Shown: piece after piece, positions 1 to 64,000 of the stretch | How positions within the stretch are numbered: position 1 is the first letter of the stretch | How the letters are laid out: each line of letters begins with the position of its first letter | Source of the DNA: Geosiphon pyriformis | Taxonomy: Eukaryota > Glomeromycota > Glomeromycetes > Archaeosporales > Geosiphonaceae | DNA: 64,000 nt | NCBI GenBank assembly: GCA_016748015.1 | Contig: JAAOMT010000543.1 | Span: 434,001-498,000, forward strand | Reading direction: 5' to 3' | The notes under the pieces: model-generated | Told to the model about the DNA's origin: nothing | The model's database searches: none | The model's input: the letters and a program-made list of their open reading frames with translations, nothing else | Translations under genes and position numbers: made by a program

Positions 1-309
1 TCGATATTGTTGTAGAAGTGAATAGAAGGCGCGAAACGTTGAAAAAAAGGCTGAATACATAATAACGATTCAAATTAGAGACAAAGACAGTGAAGTCTAG
101 AGATCTTGGAAAGATTAATAACAGCATACATGTTAATAAGTTTTTAGTTCATAGCTACTAGCAGCAAAACAGAGGTATTTTTCACTTAAATAATTGTGCA
201 GGTAGCAAGCAGTAATAAAAGATTTTCGAGTGATGTTGCCAAGTTACCACATGTTAAAATAAATGATTAAATTTCTAATTCTAATTAAGTCTATATAATA
301 TTATTTTTA

Positions 310-845
310 TTAACAATTTCCGCAAAGTTCCCAATATCACGATTGAAATCATTCTAGGTGTCCCAAAAAAGTAAGTAACCCGCATTGGGATAGGTGATTT
401 GGGTAGCTCTTGAATTATTGGTGAGCACCTTTGCTGATGAAACTAGTATATTAACTAGATGGTCATCAGGGTGGCAATATTGTGAAATATGTTAACATAG
501 CCATCATTTTCAGCGTACCCAAAAATTGCAGCTTAAGAATTCGTTTAAAATAAATTTTTAGCATACTTAGATTTCCTTGATGACTAGTTAATGGTGAAGT
601 AATAGCACCACCTAAAAGAATGTCTTGATCCTCGGATCCCAATAGTCTGGCAGAAAAATAATCAATCAATTGCCTAGTTCCACTCACAACTGTGACCAAG
701 TTATCTGGGAATATACTCAGTAAAATTTCTCCAAGTTCTATTAATCCAGGCACAAATACAAAGCCAGCTAACTTTTGCTGTCCATACTTTTTCAAATATA
801 ATCACGCAACAAGATTTCCACAGAACCATCCAATTAGAATGGCTT
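310..845 (-). pseudogene. Dead 5'-truncated copy of the secreted alpha/beta-hydrolase family
   Basis: This is the remnant of a family member, homologous to the 3' half of the intact copy at 45283-46354. The 5' half and promoter are missing: the upstream spacer joins directly to the codons just before the nucleophile motif. Three changes kill catalysis. The nucleophile motif GWSRG reads GWFCG (Ser to Phe). About 23 bp around the catalytic Asp motif of exon 2 are deleted. The Gly-His of the last motif reads Gly-Tyr. The intron is shortened to about 40 bp, and an in-frame stop lies early in the fragment. It lies downstream of the intact copy at 1624-2712, in the same orientation. Confidence 0.85.
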
Positions 846-1623
846 TCTAATTGGACAGTCTTAGTTATTATCTTTAAGAAATTCGTAAATTATTATTAAA
901 ATATATCTCAATAAAACCTTTAAGTAAAATTTTTTATTTATATATTTAAACTTGAAATATTTTATTTATTTATAATGAAAAATTTTCACAAATGTTTTCA
1001 GCATTCCTTTAATTAAAAAAAGCTTTATAATCACCATAATGATTAATAAAGAAAATCCGTGACGGAGAACATGACCATTAGTCATCATTGGCCCAATTTT
1101 AGCAACGGTTTAGATTAAAAATAAACCCATTGGTTTTGCAAATCAAAGATGTTATGAAAGGTTTTTTAAAATACACATTTGCCTTTTGCTTAACAATATA
1201 AGGTTTCAATTCAGCCTTTAACTAACGCAATTATCGTTATTGGATGATATGGACGCAAAATACTTCAAATTTTAGAAAGCAATCATTTATATTCTTAGTA
1301 GCTATAAGTATTCATTAATTCCAAAAAAATTTAATATTTGTTTGAAATAAAAATTTAGCTGGCCTTGTTTTTGAAGTTTCTGTTAATAGTCTTGGGTTTT
1401 TTTCCCAAAGTCTCGAATAATTTTTATTTGTTTCACTCGTTTCACCTAACTGAAATTTTCGGATTTTCTTGATACAAAATAAAATGCAATTTAAATTTAT
1501 GATATATAAATATTAATCGGAAATTTATTAATTAAAGAAATTTTATAATAAAAGTTATTAGTTAAAATAAACGATTACATTTCCTTAAATTCTATTTCTG
1601 ATTAAATCTATACAAAATTTTAT
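846..1623. other. Intergenic spacer, duplicated in the right arm
   Basis: No gene is seen. The reverse complement matches about 44090-44850, the spacer between the two plus-strand hydrolase genes of the right arm, with small indels. It therefore belongs to the inverted duplication. Confidence 0.7.
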
Positions 1624-2712
1624 TTATTGATAAACACCTTTTGATTTAACTTCCATCCTTAAATCTTTTTCCGCAAATTCCCCAATATCACGGTTGAAAT
1701 CTTCATAGACGTTCCAAAAAAGTATATGACCCACATTGGGATAGGTGATTTGGGTAGCTCTCGAATTAGTGGCGAGCACCTTTGCCGATGAGACTGGCGT
1801 ATTAATTAAACGGTCATCGGCACCGAAGATTGCCAGAATTGGGGCGGTAATGTTGCGAAATACGTTAACATAGCCATCATTTTCAACGTACCCAAAAATT
1901 GCAGCTTAATTTTAGCAGAAGCAATATAAGAATTAGGTTTAATCGTTAAAAATAATAATAATCTTTTAAACTATGTAAAAATAATTTTTTAGCATACCTG
2001 TAGATCCTTGATGATTAGTTGGCGGTGAGGTAATAGCACCACCTAAAAAGAATGCCTTGATCCTCGGATCCAATGGTCTGACAGAAAAATTATCAATAAA
2101 GTCGCTAGATGCATTTACAGCCGTGACTAAGTCCTCTGAAAGCGTAATCGGTATTAATTTAGCCGCAGCCGATGAAAATCCTTCGTTTTCTAATGATCCA
2201 GCCACAAATACATAGCCGGCTAACTTTTGCTGTCCATACTTTTTCAAATATAATAATGCAACAAGATTTCCGCGAGACCATGCAACTAGAATAACTTTCT
2301 TTTTTTGATTGCCTCCGGTTGCTTTTTCTATAACAGCGTTCAAGTCATCCGCATAGAAATCAATTTTATTGTATTTGGTGATATTGTTTGGTGATTCACT
2401 TGCACCGCACCCACGCTCATCCCATCGTACTAAATGAAACTTCTCTCGCAAAGATTTTGAAGCAAATTGTGGTTCCCAAGCTAATCGTGTTGCAATGTAA
2501 CCATGCAAGAAAACAATTGTAGGTTTTTGTGGATCCCCTACTTCTTCAACATAAATCTTCAACCCATCATTACTAGTTACTGTGAAATTTTTTATTCCAT
2601 TTTGATCCAACGACAAAAGAGATGCTTGTGATAGTTGTTGGTTTTCATTTTTCAGAGGAATTGAAAGAAGGAATACAGGAAAGAAACATAAAAGCAAAAG
2701 AAAAATTTGCAT
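1624..2712 (-). CDS. Secreted alpha/beta-hydrolase, family copy 1 (two exons)
   Basis: Probable secreted serine hydrolase of the alpha/beta-hydrolase fold; the substrate is unknown. Exon 1 is 2712-1998, a 93-bp GT-AG intron follows (1997-1905), and exon 2 is 1904-1624; the product is 331 aa. I start at MQIF because this Met is the only one shared by all copies. Residues 1-18 form a hydrophobic signal peptide. The His-Gly oxyanion motif is near residue 70, the nucleophile Ser near 136, the catalytic Asp in GADDR and the His in a GH motif, both in exon 2. Oddities: the nucleophile elbow is AWSRG rather than GWSRG, and a one-base deletion near the 3' end replaces the usual short tail with about ten different residues. 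The reading frame is otherwise clean, so I call it functional. The true substrate class cannot be read from sequence. Confidence 0.85.
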
Positions 2713-2807
2713 TCTTGAACCTCTTATAAGAATTGTTTTGCAGTTATATTAATAATGATATTGGTTGTTTTAATTTGAATATTTGATGAGGAAAGCCAAA
2801 AGCCACA

Positions 2808-2816
2808 CTTTATATT
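2808..2816 (-). promoter_or_regulatory. TATA-like element of hydrolase copy 1
   Basis: AATATAAAG on the minus strand, about 95 bp before the ATG. It sits in the same context (GCTTTTGGCTTTCCTCATC follows) as TATA elements upstream of the paralogues at 45283, 53008 and 59930. Conservation between paralogues supports a core promoter role. Confidence 0.55.
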
Positions 2817-3121
2817 AAAAAATCTTTAGCGATTTCATATAAGAAACTCATTGATTTCTAATCACTTCGTAATAATATTATATTCATTGTTAAAAGTTTA
2901 ATATTCAAACCCGGGAAGTTTTGCTCTTTACCTCTCTTAAATGGCTAATGCATCGAAGTTATATTTAAGCTTTCTTTCAATATTCATGCATTGAGAAAAT
3001 CCATCGAAAAGAGCGAGGATCGCTAGATGACAAATTTATTTTTCTTAGTTATTATCTAAATTAATATAAGATTTTATGAAACTTTAATATATGAAAGTTT
3101 TACTTTAGATAGACAGTGCAC

Positions 3122-4028
3122 NNNNNNNNNNNNNNNNNNNNNNNNNNNNNNNNNNNNNNNNNNNNNNNNNNNNNNNNNNNNNNNNNNNNNNNNNNNNNNN
3201 NNNNNNNNNNNNNNNNNNNNNNNNNNNNNNNNNNNNNNNNNNNNNNNNNNNNNNNNNNNNNNNNNNNNNNNNNNNNNNNNNNNNNNNNNNNNNNNNNNNN
3301 NNNNNNNNNNNNNNNNNNNNNNNNNNNNNNNNNNNNNNNNNNNNNNNNNNNNNNNNNNNNNNNNNNNNNNNNNNNNNNNNNNNNNNNNNNNNNNNNNNNN
3401 NNNNNNNNNNNNNNNNNNNNNNNNNNNNNNNNNNNNNNNNNNNNNNNNNNNNNNNNNNNNNNNNNNNNNNNNNNNNNNNNNNNNNNNNNNNNNNNNNNNN
3501 NNNNNNNNNNNNNNNNNNNNNNNNNNNNNNNNNNNNNNNNNNNNNNNNNNNNNNNNNNNNNNNNNNNNNNNNNNNNNNNNNNNNNNNNNNNNNNNNNNNN
3601 NNNNNNNNNNNNNNNNNNNNNNNNNNNNNNNNNNNNNNNNNNNNNNNNNNNNNNNNNNNNNNNNNNNNNNNNNNNNNNNNNNNNNNNNNNNNNNNNNNNN
3701 NNNNNNNNNNNNNNNNNNNNNNNNNNNNNNNNNNNNNNNNNNNNNNNNNNNNNNNNNNNNNNNNNNNNNNNNNNNNNNNNNNNNNNNNNNNNNNNNNNNN
3801 NNNNNNNNNNNNNNNNNNNNNNNNNNNNNNNNNNNNNNNNNNNNNNNNNNNNNNNNNNNNNNNNNNNNNNNNNNNNNNNNNNNNNNNNNNNNNNNNNNNN
3901 NNNNNNNNNNNNNNNNNNNNNNNNNNNNNNNNNNNNNNNNNNNNNNNNNNNNNNNNNNNNNNNNNNNNNNNNNNNNNNNNNNNNNNNNNNNNNNNNNNNN
4001 NNNNNNNNNNNNNNNNNNNNNNNNNNNN
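3122..4028. other. Assembly gap (907 N)
   Basis: Unsequenced. The right arm has about 680 bp (41973-42655) that should lie inside this gap. Confidence 0.99.
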
Positions 4029-4293
4029 TGGCAATGATGTTCAAAATATACTTCATGCCTTTCTGTATTTTGAGTTTATCATCGGGGGTCCAGATATCAA
4101 TACTACAGTCGGGTACGAGTCCAGATTCAGCATACTTGTTTCTAAGCACAAATCTGTGATTCAAAAGAAGTGGACAGCATGCAAGTTCTCACACGTCCGC
4201 AGGGATGGACTTGAGATCATCTTTCAGCGGCGGAAGCACCTGCAAGATCTCGGCCATCAACTTCGCGAGTATCTCGTCGATGTTTTCGATGAA
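4029..4293 (-). CDS. Partial unrecognised gene, left-arm copy (two exon pieces)
   Basis: I do not recognise this protein. On the minus strand an open stretch from about 4293 reads ENIDEILAKLMAEILQV and on to SIPADV. It then meets TGA at 4189-4191, inside a possible very short intron (4192-4154, 39 bp, GTGAGA...CACAG). Reading resumes as FVLRNKYAESGLVPDCSIDI, then TPDDKLKIQKGMKYILN, and runs into the gap. The right-arm copy (about 41202-41454, plus strand) has a one-base deletion and a TGG to TGA change relative to this one, so this copy is the better preserved. A 39-bp intron is short for a fungus, so a premature stop is the alternative. Confidence 0.5.
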
Positions 4294-4439
4294 CTTGACA
4301 TTAAGAAAGTATATTTGCACAGTATTAGCAGAGTTTTAAGTATTCTAAAGATCAAAAATTTAGCTCTACATACCTCAATTGTTAATATTTACATTGTACA
4401 TATTTCAGACTGCACTTTTATATTAATAATTGACATTGG

Positions 4440-5939
4440 CCAGTAAAAAGTCACTGGACACTTTAATAAAATTGTTAAAAATTTTATTTTTTATAACTAG
4501 TTTGTCCTTCTTATTTTTCGATACATTTTTTTAATACGACTAAACGCACTAATAACCAGATTTTTATAAATATGCTGTGAAATAAATTGTCATTTTGCTT
4601 GTAATACAATAAATAATTAGTGATTATTTGCAAGATGTGAATTTTGTTTTGTAAATTTGTCTTGTTACATGATTTTATAAATGTTTGGTAGGTTTGAGAG
4701 TGGATGATTGTGCTGACCAATTAAGAGGTAAATTAAAATGTTTTTGAATTGATGGATTAATTTTTTAAAAAATAATTGTAATAATTAAAATCTATGTTAA
4801 TAAATCATTTTTAAATCATAGTTTCTTTTCCATTATGTTTTAACAATTGGAATTGAATTTTTATATTTAACACTTATTTTTTTTTCTATATATTTTTCAA
4901 ATTCATCAAAAAAAAGGCAAAATCTTGATTTATTACTTTATTTATAACTTTATTACATTCTTTTATTGTTTAATTTGAAATTTTAATACACCAATTAATT
5001 GAATTTTTTTTGTAATAATTTGTGTACATTCAAAATTAGTTGAAATTGAAATATTATTATTATTAAAAAAACTTTCCACAATTTTTGCATAAATTTTTAA
5101 AACATAACCTTATATACATATTGTAAAAAATTATTTTAATACATTTTTTACTATTTATAAACACTTAAAATATTTATAAATATCCTTTTATGATTTCTTG
5201 TATCATTTTTATAATACAAAATAATCCATGTTTGGTAACTTTTCACTATTCAATTTATAAAAATAATTTTACTATTTATATTTTCAAATTCTAAAACAAA
5301 GATTGTTTAATTTAATTTATAAAAATTAAATTTTCTATTCTTAAACAAAATCTTTAACTTCAAAGTGGAATTAAATTTCAAATAATTGCCAAATTATTAT
5401 ACATAGGTTTTCAATTTGTTTTTTTTAGACACAAATTTATATATATTAATTTTTGAATGTAACGAAATAAATAAGATTTATATATTACAAATCAACAATA
5501 TTGTTGACAAATGTATGAAGAAAAACAATAATATTGAAAACTTTTAACTTAATCATCACATAATTGCAATTCTAAATTATGTTTTTGTCACATTCACAAT
5601 TACATCGCTATTAGTCTAGTAGTTGAACATAATAATGTTACATTTTTTAGAAAGATAAATGTTATTTACGAAAAACAGAAAAAAAATCAAATTATAAACC
5701 TAAATTTTTAAATAATCAAAATACACTTTAATACACACCATGGTTTTTAAGCGGTATGACTTTTAATTACTTAGTTTGCATCTAATGTATTTTAAAAAAT
5801 TTTCATAATAGATTTATTTTCACTTGTTAAAATTTTTTTTGCAAAGTTTACATCAAAATCGGGAAGCATTTCAAGCATTTTATACTCAATAATGTAAGTT
5901 ATTTTATCAATCAAATATTTTTCTAAAAAAATCTTTATA
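4440..5939. other. A/T-rich intergenic region
   Basis: Nothing recognisable. Short ORFs here are low-complexity and have no coding character. Confidence 0.6.
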
Positions 5940-6175
5940 ATGAGTAGTTACTATCATTATATGGGGCTGCTGCAACAAACCAGACAAAGTGAATATCTGA
6001 TGTCATCCAACTTTAGGATGATTCTAATTCTCTTTCTTCGTAGCGCTAGCATTACAATCACTATTAAAGTTATTCCTATGGTAATTAAAATATTTGGAAT
6101 CAATCAAAGAGGGAATATTTTGCTTCGCTTAATTTCTGCTAATTATTTTTCTAACTTAACTTTTGGTTTTTTGTT

Positions 6176-6400
6176 TCATTTTCGATAGTAAGCTTCCGGA
6201 TCTCGTGATTTTTCCACTATTCGTTCATTTTCCATAGTACTTACTGGTTGATTGTTTCGGATAGGTCTACCTTCATCTGGGTAATCATCATTTTTCCATT
6301 TTATATCTAGGAAAGAAAGTAAAACATAGATCACCTTCTTTGCTTGATGGAGTTTCTCCCTTTTCTTGCCTGCCTGCCCTAAATTACATCCTATGACAAT
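6176..6400 (-). CDS. 3' coding fragment of an unrecognised gene
   Basis: The minus strand is open from 6400 to a TGA at 6176-6178, about 74 codons, with no ATG, so it is a fragment or last exon. It reads GQAGKKREKLHQAKKVIYVL, then KNDDYPDEGRPIRNNQ, and ends SRDPEAYYRK. Composition is polar and coding-like, unlike the A/T-rich flanks. A splice acceptor (CTTTCCTAG, just above 6306) could start an exon inside it. Downstream in another frame is a hydrophobic stretch (ILITIGITLIVIVMLALRRK) that may be a displaced transmembrane segment. No family was recognised. Confidence 0.4.
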   Translation of the reverse strand: MVIGCNLGQAGKKREKLHQAKKVIYVLLSFLDIKWKNDDYPDEGRPIRNNQPVSTMENERIVEKSRDPEAYYRK

Positions 6401-6479
6401 TTATTTTACTTTCATATTTTTCCATTAACTCTTGATCTATATTACTGATTTCAGGGAACAAGCGTGATTTTGTTAAGGT

Positions 6480-6922
6480 ATGACTGACATTTTTTCAGAC
6501 GACTTCACCTTTGCTATCGAATTTTTGCATGAAATTGAAAGTGACGCATCACAAAATTGCTATGTTTACACTTTTCCGACTTGCCGGTTTCCTAAAGGAT
6601 GTCGAAGTCTAAACCTCTTCTACCGGATAATCTCCATTACAAAAGTAAATTTTGTTTTACTACTATATGCTCCACAACATTTTGGACTTATATCATTGAC
6701 TCTGATTCTGCAGATTATTGGACAAGTACCGACGTCGAGAGCTGATCGATAGAGTCCTTCGATTTGTACTGGATTCAGCAAAATCCGCGTCGGGATCGAA
6801 AATTTAAGCGTGCTCACACCTCTCTGGGAAGAGAGTTGGACATTCTTCTTAAAGCATCAGAGCAGACAATTGTAGACAAAGCGCAGTCGCTAAGGAAACT
6901 TCTTACGGTCAATTTCATTTAA
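6480..6922 (+). pseudogene. Broken coding fragments of an unrecognised gene
   Basis: Coding-like pieces in different frames. 6480-6620 reads MTDIFSDDFTFAIEFLHEIE and on. About 6725-6805 reads RRRELIDRVLRFVLDSAKS and then stops. 6810-6922 reads HTSLGRELDILLKASEQTIV and on to LLTVNFI and a TAA. The frame changes without obvious introns, so I call it broken. It directly precedes the 120-bp tandem repeats. Confidence 0.4.
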
Positions 6923-6949
6923 AAGCAGACGTTGGCAAAGTTCCATGTT

Positions 6950-7409
6950 ACTACGCCCCTCGACGATCTCGAGGAGGGTTACGTTGTGCCCTAACCCGAT
7001 GGGAGGAGAAGCGTGGCGGTTTCACTCGTTATAAGTGATTCTTTCACGTGTACATGTTGAGCTGAGGTGTACTACGCCCCTCGACGATCTCGAGGAGGGT
7101 TACGTTGTGCCTAACCCGATGGGAGGAGAAGCGTGGCGGTTTCACTCGTTATAAGTGATTCTTTCACGTGTACATGTTGAGCTGAGGTGTACTACGCCCC
7201 TCGACGATCTCGAGGAGGGTTACGTTGTGCCTAACCCGATGGGAGGAGAAGCGTGGCGGTTTCACTCGTTATAAGTGATTCTTTCACGTGTACATGTTGA
7301 GCTGAGGTGTACTACGCCCCTCGACGATCTCGAGGAGGGTTACGTTGTGCCTAACCCGATGGGAGGAGAAGCGTGGCGGTTTCACTCGTTATAAGTGATT
7401 CTTTCACGT
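6950..7409. repeat. 120-bp tandem repeat, 3.8 near-identical copies
   Basis: Units start at 6950, 7071, 7191 and 7311. The first is 121 bp because of one extra C; the last stops after about 99 bp. The copies appear otherwise identical. The unit is far more GC-rich than its flanks and contains a perfect 6-bp stem with a 5-base loop (CCTCGA-CGATC-TCGAGG). It is not 5S rRNA, despite the similar length. Confidence 0.95.
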
Positions 7410-7583
7410 TGTACACCTCACTGCCCGACGCGAACAAGCGAACAGCAATCCATTGCCATCAATATTTTTCGGAACTTTCCTGATGCACATTTATCTTCTT
7501 TTTATCGATAAAAGAACGGACCGTCAAAGATCGATAGCATAATATGGGATAAAAGTGAGGAGATTGCAAATTCTCAAGTTCAT

Positions 7584-8051
7584 TTGACTCTCAGCGAATT
7601 TCTGGTGAAGGTGACTATCAAATTTTACTATTACAGCAAGCAGAATATGTTATTTGGTACGCGAAGTATGCTAATTTTTATTTTTCATTTCGATTTAGAC
7701 CAACATAAAGATAAATCTTGTCGACGACATTACAAATTTCGAGGAAAAAAAATAAGGAAATGTTATGACGATTATGATGCCTCATTTAACGAGTTCATCG
7801 ACAGAAGTTCTGAAAAAAAGAAAACAGCGACAACATCAGTAAGCGAGAGCGACAAGGACGAGCCTGCGGAGGTGACTCTTGATAAGAGAAAGTTGAAAGG
7901 TATCGAAGGCAACGAAGACGAGGGCGGTGGCATCGAGTCCGACGATCAAAACGACAAAGATGTTCTTGCTTCCAGCAACAATGACCTTGAGGAGCTTGAG
8001 GATGGCGAGAACATAGAAATTGACCTAAAAAGTATTGAGGACGAATTGTAA
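7584..8051 (+). CDS. Possible exon(s) encoding an acidic, low-complexity protein
   Basis: Open for 155 codons. The first 50 or so residues look like translated intron or spacer. From about residue 55 the sequence is charged: lysine-rich, then a long Asp/Glu stretch (for example EGNEDEGGGIESDDQNDKD) ending SIEDEL and a stop. It may be an upstream exon of the gene at 8139-9132. Family unknown. Acidic tracts like this are common and not diagnostic. Confidence 0.35.
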   Translation: MTLSEFLVKVTIKFYYYSKQNMLFGTRSMLIFIFHFDLDQHKDKSCRRHYKFRGKKIRKCYDDYDASFNEFIDRSSEKKKTATTSVSESDKDEPAEVTLDKRKLKGIEGNEDEGGGIESDDQNDKDVLASSNNDLEELEDGENIEIDLKSIEDEL

Positions 8052-8138
8052 CACGGACCGAAAGTTGAAGTATGCCATACTTATCAAAGTTTGGTTCCAT
8101 TCATTCCGCAGTTTTTTTTACTTCTTTTGTTACAACAG

Positions 8139-9132
8139 TGGAACGTCGGTGCCGTAAATGTGACAGAAAGGTTCCGGCGGTATCAGAGAGAGATACTAAA
8201 GAAGGCGAAAACTGAAGGCTTGACGTATAAAAACATTTACCAAGTCCTGTAAGCATTCTGAGACATAAAGATTTGATTTACACAACGATCATATCAAAAC
8301 ATTAGAATATCCTTACCTCTCACTGCATTTAGAGCTTTATCGTCAATCATAGTACTTTCTTAGCCATGTCCGTATCCTGTGTTTACAAATCGAGAATGGC
8401 TAGATTACAAAAACCAATCCTTACACTTTAAACGAACCGCCGCTTCTGCCCGAGATTTCACTCCATCTTTGCGATGCAACCCGTAGACATCTTGCTGGTA
8501 AAGACACCTTCCTGGACGGTGGAAAATCTGGGTTAAGCAGGGCAATCGCACGCTTGTTCAACGACCTGTGAGTTTACTCTTTCTATAGTTTGTTGATCCA
8601 TCAGTTTGTTTCTTAGTTTGTTTCTTATATCGAACTTTCCACATTACAGGTATGGTTGCACCATTAAAATTGTCTGAGGACGAGCACTGTTACATGCTCC
8701 TTCATCCAATTACCCGTCCATTCTTCCTTGGCCCTCAGAGATCAAACCTTTGGGATACACACCGCTACAACAGAGAAAGGAAAACTTGAAGGTAAAATTA
8801 CGAGCTAGGAAATCTATTAATCAGCAACTGCATACGAAGGGCGGTCCAGGTGAAGCAGCTGTTTTCACAAATATGGGTACGTATACTTGCAAAGAATGAG
8901 GTTTTTTATATATGTACTGAATTATGGTTTGTGCTGAGCAGGTGCCTTGATGGAATCGTTCTTTATGGGCCTGAAATACGACGGTCTCTACCGCTCTTGG
9001 CCATTTCTTACGACCAGATTAATGATCTATAACAGTGTCCGCCCTGAATTCGCAGTGACATTGTATTTACATACTGTCGTTTATCTCTGGCAATGGGTAG
9101 GAACGGGTCGGAAAAATTGCAGAGGACTATAA
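8139..9132 (+). CDS. Unrecognised multi-exon gene, probably damaged
   Basis: Several exons with good splice signals. 8139-8248 starts WNVGAVNVTERFRRYQREIL and ends at GT-AAGC. 8404-8568 includes LLPEISLHLCDATRRHLAGK and ends at GT-GAGT. About 8650-8878 includes NYPSILPWPSEIKPLGYTPL and TKGGPGEAAVFTNM. 8942-9132 starts GALMESFFMGLKYDGLYRSW and ends at TAA. The last junction (G|GT) joins in frame. Two problems: a TGA near 8681 in the third exon, and a phase mismatch between the first two exons. It is either a recent pseudogene or an incomplete model. No known domain was recognised. Confidence 0.45.
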
Positions 9133-9291
9133 ATACCGAAGCAACCCATTCACACCGTCCGCGCAGATGACCTTCATGCGCGAACTTCCGGATTCTCCAG
9201 TTAAAGTTGCTACTTCGGTAGAATGGATCTGAAGATAGTACATTCCATCCCGTACATCTAGAAACCCAGTGGAAACTTTGTATATAGATGT
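9127..9291 (-). CDS. Last exon of a convergent unrecognised gene
   Basis: After a splice acceptor (TTCATTTCAG) the minus strand is open for 54 codons. It reads TSIYKVSTGFLDVRDGMYYL, then STEVATLTGESGSSRMKV, and ends at TAG 9127-9129. This overlaps the stop of the plus-strand gene by six bases. An overlapping frame just upstream (DEIVKAIDVMDKYYRKDIPY, about 9395-9335) also looks coding, so the exact structure is uncertain. Product unknown. Confidence 0.35.
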   Translation of the reverse strand, partial: TSIYKVSTGFLDVRDGMYYLQIHSTEVATLTGESGSSRMKVICADGVNGLLRYL

Positions 9292-9399
9292 CTGAAATGA
9301 ACGTTATGAGCTTTGAAAGATTGATAATAAGGAATATCTTTACGATAATACTTATCCATAACATCAATTGCCTTCACTATTTCATCACTACTATACTAT

Positions 9400-10375
9400 G
9401 TTAGAAACTGCTGATACCCGGGCTCATTTTGTTGCAGCACGCCCAATATCTAGTTAGACTGAATTTATAAATAAAGATTTTTGATTATATCTTTGAAAAG
9501 TTTCAAACTCAAAATGATGGAAAATCCTCATTCGATTTAATGATACCATTTAAAAGATATCTTTCACCATATTCAAAAAAGTATTTTATAGGATTTCGGT
9601 CATATATTTAATAATGTTCATTTCGAGTTCCCTGCTTGCATTTCTGAAAATCGATTGTCCAATTTTGACACGTTTTCTATATATACATACTAATCAGAAA
9701 AGCTCAGATAAGGACTGATTTTTCTTTTTTTCCTCCTAAATTTAGAAAATTTCATAAAACATGTTCCCCCCGAAAAAATTTTCACATTTGTAAGTTTTTT
9801 TTTTTAAAATCTTCCGTGCACGAATAATATTCATAATATGTATATTCGGAGAACATGAAGATCCATAATACATCCATGCACTCTCAAACAATGAAGTATG
9901 CATTTTCTCTTTCAACTCGTTTACCTTTTAGCCATAGTTATGTACGATAAAATTGGGAAATTTTTTTTTTGTCTATCAAAGATCTGTATGACTAACCCTA
10001 CATTGTCGGAATCTAAAAATCTCGAACATCTGGAAAGTTCTACACTTTGAACTTTTGTTAATTACATCAGATACAAAAATAATTACCAATTAAAATTTCA
10101 TTCTATTTTTTTAATTGAATAATCACATGGTTTCAATAATTGTATATTTTTAATTTTTAATTTTTTACTTTTAAAAAAAAAAAATAATGATCCTCTTTTG
10201 TTGATATTGTTGATACCCTAATTAATTTTATCAAAAAAAAAAAAAATCTATTGATTAATGTATATTGTCGAGTGGCGTCATATCTTTTCAGTAAACTCTC
10301 CATGTGTAATCTTAAACAAAATGTAAAGTCGAACCATAAAGTGACTCTAAAAAGGGAACAATACTATAGAACAAT

Positions 10376-10415
<40 letters not shown>

Positions 10416-11189
10416 ATATAGTATCATACTATGAATTATACCATTATTATTCTAGAATGATGGAATAAATCATCGCAGTAATTATATGCAACAAGATTTT
10501 ACACTGATTTTTAATCAAAATTTTTCTCATAATCTGAACAAATTTATTGTGAAAGAATTCTTTGAAAGCCTTAAAATTCAACAAAATTTGTCATATATCC
10601 AACATTGAAACATTAAAAAAAAAAATACTTTTTGGTTTGTGATTTTTCTAATTATGTATATCTAAAATAGGGAATTTCCCAATGCAAATATGCTAGTCAA
10701 CTATTTAACACAAAGTTTAGTATACCCAATCAAAATTATTAACCCAGTTACGCCCTCGCGATAGGAGAACAAAGGCGGGATCTCAATATACTGAAGCTTA
10801 GGGTTCTGTGGGTTAGATTACAAGTGGATCATAATAGGAAAGTCAAGAGTGAGAAGGAAATGATTATTAGAAATTAATTATTAAGAAAAGAAAAATGCCT
10901 TACTCAAATCGGCCTACTTTAAAATTAAATTAAGAGAGTAAATTAGGATGATGGAAATAAAAAAACTATACAATATTTACTAAATAAAAAGGGTATAATA
11001 GGTTTATATATATGTAATTAAGGCTGCGTGCGTGGAAAGCATATAATGAGCGACGCAAGTGTGAAATAAAGATAAAAGGTTTCTTAAAAAAAAAAAAAGG
11101 AATTCAAAAGGGAAAAACCATTGTTCATTGCATCAATTGTTCAGATTTATGATGCAATTAAAGCGTTGGAATGTTTTTGTTCTTGATTT
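9400..11189. other. Intergenic region with homopolymer runs
   Basis: No gene seen. It contains several A and T runs, including a poly-T of 36 bases at 10379-10414. The part next to 11190 is probably the 3' region of the lipase-type gene. Confidence 0.6.
10379..10414. repeat. Poly-T tract (36 bases)
   Basis: Uninterrupted T run. It could be a retroposed tail or simple slippage; no retroelement is visible next to it. Confidence 0.95.
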
Positions 11190-13289
11190 TTACGCGTCCA
11201 GACACTCTGGATGCATCGACAAATCCGGGAATTTCCCCAACATTTTCATCCATTCACGAAGTGTGTCTGCTTTAATAATCTCATGATCTCTTGCTTCACG
11301 GAATTTTCCTTTAATGTCAACATATCTTTGTACAAAGATCTCGTCTTCGTCATCCTCTTCCTCAAAATCTTCGTCCAAAGAAATATCGGATTGATCGCTA
11401 TAATACTCTGCTGGTGAATGTTGAGAAAGTGGTGAACTGCTTTTATGGAGTGGTTCAGGAATTACTTTATTGATAAATGCTCCGGATCTTTTAATGGCAT
11501 TACCGGCTGACGGATGAAACACAAACATTTGAAACACGTGAGGCATTGCACTGTGAAAAATTAAAATTGATCATTGTCAGTTGATGGAGATTCAAGATTT
11601 AATCCATGAAAACCTTGAAAACGATATATTTGATTGATTGATTAACTTACTCATAAATTAAAAGATTCACTTTAGTGGGAGGATAAGGATGAGTTCCCTG
11701 CTTTTTATTGACCTCAAATACTTCAGGATGAGTCTTGGCAGCTTTATGTGCAAACATTATGGCTTCGTCTCGCAGCCGTTCGCCATTACCACATGTCTTG
11801 GTTTGAGAATGTAAAATTCAAAATTAAGTTTTTTTCGTTTATGAAAAATTTATAATATATTGAGATTGAGAGATAATTTTCAAACTTACAATGAACAAAT
11901 TACCAAGACCACCTAAATCATCAGCCAAGATTGGACTCACGTATGGTATGTCAAGGGCAGAGTTATATGCATAATATTGAACTCTTTCCATTCGTTGCTT
12001 GACATCCCTGTAGTCTTTGATTGGGTTAGCAGGTGATGCCTTATGAACAAAGCCATTGGGGATATAATCCGTTGGAACATTGTTAAGACATGAGGGTAGT
12101 GAATGAAAGAGGTCAAGCCTATGTATCATTAGGAAGAAATTTTAAAAAGAGATTAAGTTTTGAACATTTATAAATTTTTCAAAACATTAAAGATGATGAC
12201 TAATCGAAGAGACTTGACATAGGTCGGGCGGAATTAAAATGATAAAATCCAAGAGAATTCAACAACTTACCAAGGTGACCAACATACACCCGCGACAGGT
12301 TTTGGAAGCCCAGCATCTCGAAGAATCATATTCAAGGCAATTGTTAAACCACCACCGGCCGAATCACCCATTACGACTATATTCCTTGGATCAATTGGAT
12401 CAAAGCCAGCCTCTGCGGGTGGATGTATCAAGTAAAAATATGCGGCCAATACATCGACCAAAGCAGCTGGGAACGGTGACTGAGGAGCTAGACGATAATC
12501 AATACTAATAATTTGAAGCTTTTAATTAGCGAAATTCGGGAATCTCGTGTCATGAAGTTTAAAAATTTTTCTAAATCAAGTTACAAACCTTAGCGCCCTT
12601 GCTCCACCATATTTTGCCACCTTCTGTATCAAGAATCGATGTTGAGCAGCACTTCCAAAAAAGTAAGCCCCACCATGAATATATAATATTACACGATCGG
12701 CCGCTGTTCTCTTCTTTCTCTTTTTCATTTCTACCCATTCACCACGCAAGGGCCGTTGTTTCATTGGATCTTCTCGCCACCGCCAACCCACCTTCTCTTC
12801 TTGACCACTTAATAAACCAGCCAATATATCTTCGGCTTGAGATCTACATGTTTCAGGAACCACGGTTTTCTTTACTAAAACCGAAGGTGGGGAAGGAAAA
12901 TGTGCTCGTGAAAGAAATTTTTGGTGTTGTTCGATAGTTTTATTCTTGCTTAGTTTTAGAAAGTTTCGTAATAAAGCAACTCCCAAGTGAAGTTTGAGAT
13001 CCCAGGATCTAGAGGAAAAGGTGAAGTTATTATTAGTCTTTAAGAAAGGCTTTATCACTTTATTTTTGGTTGGTATTAGAAAGGAATAACTAACTAAGTA
13101 ACTAACTAACTAACTAACTCTGGAAGGTTTTCCTCCCCACTTTTAAATCACCACAAGTTCAAACAAAAAAATTCTTATAAAAGATAGCAACAACACTTAC
13201 GAGTCGGGTACGTCGTTCTTGACATGTTTATATAACGTAGTAAAGAACGCTGGTGTCAAAGCGGCAATGTCCATAGGGTCTACAGCCAT
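11190..13289 (-). CDS. Alpha/beta-hydrolase fold-3, hormone-sensitive-lipase type (six exons)
   Basis: Likely esterase, lipase or deacetylase of the HSL family, intracellular (no signal peptide). Exons on the minus strand: 13289-13201, 13008-12589, 12504-12271, 12118-11890, 11796-11651, 11550-11190. All junctions are GT-AG, and together they give an unbroken 492-aa frame. HGGAYFFGS near residues 141-149 forms the oxyanion hole. DYRLAP is near 172-177. GDSAGGG carries the nucleophile Ser near 218. GERLRDE near 329-335 is in the acid-residue region, and MPHVFQ carries the catalytic His near 377. At the acid position the usual Asp of DPLRDE is Glu, a variant I believe occurs in fungal members. 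Residues 429-443 are a strongly acidic stretch, and the C-terminal tail after it is an extension beyond the fold. Function is inferred from family only. Neighbours do not suggest a pathway. Confidence 0.92.
13087..13120. repeat. AACT-type tetranucleotide repeat in intron 1
   Basis: Run of AACTAACTAAGTAACTAAC type within the first intron (13009-13200) of the HSL-type gene. Confidence 0.8.
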
Positions 13290-13477
13290 TTTATCGTATA
13301 GGTTGACGTCAGTTTTTTTTTTTTGAGGCGACTTCTCTGATGGATAGTGCGACAAGTTAGGTTGTCTATATATCTCTATCAGAAAATATGATATTTTAGG
13401 CTGGGTAAAAATCTTTTTTAAAAAAAAAATAGTTGTGGTAAATATAAGAATTTCCTTTTATTATTTTAATATGATGT

Positions 13478-13527
13478 GTATATATATATATATATAAATA
13501 TAAATATATATATATGTATATATATTA
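13478..13527. repeat. TA-rich dinucleotide repeat
   Basis: Imperfect (TA)n interrupted by AAATA and GTA. Confidence 0.9.
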
Positions 13528-14059
13528 AATGAAAACAGAATTAAGTTTAAAAAGCAAAAGTGAAAGGAGCTTTTTTTTGCAGTCAATCAATTTTTTTCCA
13601 CGCTGTCTTATTATATTAGGTGAAATTGTTTTTAGCGCACTGGTTTCACAAAAAAGTGGGGTCAGCGGGTTACAGGTTTACTGGTGGGTGCACTTAAAAA
13701 AAATATGCATTGAGAAGCACATCGATCCGTAGGGTGATGACGAACATGAGGTTCTCTCATTCCCACTATACTATAATTTTGTGAAATATACATTTTTGGA
13801 CATTTTTTTTTTCATTTGCCAAAAAATTCAAACAGAAAAAGAATATCCGATTCAACTCAGAATGTGCTATTTAACTTTGCGCTAGTTTAATTTTTCAATT
13901 TTTTTTTTTAATCAGAGTAGAATCAAAAATTGGCCGATCGATTGGCAAACAAGTTTTTTTACAGGCTTGCTTGCGGAACTGACTGTTTTTCCTATATTTT
14001 AACGCCAATCGTAATGTTTTTTGTTGCTTAAGTCGTTCCATGATTAGGGGATTCTTCGT

Positions 14060-14124
14060 TCATCATCGTCATCATCATCATCAACATCATCAACATCATC
14101 ATCAACATCATCAACATCATCATC

Positions 14125-14158
<34 letters not shown>

Positions 14159-14183
14159 GTAATAACAACAACAACAACAACAT
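14060..14183. repeat. Compound trinucleotide repeat CAT/AAT/AAC
   Basis: CATCATCAACATCAT-type units grade into (AAT)n and then (AAC)n. The drift through neighbouring triplet types suggests an old slippage tract that keeps mutating. Confidence 0.9.
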
Positions 14184-14925
14184 TTAACATCATTAATTGA
14201 TGTGTTGATTTTTAATGTACAAATTTAATACACATGCTATCAGCCGCAAGGTTTCACCGAATCCTTATTTGATTCATGATAATCACCAAATTTCACTTTA
14301 ACAATTTTTTTTTTTGCTTCAAAAAGGAAAGCCACCATCTGCTGGGCAGGGAAACTTTATTAATGATGCATAAACATCATCATTCATATTTGTAAAAGCA
14401 AGAAACCAGCCATTATGCATCGCCCAAGTTAATTTCCTAATGTGGCTTTGCATCACAGCAGAGCCTGATGATCTTTCAGAGGGTAAGTTGTACAAGATTA
14501 TGCTTCTGGAATCAGGGCTTGAAAGAATTTTTGAAATAGAAGGAGATAATCCCTCTCAGATTGGACCTCTTTTTAAAATTTACGTTTTTTTGAATATCGT
14601 TTCCGTGACAAAAAGAATGAAACATTCAATGAAACACATCAAAATGATTTTTCTTACGAGTTTCAGTATCAATTGAAACGGTAACTTCTTTACGGGGGTA
14701 ACAAAATCAAACAATAAAATAGGTAATAATATTCGGCTTACATCTACACGCATGGCATTAAAACTTTCACATTAATTTAATGTTATTTATTTGATAATGG
14801 GGTCAACTTGGTCAACTTGGTCAATCACTGTTCTTCCAAAACCTCTTTCAATACAAGTTTTTTCTATTTTTGTATTTATTCTTGAACGTGTGAGTCCCAC
14901 GGATAAAATAGGTTCAAAGACAACT

Positions 14926-14966
14926 AACCAAACAACCAACCAACCAACCAATTAACCAACCAACCA
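14926..14966. repeat. CCAA-type tetranucleotide repeat
   Basis: AACCAACCAACC-type run, the same motif class as those at 13087-13120 and 17825-17957. Confidence 0.85.
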
Positions 14967-15355
14967 TAAGATTAATGTGATGAATCAAACATAATGTTCA
15001 AAATTTTAGCTTTGTTAGAGTTTGGGACGATTCTATTGGATTATTGTATTTTACTACAAAATGAATCAATGATATTTTAGAGCCATTATGCATAAGGGGA
15101 TAAAGCCCAATTTTCTTTCTGAAGGACAAAAGTAATGAAAAAGTTACTTAATAAGGAAAAATACCCAAATATTCAAAGTAATGAAAGGTATTTGCTATTT
15201 GTTAATTGTTAATCACAATTAGTCATTTGTGAAACTAATTTTCGGGTTTTACGATGATAACCTCTTACAAAGATGGTAATCTCTGTAATTCTATTTATTC
15301 ATTCATTCCATCATTTAAAATAGTTATTTATTTTGAAAAGGCAGCACAAAAGTTT

Positions 15356-15356
<1 letters not shown>

Positions 15357-15402
<46 letters not shown>
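15357..15402. repeat. (AAT)n microsatellite
   Basis: Near-perfect AAT triplets. Confidence 0.95.
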
Positions 15403-15850
15403 TGATTGAATAATTATTGATTGAATAATGAAGCTTGCAACGATTCTCCTGCTTTTTTTTCGTCAAAATTACAATAAATTCAGGATTCATTTAGCAGTCA
15501 TTTATGAATGATTTCCTGAAATTTTTGTGTTTCATTTTTTTTCCGGTTTTTTATTTTTCAAAGAATCCTCCTTAAAGTATGATTTAAAATTAAGAGAAGA
15601 AATAATAATTTAAAAGAAATTTTAAAAAAAAGTATTTATCAAGCTAAAAAAAAAAAAAAATTAAAGTGAATAAAAGAAGAATAATTAAAGAGAAAAAATG
15701 AATTAAATTTTTTCTTAAAATTGGTATGAATGATTTTCTGTGTGTGTATAGGTTATTTATTTTGGTTTTCAAAGATTAAAAATGAATCGATTATCAATTT
15801 TTTTGGATATTTAATTTTGATTAATTTAATTTAATTATTTTGATTAGGTT

Positions 15851-15853
<3 letters not shown>

Positions 15854-15886
<33 letters not shown>

Positions 15887-15889
15887 TTA
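15854..15889. repeat. (TTTA)n microsatellite
   Basis: About nine TTTA units. Confidence 0.95.
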
Positions 15890-16324
15890 TTTTTCAAATT
15901 ATGCATAAAAACACTTTTGTATTACGTTTTTTATTATTAGGTAGATAATTATTGAGCTATTATATTCATTAATTGAGAAATTGGAAAATTAATATTTTAA
16001 AAAAAATAAAATAAAATAAAATAAAAATCCTAATCTAATCTTTTACACTACCCACCAATTCACATGATAAAATCACACAATTTCAAAATAAAATAAAAAA
16101 AGTTTCATTTTTGATTTGTTTTAGTGATACAATATCTATCTAAATTAGGAAAATACTAAAAGTGACTCTTAAAAGTAAAAAAGAAATTTCTCATTCAAGT
16201 AAAAAAAAAAAATTATCAAAATCATCATATACCTTATATAGCAAGCCTTTAAGTTGATACTCTTTTTAATTGCTCATAGTAAAAAAGCTCTGTTCGCAAA
16301 CTTTTTGTCTGTCAAATTAATATA

Positions 16325-16813
16325 ATTTTCTTGTCTAATAAAAATATGTTTATATGAAGTTGCAGCTTGTTTTTGTATTATATAAGCAATAACAAGAAAA
16401 AACAAGACAAAACAAAACAAAACAAGACAAAATAAAACAAAATAAATTAAATTAAATTAAATTAAAACAAAATAAAAAGATAATAATTGTTAAGGTGTTA
16501 AAGATGTTTTTCATAATTCAAGATTTGACTATCGTTATCATGAACCTTATCTTTGATAAAAAGTGCCAGTGATTTTCTATCTTCATTTTATCATACGTGA
16601 CTACAACTGAATTGGAAAGGAATAATTAAATAAATACAAAAAGCTTATCAGTACCTAGAAGGATGAACATTAAAGAAAAAAAAGAATGACAATGAGAAGC
16701 TATTTTGTTTATTTATCAAAAAAAAAAATTTTTTTTATACAGAATATTTATTCTAAATAAGTTTAGAGAGAATGTTTCAATCGATTTTTTTGATAAAAAA
16801 CATATCAAACCAA
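16325..16813. repeat. 489-bp direct repeat, copy 1, abutting a gap
   Basis: Reads the same as 16900-17388 with a constant offset of 575 and no difference seen by eye, including its A and T homopolymers. It ends exactly at the N gap. Confidence 0.92.
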
Positions 16814-16899
16814 NNNNNNNNNNNNNNNNNNNNNNNNNNNNNNNNNNNNNNNNNNNNNNNNNNNNNNNNNNNNNNNNNNNNNNNNNNNNNNNNNNNNNN
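16814..16899. other. Assembly gap (86 N) between identical flanks
   Basis: Unsequenced, bounded on both sides by the same 489-bp sequence. Most likely two overlapping contig ends placed side by side instead of merged. Confidence 0.97.
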
Positions 16900-17388
16900 A
16901 TTTTCTTGTCTAATAAAAATATGTTTATATGAAGTTGCAGCTTGTTTTTGTATTATATAAGCAATAACAAGAAAAAACAAGACAAAACAAAACAAAACAA
17001 GACAAAATAAAACAAAATAAATTAAATTAAATTAAATTAAAACAAAATAAAAAGATAATAATTGTTAAGGTGTTAAAGATGTTTTTCATAATTCAAGATT
17101 TGACTATCGTTATCATGAACCTTATCTTTGATAAAAAGTGCCAGTGATTTTCTATCTTCATTTTATCATACGTGACTACAACTGAATTGGAAAGGAATAA
17201 TTAAATAAATACAAAAAGCTTATCAGTACCTAGAAGGATGAACATTAAAGAAAAAAAAGAATGACAATGAGAAGCTATTTTGTTTATTTATCAAAAAAAA
17301 AAATTTTTTTTATACAGAATATTTATTCTAAATAAGTTTAGAGAGAATGTTTCAATCGATTTTTTTGATAAAAAACATATCAAACCAA
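16900..17388. repeat. 489-bp direct repeat, copy 2
   Basis: Same sequence as 16325-16813, starting exactly at the gap edge and continuing into new sequence at its right end. Confidence 0.92.
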
Positions 17389-19820
17389 AATTCATTATGT
17401 AATGATTCATTTTACCTGCCTCATACAAAATAAAATAATTTAAAGAACTAATAATAAATACCATTTTATATTATGTGAGACTGTTTTTAGCCTTGAAAAT
17501 GAAAAGATAAAACAATAAACATAAACTTTAAAATATATGTGTTCTGTTCCCAACAACCCCGCTGATCTTTTTCATTCTTGATTGATCGTTATATTTAAGG
17601 TGTTCACCTGGCCTAGAACTTTACTAGCAGCCATTTGGACAAAAAAAAGGGAGAGAGCAAGGCACTAAAAGCGTGTCAAAATTTTTATGAATTTTATTTT
17701 ATTATTGAATAAAAAATTGGTTCTTTAAAAAATAAGATTTGTTTTTTGATAAAATCAATTGTATTTTTTTCATTCTCATCAAAATTTTGCCCCTGAATTT
17801 TTTTTTGATGTTTCGAGATTCACAAACCAACGAATTAACTAACCAACCAACGAATCAACCAACTAACCAACTAACCAGCTAACTAACCAACTAACCAACT
17901 AACCAACTAACCAACCAACGAATCAACCAATCAACCAACAAACTAACTAACTAATTAGTAAATCTTTTGGAAAATCATTGAAAACTTAATTTTTAATCAC
18001 ATAAATTTATGAGTAAAAAATTTATTTGGCATCTATGAAAAAATTTCTTTAAAAAAAATAATTATGTAAAGAAACTTTCCATTCTTTTTACTTTCAAACC
18101 TGATTTCTCATATTATACAGTAAGACTTTTTCTAGTCAAGTCAAAACAACTCCAAAAATTGGGGCCAATTTTTTTAAATTTTGTAAAAATTTTATTTGTT
18201 ATTACGAATTTAAAATTATCCATCCAAATTTCTGTGCTGTCCACCTCCTATTTTTAACAGAATATAGCGAAGGAAATATCTTATTCAAAAGTGCATTTAA
18301 TTTATTTCTAAAGACAAAGTTTTTAAATTAATGTTTAGGAATTTTTAAATAATTTAAGAGAACTTTGATTAAGCAATTTTGAAAACAATTTTTCACTTGG
18401 AAAAAAGAAAAAAAGAAAAAGTTATGAAAAATTTTGATCAAAAAAAAATTATTAGCTATATTTTTAATAATTAAGTTAGATTGCTTTTTATAAACTTTTT
18501 TAGAATCAAAACATGCTTGCTTGCTTACTAAAATAATTTTTTATTTAAAATCATCGGAAAAATTCTGAGCTTCTCGAGAAAAAAGATCCTCGATGACACA
18601 CTTTTCAAAAGAATAGTTCAATATTACCTATGTGGGATTGGAAATTTATCGATGATCTACTGAATGACTCTAGCGTCAATGTTTACCCTAGAGAAAGCTT
18701 TCTTGAAATTTCCAGATTATTATTATTTTTATTATTATTTTTATTACCTCTATTACCTCAATAGAAAATATAGACTTTTATACTACTCTTCCTTTGACTT
18801 AAATGATGTCATTTTTCTCTCAAATTGTAGAAGCGCCAAAAACTTGTTTTAACTAGTTATACAAGTTTGAATAGAAAGGTTTTCCGGAAATCTAGTCTAT
18901 ATTTCGATTTTTTTTTCCCAGATATTTTTTAAACTATATATATAAAATCAATTTTGTTTGTATATTTTTTAGATATGATGTTGAATATTGGGTTAGGCTA
19001 AAAAGATTAGAATTATTAAATAAATAAATAAATAAAATTCTAAATTATTTAAAAAATGAATTTACTATAAATGAAAAACTTTTATTTTAAAACGTTTTTT
19101 TCGTCTTTTTTATTAGTTTTAGACTCATGTTAAAAAGATCCTGCTGAAAATATTTTAGGTTAGCAATTTGAAAAAAAAATAATAATCCTATCAAAAGCTT
19201 TGATTAACGATCCAAGAAAAAATTAATAACAGTTGAATATCCAATTTACAAACTCAAAAGATAATTATATGAAAATGTTTTATTCTTGAGATCTATATCT
19301 TTAAAATAAAAATTTATGCAAAAATTTTTTAAAAAAAATCTTGTAATATTTCAGGTGTATTATCCTTTGAATTTTTATTACTTAATAATACAACTCTAAA
19401 AAAAATAAAATCGTATGACTGAGAACAATATATATGAATTCATATTTGGATTGACCTTATCACATCATCGATCCCAAGCAATTCTCGATCAAAACGTCTT
19501 TCTTTTACATTATCATTTTAATATTAGCCTTTAAAAACAAACCTATTATAATGAAAAAAAAACCGGGTAGAAAATGCGATTCAGAGTGAAAAACTTGCCT
19601 AGTATTTTGTAAATCAGAAATAGGTCACTACTTTTACTTGAAAATCACATTTCAAACAAACGAAATCGATAAACAATTAAATTTTTTTTTTGATTGTAAT
19701 CCCTTCATCAAATGAAAGATCCGAAATAAGATAGTCCATTTTTTTAAGTCGGGTAAAATTTACTCTAATCATTTTTAAACAATTAATATTGAGTAAATCA
19801 TAAAGTCAATTTGATTGACT

Positions 19821-19821
<1 letters not shown>
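17389..19821. other. A/T-rich intergenic region
   Basis: No gene recognised apart from the CCAACTAA repeat. Short ORFs are low complexity. Confidence 0.55.
17825..17957. repeat. AACCAACT/AACCAACG minisatellite
   Basis: Degenerate 8-base array of ACCAACTA and ACCAACGA units, ending in AACT units. Confidence 0.9.
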
Positions 19822-19897
<76 letters not shown>

Positions 19898-19898
19898 A
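19822..19898. repeat. Self-complementary (AAT)n-(ATT)n tract
   Basis: AAT triplets run directly into ATT triplets, so the two halves can pair as a long A/T hairpin. Confidence 0.9.
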
Positions 19899-19899
19899 T

Positions 19900-22739
19900 T
19901 TTTTATTAAAATCTAATCAAATAATATGCTTTAATATCTTGTTACATGTTTACACCCAATAAAGTTGTAATTTTAAAAAATGAAACTCTCTTTCAAAAAT
20001 GTATCAAAATACTTTTAAATTAATCTGTACAATTTTTTAATTAAATATTTCTAAAATAAATTAAAAAAATGTTGCAAATTATTTATGATATTTACAAAGA
20101 TAATAAAAAAAAATTATAATAAAAATTTATAAAAAACTAATTTTAAATATGTTCAAATATAATTTATACTGTACATCATGTATTAATAATTATAAAAAAC
20201 CAAAAAAATTTTGATAAATTTTTTTAAAAACTTTATTTTATTTTAAATACTTTTATAAAATGTAATCTAACAATTATTTAAACCATTTTTAATTAACCAA
20301 GACTATATTAATCAGTCAAATTATTAATTAAACTAAATATTATCTTACCAAAAATAACTTAAAATATTTTTAATATTATGCATGCTAATTTTTTTAATCA
20401 TTATTTTTTTGATATATATTATATGTAAATTATTATTAATTAAAAAAAAATTTTCATCTTTGTATTAAAATTTTGAATTTTTTAATTGCATAAAAAATAA
20501 TAAATTTATTACAAAAAATACTTTAAAAAAAATTTTTATATATTTTATATTTTACTTATTATATTAATTTTTTTATTAGTTTTATATATAAAAATAAATA
20601 ATTAATTTATTAATATTATATTTCAAACATTTTTTTATATTTAAATAATTTTGTAAATATATATATATATATATGATTTATACTGTTTTTGAATTTTATA
20701 TCAGTAGATTTATCTAATTTATTGCTTTTTTTTTATTAATAAACTTATTAATATAAATAATAACATTTAATTTTTTTTTGAACTAGTTTTTCTACTTAAA
20801 TGCAAATTAATATTTAAATATAATTTCTTATTAATTTATACTTTTAAAACCATTAATCAGAAAATATTTTTATGTAATATAATATTTGGTTTTGTAAATG
20901 AATTTTTAAAAAAAGTCATCCTTTTTTGTATTAAAATATTCAGCATAAAAGTCTATTTTTTAACTCTAATATGTTTAAGCATAAAGTATTCTTATTAACA
21001 TTTGAAGTCTTGACTATATTATGACCAGAACAGAACACGATATGAAAGTTTCGCTTGGAGATCATCAAGTATATTATTATTGTAGGTGGAGAATATGCTT
21101 TTACCGATCTGGGAACGTTTGCGAGAATTAAGCTTGTGAGTGGCCAGGATGATGAATATCCGAAATTTAGTCATTTTTTGCAACATTAAATTAATACTAG
21201 AGAAGGGAACAACAGTTAGGATGAGAACAACAATAGAATTTGGCCATACACAAACGCAAATAGATTTCAATCAGCCCAAAAATTTGCATTACAAAATACC
21301 AAAAACAAATACATAGTAAATTAAATATAAAATATATACACCCTCCCATCCGATTTTTGAATAAATTTAAAAATTAAATTGCCTGCAAAAACTTAATAAA
21401 CATGACTCCTCTACTAAAATTGTTCTTTCAACTATGAAAGCCAACTCTTCTGTAGAAAAAATAAATCTTATTGAAACACACAATATTTTAAGAGATAAAG
21501 AAATTTGGACTCAAAAAATCTACAAAGTAATTTAATTACTTTGTAAATGTTTAGTTGTATGTATTTGAAGTTACTCTGCCACTAAGTAATAATAATATTT
21601 ACTTATAAAAATTTTTATTTTATTTATTTTAAATTTAATATAATGGAGATAGAAGTGTTGACTTAATTTGCAACTATAATAAATGTATAGTTTTTGTTTA
21701 ATGCAAAAACTACACAATCTTAAAAGTCAATTCCAGTGTATTAATAAGGTTTACAAAAGATACCACATTTGGGATTTTTGTAATTTCCAAAAAAAATGAT
21801 TATTTTTTATTTGTTATACAAAAAAGCAAGATATCTATTCATAATTTATTACTTAAAAAAATATTTCTCTTGATATTTTTTAAAATACTACTTTTAATTT
21901 AAAGTCTGTTTCTTTTTTTGTAAAAAATAAAATATTTGTTTTTTTAGTTTTTTTAATTTTTACATTAATTTTGTTACAATTATACTAATTATAATATTCA
22001 ATTTTAATTTAGCTATAAATAATAAATTTTTTTATTTTTTAAATAATAACAACAGTAATATATTTTTCAAAACTGGTTTTAATTAACACATAATTAAGTT
22101 GTTTAATATATTAATTATTATTAGTTTTAAAAACAAAACAAAATCATATTTTTAAATATAATTTTTTCTAATTAATTTATTAAATATTTAATCTGGACTA
22201 ATTAAATAGAAATTAAAAAACTTTTTATTCTGTTTTTTAAAAATACTGTTAATTTTAATAGTGTTTAAAAAATATTTACAAATTTTTAAAGATTTTCTAA
22301 GTAAATAATTTTTACTTTAATGTTTAATAAAACTGTGTTTTAGTTTTTACATGATTTTTTTGATTTTTTTGCATAAAATTTACATTTTATGTTTTTCTAA
22401 ATACTGTTATTTAAATTAAGTTTACTATATTAATATTTTTATTTTTAAGATTAATAAATTTCTCATAATATCTGAATTTGTTTTTGTTTTTATTATTATT
22501 GTTGTTTTATATAATGTTTATTTAAAGCTATTGTAAATAATCTTAAAAATACTTTAAGTATTTTTAGTAAAAGTTTTTAATATTAAATTAAAGTTAATTA
22601 TTATAAAATAATTTAATTTAATTTATTTAAGTTTTATATATTTTTAAATACTGGTTTGATTTATTAATCAGTTTTTGTAAAAATTATTTTTAAGATTTTT
22701 TAAACATAAAAAAATTATTATTTTAAAAAATATTTTTAA
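19900..22739. other. A/T-saturated, gene-free sequence
   Basis: Almost only A and T, except a less extreme patch at about 21000-21290 with a minus-strand ORF of 83 codons that I cannot assign. It resembles the texture of the decayed retroelement to its right and is probably old repeat debris. Confidence 0.5.
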
Positions 22740-23472
22740 AATCAAGTTTAAAAGTTTTTTTAATTATACTATTATGAATAAACTTTTATTTTTTAATTTT
22801 TATCTATTTACTTAGCCATAATTAATCATATGTATTAGTTATTGATATTATATAATTAACCAGTTTATTTTTAAAATAAGTTATTAACTTGATTATTAAA
22901 TTAGTTATTAATATAATCATTAACTTAATTATTAACTTGATTACTAATCTAATTATTAACTGAATTATTAATGTAATTATTAACTTGATCATTGATTTTT
23001 TTTTAATAATATATAAGTAAAACTTTTTAAGAGCTGTAAAAAAACATTTATATTCAAATTATATTTAAATCAATACAATAATATTATTTTTTTATTTCTC
23101 TTTTATTATTTTTTTTCTCTTTTTTTTTTCTTAATTTGTATAATTTTTAGTTTTTATTAAGTATATTAAATAAATATTTATTAAAAAGTACAATTAATAT
23201 CAAATATTAAATTTTAAAATGCCAATATAAAACATAAAATTATATTAGTATATTATTTTTTGTTAACAGTATAAACTATTTTTTTATCTTTAAATTTTTT
23301 TGTTATTTTTTAAAAAGAATAATAACTAAAATATTTATGAGATTGATTTTGTATATTAAATTTTTACTAATTCAATTCATTTATTAAAGTTGAATTACTT
23401 TTTTAATTATTTTATTGTTATACAATACTGTTTTTTCTTGCTATTTATTAACTTGTTAATTTAACTATAACA
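22740..23472 (+). repeat. 5' LTR of the gypsy element
   Basis: Matches 37207-37890 through shared blocks, such as TTATCTATTTACTTAG near 22800/37275 and ATAATTAACCAGTTTATTTT near 22850/37320. Start and end are uncertain by about 10-20 bases because both copies have decayed. Confidence 0.85.
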
Positions 23473-23478
23473 TAAAAG

Positions 23479-23497
23479 TAGTGCTCCCTATAAGATT
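23479..23497 (+). promoter_or_regulatory. Candidate tRNA primer-binding site
   Basis: TAGTGCTCCCTATAAGATT starts a few bases after the 5' LTR. It resembles the TGGTG-type start of primer-binding sites, which pair with the CCA end of a tRNA, with one G to A change. Unlike its surroundings it retains several G/C bases. Confidence 0.4.
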
Positions 23498-26219
23498 GTC
23501 AAAATTTTTTAAATTATCTATTATTGTATAAACAATTACTCTTTTTTAACACAAAAAAACTGAAATTATTTTATAGTACACAACCAAAACAATTTAATAT
23601 ACATTGAATTTAATTTATTTTTATCCTGTTTTATTTGTTTTTCAATTAAAAAATAGTTTAATCAAAAGTTTCAAGATTTTTAAAATTGGTTTTTAGTCAA
23701 ATATTTAGCTGAAACTTATTTTACATATATTGTTTATTTTATTAACCAAGTATATTTTAGAAAAAGATTTAAAGCAAGAAATAATTACATTAATTAATTA
23801 ATATTCTCAGTTATTTTTAGTCAATTTTTTTTTGAATTTAATAATTTAAATTAGCAGATCCATAATTGAATAACTATCTATTAACAGCTTAAAACACTTT
23901 TAAAAACAGAAAACAAAGAAAGCTATTAAACAGTCTTTGTTTTTGAATTTTATTAAATAATTCAAACTTCTTATCTTAAATACCAACTTTTATCATAGCA
24001 CAAAATATAGTTTAAAATAGAGCAAATATATTATTAATACTTTAAATATTAAAACTGTTTTAAGTTATCAAAACATAAGTTTTTTATTTTTATTTTAAGA
24101 AAACTTTTAAGATTTTATAAAATAGCTTTAAGATTTTAAAAGAGCTATTACAACAAACTAATATAACAATAATTACAAGCTTCAAATAATTAAAAAATAT
24201 TTTCAAAAATTTTTATTACATAGTTTATTTAAAAATTAATAATGAAACTGTTTAACAAATAGTTTAATAATCATCTGAAAATATTAAATAAAATACAACT
24301 TACTTTACTACTTAATTTAAAAAAAAATTTGTACTATAATATTAATATTTAAATAAAAAATAAATTGAAAAAAAAGTACAAGATTTAAAAAAAATAATTA
24401 CCAAATATGTCAAAGCAATTTAAAAATTAATAAAATAAATTAATTTAAAAAGAAATTAAATAAAAAAACAAAAAATATATTCATTTACCAAAAGATTAAA
24501 AACAGATTTATTTTATGCTATATGATTTTTTTTACTATTAAAAATAATTTAACTTTAAATACAATTATAGAAATAGCACAGCAAATAGAAAATAATTAAT
24601 GAATACACTTAGAAAATATGATTTTTTTTCTAATAGCTATACTTATTTTTACTTTTTTTTCTCAATTGGTTATTATTTTTTTTACTCTTTATGTTTAAAA
24701 CTCTAATAAATAATTAATAAATAGATTAATAGTAAATTTTATTTGACTTTTAGAACTAAAACAAGAACAGTACAAAAAAACCAAAGATTTTTAAGACTTT
24801 AATACCAACTTTAATATAATTAATTACAATAGTTTTAATATAATCTAAAACCTAAAAATTAAAATTTTCTTATTTGTTATTAATATAAAAATACTGGTTA
24901 TATAACATGAAATTATAATAATTTTCTGATGTTTTTTTTTTAATTTTAAAAAACAATAATCAGTTAATTAATAAAAACAATATTTAATTCTTAATTTAAA
25001 TACTAATTAAATCTATATTAATTTCTTTGAAAAAAATTTTTTAATTAAAGTTACAAAATATTAATCTTTAAACTAAGAAGCATATTTTTTAAGAATAAAA
25101 GTATAATTTAATAAGAAAAAAAATTTTTATTTAAATTTAATTAATAATAACATAGAAATATAAAAAAATAACAGCAAGCTATTAAGTCATACTAGATCCA
25201 AAAAATAAAAAATAAAATTTAATTTGGATTTTAATACTATTGTTTTAATATTTAACAACAAGAATAAAACCTTAAAATTAAAAATATTCAAAAACTTACC
25301 AAAATTAAAACTGCTAAAAATTGTTTAAAAATTAGATTTTTATTTAATTATAAAAAATTTAATAGAAATATCTATTTTTATTATTTTATTTTAACTTATA
25401 ATACATTTACAGTTTTAAAAAAATCTTGAAAAGTTATTAATTTTTAAAAAAAACAACTAAAAACCAATAAATACTTTTAACAAAAATATTAACTCTTAAT
25501 AATAATATTACTTTTTTTATTTATAAAGCTTAAATTACTAAGTATTTTATAAATCTAATATTAAATAGTAGCTTATTAATTAATATTATTATTCAACATT
25601 TTTTAGACACAATTAAAAAAAAAATTAATGAACTATCAATTAGATTTATGATTAATATTTATGAAAACAAAAAAAATTTAAGAATTATTAAAACTATTCT
25701 TATTTAAATTAAAAAGTTTGTATTGAAACTGATATAAAAATATTAAAAGTAAAAGATTATACTATAATTATTAAAAATAAATGACTAAAAAAAGCAAAAA
25801 TTTTTTTAAATTATAAATTTTATAAATTTATAATTTAAAATAAGGCCCAATCAATTGTGATTAAATGCTATTATTGAATTGTTTCTTCTGCTATAATTCA
25901 ACAATAACAACAGCAAAACAGCAATAATAATAATTTTAATAATTCTAAAGATTTTAAAAAAGAAAAAAAAAAGTTAAATAAACTTTTATTATATTTAATA
26001 ATAATAAAAAACTTTTAAACAACATACAAATCAATAGTAAAAAATTAATTATTAATAAACTTATTTATTGGCCATATTATAATATGTTCAAAAAAATATT
26101 TAGATAACAACCTAAAAAAAAAGCAAATAAAACTATTAATAACATAATTTTTGTTTTTAATATAAATACAACTATTTTTTTTTCTTTTTTAAATAATAAA
26201 TATAAATCATGTTTATTTT

Positions 26220-27229
26220 TTTTCAAGAATTGGAAACCAATTAGTCTAATTCTTAATGAGAAAATTAAAACTGTAGAAAAATTATTTGAAAAAAAAAGTA
26301 TTTAAAATCCAATTTATAATAATTAAGCAAAAAAAATTCAGTAAAAATAACCAAAAAATTGATATTAAAAATCTGTTAACTCGAAATAAATTAATAATAT
26401 TAAAAAAAAACATCTTGGTTGAACAAATTTTGGTAAATAGAAATGAATTTTCCCAGCAAAAAAAACTATATTTATTACAAAATATAAAACTTATGAGTTT
26501 ATAAGAATATCTTTTGAATTAACAAATATTCTACCAATATTTTAAAAATTAATAGATAAAGTATTCAAATTAAAACATCAAAAATTTATTTCTGTGTATT
26601 TTAATAATATAATTGTATACTTAAAAACTTAAAATAAACATTTAAAACATCTTTAAAATGTTTTTAATCTTCTAAAAAATACTAGACTTAAAATCAATTT
26701 TTAAAAAACAGTCTATTCAGTTTTTAGGTTATTTTATAATAAAAGATAAAATTTTTTCAGATCTAACCAAAGTTGGAAAAATATAAAAGCTTAGACAATT
26801 AATATATATTTATGAACTATAATCTTTTTTTGCATTAATTTTATATTATTAAAAGTTTATTAGAGATTTTTTTAATATTATACATCTGTTTAATTAGCTT
26901 CTAAAAAAAATATCAATTATTATTGAAGTATTTTTCAACAAAAAATATTCAAAACTCTTAAAAAAAACTAATTACTAAACCAATCTTAAAACAACCAAAT
27001 TTTGACAAGCTATTTATTCTTTATATTAATATTTTTAATGTTTTTTTTAGTATTACAAAAAAAAAATTAAGTTATAATCTATGATAATAAAACTTTATAA
27101 AAAGCAGAAAAAAATTATATAACAACTGAAAAAAATGCTTAGCAATAGTATATTCTACTAATTATTGGAATAAGTATCTTATAAAAAAAAATTTAATATA
27201 TACACTAATTATCAAGCTTTAAATTAATT
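26220..27229 (+). pseudogene. Gypsy reverse transcriptase and RNase H remnant (5' part of pol)
   Basis: Reading through stops on the plus strand recovers family motifs. KTYEFIRISFELTN (from about 26487) corresponds to the usual YGxYEFxxMPFGLTN. VYFNNIIVYLKT (26594-26629) corresponds to VYLDDIxVYSKT, with both catalytic Asp codons changed GAT to AAT (26603-26608). FDKLFILYINIFN (about 27000) corresponds to the RNase H start FDKPFILYTDASN, again Asp to Asn. The text ends at the QALN codons, exactly where the LINE interrupts. Reverse transcription is impossible for this copy. Confidence 0.88.
27218..27229. repeat. Target-site duplication of the LINE, left copy
   Basis: TTTAAATTAATT, identical to 34120-34131. 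Lies directly against the A-rich 3' tail of the LINE. Confidence 0.85.
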
Positions 27230-27362
27230 TTTTTTTATTTATTTATTTAACAAGTAAGGTCCAAATACGACCTAGTGCTATACATCATACAAATGATCTA
27301 AACTAGGTGTGAATCATGCGCTTTCTACACGTGACCAGCCACTTGGGCCAGTCAGGACTACA

Positions 27363-30300
27363 CTATACATCTATATGCACAGAAACCAAATCTCTAATAC
27401 CTGAAAAAAATGGACAAAACCTATGAAACCCGAAACCAACTCCAAAAGCCTCAGCCACTCCCAGCAATCTAACCACACCAGCCGAAAACACCTTAGACAA
27501 ACCAGAAACTGAAACAAGAGTTGAGTCATCATGTGGAATCAGACTGCACTTTTCCATAAACACTTGGTATCTGGTGCAGACCAACTAAATGTCGTCCCAA
27601 AATGCAAGACAGAACTCACAATCTTTTTAGTACCCTCATCAGAATCATTAAAAACCAAGACAGACTTACGAAACCACTTATCGAAAACAAAGCCTTTACA
27701 CAGAGCAACACCAATTCCAACCTCAGAAACACAAGAAGCCAAAGCCTGTAAGACACAAGAAGAAGAATGAGACAGGCCAGAAAGAGCCTTCCAAGCTGAA
27801 GCATGAGCGCCCAACAAACAAGCACAACCAATGGCATCCTGAGGACACGAAAAGACGTGATCCGAGGTCTCAACATCACCACAGAACAGACAGACCACAC
27901 TGGGGTATCTCCTATCATACAAACACTTGCACACAGCAACAAGAAGCCGATGATGGAGAGCCTTCATAAAGTAAGTACGACAGCTAGCTGTGTGCATGCT
28001 GGTAAAACTGGATGCCAAGTGAGAATTGGTGCCACACTATAGAAGACTTAGACCAATTAATATCAATGCGCAACCTATTATCCATGACATGAAAACCCAC
28101 TCCGACTTCCCAACAAGCTCAATGGACTGACTGGAAAACATCACGAACAAAGTGTCTAGAATTACCAGAAACTGTCATACCACCAGCACACAGAAAACAT
28201 TTACTGACCAAATGAGGTAGGCGCCAAGCAGAGAGAGCAGCATCTTTAGCAAGTGCATCAGCACAATCATTGCCTGAGACACCTGAATGACCCTTCACCT
28301 TGACCCAATTCACATCCAAATTCTTCTGACAAATAACAGTAGTAATGTGATGATGCTCAATCCAACAGCGGTTCCTGAAATCCAGACAAGCCAACAATAA
28401 TTCCAACCTACACGCATCTAAAGCAGCTTGGCTATCCAAGAACAAGTCAACCAAACGAGAAAAAAGAACACACTCAAGGGCCAAAGCTATGGCTTGCAGC
28501 TCCGTCAAAGTAGAAGAAACCAAACCAGACACCCTAACACCCAAATCCAAGTTAATGTCCTTAAAAAAAACAGCAGCATCCGCCCTCACATCAACAGAGC
28601 CCAGACCAAAAAGAGATCTATCCATATACACAGAAAGGTGGGCAGCTCCAATGGTCGGCAAAGCATCACAAACCACACCAAAATCATAAAAAAGATGAAT
28701 GTTAGACACAGCATGATCATCTGCCAAAGAGGAACTTGAGGAGAGAGATACAACACTACCAAGAAAGTGAATGGAGAGATCAAACCAGAAAGGGACTGGG
28801 CCACGAGGGTCCAGCCTCTTCCAATGCTTGAAGGTTCTCCAACTAAAAACATCACCATTACAGTCATGAAGCTGTTCCACGAAAGCAATCCCATAACACC
28901 TGAGTGAAGAGACACACTTGAAAAAACAGGAATCACCTAAAACCAAAGACATAAGAGTACCATACCGACGACGAAAAGCACAAGCCAGAGGGCCCCCCAA
29001 AGACAAATCACACCCGGAAAAAATACGGACCACACCAGCCAAAAAATTATTTGAAGGACTAACACCAACACGAACCGGAAACAGTAAGGGATGATGAAAA
29101 CACTAGCTGAAAACCTGGAGGTCATGAAACCTATGTGAAAACAAGCGATCCAAGACACCAGTGGAATTTGCAAAAGCAATAACAGAGGCCAATTTACTCT
29201 CAGCCTGGATTTGTTTGAAAGTCTTTAGATTGTACAGAGAGGGATGATGAAGAGCATTACTGGGGAAATCACGTGGCAACCCAGACTTGGACTTAAAGAT
29301 CTTGTGTACTAATGTGTCCCATTTACTACAAACACTCAAAGAAATGAAACTGAACTGAGTCTTGTAGCTAATGATAGGGAAAAGAACCGCAGACACCAAA
29401 TATGCACACTGTTTGTCCGAAATTGCCTTCCTCAAAACAAGATTTACAAAAAACCGTACATCAGCCTGAGCTTTAGCCAAGCTAGACTTCGAAAAACCCC
29501 CAGAAGACAAAAAAATACCCAAATAGCGATGAGATTCCTCTTTCCTGGCGATGGAAATAGGCGCACCACTGATAGTTAAATGAGGGTCTAACACCCGACA
29601 GTTGATAGGGATGGCCACCATCTTGTCGTTATTCACAGAAATGTCATTGAACCTGAAAAACTTACTAGCAATATCCAGAATGTGTTGTGTAGCAGCCTGG
29701 CTGCTACCAATCCAAATAGTATCATCGATGAAAGCACCAGCAGCGAGAAACAAAGTCAATCCAGCACGAGAATCTACTTGGCCTGTTTTAGAAACATAAT
29801 AAGAATTCAACCTGTAGCTCTATACACTCTCCTGCCTCTTGACCTTGCACAAAAGTGAATCATAAAAAATACACCAGAGAAGAGGCGAGAAAACTTCACC
29901 CTGATCCAGACCATCATGGACACAATACTCATCAGTTAAACCAAAGTCAGTCATCACTCTGTTGACGCGACCATTGTGAATACTGCCAAAAAATCTAATA
30001 AACCTGTCACATATTTTGATCCTGATCAAACTCCTCTTAAGATGTTCTTAGCCAACTGAGTCATAAGCCTTGTGCATGTCCTGTAAAACCAGCCAAAGTT
30101 CACGGTTCTTCTCCAAGACATCCTCAACCACAGAACTGACAGCAAAAATGGGAGACTGCATCGTCATACCTTTCAAAACCAAAAAATTGTCTCCACGAAG
30201 AACATCAAAAGTGCCGCAAGCCAAAAAGATCCTATCTGAAAAGATCTTGGAGAGAATCTTGCAGGCCATTTCAATTAAAGCTATAGGATGGGTGTTCGTG

Positions 30301-32075
30301 AGAACTCTCTCTCATTCATATGGTTTAGGAATTATTGAGACCCAAGCTTCCCTCCAAGGCCCAGGAACCAACTCGCCAACCAGACATAAATTCAAAAGCA
30401 CCAAAAGCATATTCAAAATAGATTTGTCACAATGTTTCTACAATTCATTGGAGATATCAGAAAGACCAGCCGCTTTTCCATCAGGAAGATCTTTAACAAC
30501 AGTTGACAACTCATCAAAACTGATCGAGCACATGACATCAAAGAAAACACCATCGAACATGTAATCCAGAGGCCGAAATTGACAAACCCAATTCTCAGAG
30601 AAGTCAGACACCACCTCACGTTTTCTGGTCCATCCCTCCATAATTTCGTCCACCTTGGACTTAACCAAATCGGGCTCCAAAATCAACTCTTCTTCTATAA
30701 TCAGATGATCTAGAACCATCTTGCAAAAAGAATGCTCCAAAACACTTCTAATGGTATGACTCTTGTTCAACTCAAAACTCTCCATTCTCTTACCAATAGC
30801 CTGCTTGATTGAAGATTCTTTAGCATGCTTGGATTCCAAAAATTTCAAAGAGCGGTACGATTTTCTTGCTTTGGCTAGCACAGAACAAATAATATCAAAA
30901 TTAGAACTTGAAAGAAACAGAAACTTAACCTCCGATGCACCAGAAGAGTCGAGTTTGTGCCAGACCTCCAACAAAGAAGCAAAACCATAACTCGAAGCCA
31001 AACGCGAGGCCTTAACCAACTTAGAAACCAGCAGCTCCAGTTTGTAAAACCTAAAAGAAGTCCTGGTAAACACGCCGTCAAAACCTTTGAACCATTTTTT
31101 CTTGAATGTACCATCCGCTAAAAGAACCATGATCTTGCGAACAATGTCTCACATAGTGTCCACATCTGAAAACCTTACTGCCACTTCAAAAGCATCTGAG
31201 AACATAAAGGCATTGGCAGCTGAAGCATCCTTGAACTCCAACTACCTAGCATCATTGGCACCTTTGACATCAAACTTCCAATGATCCCTATTCGCCTGCT
31301 TGCGAAGAGAAATCAAGCACGTATCCAAGAGCCCGCCCAAACCCAAATCCACTGAAACAGCTCGATGGTCTGTGTCAAAATGCTCATTGACATTCAAAAC
31401 TTTATGATGCACTATCGCATTGACAAGACACGAGGAGACAAACACATAATCAATTACTTTTGTAACACCCCTAGAATTTTTCCAAGTGGACGTTTTCGCA
31501 GCTGGACTACCAACTAAAGAATTGACCAGACCCAAATCAAAGCATCTTTTGAAACTTGCACTTTTATGAGAACCGTTTTCATTAAAATCACCCCCAAGAA
31601 TGATGAAAGAAGATTCATTAACAGCCTTTACAATAAGAGAGTTAATCTCATCAGCCTGGGAAAACCGCACCACTGAAGAAGCACCAGCATAGAGCCTTAG
31701 AATTGACACCAAAAGCTTATTCTTGAAAAGCAATCTAACAGACAAGAGCCGGCCAGGCACTTCAGAAACTCTGCACACATGTCTTGCCAAAGAAGAGTCC
31801 ATAACAACCGCCACACCAGCACCCAGATAACCAGAATCCAAACCAGAGGAAAACACCCGAACACCATCAAACTTGTTGGCAATCCAGAGACGAACCCTAT
31901 TCTTCAACTTTGTCTCAGTAAAAATAGAAACCAAATTTCCCATGTCCTTGTGCCAATGAACTATATCTTCTTGTTTCGCAGGAATGTTCATGCCTCGAAC
32001 ATTACACGTAGCAATCTTCCAAATAAAACTGGTTATTGAGAAGATGAGAGAACCGAAAAACCCAAACCAGAACAC
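27363..32075 (-). pseudogene. LINE ORF2: endonuclease, reverse transcriptase, RNase H
   Basis: About 1570 codons. The APE endonuclease comes first (CNVRGM, TETKL, GGDFNE, DYVF, DTDHRAV). The reverse transcriptase follows, with QDMHKAYDS and the catalytic GAFIDDT, whose two Asp codons are 29721-29726. RNase H follows with YMDRS, TELQAIA, FLDSQAALD and GNDCADALA, all acidic residues present. Near the C-terminus is a zinc-finger-like CLFCGDVETSDHVFSC. Premature stops lie near 31242, 31148, 30435, 30290, 30046, 29820, 29102 and 28119. All fit simple C to T or G to A changes from Gln, Arg or Trp codons. A one-base shift near 28035 is undone by another near 27560. Confidence 0.9.
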
Positions 32076-33997
32076 AACATATCCAGTCTTGTCAACACTG
32101 AGCTGACTGATGCATCCAAAGCCATCAACTTTGACTCCAAACCACCAATCTTGGCAGTTAGAACCTTCGAACTACTGGAACCAAAATCAGGATTGGCATC
32201 ATCAATGGTAGGGCAAAGAGAAGGAGAGGCCACCAATAGAACGTCCAGTGTCATATCCAAATCCATGCATGAGGCCAGGGAAGCAGATGCAATGAGATGA
32301 GAGGCTAGAGAAGAAGACTCCGAAGATACTACCTCAACACAACTCAGCTTCTTCACAATGGCAGAAACTCAGTCTGCCAAAAGCTCCAAAGAGTGTTTCA
32401 AAATTGCCAACCAACTGCACAAATCAGAGATATCAGAAGGGGAGGATTCTACCGAGGCAGAACCTGCACCAAAACTAGCACCAACAGAAAAAGGACCCGA
32501 AGAAACCACACGAAAGGAAGTGCCACTAGCAACTTGGGCCCATGTCTTGCCACCAAAGGAAACTGGGTGAGTGATAGGAGCCTGTTTCTTCCTATATACA
32601 TTAGCCAGACAAACCCAATCCTGAAAAGTTACCACCTGCTTACTGCAAGCACCAGAATTCCCACCCATAGAACAAACATCAGAAACATGACCGAATTGTT
32701 TACATACTGCACAACAGGTCAAAGATAGACCAGCCCAATGCAAATTCACACCTTTGAAAACCAGAACCAAACCAATAGCAGCCAACTTGGATGCCTCACT
32801 CTCAAAACAGATCACAACACACTGATCACGAATATATGAAGATGAATTACGGTCAATAAAACAAGTTTTCCCACCATAGGCCTCCACCAATGCAGACAAA
32901 TCATGAGCAGTGGTGCCAACTGGAAGAGTGTAAAGCAACGCCCGATACTAATCTCTAGATACCCACATTTGTTTATCAACATTTGCCTTTGCCATGCAAA
33001 CAAAATTTTTTCCCATAAGCACAGACCATCTAGCCGCAACCAAATCAGCTATCTCAGATAATTCATATTCCACTAGGGCCTTTTGCCAAAGACCAATAAG
33101 CTGCACTTTGATTGAAATAATCTTGCCAAACTTGGAGAACACTGCCTCAATCGCCGATTTGGGAAGATCCACTGGGATTTCCTTGATGATCACCCCCTGA
33201 TCTGAACGGCTGTTTACTTTTCTTAGATTATTATTTACCAAAATTTTTTCACTGATTGCCATTTCCCTTGCCTTAATCAAATTTTTTTCAGATGTAAATG
33301 ATGACCTTATTATTCCTGGAAATTTTGAGGGAGTCGAAGCCTCCCCAAAACCATCAACTTGATAAAAAATTTTTTTCACACAAATCAACTTATCACTAAC
33401 AGTTTTTTCAGGAACAGCAGAAAGTTCAATATCCAATGCAAAAGATTTCACCGAAATAAAACTTCGAATCTCCCGATCACGTGACACAACTGGCAGCAAC
33501 TGATTGGATTCATTGAACGTGCGAGGAGGGAGTTCCAAAACGTCGCCAGCACCACCCACATCAACGATAAAAAGCTGCTTAGGCAGGTGTTCAAATACGT
33601 ATGTTCTCGTTTTCAAAACCTTTGGCGTAGCATTACCCATTAGTTCGTCATCCCCGGAAGCATCGGAATTGACATAGCTCGTTTCTTCCACAATTGTGTT
33701 CTTCATGTTCTTAACATCAGAAGTCCTGCCAACACTTGATTCCTCGCTGTCCATTTTACTACCCCAAGATTTCTTCCAGTCATCAATGTCATTATGTAGC
33801 ATGTCCACAGGCAGAGGGCCAGCCGATGAATCCACAACAACACCAGAATTATCAGGTTTCTTCGCTTTCTTGTAAGATGGACCACAAGTGTAAACACTCT
33901 CAACACATGCTTTTTTTTTAGTGCCAGAACGGGTCCCCATACCAGCCAAACCAGATGCTGACCCACCAGCAGAAGAGCCTACTGGATCCATTGTCAC
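32033..33997 (-). pseudogene. LINE ORF1: RNA-binding protein with RRM-like and CCHC domains
   Basis: About 655 codons starting MTMDPVGSSAGG. An RRM-like segment lies near residues 265-340 (GVIIKEIPVDLP...GKIISIKVQLIGLW). A zinc knuckle CCAVCKQFGHVSDVC follows in the second half, then Ser-rich sequence. ORF1 proteins of this type bind the element RNA and form the retrotransposition particle. Two premature stops break it: TAG near 32948 (Gln codon CAG) and TGA near 32367 (Arg codon CGA). Confidence 0.85.
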
Positions 33998-34119
33998 GAA
34001 CAGAGGTGTATGTAAAGAAATAACTGAAGAGAACAGAAGGGAATAAGGGAAAAGGAAGATATTTTTTTGACTACTCTATGCTCTCGTTATGGTCAGGAGA
34101 TCAACAAAAGAAAGAGTTA

Positions 34120-34131
34120 TTTAAATTAATT
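34120..34131. repeat. Target-site duplication of the LINE, right copy
   Basis: TTTAAATTAATT directly after the 5' end of the LINE. With the element removed, the gypsy frame reads QALN, stop, LKN, matching HQALKWLKN of intact elements. Confidence 0.85.
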
Positions 34132-35060
34132 AAAAAACAAAAAAAAAACTAGATGATAAAAAGCTTTCTTATTAGATTATTTATTTAGATAAATTTGAAT
34201 TTAATATTAAATACTAAAAAAAAACAATTAAAATACAAATATTCTATTCTAATTGATTATCTAGTAAAAACTAATTATCAAACCAATCAAATTAATTATT
34301 AGTAAAACATTAACTAAACAAATAACAAATAAATTTGGAAAACTATTTAGTGCTTATTAAATTTTTGGGTAAAAAACAATATTTATTAAAATATAATTAA
34401 AAGCAAAAAAAATTTTTTAAAAATAATCAAATAAAAATTTGATTTGACAAAATTAATTATATTAAAAAACTAAAAAAATCTTGATTAACCACAAAGAGTT
34501 ATTTAATTTGAGGAAAAAAATTGTAATATACAATTTATATACTAATTTTTTAGCAAAATATTTTAAAAAAACAAAAATTATTCAAAAAACATTAGGAAGA
34601 TATTATTGGCCAATATTAGAAAAAAATAAAATAGAATATATTAAAACATATAATACCTGTTAAAAAAAAAGGAGCATTTATTTTATATCTGTTGGTCAAT
34701 TTTTTAACAAAATTAAAATTAATATTGTTAAATTTTTAATAGTAATTCTTAATAAAAATAAATATATTATAACAGAAATTGATTATTTAACAAAATACAT
34801 AAAAACCAAAGTAATATTAAATTAAACAGCTACTTTAATTGCCAATTTTATCTATAAAAAAATCATATATAGACATAGATGTCTTTAAAAACTATTTTTA
34901 AATAGAAAAAAACTTTTTTTAGCTTTTTGATAAAAAAACTATTAAAGAAACTTGAAATACATTACAAACTTTTTTTTTTATTATCCATAGACTAATGAAT
35001 TAAAAAAATATTTCAATTAAAGACTTTGTAAAACTTTAGCAAAAATCAGTAAAAAAACAA
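34132..35060 (+). pseudogene. Gypsy RNase H end and integrase remnant (3' part of pol)
   Basis: Continuation of the gypsy pol after the LINE. The zinc-binding end reads TLGRYYWPILEKNKIEYIKT then YNTC (about 34585-34660). The core reads VGQFFNKIKINIVKFL, equivalent to VGQPFDRVGIDIVGPL with the first catalytic Asp changed to Asn. IITEIDYLTKYIKTKV follows, then YYP, stop, TNELKKYFN and LCKTLAKI (about 34975-35045), equivalent to YHPQTNGLVERFN with the catalytic Glu changed to Lys. Inactive. Confidence 0.88.
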
Positions 35061-37206
35061 ATTTATAAAACAAAATTTTATTTTTAACTCTCTTTGTTTA
35101 TAGAATAGTAAATTATAATATAACTTATTACGAATTCTTTTACTTATTTTATTGACATATAACAATATTATTTATTAAAATTAATATCAAAACAATATTC
35201 TTTGAAAAAATAACTGAACTTAATTATAAAAATATTTTGCAATAATAACTTGAAATAATTTTAAATACTTTAGTAAAAGCACAATATTACCAGCCAAAAT
35301 TTGAGATATTATTTAGCATAAAATTATTTCTATAATTTTTATTATAAATTAGCATATTATTATTTTAATTTATTACTTATTACCTCATCAAATTATCTGA
35401 ATTATTATTTAATTAATAATGTAATTTGTACAGAAAACAAATATAATTAAATTGTAATAATCAAATTATATAATATCCTAAACTATGTAATATTTAGAAT
35501 TTATTAAAATAATTTATAGTTTGTAAAAATAACTTGTAGTTCAATAAAATATATTAATTTACCAAAATATTAAAAAAAATGCTAGATTATAAAATAGTAT
35601 TACAACAAGTTATATAAAAAAAGAGCTTTTTTTTCAAAAAAATATATCTATTTTAGCTTAAAATATTTTTTTAGAATCAATTTTACCTTAAAATCAACAC
35701 AGTTTCTATAAATCAATTTAATAAAAATTATCTTGAAATTACGAAATCTTTAAGTATCAAATACTTAAAATTAATTCTTTAAAACTAATATTTTAAAATT
35801 AATTAGCGACCAATTTTAGTAATTATTAGTAACTTTCAGATCTAAATCTGAAATAACTTTCTTAATATATTTCTTATTTTTTTTTCTTTAGTTTATTTTT
35901 ATTTTTTTTAATTTTTATTATATTATTGAATAGTCTACAATCAAAATTTTTTGTAGAATAGTTGACTTTTATAACAAAGTAACTACATATTATTTGAAAG
36001 AATTTATAAACAAAATTTTTTGTAAAAAAATTGACTTTTATTACAAAGTAACTATATAAGTAATTGGCATAAAATTGGCTATTTCATTGTAAATCCAACA
36101 ACATATATAGTCTAAAATATAAAGAGATACTTTGAAAAAAAAATTGGCTTATTAAATGTTCACTAGCTTTCATTAATAGCAGAATTAACAATAAAAAAAG
36201 CATTAATATTCTTAAAAAAAGAGTAAAAAAAACTTAAATAACAACAAATAATTGGTTATAAAAAGATAAAAACTTTCTAAAAAAACTCAAAAAAAAACAT
36301 ATAAAATACTTTTTTTAAGTATTAATAACTTAATTTTTAAATACAAATTAGATTAAAACAACATTTTTGGTAACAAATTTTCAAGTTAATAGGAAAAATT
36401 ATTTATAATTAACAAAGTTCTAAATAATAGATCTTATATTTACAAAATCAAAATAGAATAATATTCAATAATTGATCTGTTTATAATACACGAATCAAAA
36501 AGTATTACAAAAAAACTAATTGGCAATTAGTTATTGTAATATTTACAATATCTATTAGTAAAACATTAAAATAATTATAAGAAGAGTTATTCTAGTTTTA
36601 AAATAAACATATTTTTAATTAAGACGAAAAAATATTTCTTTATTAAATATTCAAAATGTTCTTTTTACTATTTACAACTATTAAATAAAAAATTACTTAA
36701 ATACTTTATTTACTATCAAAAAACAAATAATAATCGAAAATAAAATTGGAGTATATTCTATTATTAACTTCCAAAAAACTGTTATAAAAAGACAGAAAAT
36801 TAGTAGTAAATTAGAAAAATATATGCTTAAATATATAATTGCCAAAATACTTAATTTTTTTAACATAATTAGAAGAAAAATAAACAAAATATTATTCATA
36901 AACAAGAGATTGTCATATAAAAAACAACTTAAACAGTATAAAAAACTTGGTAAATTTATAGAAAATATAAAGCTTTTGAAGAAAACAACTTCAAAAATCC
37001 AGAAAAAATTTTTGAACATTGTATATTTAGATGTTTTAAGAGTTTTAACTATTATAAAAAGTGCCAAAACACTCATATAAAAGTTTGGTCTTTTGGATTT
37101 AAAACTAATATTGTCTTAGCTTTTTTATATATTTTTAACCAAGGATTTTAAAAAATTAATCAACTTTAAAATAAAAATCTCAAAACTTTTCTTATATAAT
37201 TTTATT
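35060..37206 (+). other. Gypsy 3' interior, unreadable
   Basis: A/T-saturated sequence between the integrase remnant and the 3' LTR. Overlapping ORFs at 36693-37080 on both strands are low-complexity Lys/Ile/Phe runs and are not assigned. Confidence 0.5.
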
Positions 37207-37890
37207 TTGTCAGAACTCAATTTTTTTAAAAAGAATAATATTATAAATAAAACTTTTACTTTTTAATTCTTATCTATTTACTTAGTCAAAATTAATTACA
37301 TATACTAATTATTAATACTATATAATTAACCAGTTTATTTTTAAAATAAGTTATTAATTTAATTATTAACTTGATTACTTATTCAATCATTGAATAAATT
37401 ATTAATGTAATTATTAACTTAATCATTCAATTTTTTTTAATAATATTAAGTAAAATTTTTTAAGAATTATTAAAAAGCATTTATATTTAAATTATACTTA
37501 GGTTAATATAATAATATTAACTTCTTTATTTTTTTTATTTTATTTTTTTTTTTTATATAATTGTTAGTTTTTGTAAAATATATTAAATAAATATTTATTA
37601 AAAAATATAACTAATATCTAATATTAAATTTTAAAAATGTTAATATAAAACATAAAATTATACTAATATATTATTTTTTGTTGACAATACAAACTATTTT
37701 TCTACTTTTAGATTTTTTATTATCTTAAAAAAATAAATAGTAATTAAGATATTTATAAACTAATTTTATATATTAAATTCTTATTAATTTAATTTGCTTA
37801 TTAAAATTAAATTATTTTTTTGATTATTTTATTATCATATAATATTGTTTTTTTTTGTTATCTGTTAGTTTGTTAATCTAACTATAATAA
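37207..37890 (+). repeat. 3' LTR of the gypsy element
   Basis: Homologue of 22740-23472. It starts near TGTCAGAACTCAATTT, which has the TGT start common in gypsy LTRs, and ends near CTAACTATAATAA. Confidence 0.85.
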
Positions 37891-39494
37891 TACTATTATT
37901 GAAATTAATTAATTAATTTTTAAGTATATAATTATATTGGTTTTATTTATTTAGTTTTTTAATTTTATTTAATAGTTAAAATATGTTATTGTTATATTTA
38001 ATTTTAAAAACTTAAATATTATTATTATTTATATTAAAATTTTAAAAAAAAGTTATAATTGGTAAAAAAATTTAGATTATTAATATTGTGTTAGTATTAA
38101 AATTTAAATTATTTGGTTTTTAAGTATAAAATGCTTTTATTTTGTTTATTAAAATTAGTATTTAAGCCTGTTTTAGGTTTTAAAATTTTTAAAATTAAAT
38201 AATTAATACAAAATATATATAAAACTGCTTTTTTTAACTTTTTTTTGTTGTTTAGTTAATTTTATAATTAAATTAATTAAATTTATTATTAATTTTAAAA
38301 TAAAAAATAAAATTTTTGTTATTATAAAAATATTGATAACTTATATAAATAATAATAAAACTTTTTAATAATTAATAATTTTATTTTGTTTATAATTTGT
38401 AGTTAAATAAAAATAGTAAATTTTAATTTAAAATAAGATTTTTTTCATGAATTATTTTATTTTAATAAAAAACTTTATTATTTTGTGTTAAAATAATTTT
38501 TTGAAATTTTATATAGCCATTATATAATTAAATATATAATACTAAAATTATTTTTAATAAATCTATAATTAATAATTTTTTATTAAGTAATAATAATATA
38601 ATCTGACAATTTAAAAATTAATTAATTATTAATTTCAAAAATATTGATTAATTTAAATTAATTGCAACTTTTAAATAGTAATTTTTTTAAAAATTAAAAA
38701 AATTTGTTAATATATAATAATAATAATAAGCTAAAAAAATTGATATTTACATTCAAATTTGCATAAAATTAAAAAATTACAATAAATTAAAAAAACATTG
38801 ATTAATTTTATTAATACAATTATTAAAATACAAAATTTTTATTAAAATTTTTATTTTTTTATTTAATTTGCAAATATAAAATAAAAATTAATCTTTTTTA
38901 ATTTATTAAAAATTTTAAATTAATAATATTAACATATTATTTTTAAGTTTTTTATTAAATATATTATTTTTAATATATATTAAAGTATATTTTAATTTAT
39001 TTAATTTAAAAACATAATAATAAAGTTTTTTTATATTTAACTTTTTATAATCTTTGTTTTTTTTCTGCTTAGTTTTAACTTATTTTACACAAAATTTTTT
39101 TAATATATTTTTAATTATATATTCTTTGATAATATTAATTTTTTATATTAATTTTTATATTCTTAATTAAGATTATTTATTTTACATAATTTTTTAATAT
39201 TTTAATTTTACAACAAGTATTTTATCAAATATTTTTTATTTAATACATAATTTGATAATTTAATATCTCTGTTTTAAATTTATACAAATTTTAAAATAAT
39301 TTTTTTAATTTGTAACATTTAAAAAAAAACTTTGATAAAATTATTATTGTTTTTAATTAATTGGCCTTTTTGCATATTTTTTTGGCTGTATTAAAAACAA
39401 TTTTTAACAAAATATTATGTATATTATTTATTATAAAAAACTTTTTATTTTTATTTTTTAAAATAATACCTAAAATTAAAAGTAAAAAAAAAAC
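37891..39494. other. A/T-saturated sequence between LTRs
   Basis: No gene or clear motif. Probably older repeat debris beside the gypsy element. Confidence 0.5.
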
Positions 39495-40000
39495 ATTTTA
39501 GTTTTATTAATAATTTAATTATTATAATTAAGTATTTTATTTTTAAAATTAGTTATTAATGTAATTATTAACTTGATTGATTTGATTATTAACTTAATTA
39601 TTAACTTTATTAATTGTTTTAACAGAAGATATATAAATAAAACTTTTTATAACAATAAATAAATATTAACTAAAAATCAATTTTACATTAATTAATTAAT
39701 ACAAGTGATTTAATTCTTTTTTTTTAATTTAAATATCTAAAAATAAAAGATTATAATTTTTTTTTCTTGATTTTGTAAATTGTTAACTTTTGAAAATATT
39801 ATTAAATAAACAATTACTGAAAATTACAACCAAATATCTGTTATTGAATTTAAGAGTATTATTTGAAATATAAAATTACATCAGTTGTATTATCTTTGTT
39901 AATAGTACAAACTAACTCTTTATTTTCAAATTTTCTTGAAAAGAATAGCAAATAAGATAATATTTTCATTAATTAACTTATTACTCTAATCTGTAACAAT
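39495..40000 (+). repeat. Third, related LTR (solo or from another element)
   Basis: Shares ordered blocks with both gypsy LTRs: AAAATTAGTTATTAATGTAATTATTAAC, the TATATAAATAAAACTTTTTA region and the later ATTTGAAATATAAAATTACA region. It has diverged more than the two LTRs have from each other. No second matching LTR was found nearby. Confidence 0.65.
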
Positions 40001-40509
40001 ATTAAAGTACAAGTAGAGAAATAAAATATACAAAGTATTTAATAAAATACAGAACTTTTATTAAGATATATTGCTTAAGTGGATTTTTGGCTTTTGATGG
40101 TTAGAAGATCAATAAGAAAAAAAATTTTTTTTTTTTAAGAAGTATATATTATAAATTTGATTATTGACTTAATTAAATATCAAATTATTAATTCAGTTGT
40201 TAAAAATTTGATGATTTCTTATAGTTAACTAACGAAATTGAATAAACAATTATTGATTTATTTCTAAAATTTGCCAATTGCAATATCGATATAGATTAGT
40301 ATTATTCGATTCCACAATAATTTAAAAATATATAATATTAATTGATTTTTAAAAAGTTGTGAAAATATCAATAAATATTAATTTTTTTAAAATTCAGTTG
40401 GAATAAATACTCATTTTTAATAACCAAATTAAAGCCTATTTCATTTTTAACCAGAGCTCTATTTGTTTTCATAACAATCAATCAAGAAGAAAATTGATTC
40501 TAAAATATG

Positions 40510-41454
40510 AAGCTTCAACTAAAGCAACTGGGAAGGATCTTGAATCATTGTATCCACCTAAGCCCAAGAAAGGGGGCGACGAAGAGATCATGGTAGGTTT
40601 CACACTAAAGACATTGTAACCTTTAACAAATTTCAACATTCTGGTCTTTGTTGCTGTCCTTGAGGCACAATCTCAGGAAAAGAATGGAGAAGACAAAATG
40701 GAGAGCTTTCATGAAAATTAGGAGCAAGGGTTGGCGGATGTTTTGATTTTCGATTGTCTACTTTTTTTCCTCTTAGACAAAGCAGCATGTGTATATTTCA
40801 GATCCATTGTTTGTATTACTTACGCAGGATATTATTCCTTATATCGTGGATGGAATTGATATCACTGTCTAGATCAAAAAATAAAAAAATGGTACAGAAC
40901 TATGGGAGTCAGTATCATTTGATTTATATAACTCCAAGATCTGGATATTTATTTTGCCAAATCTTCAGTTGCTAATGTTATTTTAATCCAGGGCTATTTT
41001 CTACGATATACTTGACCTTAACGAAAGGACATTTTCCACCTTCGATATGAAGAAAGCTGCAGTGTGAATATCTACAATGTAAATATTAACAATTGAATTG
41101 GGTATTTGGCTCAACATTCTAGATAATTAGGTATGTAGAGCTAAATTTTTGATCTTTAGAATACTTAAAACTCTGCTAATACTGTGCAAATATACTTTCT
41201 TAATGTCAAGTTAATCGAAAACATCGACGAGATACTCGCGAAGTTGATGGCGAGATCTTGCAGGTGCGTCTGCCGCTGAAAGATGATCTCAAGTCCATCC
41301 CTGCGGACGTGTGAGAACTTGTATGCTGTCCACTTCTTTTGAATCACAGATTTGTGCTTAGAAACAAGTATGCTAAATCTGGACTCGTACCCGACTGTAG
41401 TATTGATATCTGAACTCCCGATGATAAACTCAAAATACAGAAAGGCATGAAGTA
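40510..41454 (+). pseudogene. Decayed multi-exon unrecognised gene (right-arm homologue of 4029-4293)
   Basis: Coding-like pieces on the plus strand. 40510-40592 reads EASTKATGKDLESLYPPKPK and on to EEIM with a GTAGGT donor. 40777-40870 reads TKQHVYISDPLFVLLTQDII and on to a TAG. About 40992-41065 reads AIFYDILDLNERTFSTFDMK. About 41202-41454 is homologous to the left-arm fragment but has a one-base deletion (LAKLMA then out of frame) and TGG to TGA in the IDIWTPDD region. It runs into the gap. Only the last part is duplicated in the left arm. Product unknown. Confidence 0.5.
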
Positions 41455-41972
41455 NNNNNNNNNNNNNNNNNNNNNNNNNNNNNNNNNNNNNNNNNNNNNN
41501 NNNNNNNNNNNNNNNNNNNNNNNNNNNNNNNNNNNNNNNNNNNNNNNNNNNNNNNNNNNNNNNNNNNNNNNNNNNNNNNNNNNNNNNNNNNNNNNNNNNN
41601 NNNNNNNNNNNNNNNNNNNNNNNNNNNNNNNNNNNNNNNNNNNNNNNNNNNNNNNNNNNNNNNNNNNNNNNNNNNNNNNNNNNNNNNNNNNNNNNNNNNN
41701 NNNNNNNNNNNNNNNNNNNNNNNNNNNNNNNNNNNNNNNNNNNNNNNNNNNNNNNNNNNNNNNNNNNNNNNNNNNNNNNNNNNNNNNNNNNNNNNNNNNN
41801 NNNNNNNNNNNNNNNNNNNNNNNNNNNNNNNNNNNNNNNNNNNNNNNNNNNNNNNNNNNNNNNNNNNNNNNNNNNNNNNNNNNNNNNNNNNNNNNNNNNN
41901 NNNNNNNNNNNNNNNNNNNNNNNNNNNNNNNNNNNNNNNNNNNNNNNNNNNNNNNNNNNNNNNNNNNNNNNN
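41455..41972. other. Assembly gap (518 N)
   Basis: Unsequenced; lies at the mirror position of the gap at 3122-4028. Confidence 0.99.
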
Positions 41973-43019
41973 TTTATTACGTAGTGAGCATTATTTAGAT
42001 TCAGCAGAACGCATGTACAGTGACTCACCAAAGTCATCATACCACTCGAGAAAATTAATAAACAGTTTTTTTAAAAAATAATTCATAGACCTGAAAGTGT
42101 GGTTGATATTGATTGATTTAATATATCTATTTTTATTTTTTATCTCAAATTACCGATATGATATCTGAATTTTAATAAATCACATATTAACAAATGTTTA
42201 TTCTATTCATTCGCGAATATGCGTGCAGATATGGTTACGATAAACGATTGTGTTATGCTTTTATTACGTTACCACCTTACTTTTAAACATTCATGAGTAG
42301 AAATGAGACAAACGATTTTCGTTCATTACGTTTAATTAAAGGTCGCGAGCATCCAGAGCTGTGTTTATCCTTAAAACTGCCAGTTTCATTTTTTAATTTT
42401 CTTATGCGTGTTACCTTAGATCGTGCTACACTTCATGAGAAGCAATTTTCGGGTAGAATATTCTTCAAGAAGGGTATAGAAATACGGGCCATAATAATTT
42501 CCAATTTCCGTATATTTATTTGAGGAAAAAATCTTCTTTTGAATTATTTGTATTAAGACAATCTGAAATGTCCAGTAAAACCGCGACCACCTTGTTGATT
42601 TTCTCGTTTGTTAATCGATGATCTAGCTTTTCTCGAATGGAATGATGACTTTCGTGCACTGTCTATCTAAAGTAAAACTTTCATATATTAAAGTTTCATA
42701 AAATCTTATATTAATTTAGATAATAACTAAGAAAAATAAATTTGTCATCTAGCGATCCTCGCTCTTTTCGATGGATTTTCTCAATGCATGAATATTGAAA
42801 GAAAGCTTAAATATAACTTCGATGCATTAGCCATTTAAGAGAGGTAAAGAGCAAAACTTCCCGGGTTTGAATATTAAACTTTTAACAATGAATATAATAT
42901 TATTACGAAGTGATTAGAAATCAATGAGTTTCTTATATGAAATCGCTAAAGATTTTTTAAATAGAAAGTGTGGCTTTTGGCTTTCCACACCAAATATTCA
43001 GATTAAGAGAGCTTCAAGA
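41973..43019. other. Upstream region of hydrolase copy 2
   Basis: 42655-42960 appears identical to the reverse complement of 2821-3121. The part before it falls in the left-arm gap. An ORF at 42293-42523 is uncertain and unassigned. The TATA-like stretch of the other copies reads TTAAATAGAAAG here (42957-42968), and about 60 bp of 5' leader present in copy 1 are missing. Confidence 0.6.
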
Positions 43020-44078
43020 ATGCAAATTTTTCTTTTGCTTTTATGTTTCTTTCCTGTATTTCTCCTTTCAATTCCATTAAAAAATCAAATACCACCAGTA
43101 TCTTTTTTGTCGTTGAACCAAAATGGAATAAAAAACTTCACAGTAACCAGTAATGATGAGTTAAAAATTTATGCTGAAGAAGTGGGGGATCCAGAAAAAC
43201 CTACAATTGTTTTCTTGCATGGTTACATGGCAACACGTTTAGTTTGGGAACCACAATTTGCTTCAAAATCTTTGCGAGAGAAGTTTCATTTAGTACGATG
43301 GGATGATCGTGGGTGCGGCGCAAGTGAATCACCAAACAATATCACTAAATACAATAATGTTGATTTCTACGCGGATGACTTGAATGCTGTTATAGAAAAA
43401 GCAACTAGAGGCAATCGAAAAAAGAAAGTTATTCTAGTTGGATGGTCTCGCGGAAATCTTGTTGCATTATTATATTTGAAAAAGTATGGACAGGAAAAGT
43501 TAGCCGGCTTTGTATTTGTGGCTGGATCATTAGACATGGCAGGATTTTCATCGGCTGCTGTCGAATTAGTACCGATTACGTTTTCAGATGACTTAGTCAC
43601 AGCTGTAAATGCATTTAGCACCTTTATTGATGATTTTTCTGCCAGACCATTGGATCCGAGGATCAAGGCATTCTTTTTAGGTGGTGCTATTACCTCACCG
43701 CCAACTAATCATCAAGGATCTACAGGTATGCTAAAAAATTATTTTTACATAGTTTAAAAGATTATTATTATTTTTAACGATTAAACCTAATTCTTATATT
43801 GCTTCTGCTAAAATTAAGCTGCAATTTTTGGGTACGTTGAAAATGATGGCTATGTTAACGTATTTCGCAACATTACCGCCCCAATTCTGGCAATCTTCGG
43901 TGCCGATGACCGTTTAATTAATACGCCAGTCTCATCGGCAAAGGTACTCGCCACTAATTCGAGAGCCACCCAAATCACCTATCCCAATGCGGGTCATTTA
44001 CTTTTTTGGGACGTCTATGAAGATTTCAACCGTGGTATTGAGAAATTCGTAGAAAAGATAATTAAGGATGAAAATTAA
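43020..44078 (+). CDS. Secreted alpha/beta-hydrolase, family copy 2 (two exons)
   Basis: Exon 1 is 43020-43725, a 93-bp GT-AG intron follows (43726-43818), and exon 2 is 43819-44078; the product is 321 aa. The MQIF start is chosen because it begins the conserved signal peptide; the frame is open further upstream to 42924, but that stretch is shared with non-coding DNA of the left arm. The catalytic set is complete: FLHGY, GWSRG, GADDR and GHLLFWD. The N-terminal linker is shorter than in other copies (NQIPPVSF). An AATAAA lies at 44085-44090, just past the stop. Probable secreted serine hydrolase, substrate unknown. This is the right-arm counterpart of copy 1. Confidence 0.88.
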
Positions 44079-45267
44079 ATTATTAATAAATAAAATGTTG
44101 TATAGACTCTATCAGAATTAGAGTTTTAGGAAATGTAATCATTTATTTAACAGATAACTTTTATTATAAAATTTTCGAATATAATATTTAATTAATAAAT
44201 TTCCGATTAATATTTATATATCATAAATTTAAATTGCATTTTATTTTGTATCAAGAAAATCCGAAAATTTCAGTTAAGTGAAACGAGTGAAACAAATAAA
44301 AATAATTCGGGACTTGGGCTCTCATTTCGCTCAAAAAGGAAAAAAATCAAATACAATTAACCAGAACTTCAAAAACAAGGCCAGATTAAATTTTTTTGGA
44401 ATTAATGAACACTTATAGCTAGTAAGAATGTAAATGATTGTTTTCTGAAATTTGAAGTAATATGCATCACATCATTCAATAGCGATAATTGTGTTATTTA
44501 AAGGCTGAATTGAAACCTGATATTATTAAGCAAAAACCTTTCACATCTTTGATTTGCAAAACTAATGAATTTATTTTTAATCTAAATAGGGTTAATGCTG
44601 ACTAATGGTCATGTTGGATATCACTCTCCGTCCAGATTTCCTTTAAAAAAAAAACATTATGGTGATTAAAAAGCTTTTTTTTAATTAAAGGAATGCTGAA
44701 AACACTTGTGAAATTTTTTCATTCATATTTTATTGCAATAAAAATAAAATATTCCAAGTTTAAATATATAAATAGAAAAATTTACTTAAAGGTTTTTTAT
44801 TGAGATACATTTACGAATTTCTTTAAGATAATAACTAAAACTGTCCAATTTAGGCATATGTAACAATGCTTAATCGTTATTGCATTGCGACCTATATATT
44901 TTGATGGAATCCAGATCTAGAGGCTGCGGAGGAACTTTAAAAACTGGTGTTCATTTCTCTTTTTATATTGGCTTTTCCCTTTTTGATAGATTTTTTCAAT
45001 AGATATCTGTTAAAAAGGAAATTCAATGCAGGTTTAGCCATTTACAATGGGTGCAGATGACCAACTTTCGGGTTTTAATATTACCCTTTTAGCAATGAGC
45101 GATAATGTTGTCATCGAGCGCTTAAAGGTCAATGAGTTTCTGGTTCGGTGAAATTGCTAAAGATTTTTTCGATTTTCGAAAAATATAAAGTATAGCTTTT
45201 GGCTTTCCTCATCAAATATTCAAATTCAATCAATCAATATCATTAATACAACTTTAAGACTATTCTA
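44079..45267. other. Spacer and promoter region of hydrolase copy 3
   Basis: 44090-44850 matches the left-arm spacer. 44830-45267 matches the 5' flank of copy 4 near 52560-52990, so this upstream block travels with the gene. Confidence 0.65.
45183..45190 (+). promoter_or_regulatory. TATA-like element of hydrolase copy 3
   Basis: ATATAAAG, about 93 bp before the MQIF ATG, followed by the conserved GCTTTTGGCTTTCCTCATC block. Confidence 0.6.
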
Positions 45268-46354
45268 ATGAGAGCTTCAAGAATGCAAATTTTTCTTTTG
45301 CTTTTATGTTTCTTTCCTGTATTTCTCCTTTCAAGTCCTTTGAAAAATGAAAAACAACAACTACCACTAGTATCTTTTTTGTCGTTGAATCAAGATGGAA
45401 TAAAAAACTTCACAGTAACCAGTAATGATGGGTTAAAAATATATGCTGAAGAAGTAGGAGATCCACAAAAACCTACAATTATTTTCTTGAATGGTTACTC
45501 AGGAACACGTTTAGGTTGGGAACCACAATTTGCTTCAAAATCTTTGCGAGAGAAGTTTCATTTAGTACGATGGGATGATCGTGGGTGCGGTGCAAGTGAA
45601 TCACCAAATAATATCGCCAAATACAATAAAACTGATTTCTATGCAGATGACTTGAATGCTGTTATAGAAAAAGCAACTGGAGGCAATCAAAAAAAGAAAG
45701 TCATTCTAATTGGATGGTCTCGCGGAAATCTTGTTGTCTTATTATATTTGAAAAAGTATGGACAGGAAAAGTTAGCTGGCTTTATATTTGTGGCTGGATT
45801 AATAGAAGTTGGAGAAATTTTACCGGCTGCTGCGGAATTAATACCAAGTACGCTTTCAGATGACTTGGTCACGGTCGTAAATGGAACTAGGCAATTTATT
45901 GATCTTTTTTCTGTCAAACCATTGGATCCGAGAATCAAGACATTCTTTTTAGGCGGTGCTATTACCTCACCGCCAACTAATCATCAAGGATCTACAGGTA
46001 TGCTAAAAAATTTATTTTAACATAGTTTAAAAGGTTATTATTATTTTTAACGATTAAACCTAATTCTGACATTGCTTCTTCGGCTAAAATTAAGCCGCAA
46101 TTTTTGGGTACGCTGAAAATGATGGCTATGTTAACGTATTTCGCAACATTACCGCCCCAATTCTGGCAATCTTCGGTGCCCATGACCGTTTAATTAATAC
46201 GCCAATTACATCGGCAAAGGTGCTCGCCACTAATTCGAGAGCTACCGTAATCATCTATCCCAATGCGGGTCATTTACTTTTTTGGGACGTCTATGAAGAT
46301 TTCAACCGTGATATTGGGGAATTTGCGGGAAAGATATTTAAGGATGGAAATTAA
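45268..46354 (+). CDS. Secreted alpha/beta-hydrolase, family copy 3 (two exons)
   Basis: Exon 1 is 45268-45997, a 97-bp intron follows (45998-46094), and exon 2 is 46095-46354. It gives 324 aa from MQIF at 45283, or 329 from the ATG at 45268 (MRASR). The frame is clean. Signal peptide, GWSRG nucleophile elbow and GHLLFWD His motif are present. Two changes stand out: the oxyanion motif FLHGY is FLNGY (His to Asn), and GADDR is GAHDR, which keeps the second, likely catalytic, Asp. Loss of the His suggests altered activity or substrate, though the Gly is kept. Its left-arm counterpart is the dead copy at 310-845. Confidence 0.87.
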
Positions 46355-46646
46355 ATTAATAAAACGTTGTATAGACTCGATCAGAAATAGAAATTTAATC
46401 ATTTATTTTAAGTAAATAACTTGGATTATCTAAATTAATAAATTTCCGATTGAGATTAAAGTGAACATGTGATCACTCGAAAATTATTTAAACATGTATG
46501 CTGTTATTGACCTTCCTGTGATTTGGACCATTATCCGTATTTGGCTTTCTTTTCAACGTTTCGCACCTTCTAAATTATCCTGGTTATGAAGGTTAAATTT
46601 TTCGAAATGACAATTATATTTTCTACTGGTTTCGACAATAGCACTC

Positions 46647-48890
46647 ATGGAATATTTGGATAGTCGCACATCAGAGGAGTGGTCATACGAACAATTCTTG
46701 AGTCTTTATTGTAACACCATTTTGACCAAGCCGCCGTTCACTAGTCAGTGGTCTTCGCTAGAGGGAACTTGGCAGAATAGATTTCACAGGGCAATTAAGG
46801 ATCGAAATGGAGAAGTTAATTTTAAAAAAAGGTTGTTTTAAAGTTTTAGAGTATTCTAGCGGCAACGATGGCAACTCCCAATTACGACTACTTAGTTGGG
46901 AGCACTAAGTGACTACTTAGTCATTTTTGGTTGCGTTGGTACTAATATTCACGCATTCGAATTGGAATGAATTTTACTAAAATACGTTATTTTATTTCGA
47001 GATGGACCATGAAAATAACCGCCTATACTGAAAAAACTTGATTCTGGAGCGCATGGAGGTGAGTGTCAAGAATAAAAGGAAGCCTGCTTGGCATTTTCAA
47101 AGCAATAACACTGATAGCTAGCACTATCAAATTATAGATCGAAACGAAGTCGGGAATAGAAATGGAGGGCTTTCGTACCCTCGAGATTTCAGTGCAAGTA
47201 CAAGGGCAAAAGATTCGCAGAAAGGTAATCGTACAACAAGTTTTTACATGATAAATGGAGAATTTGTAAAATTGGCTATTTATATTATCAACATTGTTTA
47301 CAAAGATGGTCGATGAACACAATGATGCTGAAAGAAGTCCGAAAAAGCGTCTCTCAGAGGAACCCTCTAGGGCTGAAGAAGACAAGCCAAACGTACGATA
47401 TTTCATATTTAATCTAGCTCAAAAGGTTCGAGGGGAGATCGTTTTTATTTTACAAAACTAATTCAGTCTTTTGTTACGTAGTATTTGAAGGTCATTACCG
47501 GTGTCAAGGATATCCGAGAAAATGAGCAGGCCACCTGGACAAAGTAAGTTTCAACATTACTTTAGCATCAACTTTGAATTCATGTGGATTTTACATCCTG
47601 AAACATTTTTATTCTACTGTAGCCACTTTGGCTGGGTGTTTTAGATTTATGGGAGGAGATGGTTTTACCATGCCCCGACCTTCCCGTGCAAATGAATATC
47701 TTCACGAAAGAAGTTGAGAGGCTTCGTCAATTGGCGGACAGCATCATCAAACACGAATCCAATCTAAATCTGTCGGTTTCCTCTCTTTTGGATGCGCTTT
47801 CACTTGTAGACTAGGTCTTCAGGAGCTAGGTCAAGAAGTAGGGTCATTCGGGATCTCTGGACTCTGTAGTCTCCTTAAAAATTTGATTGAAAACGGCGAG
47901 GCGGATGAAGACCTTGACGGGGTTGATAAGAACACGCAAATTTCAGAACATTCATGTACGTGATAAAGACAGCATATTCCTTGGAAGATGTCTCGGAGAT
48001 ATGTGAGTACTGGTGGCTGTTTATCTGTGGTTCCTTATTTTAACTTATTAATGTTATGCTTTTAAGGATATTTGGGTTGGAGATTACGATGGTAGTACCG
48101 TGGACATGCTCGCCGGCCCTTTTGCACAGGTGCTCAAGGTTACTTTTAAATAGTAAGCATTTAAATTTTATCCTATCTACTCCAGGACAATGTATAATGT
48201 ACAAATCTAAATCAATACCCACGTTGAAGTGGTGAGAACCACTCACAAGCTGATCAGCAAGAAAAAGAATCTCGCCCAAAGTCAATACGAATGGGAAAAG
48301 CCTGTGACTACTTATTCATGGTAAGCTTTATTCGGTCTACAATCCTAGGTATACCTAATTCAATCTTCATCTATTAGTTTCAAGATAGAGAAAATGGTGT
48401 AGGAAAAAACACTGGCCCTAAGTATAAAGAACACTAAGACATAGCAGTGTCCGATTTCATCGACATAATCAAAGTTGCTCGCGCTCAACTTATTAGCTTC
48501 ACAAAGAGATGTGTTGAATTGAGTGGAAAGAATCCGCTGCCCAACATGGTGGTTGATCTTCTCAATCAAATCGCCATTCCTTTTTTTTCATGTTATTGGC
48601 ATGCGAGCACGTTTCTACCTCTTGATGCAAGTCTCTTGTGATATCTACACCATCTGAGAATGGGCATCTGAAAACCTTCCAACAAGAGATGGCTATTTGG
48701 AAAATTTCATCTTACTTTGTAACAGATTTCTTACGTACAGAGTATGTTTTCTTCTTTCAAATCAAGCTCTTGCTTTTATTTTTACTAATTAAAAGTTTAG
48801 CAGAACTTATTAAAACGTGCCGACAAGCTTGTTAATAAAGCATTTAAGAAGGCGAAACTTCTTCGGAATGCAGACAAATATTCAAATTCA
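46647..48890 (+). pseudogene. Decayed multi-exon unrecognised gene
   Basis: A run of exon-like pieces on the plus strand. 46647-46841 reads MEYLDSRTSEEWSYEQFLSL and on. 47306-47392 reads MVDEHNDAERSPKKRLSEEP and ends at GTACG. 47482-47543 reads YLKVITGVKDIRENEQATWT. About 47622-47815 includes FTKEVERLRQLADSIIKHES. About 47816-47960 includes SGLCSLLKNLIENGEADEDL. 48447-48600 includes VARAQLISFTKRCVELSGKN. Several pieces have good splice sites, but adjoining ones are out of phase or stop early, so the gene is probably dead. I recognise no domain. It is GC-richer than the flanks, like the island at 6.1-9.3 kb. Confidence 0.45.
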
Positions 48891-48899
48891 CATTAAACT

Positions 48900-50685
48900 G
48901 TTACATTACCACAAAACATCATTCCGAAAAAGTAAGAATGTGATTTATGTTGTTCTTTGCTTTTGCTGGTTGTTTTAATATCGACTTAAAAATTTCATGA
49001 AGAGGTCAATATCAAGTGGTAATAAATAGGACAAAGCATAACATCCCGAAAACAATGCTAATGGAAACAAACAGTGATATATTGGTTGTGCTGACTTACA
49101 TAATTTGAGGCTTTCAGATGGATTGTGTTTGTTTAATTCTAACATGAAATGTATAGCATTGTTAGGCTGCTTTACTTAATCTGTTGGTGCAGAGCCAAAG
49201 TTGTTTGCGAGCGACATTCTTGATACACAATAGCATTCACCACTTTCCCTCATTTTACTCAGAACAATTACTTGCTTCTGTAAAAAAAGTGTTGTGAAAA
49301 AAATATTTACATGACAGACATTGAGGAGTACAAGTAAGAAGGCAAAAAAAATAGTAGTAATTTGTATAGACTTTTATATAAATACTTGAAATTAGACAAC
49401 TTATGTTTTTTAAATCTTTATTAATGTTTGTTTAAAAGCTTTTCATAAGATATTTTTCTTGGTTCAAATATTTTTAATTTGAAAATATAAAAGGCAATTT
49501 TTTAGTTTTGCTTTTGTTTTAAAAGAGTGTAGTTTTTGGACTGCATAGTAAATTTAATAAATATTCAATTTATATACATTATTCTTATGTATAATAATAG
49601 ATTAATTTACTAAAAATTAAAATTAAAATTTTTTGAAATTAGAATGTGATTGCAGTTGTTCAATCAAAATATTTAAGTTTTTTAAGCCTTAGGTAAAAAT
49701 AAACGACTCATTTTTTTGATAATATAACTTAAATCTATAAATAAAAAAGGAAATTAATATTAGTTGATGTTTTAAAAACAAACCCCAAATTAATTAAAAA
49801 GTTATTTACTATTAAAATTGTAATTTAAAAATTCTTAACATAAAAAAATACTGTAGTAAGTTATTGATAAAAATATTATTTAACAAAATAAGACACAATT
49901 ATTATTTACAAATATAAACTTAATATATATTTTGTTTATATATAACTAATTATTTAATATATAAAAATATAATTATTATTATTAATATTTTTTATAAATT
50001 ATGTTAAAATTTATGTTTTATTTAGTTTAATAAAAAACATTAATTACATAATTTAATTATTATTAATTTAGTGTAATTTATCAAAATTTATATTGTTTTT
50101 ATTCTTAAAAATTAAATTATAAATATAATTTATATATTTTTAAAATACTTACATATTTATATCTTTGTAAAATTTAATTTTATCTTCTTATATGCTTTAT
50201 ATATTATATATATATTTTTTATAACTAATAATAATTGATTTAAAATTTCCAAAATTATAAATATTTACAAAATAAGTTTGTATCTGTTTTTAAACTAATT
50301 AAAATTTTTAAATATATTAATAATTTAGTTAATTATATATCTGATATGAATTTTTAAAAAACAAACCAATTTTTAATATTTATAACAGAATTTATTTTGA
50401 CAACTATAAAACAAACAACTAAATTTATTAAAAAGTCAATCTTTACAATTATATATTAAACTAAACCAAATAAATTATGTAAATTACATTCAGAAAAATT
50501 AATCAAAACTTATATACTTTATTAGTAAAACTATTAAAAAAATATAGTTGAATATTATTAAAAATATACCAATTTTATTATAAGATATTGTATTGGTAAA
50601 CTAATTAATAAATACTTTAAATATATCTTTTATATAAAGTATTAGTTTTAATAATTATTTTAATAAAAATTTCTTAAATTTAAAG

Positions 50686-50725
<40 letters not shown>

Positions 50726-51399
50726 GAATTAATATTAAAAAACCAAAAAATAAAACAAGTTTAACTATCAACTTAAGAAAACAAATTATTGATTTCAAAA
50801 ACTATATAACCAAAAAAAAATAATCAACTTGACTTTAAATATATTTTAAAAAACAATTGATAAAAAAAAAATTTTTAGCATTATTCTTATTACCAAACTA
50901 ATTAGCAAAAAAAAACAGCTTTAATAGTTTTAAATAAATTACATAACAATATATTTTTATAAACCAGGTAACTTACAAAAACACTTAAAACATTATTAAT
51001 TTTGCTAAAAATGAATTCAAAAAAACATTAGACAAAGTTACAACAGCAAAAACAAAAGTAAAACCAGATATAACAGAAGATTTTACAATTTTAAAAGTGA
51101 TAAAAAACACTTAACAAGCTTAATTTAAATAATAACATTTAAAAAAGTCTAACAAAGTTTTTAGTAACTAATTTTAAACTAATAAAATCATGTTAAAACT
51201 GAAAAAAGCTTTAACATGAACCAATTTAATCTTTACTATTTTACCAAGTATTAAAACAAAGACTATTTATCCAATTTTTTTTTGATAATTTCTGATTATT
51301 TTAAAGAAACAAAGGAAACAAAAAAGTTTTTATTTTTATTTTATCAGCTTAATTTTTAAAATCAGATTATTCAATAAGTTGATTAATTGAAATATGTAT
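48900..51399. other. A/T-saturated repeat debris
   Basis: No gene. From about 49350 the sequence has the texture of the decayed gypsy element, but I could not read any pol motif in it. Contains an (AAT)n microsatellite at about 50686-50725. Confidence 0.5.
50686..50725. repeat. (AAT)n microsatellite
   Basis: About 13 AAT triplets. Confidence 0.95.
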
Positions 51400-52903
51400 A
51401 GATAATTTGTTTTATAATTAGTGAAAATTTCCAATTTAATTAATTTCGGAACATGAATGATTTAAAGGGTTTTCGAATTTTCCATTGGTATTTTATTATC
51501 CCTTTAAATTTCTGAGATCGTTCTTTAATTCAATTGGGAATAATTAATCATCAAGTCAATAAATGAATTTTGAAAGTGGGAAGAATATAATAAAAATTGA
51601 AAATGTTAAAATATTGTAGGTCTGGACTAGGGAGCAAATTTATTGATTAACAACAAAAGTAAACAAAAGTTTTTAAATATGAGACATTTTAACCTAATAA
51701 ATATTTTCAAAGTATCAAAAAGTCACATTCTGAACTTAAATCTGGGACGTTATCAATAAAGAATCGTTTGTTGCTAGACTTTGTTTTATGTTGAAATATT
51801 GTACAATCGCATACATAAATAATTTCCAAAAGACACTGAAAAATAAACGAGGAAGTTTTTTTTAGCATGCTCATTCTTTTACAGGGTATTATTACATGAA
51901 TATTTGAGATTTAAAGTATCAAAAAAAGGTTTTAGTATAAAAGAACTTAACTTTGGAAGAAAAAAGGAAAATGATTTCTAATACAAACCTTTAGTATGAA
52001 ATAAATTTAGTAATCAAATGAAATTTGTTGTGGGATAATAATAAAAAATAATTGGACATATTATTATTGATTTCTTTTACTAGCATAAGCCAGAAAACAA
52101 AGCGGTATGATGATGCTTAGAAATTATATAAGTTTTAAAATTAAGTATATTGATTTCCTTCAACCTATTTAGTCTATCATTGAATAGCTATATCTCTATT
52201 TACAGTGTAGCTGCGCCACAAAGCACTAATTATCAATAATTCTTTATTTGAAAAAAATTGTGCCCTTTAATACTATGAGGAATATCAATTAATTAAAATT
52301 AGATAATTATGGTTAATCATGTGGTGATCAGGCTGGTCTTGAAAATAAAAGGACATTTGAATTATGATCTCTCTGAAAATATTATTAGCTGTCCCAGATT
52401 TTTCGGATTTTCTCTATCAACAAAGAGCGTGAGACTCATGATCTAGTTGACGCATTTATTAGAGTATATAATATAATCTTAATTTATTCTTATCTCAACA
52501 TGGGAAATTTTTACATTATATAATAGCTCTAGCACAAATTTTGAGAAAGGGTTTTTTAAGATAATAACTAAAACTGCCCAGCTTAGGTACATGTAATAAT
52601 GCTTGATTGTTATTGCATTGCAACCTATATTCTAATGGAACCCAAATCTAGAGGCTGCAGGGGATCTTTAAAAACTTGATGTTCATGTTCGAACTGAAAA
52701 AATGAATCAAAAGTACACAATGTGTCAATTTCTCTTTTGTTATCCGTCAAAAAGGATACTTAAATGGAAACTCGATGCAAGTTTAGCCATTACAGATGAA
52801 CTTTCCGGTGTGAATATTCTTTAACAATGAGCAGAATATCATCATCAAGTGCTACAAAATCAATGAGTTTCTGAAATAGCTGAAGATTTTTTCGTTTTCG
52901 AAA

Positions 52904-52912
52904 TATATAAAA
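52904..52912 (+). promoter_or_regulatory. TATA element of hydrolase copy 4
   Basis: TATATAAAA about 96 bp before the MQIF ATG, in the context conserved with copies 1, 3 and 5. Confidence 0.65.
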
Positions 52913-52992
52913 TCTGGCTTTTGCCTTTCCTCATCAAATATTCAGATTAAAACAACCAACATCATTATTAATTTAACTGCAGAACGATTCTT

Positions 52993-54062
52993 ATGAGAGC
53001 TTCAAGAATGCAAATTTTTCTTTTGATTCTATGTTTCTTTCCTGTATTTCTCCTTTCAAGTCCTTTGAAAAATGAAAAACAACTATTACCACAAGAATCT
53101 CTTTTGTCGTCGAATCAAAATGAAATAAAAAACTTCACAGTAACTAGTAATTATGGGTTAAAAATTTATGCTGAAGAAGTAGGGGATCCACAAAAACCTA
53201 CAATTGTTTTCTTGCATGGTTACATGGCAACACGTTTAGATTGGGAACCACAATTTACTTCAAAATATTTGCGAGAGAAGTTTCATTTAGTACGATGGGA
53301 TGAGCGTGGGTCTGGTGCAAGTGAATCACCAAACGATATCACTAAATACAATAATGTTGATTTCTACGCGGATGACTTGAATGCTCTTATAGAAAAAGCA
53401 ACTAGAGGCAATCGAAAAAAGAAAGTTATTCTAGTTGGATGGTCTCGCGGAAATCTTGTTGCATTATTATATTTGAAAAAGTATGGACAGGAAAAGTTAG
53501 CCGGCTTTGTATTTGTGGTTGGATCATTAGAAAGGGAAGAATTTTCATCGGCTGCTCTCGAATTAATACCGAGTACGCTTTCAGATGACTTGGTTACGGC
53601 TGTAAATGCGATCAGTAAACTTATTGATCTTTCTGCCAGACCATTGGATCCGAGGATCAAGGCATCCCTTTTAGGTGGTGTTATTACCTCACCACCAACT
53701 GCTCGTCAAGGATCTACACGTATGCCAAAATTTATTTTAACAGTTTAAAAAGGTCATCATTATTGAAATTGCTTCTCATATTCTTCTTTCTGCTGACATC
53801 AGCTGCATTTTTTAACTTTGGTGAAAATGATGGCTTTTTTAACGTATTTCACAACATCACCACCCCAATTCTGGCAATCTTCGGTTCCGATGACCGTATA
53901 ATTAATACGCCAGTCTCATCGGCAAAGGTGCTCGCCACTAATTCGAGAACTATCCTAATCATCTATCCCAATGCGAGTCATTCGCTTTCTTCGGAAGTCT
54001 ATGAAGATTTCAACCGTGATATTGGGAAATTTACGGAAAAGATATTTTGTAATGGAAATTAA
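52993..54062 (+). CDS. Secreted alpha/beta-hydrolase, family copy 4 (two exons)
   Basis: Exon 1 is 52993-53719, an 83-bp intron follows (53720-53802), and exon 2 is 53803-54062. It gives 323 aa from MQIF at 53008, or 328 from 52993. FLHGY, GWSRG and GSDDR are intact. This copy diverges most in exon 2: the usual GHLLFWD is SHSLSSE, keeping the His but changing its neighbours, and the exon begins AFFNFGEND rather than AIFGYVEND. The last base of exon 1 is C instead of the G found in the other copies, which weakens the donor site. If the intron were not removed, translation would stop at the in-frame TAA ending 53748, losing the catalytic Asp and His. Confidence 0.83.
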
Positions 54063-54737
54063 GTTTATTAATCAATAAAATGTTATATGGAATCATAAAT
54101 TTAAATTGCATTTTATTTTCCCAAAACGAGTGAAATATTTGAAAAAGAAATAAAAACAATTTGGGATTTGAGCTTTCATTTTCCTTAAATGGAAAAAGTT
54201 AAAATATAATTATCCCAAACTTGAAAAATAAGGCCCGTTGGATTTCTATTTATGCACCAAAATATTTTAAATACGAAAGAGGAATGAATATTTATTTTGT
54301 TGAGATTTCTTTATATTATTTTATTATATACAGTCAGACCTCCATAAAAGAACCCTCGATAAAAGAACAACCTCTTTCAAAGAACATTTTTTTATAGAAA
54401 CAATTGATTAATTAACAATTTTCCCTTTATATAAGAACAATCTATAAAGGAAAAAGAACATAAATTTATCAAACGTTTATTCGAAATTTACCTTCATATA
54501 AGAACAAATATCACGTGCTAGATGTTAATTGGTAATTGGGAAAAGAGTTAGAATGTATTAAATTGATTTCATCCTAACTTTCTTTTAAATCAATTTATAT
54601 TGGATTTATTCTTTGATCTTGTCTGTTTTCACGTACAGCCACTTAGCCTCTATTGTATCCCAATTCAGGCTTGCTAAAACCAAATCTAATATTATCGTAT
54701 TAGGCACATTTTCTAACAGACTTGCTAAATTATCTCA

Positions 54738-55362
54738 ATGTCGGAACCTTTATTCAAAAAACAAAAACGAGCAGCAGTTAATGATGCTCTTCGTAAAGAA
54801 ATTTGTCAATATTCCAAAAATCACTATGGCACGAAACATGATGATATTGTAGCTTACTTCAATCATAAATATCCAGAACTTCATATTTCTCGTCCAACTG
54901 TCTCCAAGATAATCAAAGAGCATGCAAAGTGGTTGAATATTGAAATTGATGAAATCTCAGAAAGTTCTATTCGACACAAAAGCGTTAAATTTCCATTATT
55001 AGACCAAGCTTTAAGTTATTGGGTAGAACAAGTAATTGCAGCCACTATTGAATTCAATGATCAACTAATTAAAGAGAAAGGAAAAGAATTTGCCAAACTT
55101 CTTGGTATGCACGAAAATGAAATGCAATTCTCAAATTGATGGGTTCAAAAATTCAAAAAACGAAACCAGTTACGTGTTTACCGATTTCATGATGAAGCAG
55201 GAAGTGTATCAACTGAAAGTTTACCAGAAGAACAAAGAAAATTAAAAACCATTATATCCGAATTTGATCCTGCTGACATATATAATGCTGATGAAACAGG
55301 ATTATTTTTTCGTATGGGACCAAATCAAACACTTGCAAAATGTTGAAATGCAGGAAAAAAAT
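54738..55362 (+). pseudogene. Tigger-type transposase, 5' part (first element)
   Basis: Starts MSEPLFKKQKRAAVNDALRK and contains a CENP-B-like helix-turn-helix (HISRPTVSKIIKEH). After a TGA at 55137 it continues in frame to DIYNADETGLFFRMGPNQTL, the segment with the first catalytic Asp of the DDE/D domain. A second TGA follows, and coding similarity ends where the minisatellite begins, so the rest of the catalytic domain is missing. Confidence 0.8.
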
Positions 55363-55386
55363 TAGATTATTACTAACCTTGTGAGT

Positions 55387-55785
55387 AATCAAGTTGGAGT
55401 TTCAAATTGTCCCAAGTTCTAAATTATTACCGATTGTATAAGTAATCAAGTCGGAGTTTCGAATTGTCCCAAGTTCTAAATTATTATCAATTGTATAAAT
55501 AATCAAGTCGGAGTTTCGAATTGTCCCAAGTTCTAAATTATCATCGATTGTATGAGTAATCAAGTCGGAGTTTCGAATTGTCTTAAGTTCTAAATTATCA
55601 TCGATTGTATGAGTAATCAAGTCGGAGTTTCGAATTGTCCCAAGTTCTAAATTATCATCGATTGTATGAGTAATCAAGTCAGAGTTTCGAATTGTCCCAA
55701 GCTCTAAATTATTATTGATTGTATGAGTAATCAAATCAGAGTTTCGAATTGTTTCAAGTTTTAAATTATTATCAACTATGTGAGT
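55387..55785. repeat. 57-bp minisatellite, seven copies
   Basis: Units start at 55387, 55444, 55501, 55558, 55615, 55672 and 55729, with a partial eighth at 55786. Unit length is a multiple of three, and the minus strand stays open through all copies, giving a 19-residue repeat close to RNSDLITHTIDDNLELGTI. Differences between copies are point substitutions only. Confidence 0.93.
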
Positions 55786-55799
55786 AATCAAGTTGGATT

Positions 55800-57330
55800 T
55801 TGGATCAGCTCTATCTGATCAAAATCTTAATCGTACTTTTCCTTTGCTTTTTGATTCCACCATGTCTAATAGCAAAAAGCATGCTATCTTTTTAGCTTGC
55901 GTTCCGCAAAGTCATGAGAATGCTACACTTTATGATAAGTTTATGGTGCTTAATTGATATCATGCAAATGATAAAAACCAATCAAAAACTGCAAGGCACT
56001 TTAAGGAAAACAGTTTTTCATACATGAAACAGTCTCTAGTTTCGACTTGGGTCAAAAATAAACCAAATCTTTGTCCATGAGCAAATACAATGCGTGACTT
56101 GACTAGCAAGCATATACACACAGTATGTAATCCTGACTTTGATAAAGCACTTGTTATTTTTGTTCAAAAGGCAGAATTGCGTGGAATGATACTTACTGGA
56201 GATGTAATTTGAGCTGCTGGCATAAAGTTCTATAATCAATTGGATATTCCAAAAAATGAGTGTCAAAAACTATCCAATGGCTGGCTTGAGAGCTTTGAAG
56301 ACCATGTTGAATTGTATTCACTTTACTTTTATGGTAAGTATCATCAGCCAATGTTAAGCATATTGGAAATAAGTGAGTGCATGTAATGACACTTCTTGCT
56401 GATTAGAAGTTATGCAATATTTTCAACATGGATGAAACTGCACTATTTTATGTTATATCACCAAATTAAGGTCTTGCTACAATACCACGTCATGGCACCA
56501 AACAATTAAAAGTGCGACTAACACTTGCCTTTATAACTAATGCTGATGGAACTGAGTGTTTGCCACCACTTATTATTGGTTATGCTAAATGTCCACACTG
56601 TTTTCAAAAGAAAACAGGAGAGCAACTTGGTTTTCAGTATTATTCAAACACTTATGCTTAGATGACTGGTGATATTTTTTGACAATGGCTTGTTGATTGG
56701 GACTATCAGCTGCATAAAAAAAACCAAAACATATTGTTGTTAGTAGACAATTTTGCTAATTACAACTATAATACAAGATCTATTACAAATATTCATGTAG
56801 AACGGTTTATATCTAACTTGACAGCACATATTTAGCCTATGGATGCTGGAATTATTTATTGTTTTAAGGCACATTACTGTCACCATTTTTTTTACCATGC
56901 ATTGGATTTTTTTGATGATAGTGCTGATGATATTTATGCAATCAAGCAATGTGTTTAATTTATAGGACATGGAAAAATATTTCAAATGAAATAATTGCTT
57001 ATTGCTGACACAAAGTTGGCATTCTTCCAATCAATACAAATGACAACTTTCAGAATAAAACTGGAAAATTAGAAATAAAAGCTAATTATAATCAAAAGAT
57101 AATATTAGAAAAGATTAAGAATTGCTACAAAAAGTTTAATTGCATACAGCCAAATCGTACATACTTATTAATTGAAGAGTTGGTAAATCTATCTGAAGAA
57201 AACAATACAATTACTTTAGAACATCTGGATGATAATGAGATTGCAAATTATATTATAAAAAATCGTAAAACAAAGCATGATAGCTCTGATAAAGAACAAA
57301 AAATACAGAAAGTAATGAGTATTAAGAATG
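55800..57330 (+). pseudogene. Tigger-type transposase, second element, decayed
   Basis: The N-terminal part has a helix-turn-helix (KTARHFKEN...VSTWVKNK) and a second DNA-binding segment near WLESFEDHVELYSLYFYG. After a frameshift the catalytic domain is readable: FNMDETALFY (first Asp), ITNADGTECLPPLIIGYAK, LLLVDNFANY (second Asp) and PMDAGIIYCFKAHY (third Asp region). At least eight stops interrupt it. It is a different family member from the transposase at 54738. Confidence 0.8.
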
Positions 57331-57620
57331 CACTAATTACTATTATGATGTAGTTAGTAAGCTTGCTTATGTTAAATATATACTTCATAAAAGAATACAA
57401 GATAAACAAAAACAAACAACTCTTACAAGTTTCTTTAATATTGTATAAACTATTTAAAGATTCTTATAAGAATATGCAAATAAATTTATTTTTTAATAAT
57501 ATTATATCTATTTTTATTATATGTATACTATATATACTTAAACCTGAGAAAACCCATAATCTGTAATAACCCATAGCAATTTATATCCACCAAGGATATG
57601 GATTATCTCAGATTTGACTG

Positions 57621-58319
57621 TAATTATAAAAATATCAAGCAATTTAAGATTTTAAAATTTTTTTATGCTTAAAATTTATTTCAATTTTTTAATAATTGTT
57701 AAATGTATTTAATAGAAAAATCATTCAGTTGAAACAAAGAATTTTCATTTTTAATAAACAAATTAAAACCATTTTTAACATTTTATGTGTATATATAATT
57801 TTGGATTCAAATAATTTTGTTTAAATTGCACTTTTGAACTCAGATTTTTTGTGTTGATTCAAAATATTTTTAGGCAATACTTTTTAACTTTTTGTCACCA
57901 TTTCTTTCAAATGCTTTATTTATCAATCTTCAGATTTAAAAGTTTTCAGTTTAAAAATTATTATTGTGAACTAACTTTATACTAAACAAAAATTATCAAT
58001 TTTTGTTTTTTAAGGAGAAAATAATTGAAATTATAAATTATTGGCATCAAAAATTTTGTGCTTGTTAAAGATTGGAGCATAGATATTTTTTTTAGCAACA
58101 TAATAATTGTGTGGAATGACATCTTTGAAAAATACAAGCTCATAAAGGGTGGAAAACAAGTTTTGGCAGTTTTATTAAAATTTTGGTGAAAATCAGACAC
58201 CAAAAATGACCTTAAGACCCAATCAAAAGGTTTTCATGGAGTCTATTAGAAATATTAGGTTAAATTTATGAGGCTATAACTACGACACTGCTATAAAAGA
58301 CTTCATTCTCAGAAAAGTT
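57621..58319. other. A/T-rich spacer
   Basis: Nothing recognisable between the transposon end and the second segmental copy. Confidence 0.55.
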
Positions 58320-59835
58320 AGACCCCCAATTTAATTAATTTCGAAACATGAAATAATTTAATGCTTTCCGAATATTCCATTGGTATTTTATTTTCTCTTT
58401 AAATTTCTGAGATCGTTCTTTAATTCAATTGGAATCATTAACCATCAAGTCACAAAATGAGTTTTGAAAGTGGGAAGAGTATAATAAAAATTGAAAATTT
58501 AACAAAAGGAAACAAAAGTTTTTAAATGTGAGACATTGTAACCCAATAAATATTTTTCAAAGTAACTTGAAAGAAAAAAGGGTCTGAAAATGATTTCTAA
58601 TACAAGCTTTTAGTGTGAGATAAATTAGTAATCGAATGAAATTTGTTTAGCTGCTGAATTCTGAGTGTTGTCGGATAATAAAAAATAATAATTGGATATA
58701 TTATTATTAATTTCTTTTACTAGCATAAGCCAGAAAACAAAGCGGTATGATGATGCTTAGAAATTATATAAGTTTTAAAATTAAATATAGATTTCCTTCA
58801 AGCTATTTAGTCTATCATTATCAATTCTTCTGGTAGTCTAATAATTTTTGCTACTCGAAAATATATTTCAGCTCCGCCAAAAAGCTTTAATATTATGAGA
58901 AATATCAATTAATACTACGATCTCAAATTAGAATATCACAGCTGAAAAATCACCGAATAACGTTATGATATATTGTTACATTCTTATAATTTTAAAAGTG
59001 CTTATTCTTATATATCTAGTTAAAATAATCAACCAAATATAGAAGAAAGGGAGGCTAGTTATTAATGAAAAGGAGGAATCATGACATTCGAATTATGCAA
59101 TAGAACAAATCTGAATTAAGTTTCTTTACGATAGTGATCTCTTTGAAAATATTATTACATGTACCAAAATTTTCAGATTTTTGTCTAATAATAAAGAGCG
59201 TGAGAACCTTTATCTAGTTGAGTATATAATGTATTTTAATTTTTTATTATCTGAACATGGGAAACTTTTTTTATTATAGCGTAGCTCTGAACACAAATTT
59301 TCAGAAAGGGTTTTTAAATTAAATAAAAGTTTTAATTCTAAACTGAATTGGTAAAGGTGAAATTCAAAGATTCAAAATACTCTAGAAGAGCATAAAAGTA
59401 TAACTATTACACTTTAATATTAGTTATTTATTAATAATAAAAATCAATTATTTTCTCAACTATCGATCATATAAAAATAAACAAAAATGACAAAAATTAA
59501 AATAATAAGGTTAAAATTCCAAATTTGAAATTTGTTAATTATAAAAATATTTGATATTCACCAAAAATCTTAAAAAACTTGGTTTCATGCTCAAACTGAA
59601 AAAGGGACTCAAAAGACCCACAATGTGTTAATTCTCTTTGCTATTGACGTTCTCTTTTTGTTAGTTTTTCAGGATATTTCTCAGGAAGGATGGTCAAAAA
59701 AGCATAAATGGAAATTCGATACAGGTTTAGCCATTTCCTGTGTGAATATTCTTTAACAATGAGCAAAATGTCATTATCAAGTGCTACAAAATCAAAGAGT
59801 TCCTGAAATAGCTGAAGATTTTTTCGTTTTCGAAA

Positions 59836-59844
59836 TATATAAAG
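59836..59844 (+). promoter_or_regulatory. TATA element of hydrolase copy 5
   Basis: TATATAAAG about 85 bp before the MQIF ATG, in the shared promoter context. Confidence 0.65.
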
Positions 59845-59899
59845 TCTCGCTTTTGCCTTTCCTCATCAAATATTCAGATTCAAAGAATCAATCAATATC

Positions 59900-60978
59900 A
59901 TGAAAACTATTCTTATGAGAGCTTCAAGAATGCAAATTTTTATTTTGCTTTTATGTTTCTTTCCCATATTTCTTTTTTCAAGTCCTTTGAAAAATGAAGA
60001 ACAACAACTACCACTAGTATCTCTTTTATCGTCGAATCAAAATGAAATAAAAAACTTCACTGTAACTAGTAATGATGGGTTAAAAATTTATGCTGAAGAA
60101 GTAGGGGATCCAGAAAAACCTACAATTATTTTCTTGCATGGTTACTTAGGAACACGTTTAGTTTGGGAACCACAATTTACTTCAAAATCTTTGCGAGAGA
60201 AGTTTCATTTAGTACGATGGGATGAGCGTGGGTCTGGTGCAAGTGAATCACCAAACGATATCACTAAATACAATAATGTTGATTTCTACGCGGATGACTT
60301 GAATGCTCTTATAGAAAAAGCAACTAGAGGCGATCAAAAAAAGAAAGTCATTCTAATTGGATGGTCTCGCGGAAATAATGTTGCATTATTATATTTGAAA
60401 AAGTATGGACAGGAAAAGTTAGCCGGCTTTATATTTGTGGCTGGGTTAATAGAACTTGGAGAAATTTTACCGGCTGCTGCGGAAATAATACCGAGTACGC
60501 TTTCAGATGACTTTGTGACGGCTGTAAATGGAACTAGGCAATTTATTGATCTTTTATCCGCCGGACCATTGGATCCGAGGATCAAGGCATTCTTTTTAGG
60601 TGGTGCTATTGCCTCATCACCAACTAATAATCAAGGATCTACAGGTATAATAAAATTTATTTTAACATAGTTAACGATCAAAACTAATTCTTATATGGCT
60701 TCTTCTGCTAAAATTAAGCTGCAATTATTGAGGACGCTAAAAATGATGGCTATGTTAACGTATTTCGCAACATTACTGTCCCAATTCTGGCAATCTTCGG
60801 TGCCGATGACCGTTTAATTAATACGCCAATTACATCGGCAAAGGTGCTCGCCACTAATTCGAGAGCTACCGCAATCATCTATCCCAATGCGGGTCATTTG
60901 CTTTTTTGGGACGTATATGAAGATTTTAACCGTGATATTAGTAAATTTGCGGAAAATATATTTAGGAGTGAAAATTAA
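59900..60978 (+). CDS. Secreted alpha/beta-hydrolase, family copy 5 (two exons)
   Basis: Exon 1 is 59900-60644, a 74-bp intron follows (60645-60718), and exon 2 is 60719-60978. It gives 324 aa from MQIF at 59930; ATGs at 59900 (MKTIL) and 59915 (MRASR) are also in frame, and the MQIF start is the one shared by all copies. FLHGY, GWSRG, GADDR and GHLLFWD are all present, so it should be active. Exon 2 begins AIIEDAKND rather than AIFGYVEND. Of the set, this copy has the shortest intron. Substrate unknown; probably secreted. Confidence 0.88.
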
Positions 60979-61230
60979 TTTTATTAATAAATAAATGTTG
61001 TATAGACTCCTAAATTTAAATTGCATTTTATTTTTTTTCCAAGAAAATTCGAAATTTTCAATAAGAGTTAGGTAAACGAGTGAAATATTTTGAAAAAGAA
61101 ATAAAACCAATTTGAAACTTTGGCTTTAAATATATAAAAGTTAAAATACAATTAAAAAATAAGGCCAGTTTAATTTCTATTTATAAACCAAAATATTTTA
61201 AATAAAAGAGGAATGAATGTTTTTATAATA

Positions 61231-64000
61231 TAGATAAACATGCATATTCTATAGATACAAATTTAGCCTTCCGCTATTAAAAAAAAAAATTGATTGGTTC
61301 AAAAAATGATAGAACAAAAACAGTTTTTTTAAATGATGATTATGGATTCGAAAAAAACGATAAATTTTAGGTTCTTATAAAAAGTCTTGTCGTTTCATCT
61401 ATTTATTTTTTTAATTGAGATTTAATTTTTATTATATATTTAATAATTTACATAGTGAATATGAAATTCTAGTTTTGTTACTGTAAAATTTTTACAGAAC
61501 TCAAAAAAAAGAAATAATTATTTTAATATTAAAGCCTTATAAATTTATTATTAAAAGCAACATTGAATATACAATTCAATAAGCATTTGAATACAATAAT
61601 TAATTTTTTTTTTGAAATCTGTCTCTTTTTTTGTAAAGCTCGTTTTAAATAAAATGAAAAAATAAAAATATTTTACTCCAAAAATAAAAATTTACCTTAT
61701 TATAAATAGAAATATTATTTTACAAATCATATTAAAATTTCTTCATTTCTTAATAATATTTTTACTACTTATTCAATTTTGGTTGGGCACTGAGAAGGGG
61801 AATAAAATAAATTTTTTTAAAAGCTTTTGATTTTCATGAATAACATACATTTTTAATTACCGTATATGTGGATTTTAAGAATGCCACACAATAATGAATT
61901 TCTTTTTTTTTTTTTTTTTATAAAGAAGTTGAAACACTCTTTTTATGATGAACCCCTTTGCTTAAAACTTGAAATACTGAACTTTTATAAAAGGCTAATT
62001 TTATTTTTTCGAAGACAGTTCCATTTTTATAAGGAAGCTATAATTTCAATAGATAAGCATAGAAAATGAAGATTTTTATAAAATAAATAAATAGGGTTAT
62101 GCCAATTCTGATCTTTGAAAAAATTTTACAACGGCTTTTCAAGCGGCCATTTAATAATAAAATAAAGAACTTGGCGCAATTATAAAACAACATTTGTTTG
62201 ATGGAAGGATTTATAAACTTAATATAAAACATTATGGTGAATGAAATATTTAAGGGAAAGGGAGGGTAAATTTGCAATAAAATTCTTCTAATTTTAATTC
62301 TTATGAATCTTTTTATTCATTTAATTTATTTAATTATTATTTTAACTCATTCAAAAATAAATTCTCAAAGGGCTATTGTGAGTGGGGACAGAAAATATTT
62401 TTCTCTAATAATAAAGTAACACAAAATCATAAAACACTCGATTATGAGATTTTGAAAGATTTGTGACAGATGGAAAAATTTACACTCTGCTGGTTAAAGC
62501 AGTACAGACTATTGATTAAAAATTTATCTTGGTAAAAGATTCAGAATTTATTTCAAAAATTGATTCGTAATTATATTATCTAAAAAATATAAGTCATATA
62601 GCTCAACTTGTTTTTGAACAAATGAATTAATTTCTTTTGTTGATACAATATGCTATAATTTCCAACATATAAAAAAACCAAAAAATTGCTTGATTTATCT
62701 AAAACGATTGAAATTATTTGAGGTAAAAGTTAGAATGTAAAACAGCCATCGGCATCCAAAAAAAAAATACATTTTTGCTTTATCAAAACCTATGAAATAT
62801 TAAAAAACTTGAAGCCGAATTTATATTCAATTTTTATTAATAATACCATCAAGCAATAAAAATTTAAAATATTGAATGAATTTTTGGTAAGCTACTTTGT
62901 TATTTTTATACTTTCAAATAAATCTTTCAAAAATATTAAATTCAAAAATTAAATTCGTATTTCTTTACATTAATTAATCTAAATTTTGAAAGCTTATTAT
63001 AAAGTAAGAAAATAAATAGTTGAACAGTTCTAAAATAATTTTTTTAAAAAATTTTCCTTTTAAAAAATGACATTATTCAATAATTTTTTTATTTCACTAA
63101 AAATCTTTTTAAATTCAACCAAAATTTTCTTAAATTTTTTTAATATTATTAACTTTAATACTTTAAATTCTCAAATTCTATTTCATTAATTAAAAGTAAA
63201 AAATTTAATATCAAATTTTTTTATTCAGTAAAAAAATATGAAAAACTAAATTTAAATTATTAGATTTTGAAATAAGAAGATATTTGCAAAACTTTTTCTT
63301 TTTGAATTTAAAATTAGTTTCAATTCATAGAATAAATAGATTAATATTAATTATTAGCTTCATATGAAAAAACCCCCAAATATTAGAAAAATTAGCCTTT
63401 TCGTAATACATTGCAATCATATCAAAAATTTATTCCAGGCTCAAGATAAAGATCTGTCAAACAGGGTAGAATTGTAATTAGCGCCAAAAAACCTTCTTAA
63501 CAGAACTAGTTTTGATTACGAGTCTATAAAGTTGTGTAAACATTATTACAACATATCGACATCCCCCCTGCTAAATCTGGCTTCAAGCATTAGAGACGTA
63601 AAAAAAATAATGCTTATTATTCGAAAGCACATGTTCATGCTGTTGAACACCTAAAGAATATAAAAATTGACAATATCGGAATTTATTTAAGAAATGTGCA
63701 TTTTATTAGGCATTCAAAAAAATTTAAATACCTTTCAAAGGTAAATGTTATATTAAAATGTGGCGTCAAAAAAAATTATTCCACCTAAAAAGAAAAACTT
63801 AAAAATATATATCTAAAATTTCAGGAAAAATAATTAAACGACGCTTGATTTACATTCTCATTGAGTCAAAATGTTTTTTCTAATTTTTTCTACAACCATT
63901 TTAAAATGTTAGTCATAATAATATTAAAAAATAAATGGTCTTTTGAAAAATTATATCGATGGTTCATTCTTATTCACTGATATAGAAAATGTTTATTAAA
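61231..64000. other. A/T-rich region without recognised genes
   Basis: Low-complexity ORFs only. A slightly GC-richer patch at about 63420-63600 has no recognisable coding content. Confidence 0.55.

Follow-up and report, generated by a model that had tools for sequence, protein, structure and literature searches.

A LINE nested in a decayed Ty3/gypsy element of Geosiphon pyriformis, and the loss of C and G from its repeats

Introduction

Nested transposons are recognised by a target-site duplication (TSD) and an interrupted reading frame, and the locus described here raises the question of whether a LINE with both features entered a gypsy element at a definable point, in what order the two elements arrived, and by what kind of mutation each was worn down. 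The window is the whole stretch of 64,000 nucleotides analysed (C331:434001-498000, in a Geosiphon pyriformis genome of 124,688,122 bases in 406 contigs). The nested insertion as such is of an ordinary, textbook kind, and the decay of the repeats is the more interesting part. As in nested transposons of other fungal genomes, such as the repeat landscape of Mycosphaerella graminicola, a younger element lies inside an older one; what sets this locus apart is how much further the older element has decayed than the younger. What makes the case useful is that it allows the target, the relative age and the two element ends to be fixed together.

Results

The host element and the insertion site

The features that define the host and the junctions are as follows.

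22755..23470, plus strand: 5′ LTR of a decayed Ty3/gypsy element (approximate ends; repeat search)
26459..27217, plus strand: decayed gypsy reverse transcriptase (RT)/RNase H remains on the left side of the insertion (matched by open gypsy frames in tblastn)
27218..27229, plus strand: TSD copy 1, TTTAAATTAATT (exact match to copy 2)
27230..34119, minus strand: full-length non-LTR retrotransposon (LINE), 6,890 bp, 42% GC (11 full-length relatives; composition)
34119..34119, minus strand: extra base at the LINE 5′ junction, T in the LINE sense (in one of 11 relatives, L017)
34120..34131, plus strand: TSD copy 2 (exact match to copy 1)
34132..35284, plus strand: gypsy continuation, RNase H end and then H2C2/integrase remains (tblastn with the L033, L034, L038 and L039 frames)
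37221..37887, plus strand: 3′ LTR of the gypsy (approximate ends; repeat search and LTR alignment)

The assignment of the host to Ty3/gypsy rests on the LTR pair, 78.3% identical over 722 columns, and on the order RT, RNase H, integrase. Open gypsy frames from the same genome carry RVT_1 (RT) in L036, RNase H in L033 (PF17917, E 3.8e-41), and H2C2 in L039 (PF17921, with rve below its cut-off), and these three match the window by tblastn in that order. Left of the LINE, in a flank of 13.8% GC, the frames of L029, L030, L032, L033, L035, L036, L037 and L040 match through stops up to 27183, and the L033 match alone carries on from there to the junction. The LINE lies on the minus strand and the gypsy parts on the plus strand, in the opposite orientations that the first-pass annotation had given them.

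The exact 12-bp repeat that had been claimed for both LINE edges is borne out by direct reading, as 27218-27229 and 34120-34131 are identical, and it cannot be extended in either direction (27217 is C and 34119 A; 27230 is T and 34132 A). The word is common in the window, with four occurrences against 1.08 expected from shuffles, and the duplication therefore counts only because other evidence sets both positions; if two points in the flanks are given, the empirical chance of an exact 12-mer match is 1.85e-5 (37 of 2,000,000 random pairs). All 12 bases are A or T, which a C-to-T process leaves untouched, so the identity of the two copies is useless for dating.

The independent evidence comes from relatives of the LINE in the same genome. 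A search with its first 720 bases found at least 23 other places at 83% identity or more, and the 20 that were fetched comprise 11 loci of family A, to which the window copy belongs, eight of a family B and one more distant locus (L028). The 11 family A loci align end to end over the full 6.9 kb, at 90.8-92.1% to the window copy. In eight, the first bases are AACTCTTTC, starting at the counterpart of 34118; L017 starts one base earlier and L023 one base later, and in L024 about 12 further bases are missing; all 11 have TAAA repeats or an A-rich tail at the 3′ end. The 60 bases adjoining the ends match those of the window at 0.25-0.53 on the 5′ side and 0.32-0.48 on the 3′ side, which is the level of random AT-rich 60-mers (mean 0.38, 95% 0.48, maximum 0.62). 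None of the 11 shares sequence beyond 27230 or 34119, and the ends agree within 13 bases, so that the two insertion points are fixed independently of the TSD. The proposal that the insertion is fixed to the base thus stands for ends set by 11 relatives, with the refinement that base 34119, common to L017 only, is probably junction filler or 5′-end variation. TSD-like repeats of 10-13 bp that are not mere A-runs were found near the ends of six of the 11 (L013, L017, L018, L021, L023 and L026; no chance control was run), and in the other five the search yielded no convincing TSD, only A-runs or repeats of 9 bp or less.

Reading frame and empty sites

With the LINE and one TSD copy removed, the rejoined codons CAA GCT TTA AAT TAA TT|A AAA AAC read Q A L N stop L K N, as had been predicted, and the open RNase H frame of L033 shows HQALVWLHNKKN at the junction, which places the insertion inside its RNase H domain. 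The main alignment with L033 across the rejoined flanks (tblastn, 37 of 129 identical, E 3e-14 with composition correction off) lies one frame away from this stretch on both sides of the junction; the offset probably reflects small compensating indels in the old gypsy on both sides. The QALN-stop-LKN reading is thus present as described, and it is not in the frame of the main RNase H alignment.

The expectation that the LINE-deleted gypsy alignment continues across the junction is confirmed both by L033 at the protein level and by flank pairs in gypsy paralogues. Two flank searches, with 40 candidates scored in each, gave at least 10 paralogues in which the left and right flank matches both extend to the junction and are separated by 8-19 bases; such empty sites are paralogous rather than allelic and are judged by spacing. 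With unaligned query ends allowed for, the spacing equals one 12-bp copy exactly in five of the ten (C383, C190, C152, C353 and C354), and is off by one base in C165 and C342, by two in C330, by four in C295 and by eight in C384. At three more loci the two hits share a strand and lie within 10 kb of each other, but the site is not simply empty: C121 has lost much of the region to deletion, and the hits lie about 9.5 kb apart in C178 and about 8.2 kb apart in C366, distances that may reflect other insertions there.

An assembly artefact, or a tandem or recombination product made without transposition, is scarcely credible as the source of the junctions, since the three gaps of N in the window (3122-4028, 16814-16899 and 41455-41972), which might have invited such a reading, are distant from both junctions, the element ends coincide with those of 11 other copies, and the tail, the TSD and the empty-site spacing agree.

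Anatomy of the LINE

The following parts of the element were recognised.

27230..27249, minus strand: 3′ tail, TAAA repeats and then A7 (read directly)
27845..27892, minus strand: zinc-knuckle-like motif (CX2C...H...C) in the 3′ part of ORF2 (pattern search)
28119..29042, minus strand: ORF2 piece, RNase H (PF00075, E 3e-9)
29103..29810, minus strand: ORF2 piece, end of RT (PF00078, E 0.0096, below cut-off)
31242..32075, minus strand: ORF2 piece, AP-type endonuclease (PF03372, E 3.6e-6)
32036..34075, minus strand: ORF1 frame, 680 codons, with two in-frame stops in the window copy (frame map)
32720..32745, minus strand: breakpoint of the 5′ module common to LINE families A and B (25-base bins)

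The RT match of the window copy is below its cut-off, and the corresponding open frame of L026 gives PF00078 at E 2.3e-11 between endonuclease and RNase H, so that ORF2 has the order AP endonuclease, RT, RNase H of the AP-endonuclease/RNase H group of LINEs. ORF1 carries a CCHC zinc knuckle starting at 32713 (pattern search) and a weak RRM-like match (PF00076, E 0.013, below its cut-off). By repeat search, the element's two ends share no repeat of at least 60 nt, as expected of a LINE lacking LTRs, with an A-rich tail and TSDs of variable length. The element, a putative member of the Tad1/I clade, shares with I/R1/Tad1-type LINEs the CCHC knuckle of ORF1, the three ORF2 domains, the C-terminal zinc-knuckle-like motif, the A-rich tail and the variable TSDs; it differs in that its 5′ end is common to a second, otherwise distant family. 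ORF2 of the window copy is interrupted by several stops, and deletions of 2 and 13 bases are peculiar to this copy. A LINE of this group would also be expected to have numerous 5′-truncated copies; first-look candidates numbered 1,735 for the 3′ end of the LINE and 342 for the 5′ end, of which only 40 each were scored.

The common 5′ end is sharply bounded. In 25-base bins, identity between families A and B falls from 78-98% before LINE position 1400 to 48-83% after it, and the transversions per bin rise from 0-1 to 1-6. The two families have zero fixed differences in 1,203 columns of the first 1,250 bases, and identity there is much the same within family A (91.0%), within family B (89.5%) and between them (89.9%); the window copy remains highly similar to family B until about 1,390, and 345-base bins from 1,380 onwards give 52-70% identity. 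The break lies inside ORF1, just 5′ of the CCHC knuckle, and a common 5′ end followed by divergence after about 1.39 kb makes either family A or family B chimeric.

Directional loss of C and G from repeats

The 12 family A copies align over 6,808 ungapped columns, and of 1,946 variable columns 1,876 hold C/T or A/G and 52 a two-state transversion. Within the C/T and A/G columns, T or A is the minority in 1,756, ties in 52 and is the majority in 68. The copies form a star, with 96.9% of tree length terminal, and pairs differ by 8.07% transitions and 0.203% transversions. Loss of C and G per copy is 9.5-11.6% on both strands, with a mean of 10.9% over the 12 by context counting, and in 690-base bins it ranges from 4% to 21%, scattered without a common trend.

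The loss depends on context. CpG sites are hit at 28.7% per copy, CpC at 8.8%, CpT at 6.4% and CpA at 6.1%, other C together at about 7%; by preceding base, the non-CpG rates are 9.9% for TpC, 7.6% for CpC, 5.2% for GpC and 4.2% for ApC. Among non-CpG sites the variance is 1.63 times the binomial value, and this overdispersion means that other context effects remain. Both halves of a CpG pair are hit in the same copy 59 times, against 262 under independence: once a CpG is broken, its other half drops towards the ordinary rate, as expected of methylated CpG. Two other candidates were rejected, UV-type mutation because one copy shows no CC-to-TT excess (26 against 30.2 expected, and 49 against 44.8 on the other strand), and neutral drift because the transition-to-transversion ratio is about 40 between LINE copies but 1.05-2.2 when ten pairs of gene paralogues are compared.

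The same pattern is seen in other repeats. Family B has lost 9.8-11.3% per copy, with CpG at 29.8%, CpA at 6.4% and no CpA preference, and has 0.478% transversions per pair, more than family A; the similar decay suggests that the two families are bursts of about equal age. Ten young gypsies (L030-L039), whose pairs are mostly 92-95% alike, show a like transition excess, and gypsy pairs with L029 and L040 (about 86-88%) a smaller one. The pattern is absent from the five tandem hydrolase genes of the window, the source of the ten paralogue pairs above, in which singletons are T>C in 32 and A>G in 29 cases against C>T in 22 and G>A in 28. The contrast is strong, not perfect, as these genes are older and under selection and the comparison is one of genes with repeats. 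Among 18 further open pieces of the window, Pfam recognised alpha/beta hydrolase domains, a Tc5-type HTH and, weakly, a steryl acetyl hydrolase, the rest being sub-threshold; one window hydrolase searched with phmmer against the PDB matched esterases, haloperoxidases and other hydrolases and no close relative, and Rfam and tRNA scans of the window gave no match.

Discussion

The decay process

Repeat-induced point mutation (RIP) of the classical Neurospora type requires duplicated sequence, a sexual phase and a rid-type methyltransferase. It is an unlikely source of the C-to-T excess. The change is almost exclusively C-to-T, affects both strands, and is found in repeats but not in the duplicated genes of the window, as RIP would have it, and the decayed gypsy clears the customary cut-offs of the composition indices (TpA/ApT 1.09 on the left and 1.08 on the right; CpA+TpG over ApC+GpT 0.93 and 0.92). 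However, the CpA preference that marks classical RIP is absent, CpA being the least affected of the four contexts by following base, the copies are affected alike, and duplicated genes of 1.2-1.3 kb are spared. Tracts of the RIP kind were likewise rejected, as pairs of hits within 20 bases are not above shuffles in the 12 copies (z -1.3 to 1.8, positive in nine of the 12 and none above 2).

RIP-like defences are described with a CpA context in PMC12543289, and with a TpCpG context for Pucciniomycotina in PMC5381629. The present pattern resembles both in being C-to-T, on both strands and in repeats; it differs from these two contexts in having neither preference (TCG 27.3% against ACG 31.7%; CpA 6.1% against CpC 8.8%), and in being even along and among copies. 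In Rhizophagus irregularis, a fungus that also has gypsy and LINE elements, transposable elements are CpG-methylated, according to PMC8647823; deamination of methylated C would yield the CpG part of the pattern seen here, and what is cited from that paper here is methylation, not such a mutation pattern. The most likely cause is deamination of methylated C in silenced repeats. We tentatively entertain, as a possibility short of an even chance, an erosion confined to repeats that fits neither described RIP context: near-constant per copy, on both strands, without tracts, with CpG at about four times the non-CpG mean and TpC at 1.3-2.4 times the other non-CpG contexts. Literature searches on arbuscular mycorrhizal fungi and RIP, on R. 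irregularis transposable elements and on RIP-like change in early-diverging fungi showed, among the titles listed, none on such a pattern, and one on deamination of methylated C in fungal transposable elements returned nothing; absence from print is not implied by either.

Order of events

Measured on the same scale, the gypsy is far more eroded than the LINE. Against eight copies of a gypsy family of 35-37% GC, compared over about 1 kb, the window gypsy (15% GC) retains 57 of 202 C and 52 of 157 G; at sites where C is either kept or changed to T, 65% are T, the figure for G to A is likewise 65%, and 21 of 555 A/T have turned to G/C. Part of this loss may be divergence between families. The LTR pair, with 48 C/T and 33 A/G differences (81 transitions), 29 transversions and 29 shared G/C, gives about 58% C/G loss per LTR provided that only C-to-T change acted; the transversions are probably inflated by AT-rich alignment. 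The window LINE has lost 9.5%, against about 58-65% for the gypsy, and its decay is much milder, in agreement with the earlier description. The gypsy would thus be roughly nine to ten times older than the LINE in decay units if rates were equal, C/G loss being no proven clock and the decay rates of the elements possibly different. The earlier sequence of gypsy first, then A/T drift, then LINE is supported in its order; its second step is better described as directional C-to-T change than as neutral drift.

The reverse order of decay, in which the LINE entered a still GC-rich gypsy that then decayed faster, for example by repeat-directed mutation falling harder on an abundant gypsy, is improbable. 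A C-to-T process acting on repeats may depend on copy number, and TSD copies that are now all A/T could have converged, as C and G would become the same A/T letters in both. On the other side, the 1 kb on the 5′ side of each of the 12 family A copies has 8-18% GC, and yet the copies themselves have lost only 9.5-11.6% of their C and G, and the same transition excess in LINE families A and B and in young gypsies about 92-95% identical implies a process that acts on unrelated elements.

We therefore favour, with high confidence, a LINE that, as part of a burst, entered an old, C-to-T-eroded gypsy by target-primed reverse transcription and has since been eroded in the same way. The Ty3/gypsy would have inserted long ago, and C-to-T change on both strands would have brought it to about 14-15% GC before the burst, which left at least a dozen full-length LINE copies. 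In the window, the LINE endonuclease would have nicked the plus strand after 27229 (...TTAATT^AAAAAA), and the freed 3′ end would have paired with the A-rich RNA tail and been extended into cDNA; a cut of the opposite strand 12 bases off, between 27217 and 27218, followed by fill-in, would have produced the 12-bp duplication, after which the copy would have eroded. The anatomy has the geometry of target-primed reverse transcription, as the tail lies on the side where the plus strand past ...TTAATT would prime on A-rich RNA.

Landing sites and implications

The AT-rich setting of the window copy is common to its family, the 3′ flank being below 20% GC in nine of the 12 copies. Within the window itself, 18 of 64 one-kb tiles are below 20% GC (three of them with assembly gaps); the window is no genome-wide control, and target preference and survival are not separable on this comparison alone. 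At 11 of the 20 LINE loci the flanking DNA resembles the window gypsy (E 1e-8 or better), at some over 56-244 bases only and with family B element ends set roughly; L012 and L018 have gypsy-like DNA on both sides in order, so that these LINEs also split gypsies of this kind.

The window LINE and its sister copies point to C-to-T change as almost the sole way in which such elements are eroded in this genome. If the erosion is indeed confined to repeats as proposed, the loss of C and G would be a usable clock for dating nested transposons, by which insertions could be ordered in a genome so AT-rich that ordinary divergence reads poorly, and it would explain the deserts of 10-15% GC in which new LINEs keep landing.

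LINE families and junctions

The 5′ ends of two LINE families of this genome, family A, which includes the window copy, and a second family of eight loci (L009, L010, L014, L019, L020, L022, L025 and L027), show no fixed differences in 1,203 columns when their first 1,250 bases are compared. Past about 1,390 bases, identity between them falls to 52-70%, and the divergence point lies within ORF1.

32720-32745, point of divergence of the two LINE families, just ahead of the CCHC knuckle

At the 5′ junctions of six other LINE loci (L013, L015, L017, L018, L021 and L026), about 3-7 additional, mostly A-rich bases that resemble filler separate the duplicated target from the LINE 5′ end, the reading for L015 depending on a short repeat of 8 bp.

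Gypsy elements and other possible mobile-element traces

Gypsies of the window's kind are likewise split by LINE copies L012 and L018, at points corresponding to about 36088-36101 and about 37557-37676 of the window. In two gypsy paralogues, on contigs C178 (about 72584-82065) and C366 (about 1548088-1556244), the flank matches fall near the same region with about 9.5 kb and 8.2 kb between them, and this wide spacing perhaps reflects other insertions. The window also contains two possible traces outside the gypsy element.

39424-39855, additional diverged gypsy LTR-like sequence (repeat search, matches D2, D3 and D6), perhaps a solo LTR
54729-55136, Tc5-type HTH domain (PF03221, E 8.9e-5), which may mark the remnant of a DNA transposon or a CENP-B-like gene

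Assembly gaps and hydrolase genes

Long open frames at 3100-4164 and 41165-42040 were rejected as artefacts, both crossing N runs, and most of the tile at 3001-4000, with its GC content of 3%, consists of gap.

3122-4028, assembly gap
16814-16899, assembly gap
41455-41972, assembly gap

Five alpha/beta hydrolase genes (Hydrolase_4/Abhydrolase_1) form a family with a mutual similarity of about 81-87% and, in contrast to the transposons, a balanced mutation spectrum.

849-3121, hydrolase gene
42654-44850, hydrolase gene
45019-46457, hydrolase gene
52746-54293, hydrolase gene
59693-61222, hydrolase gene
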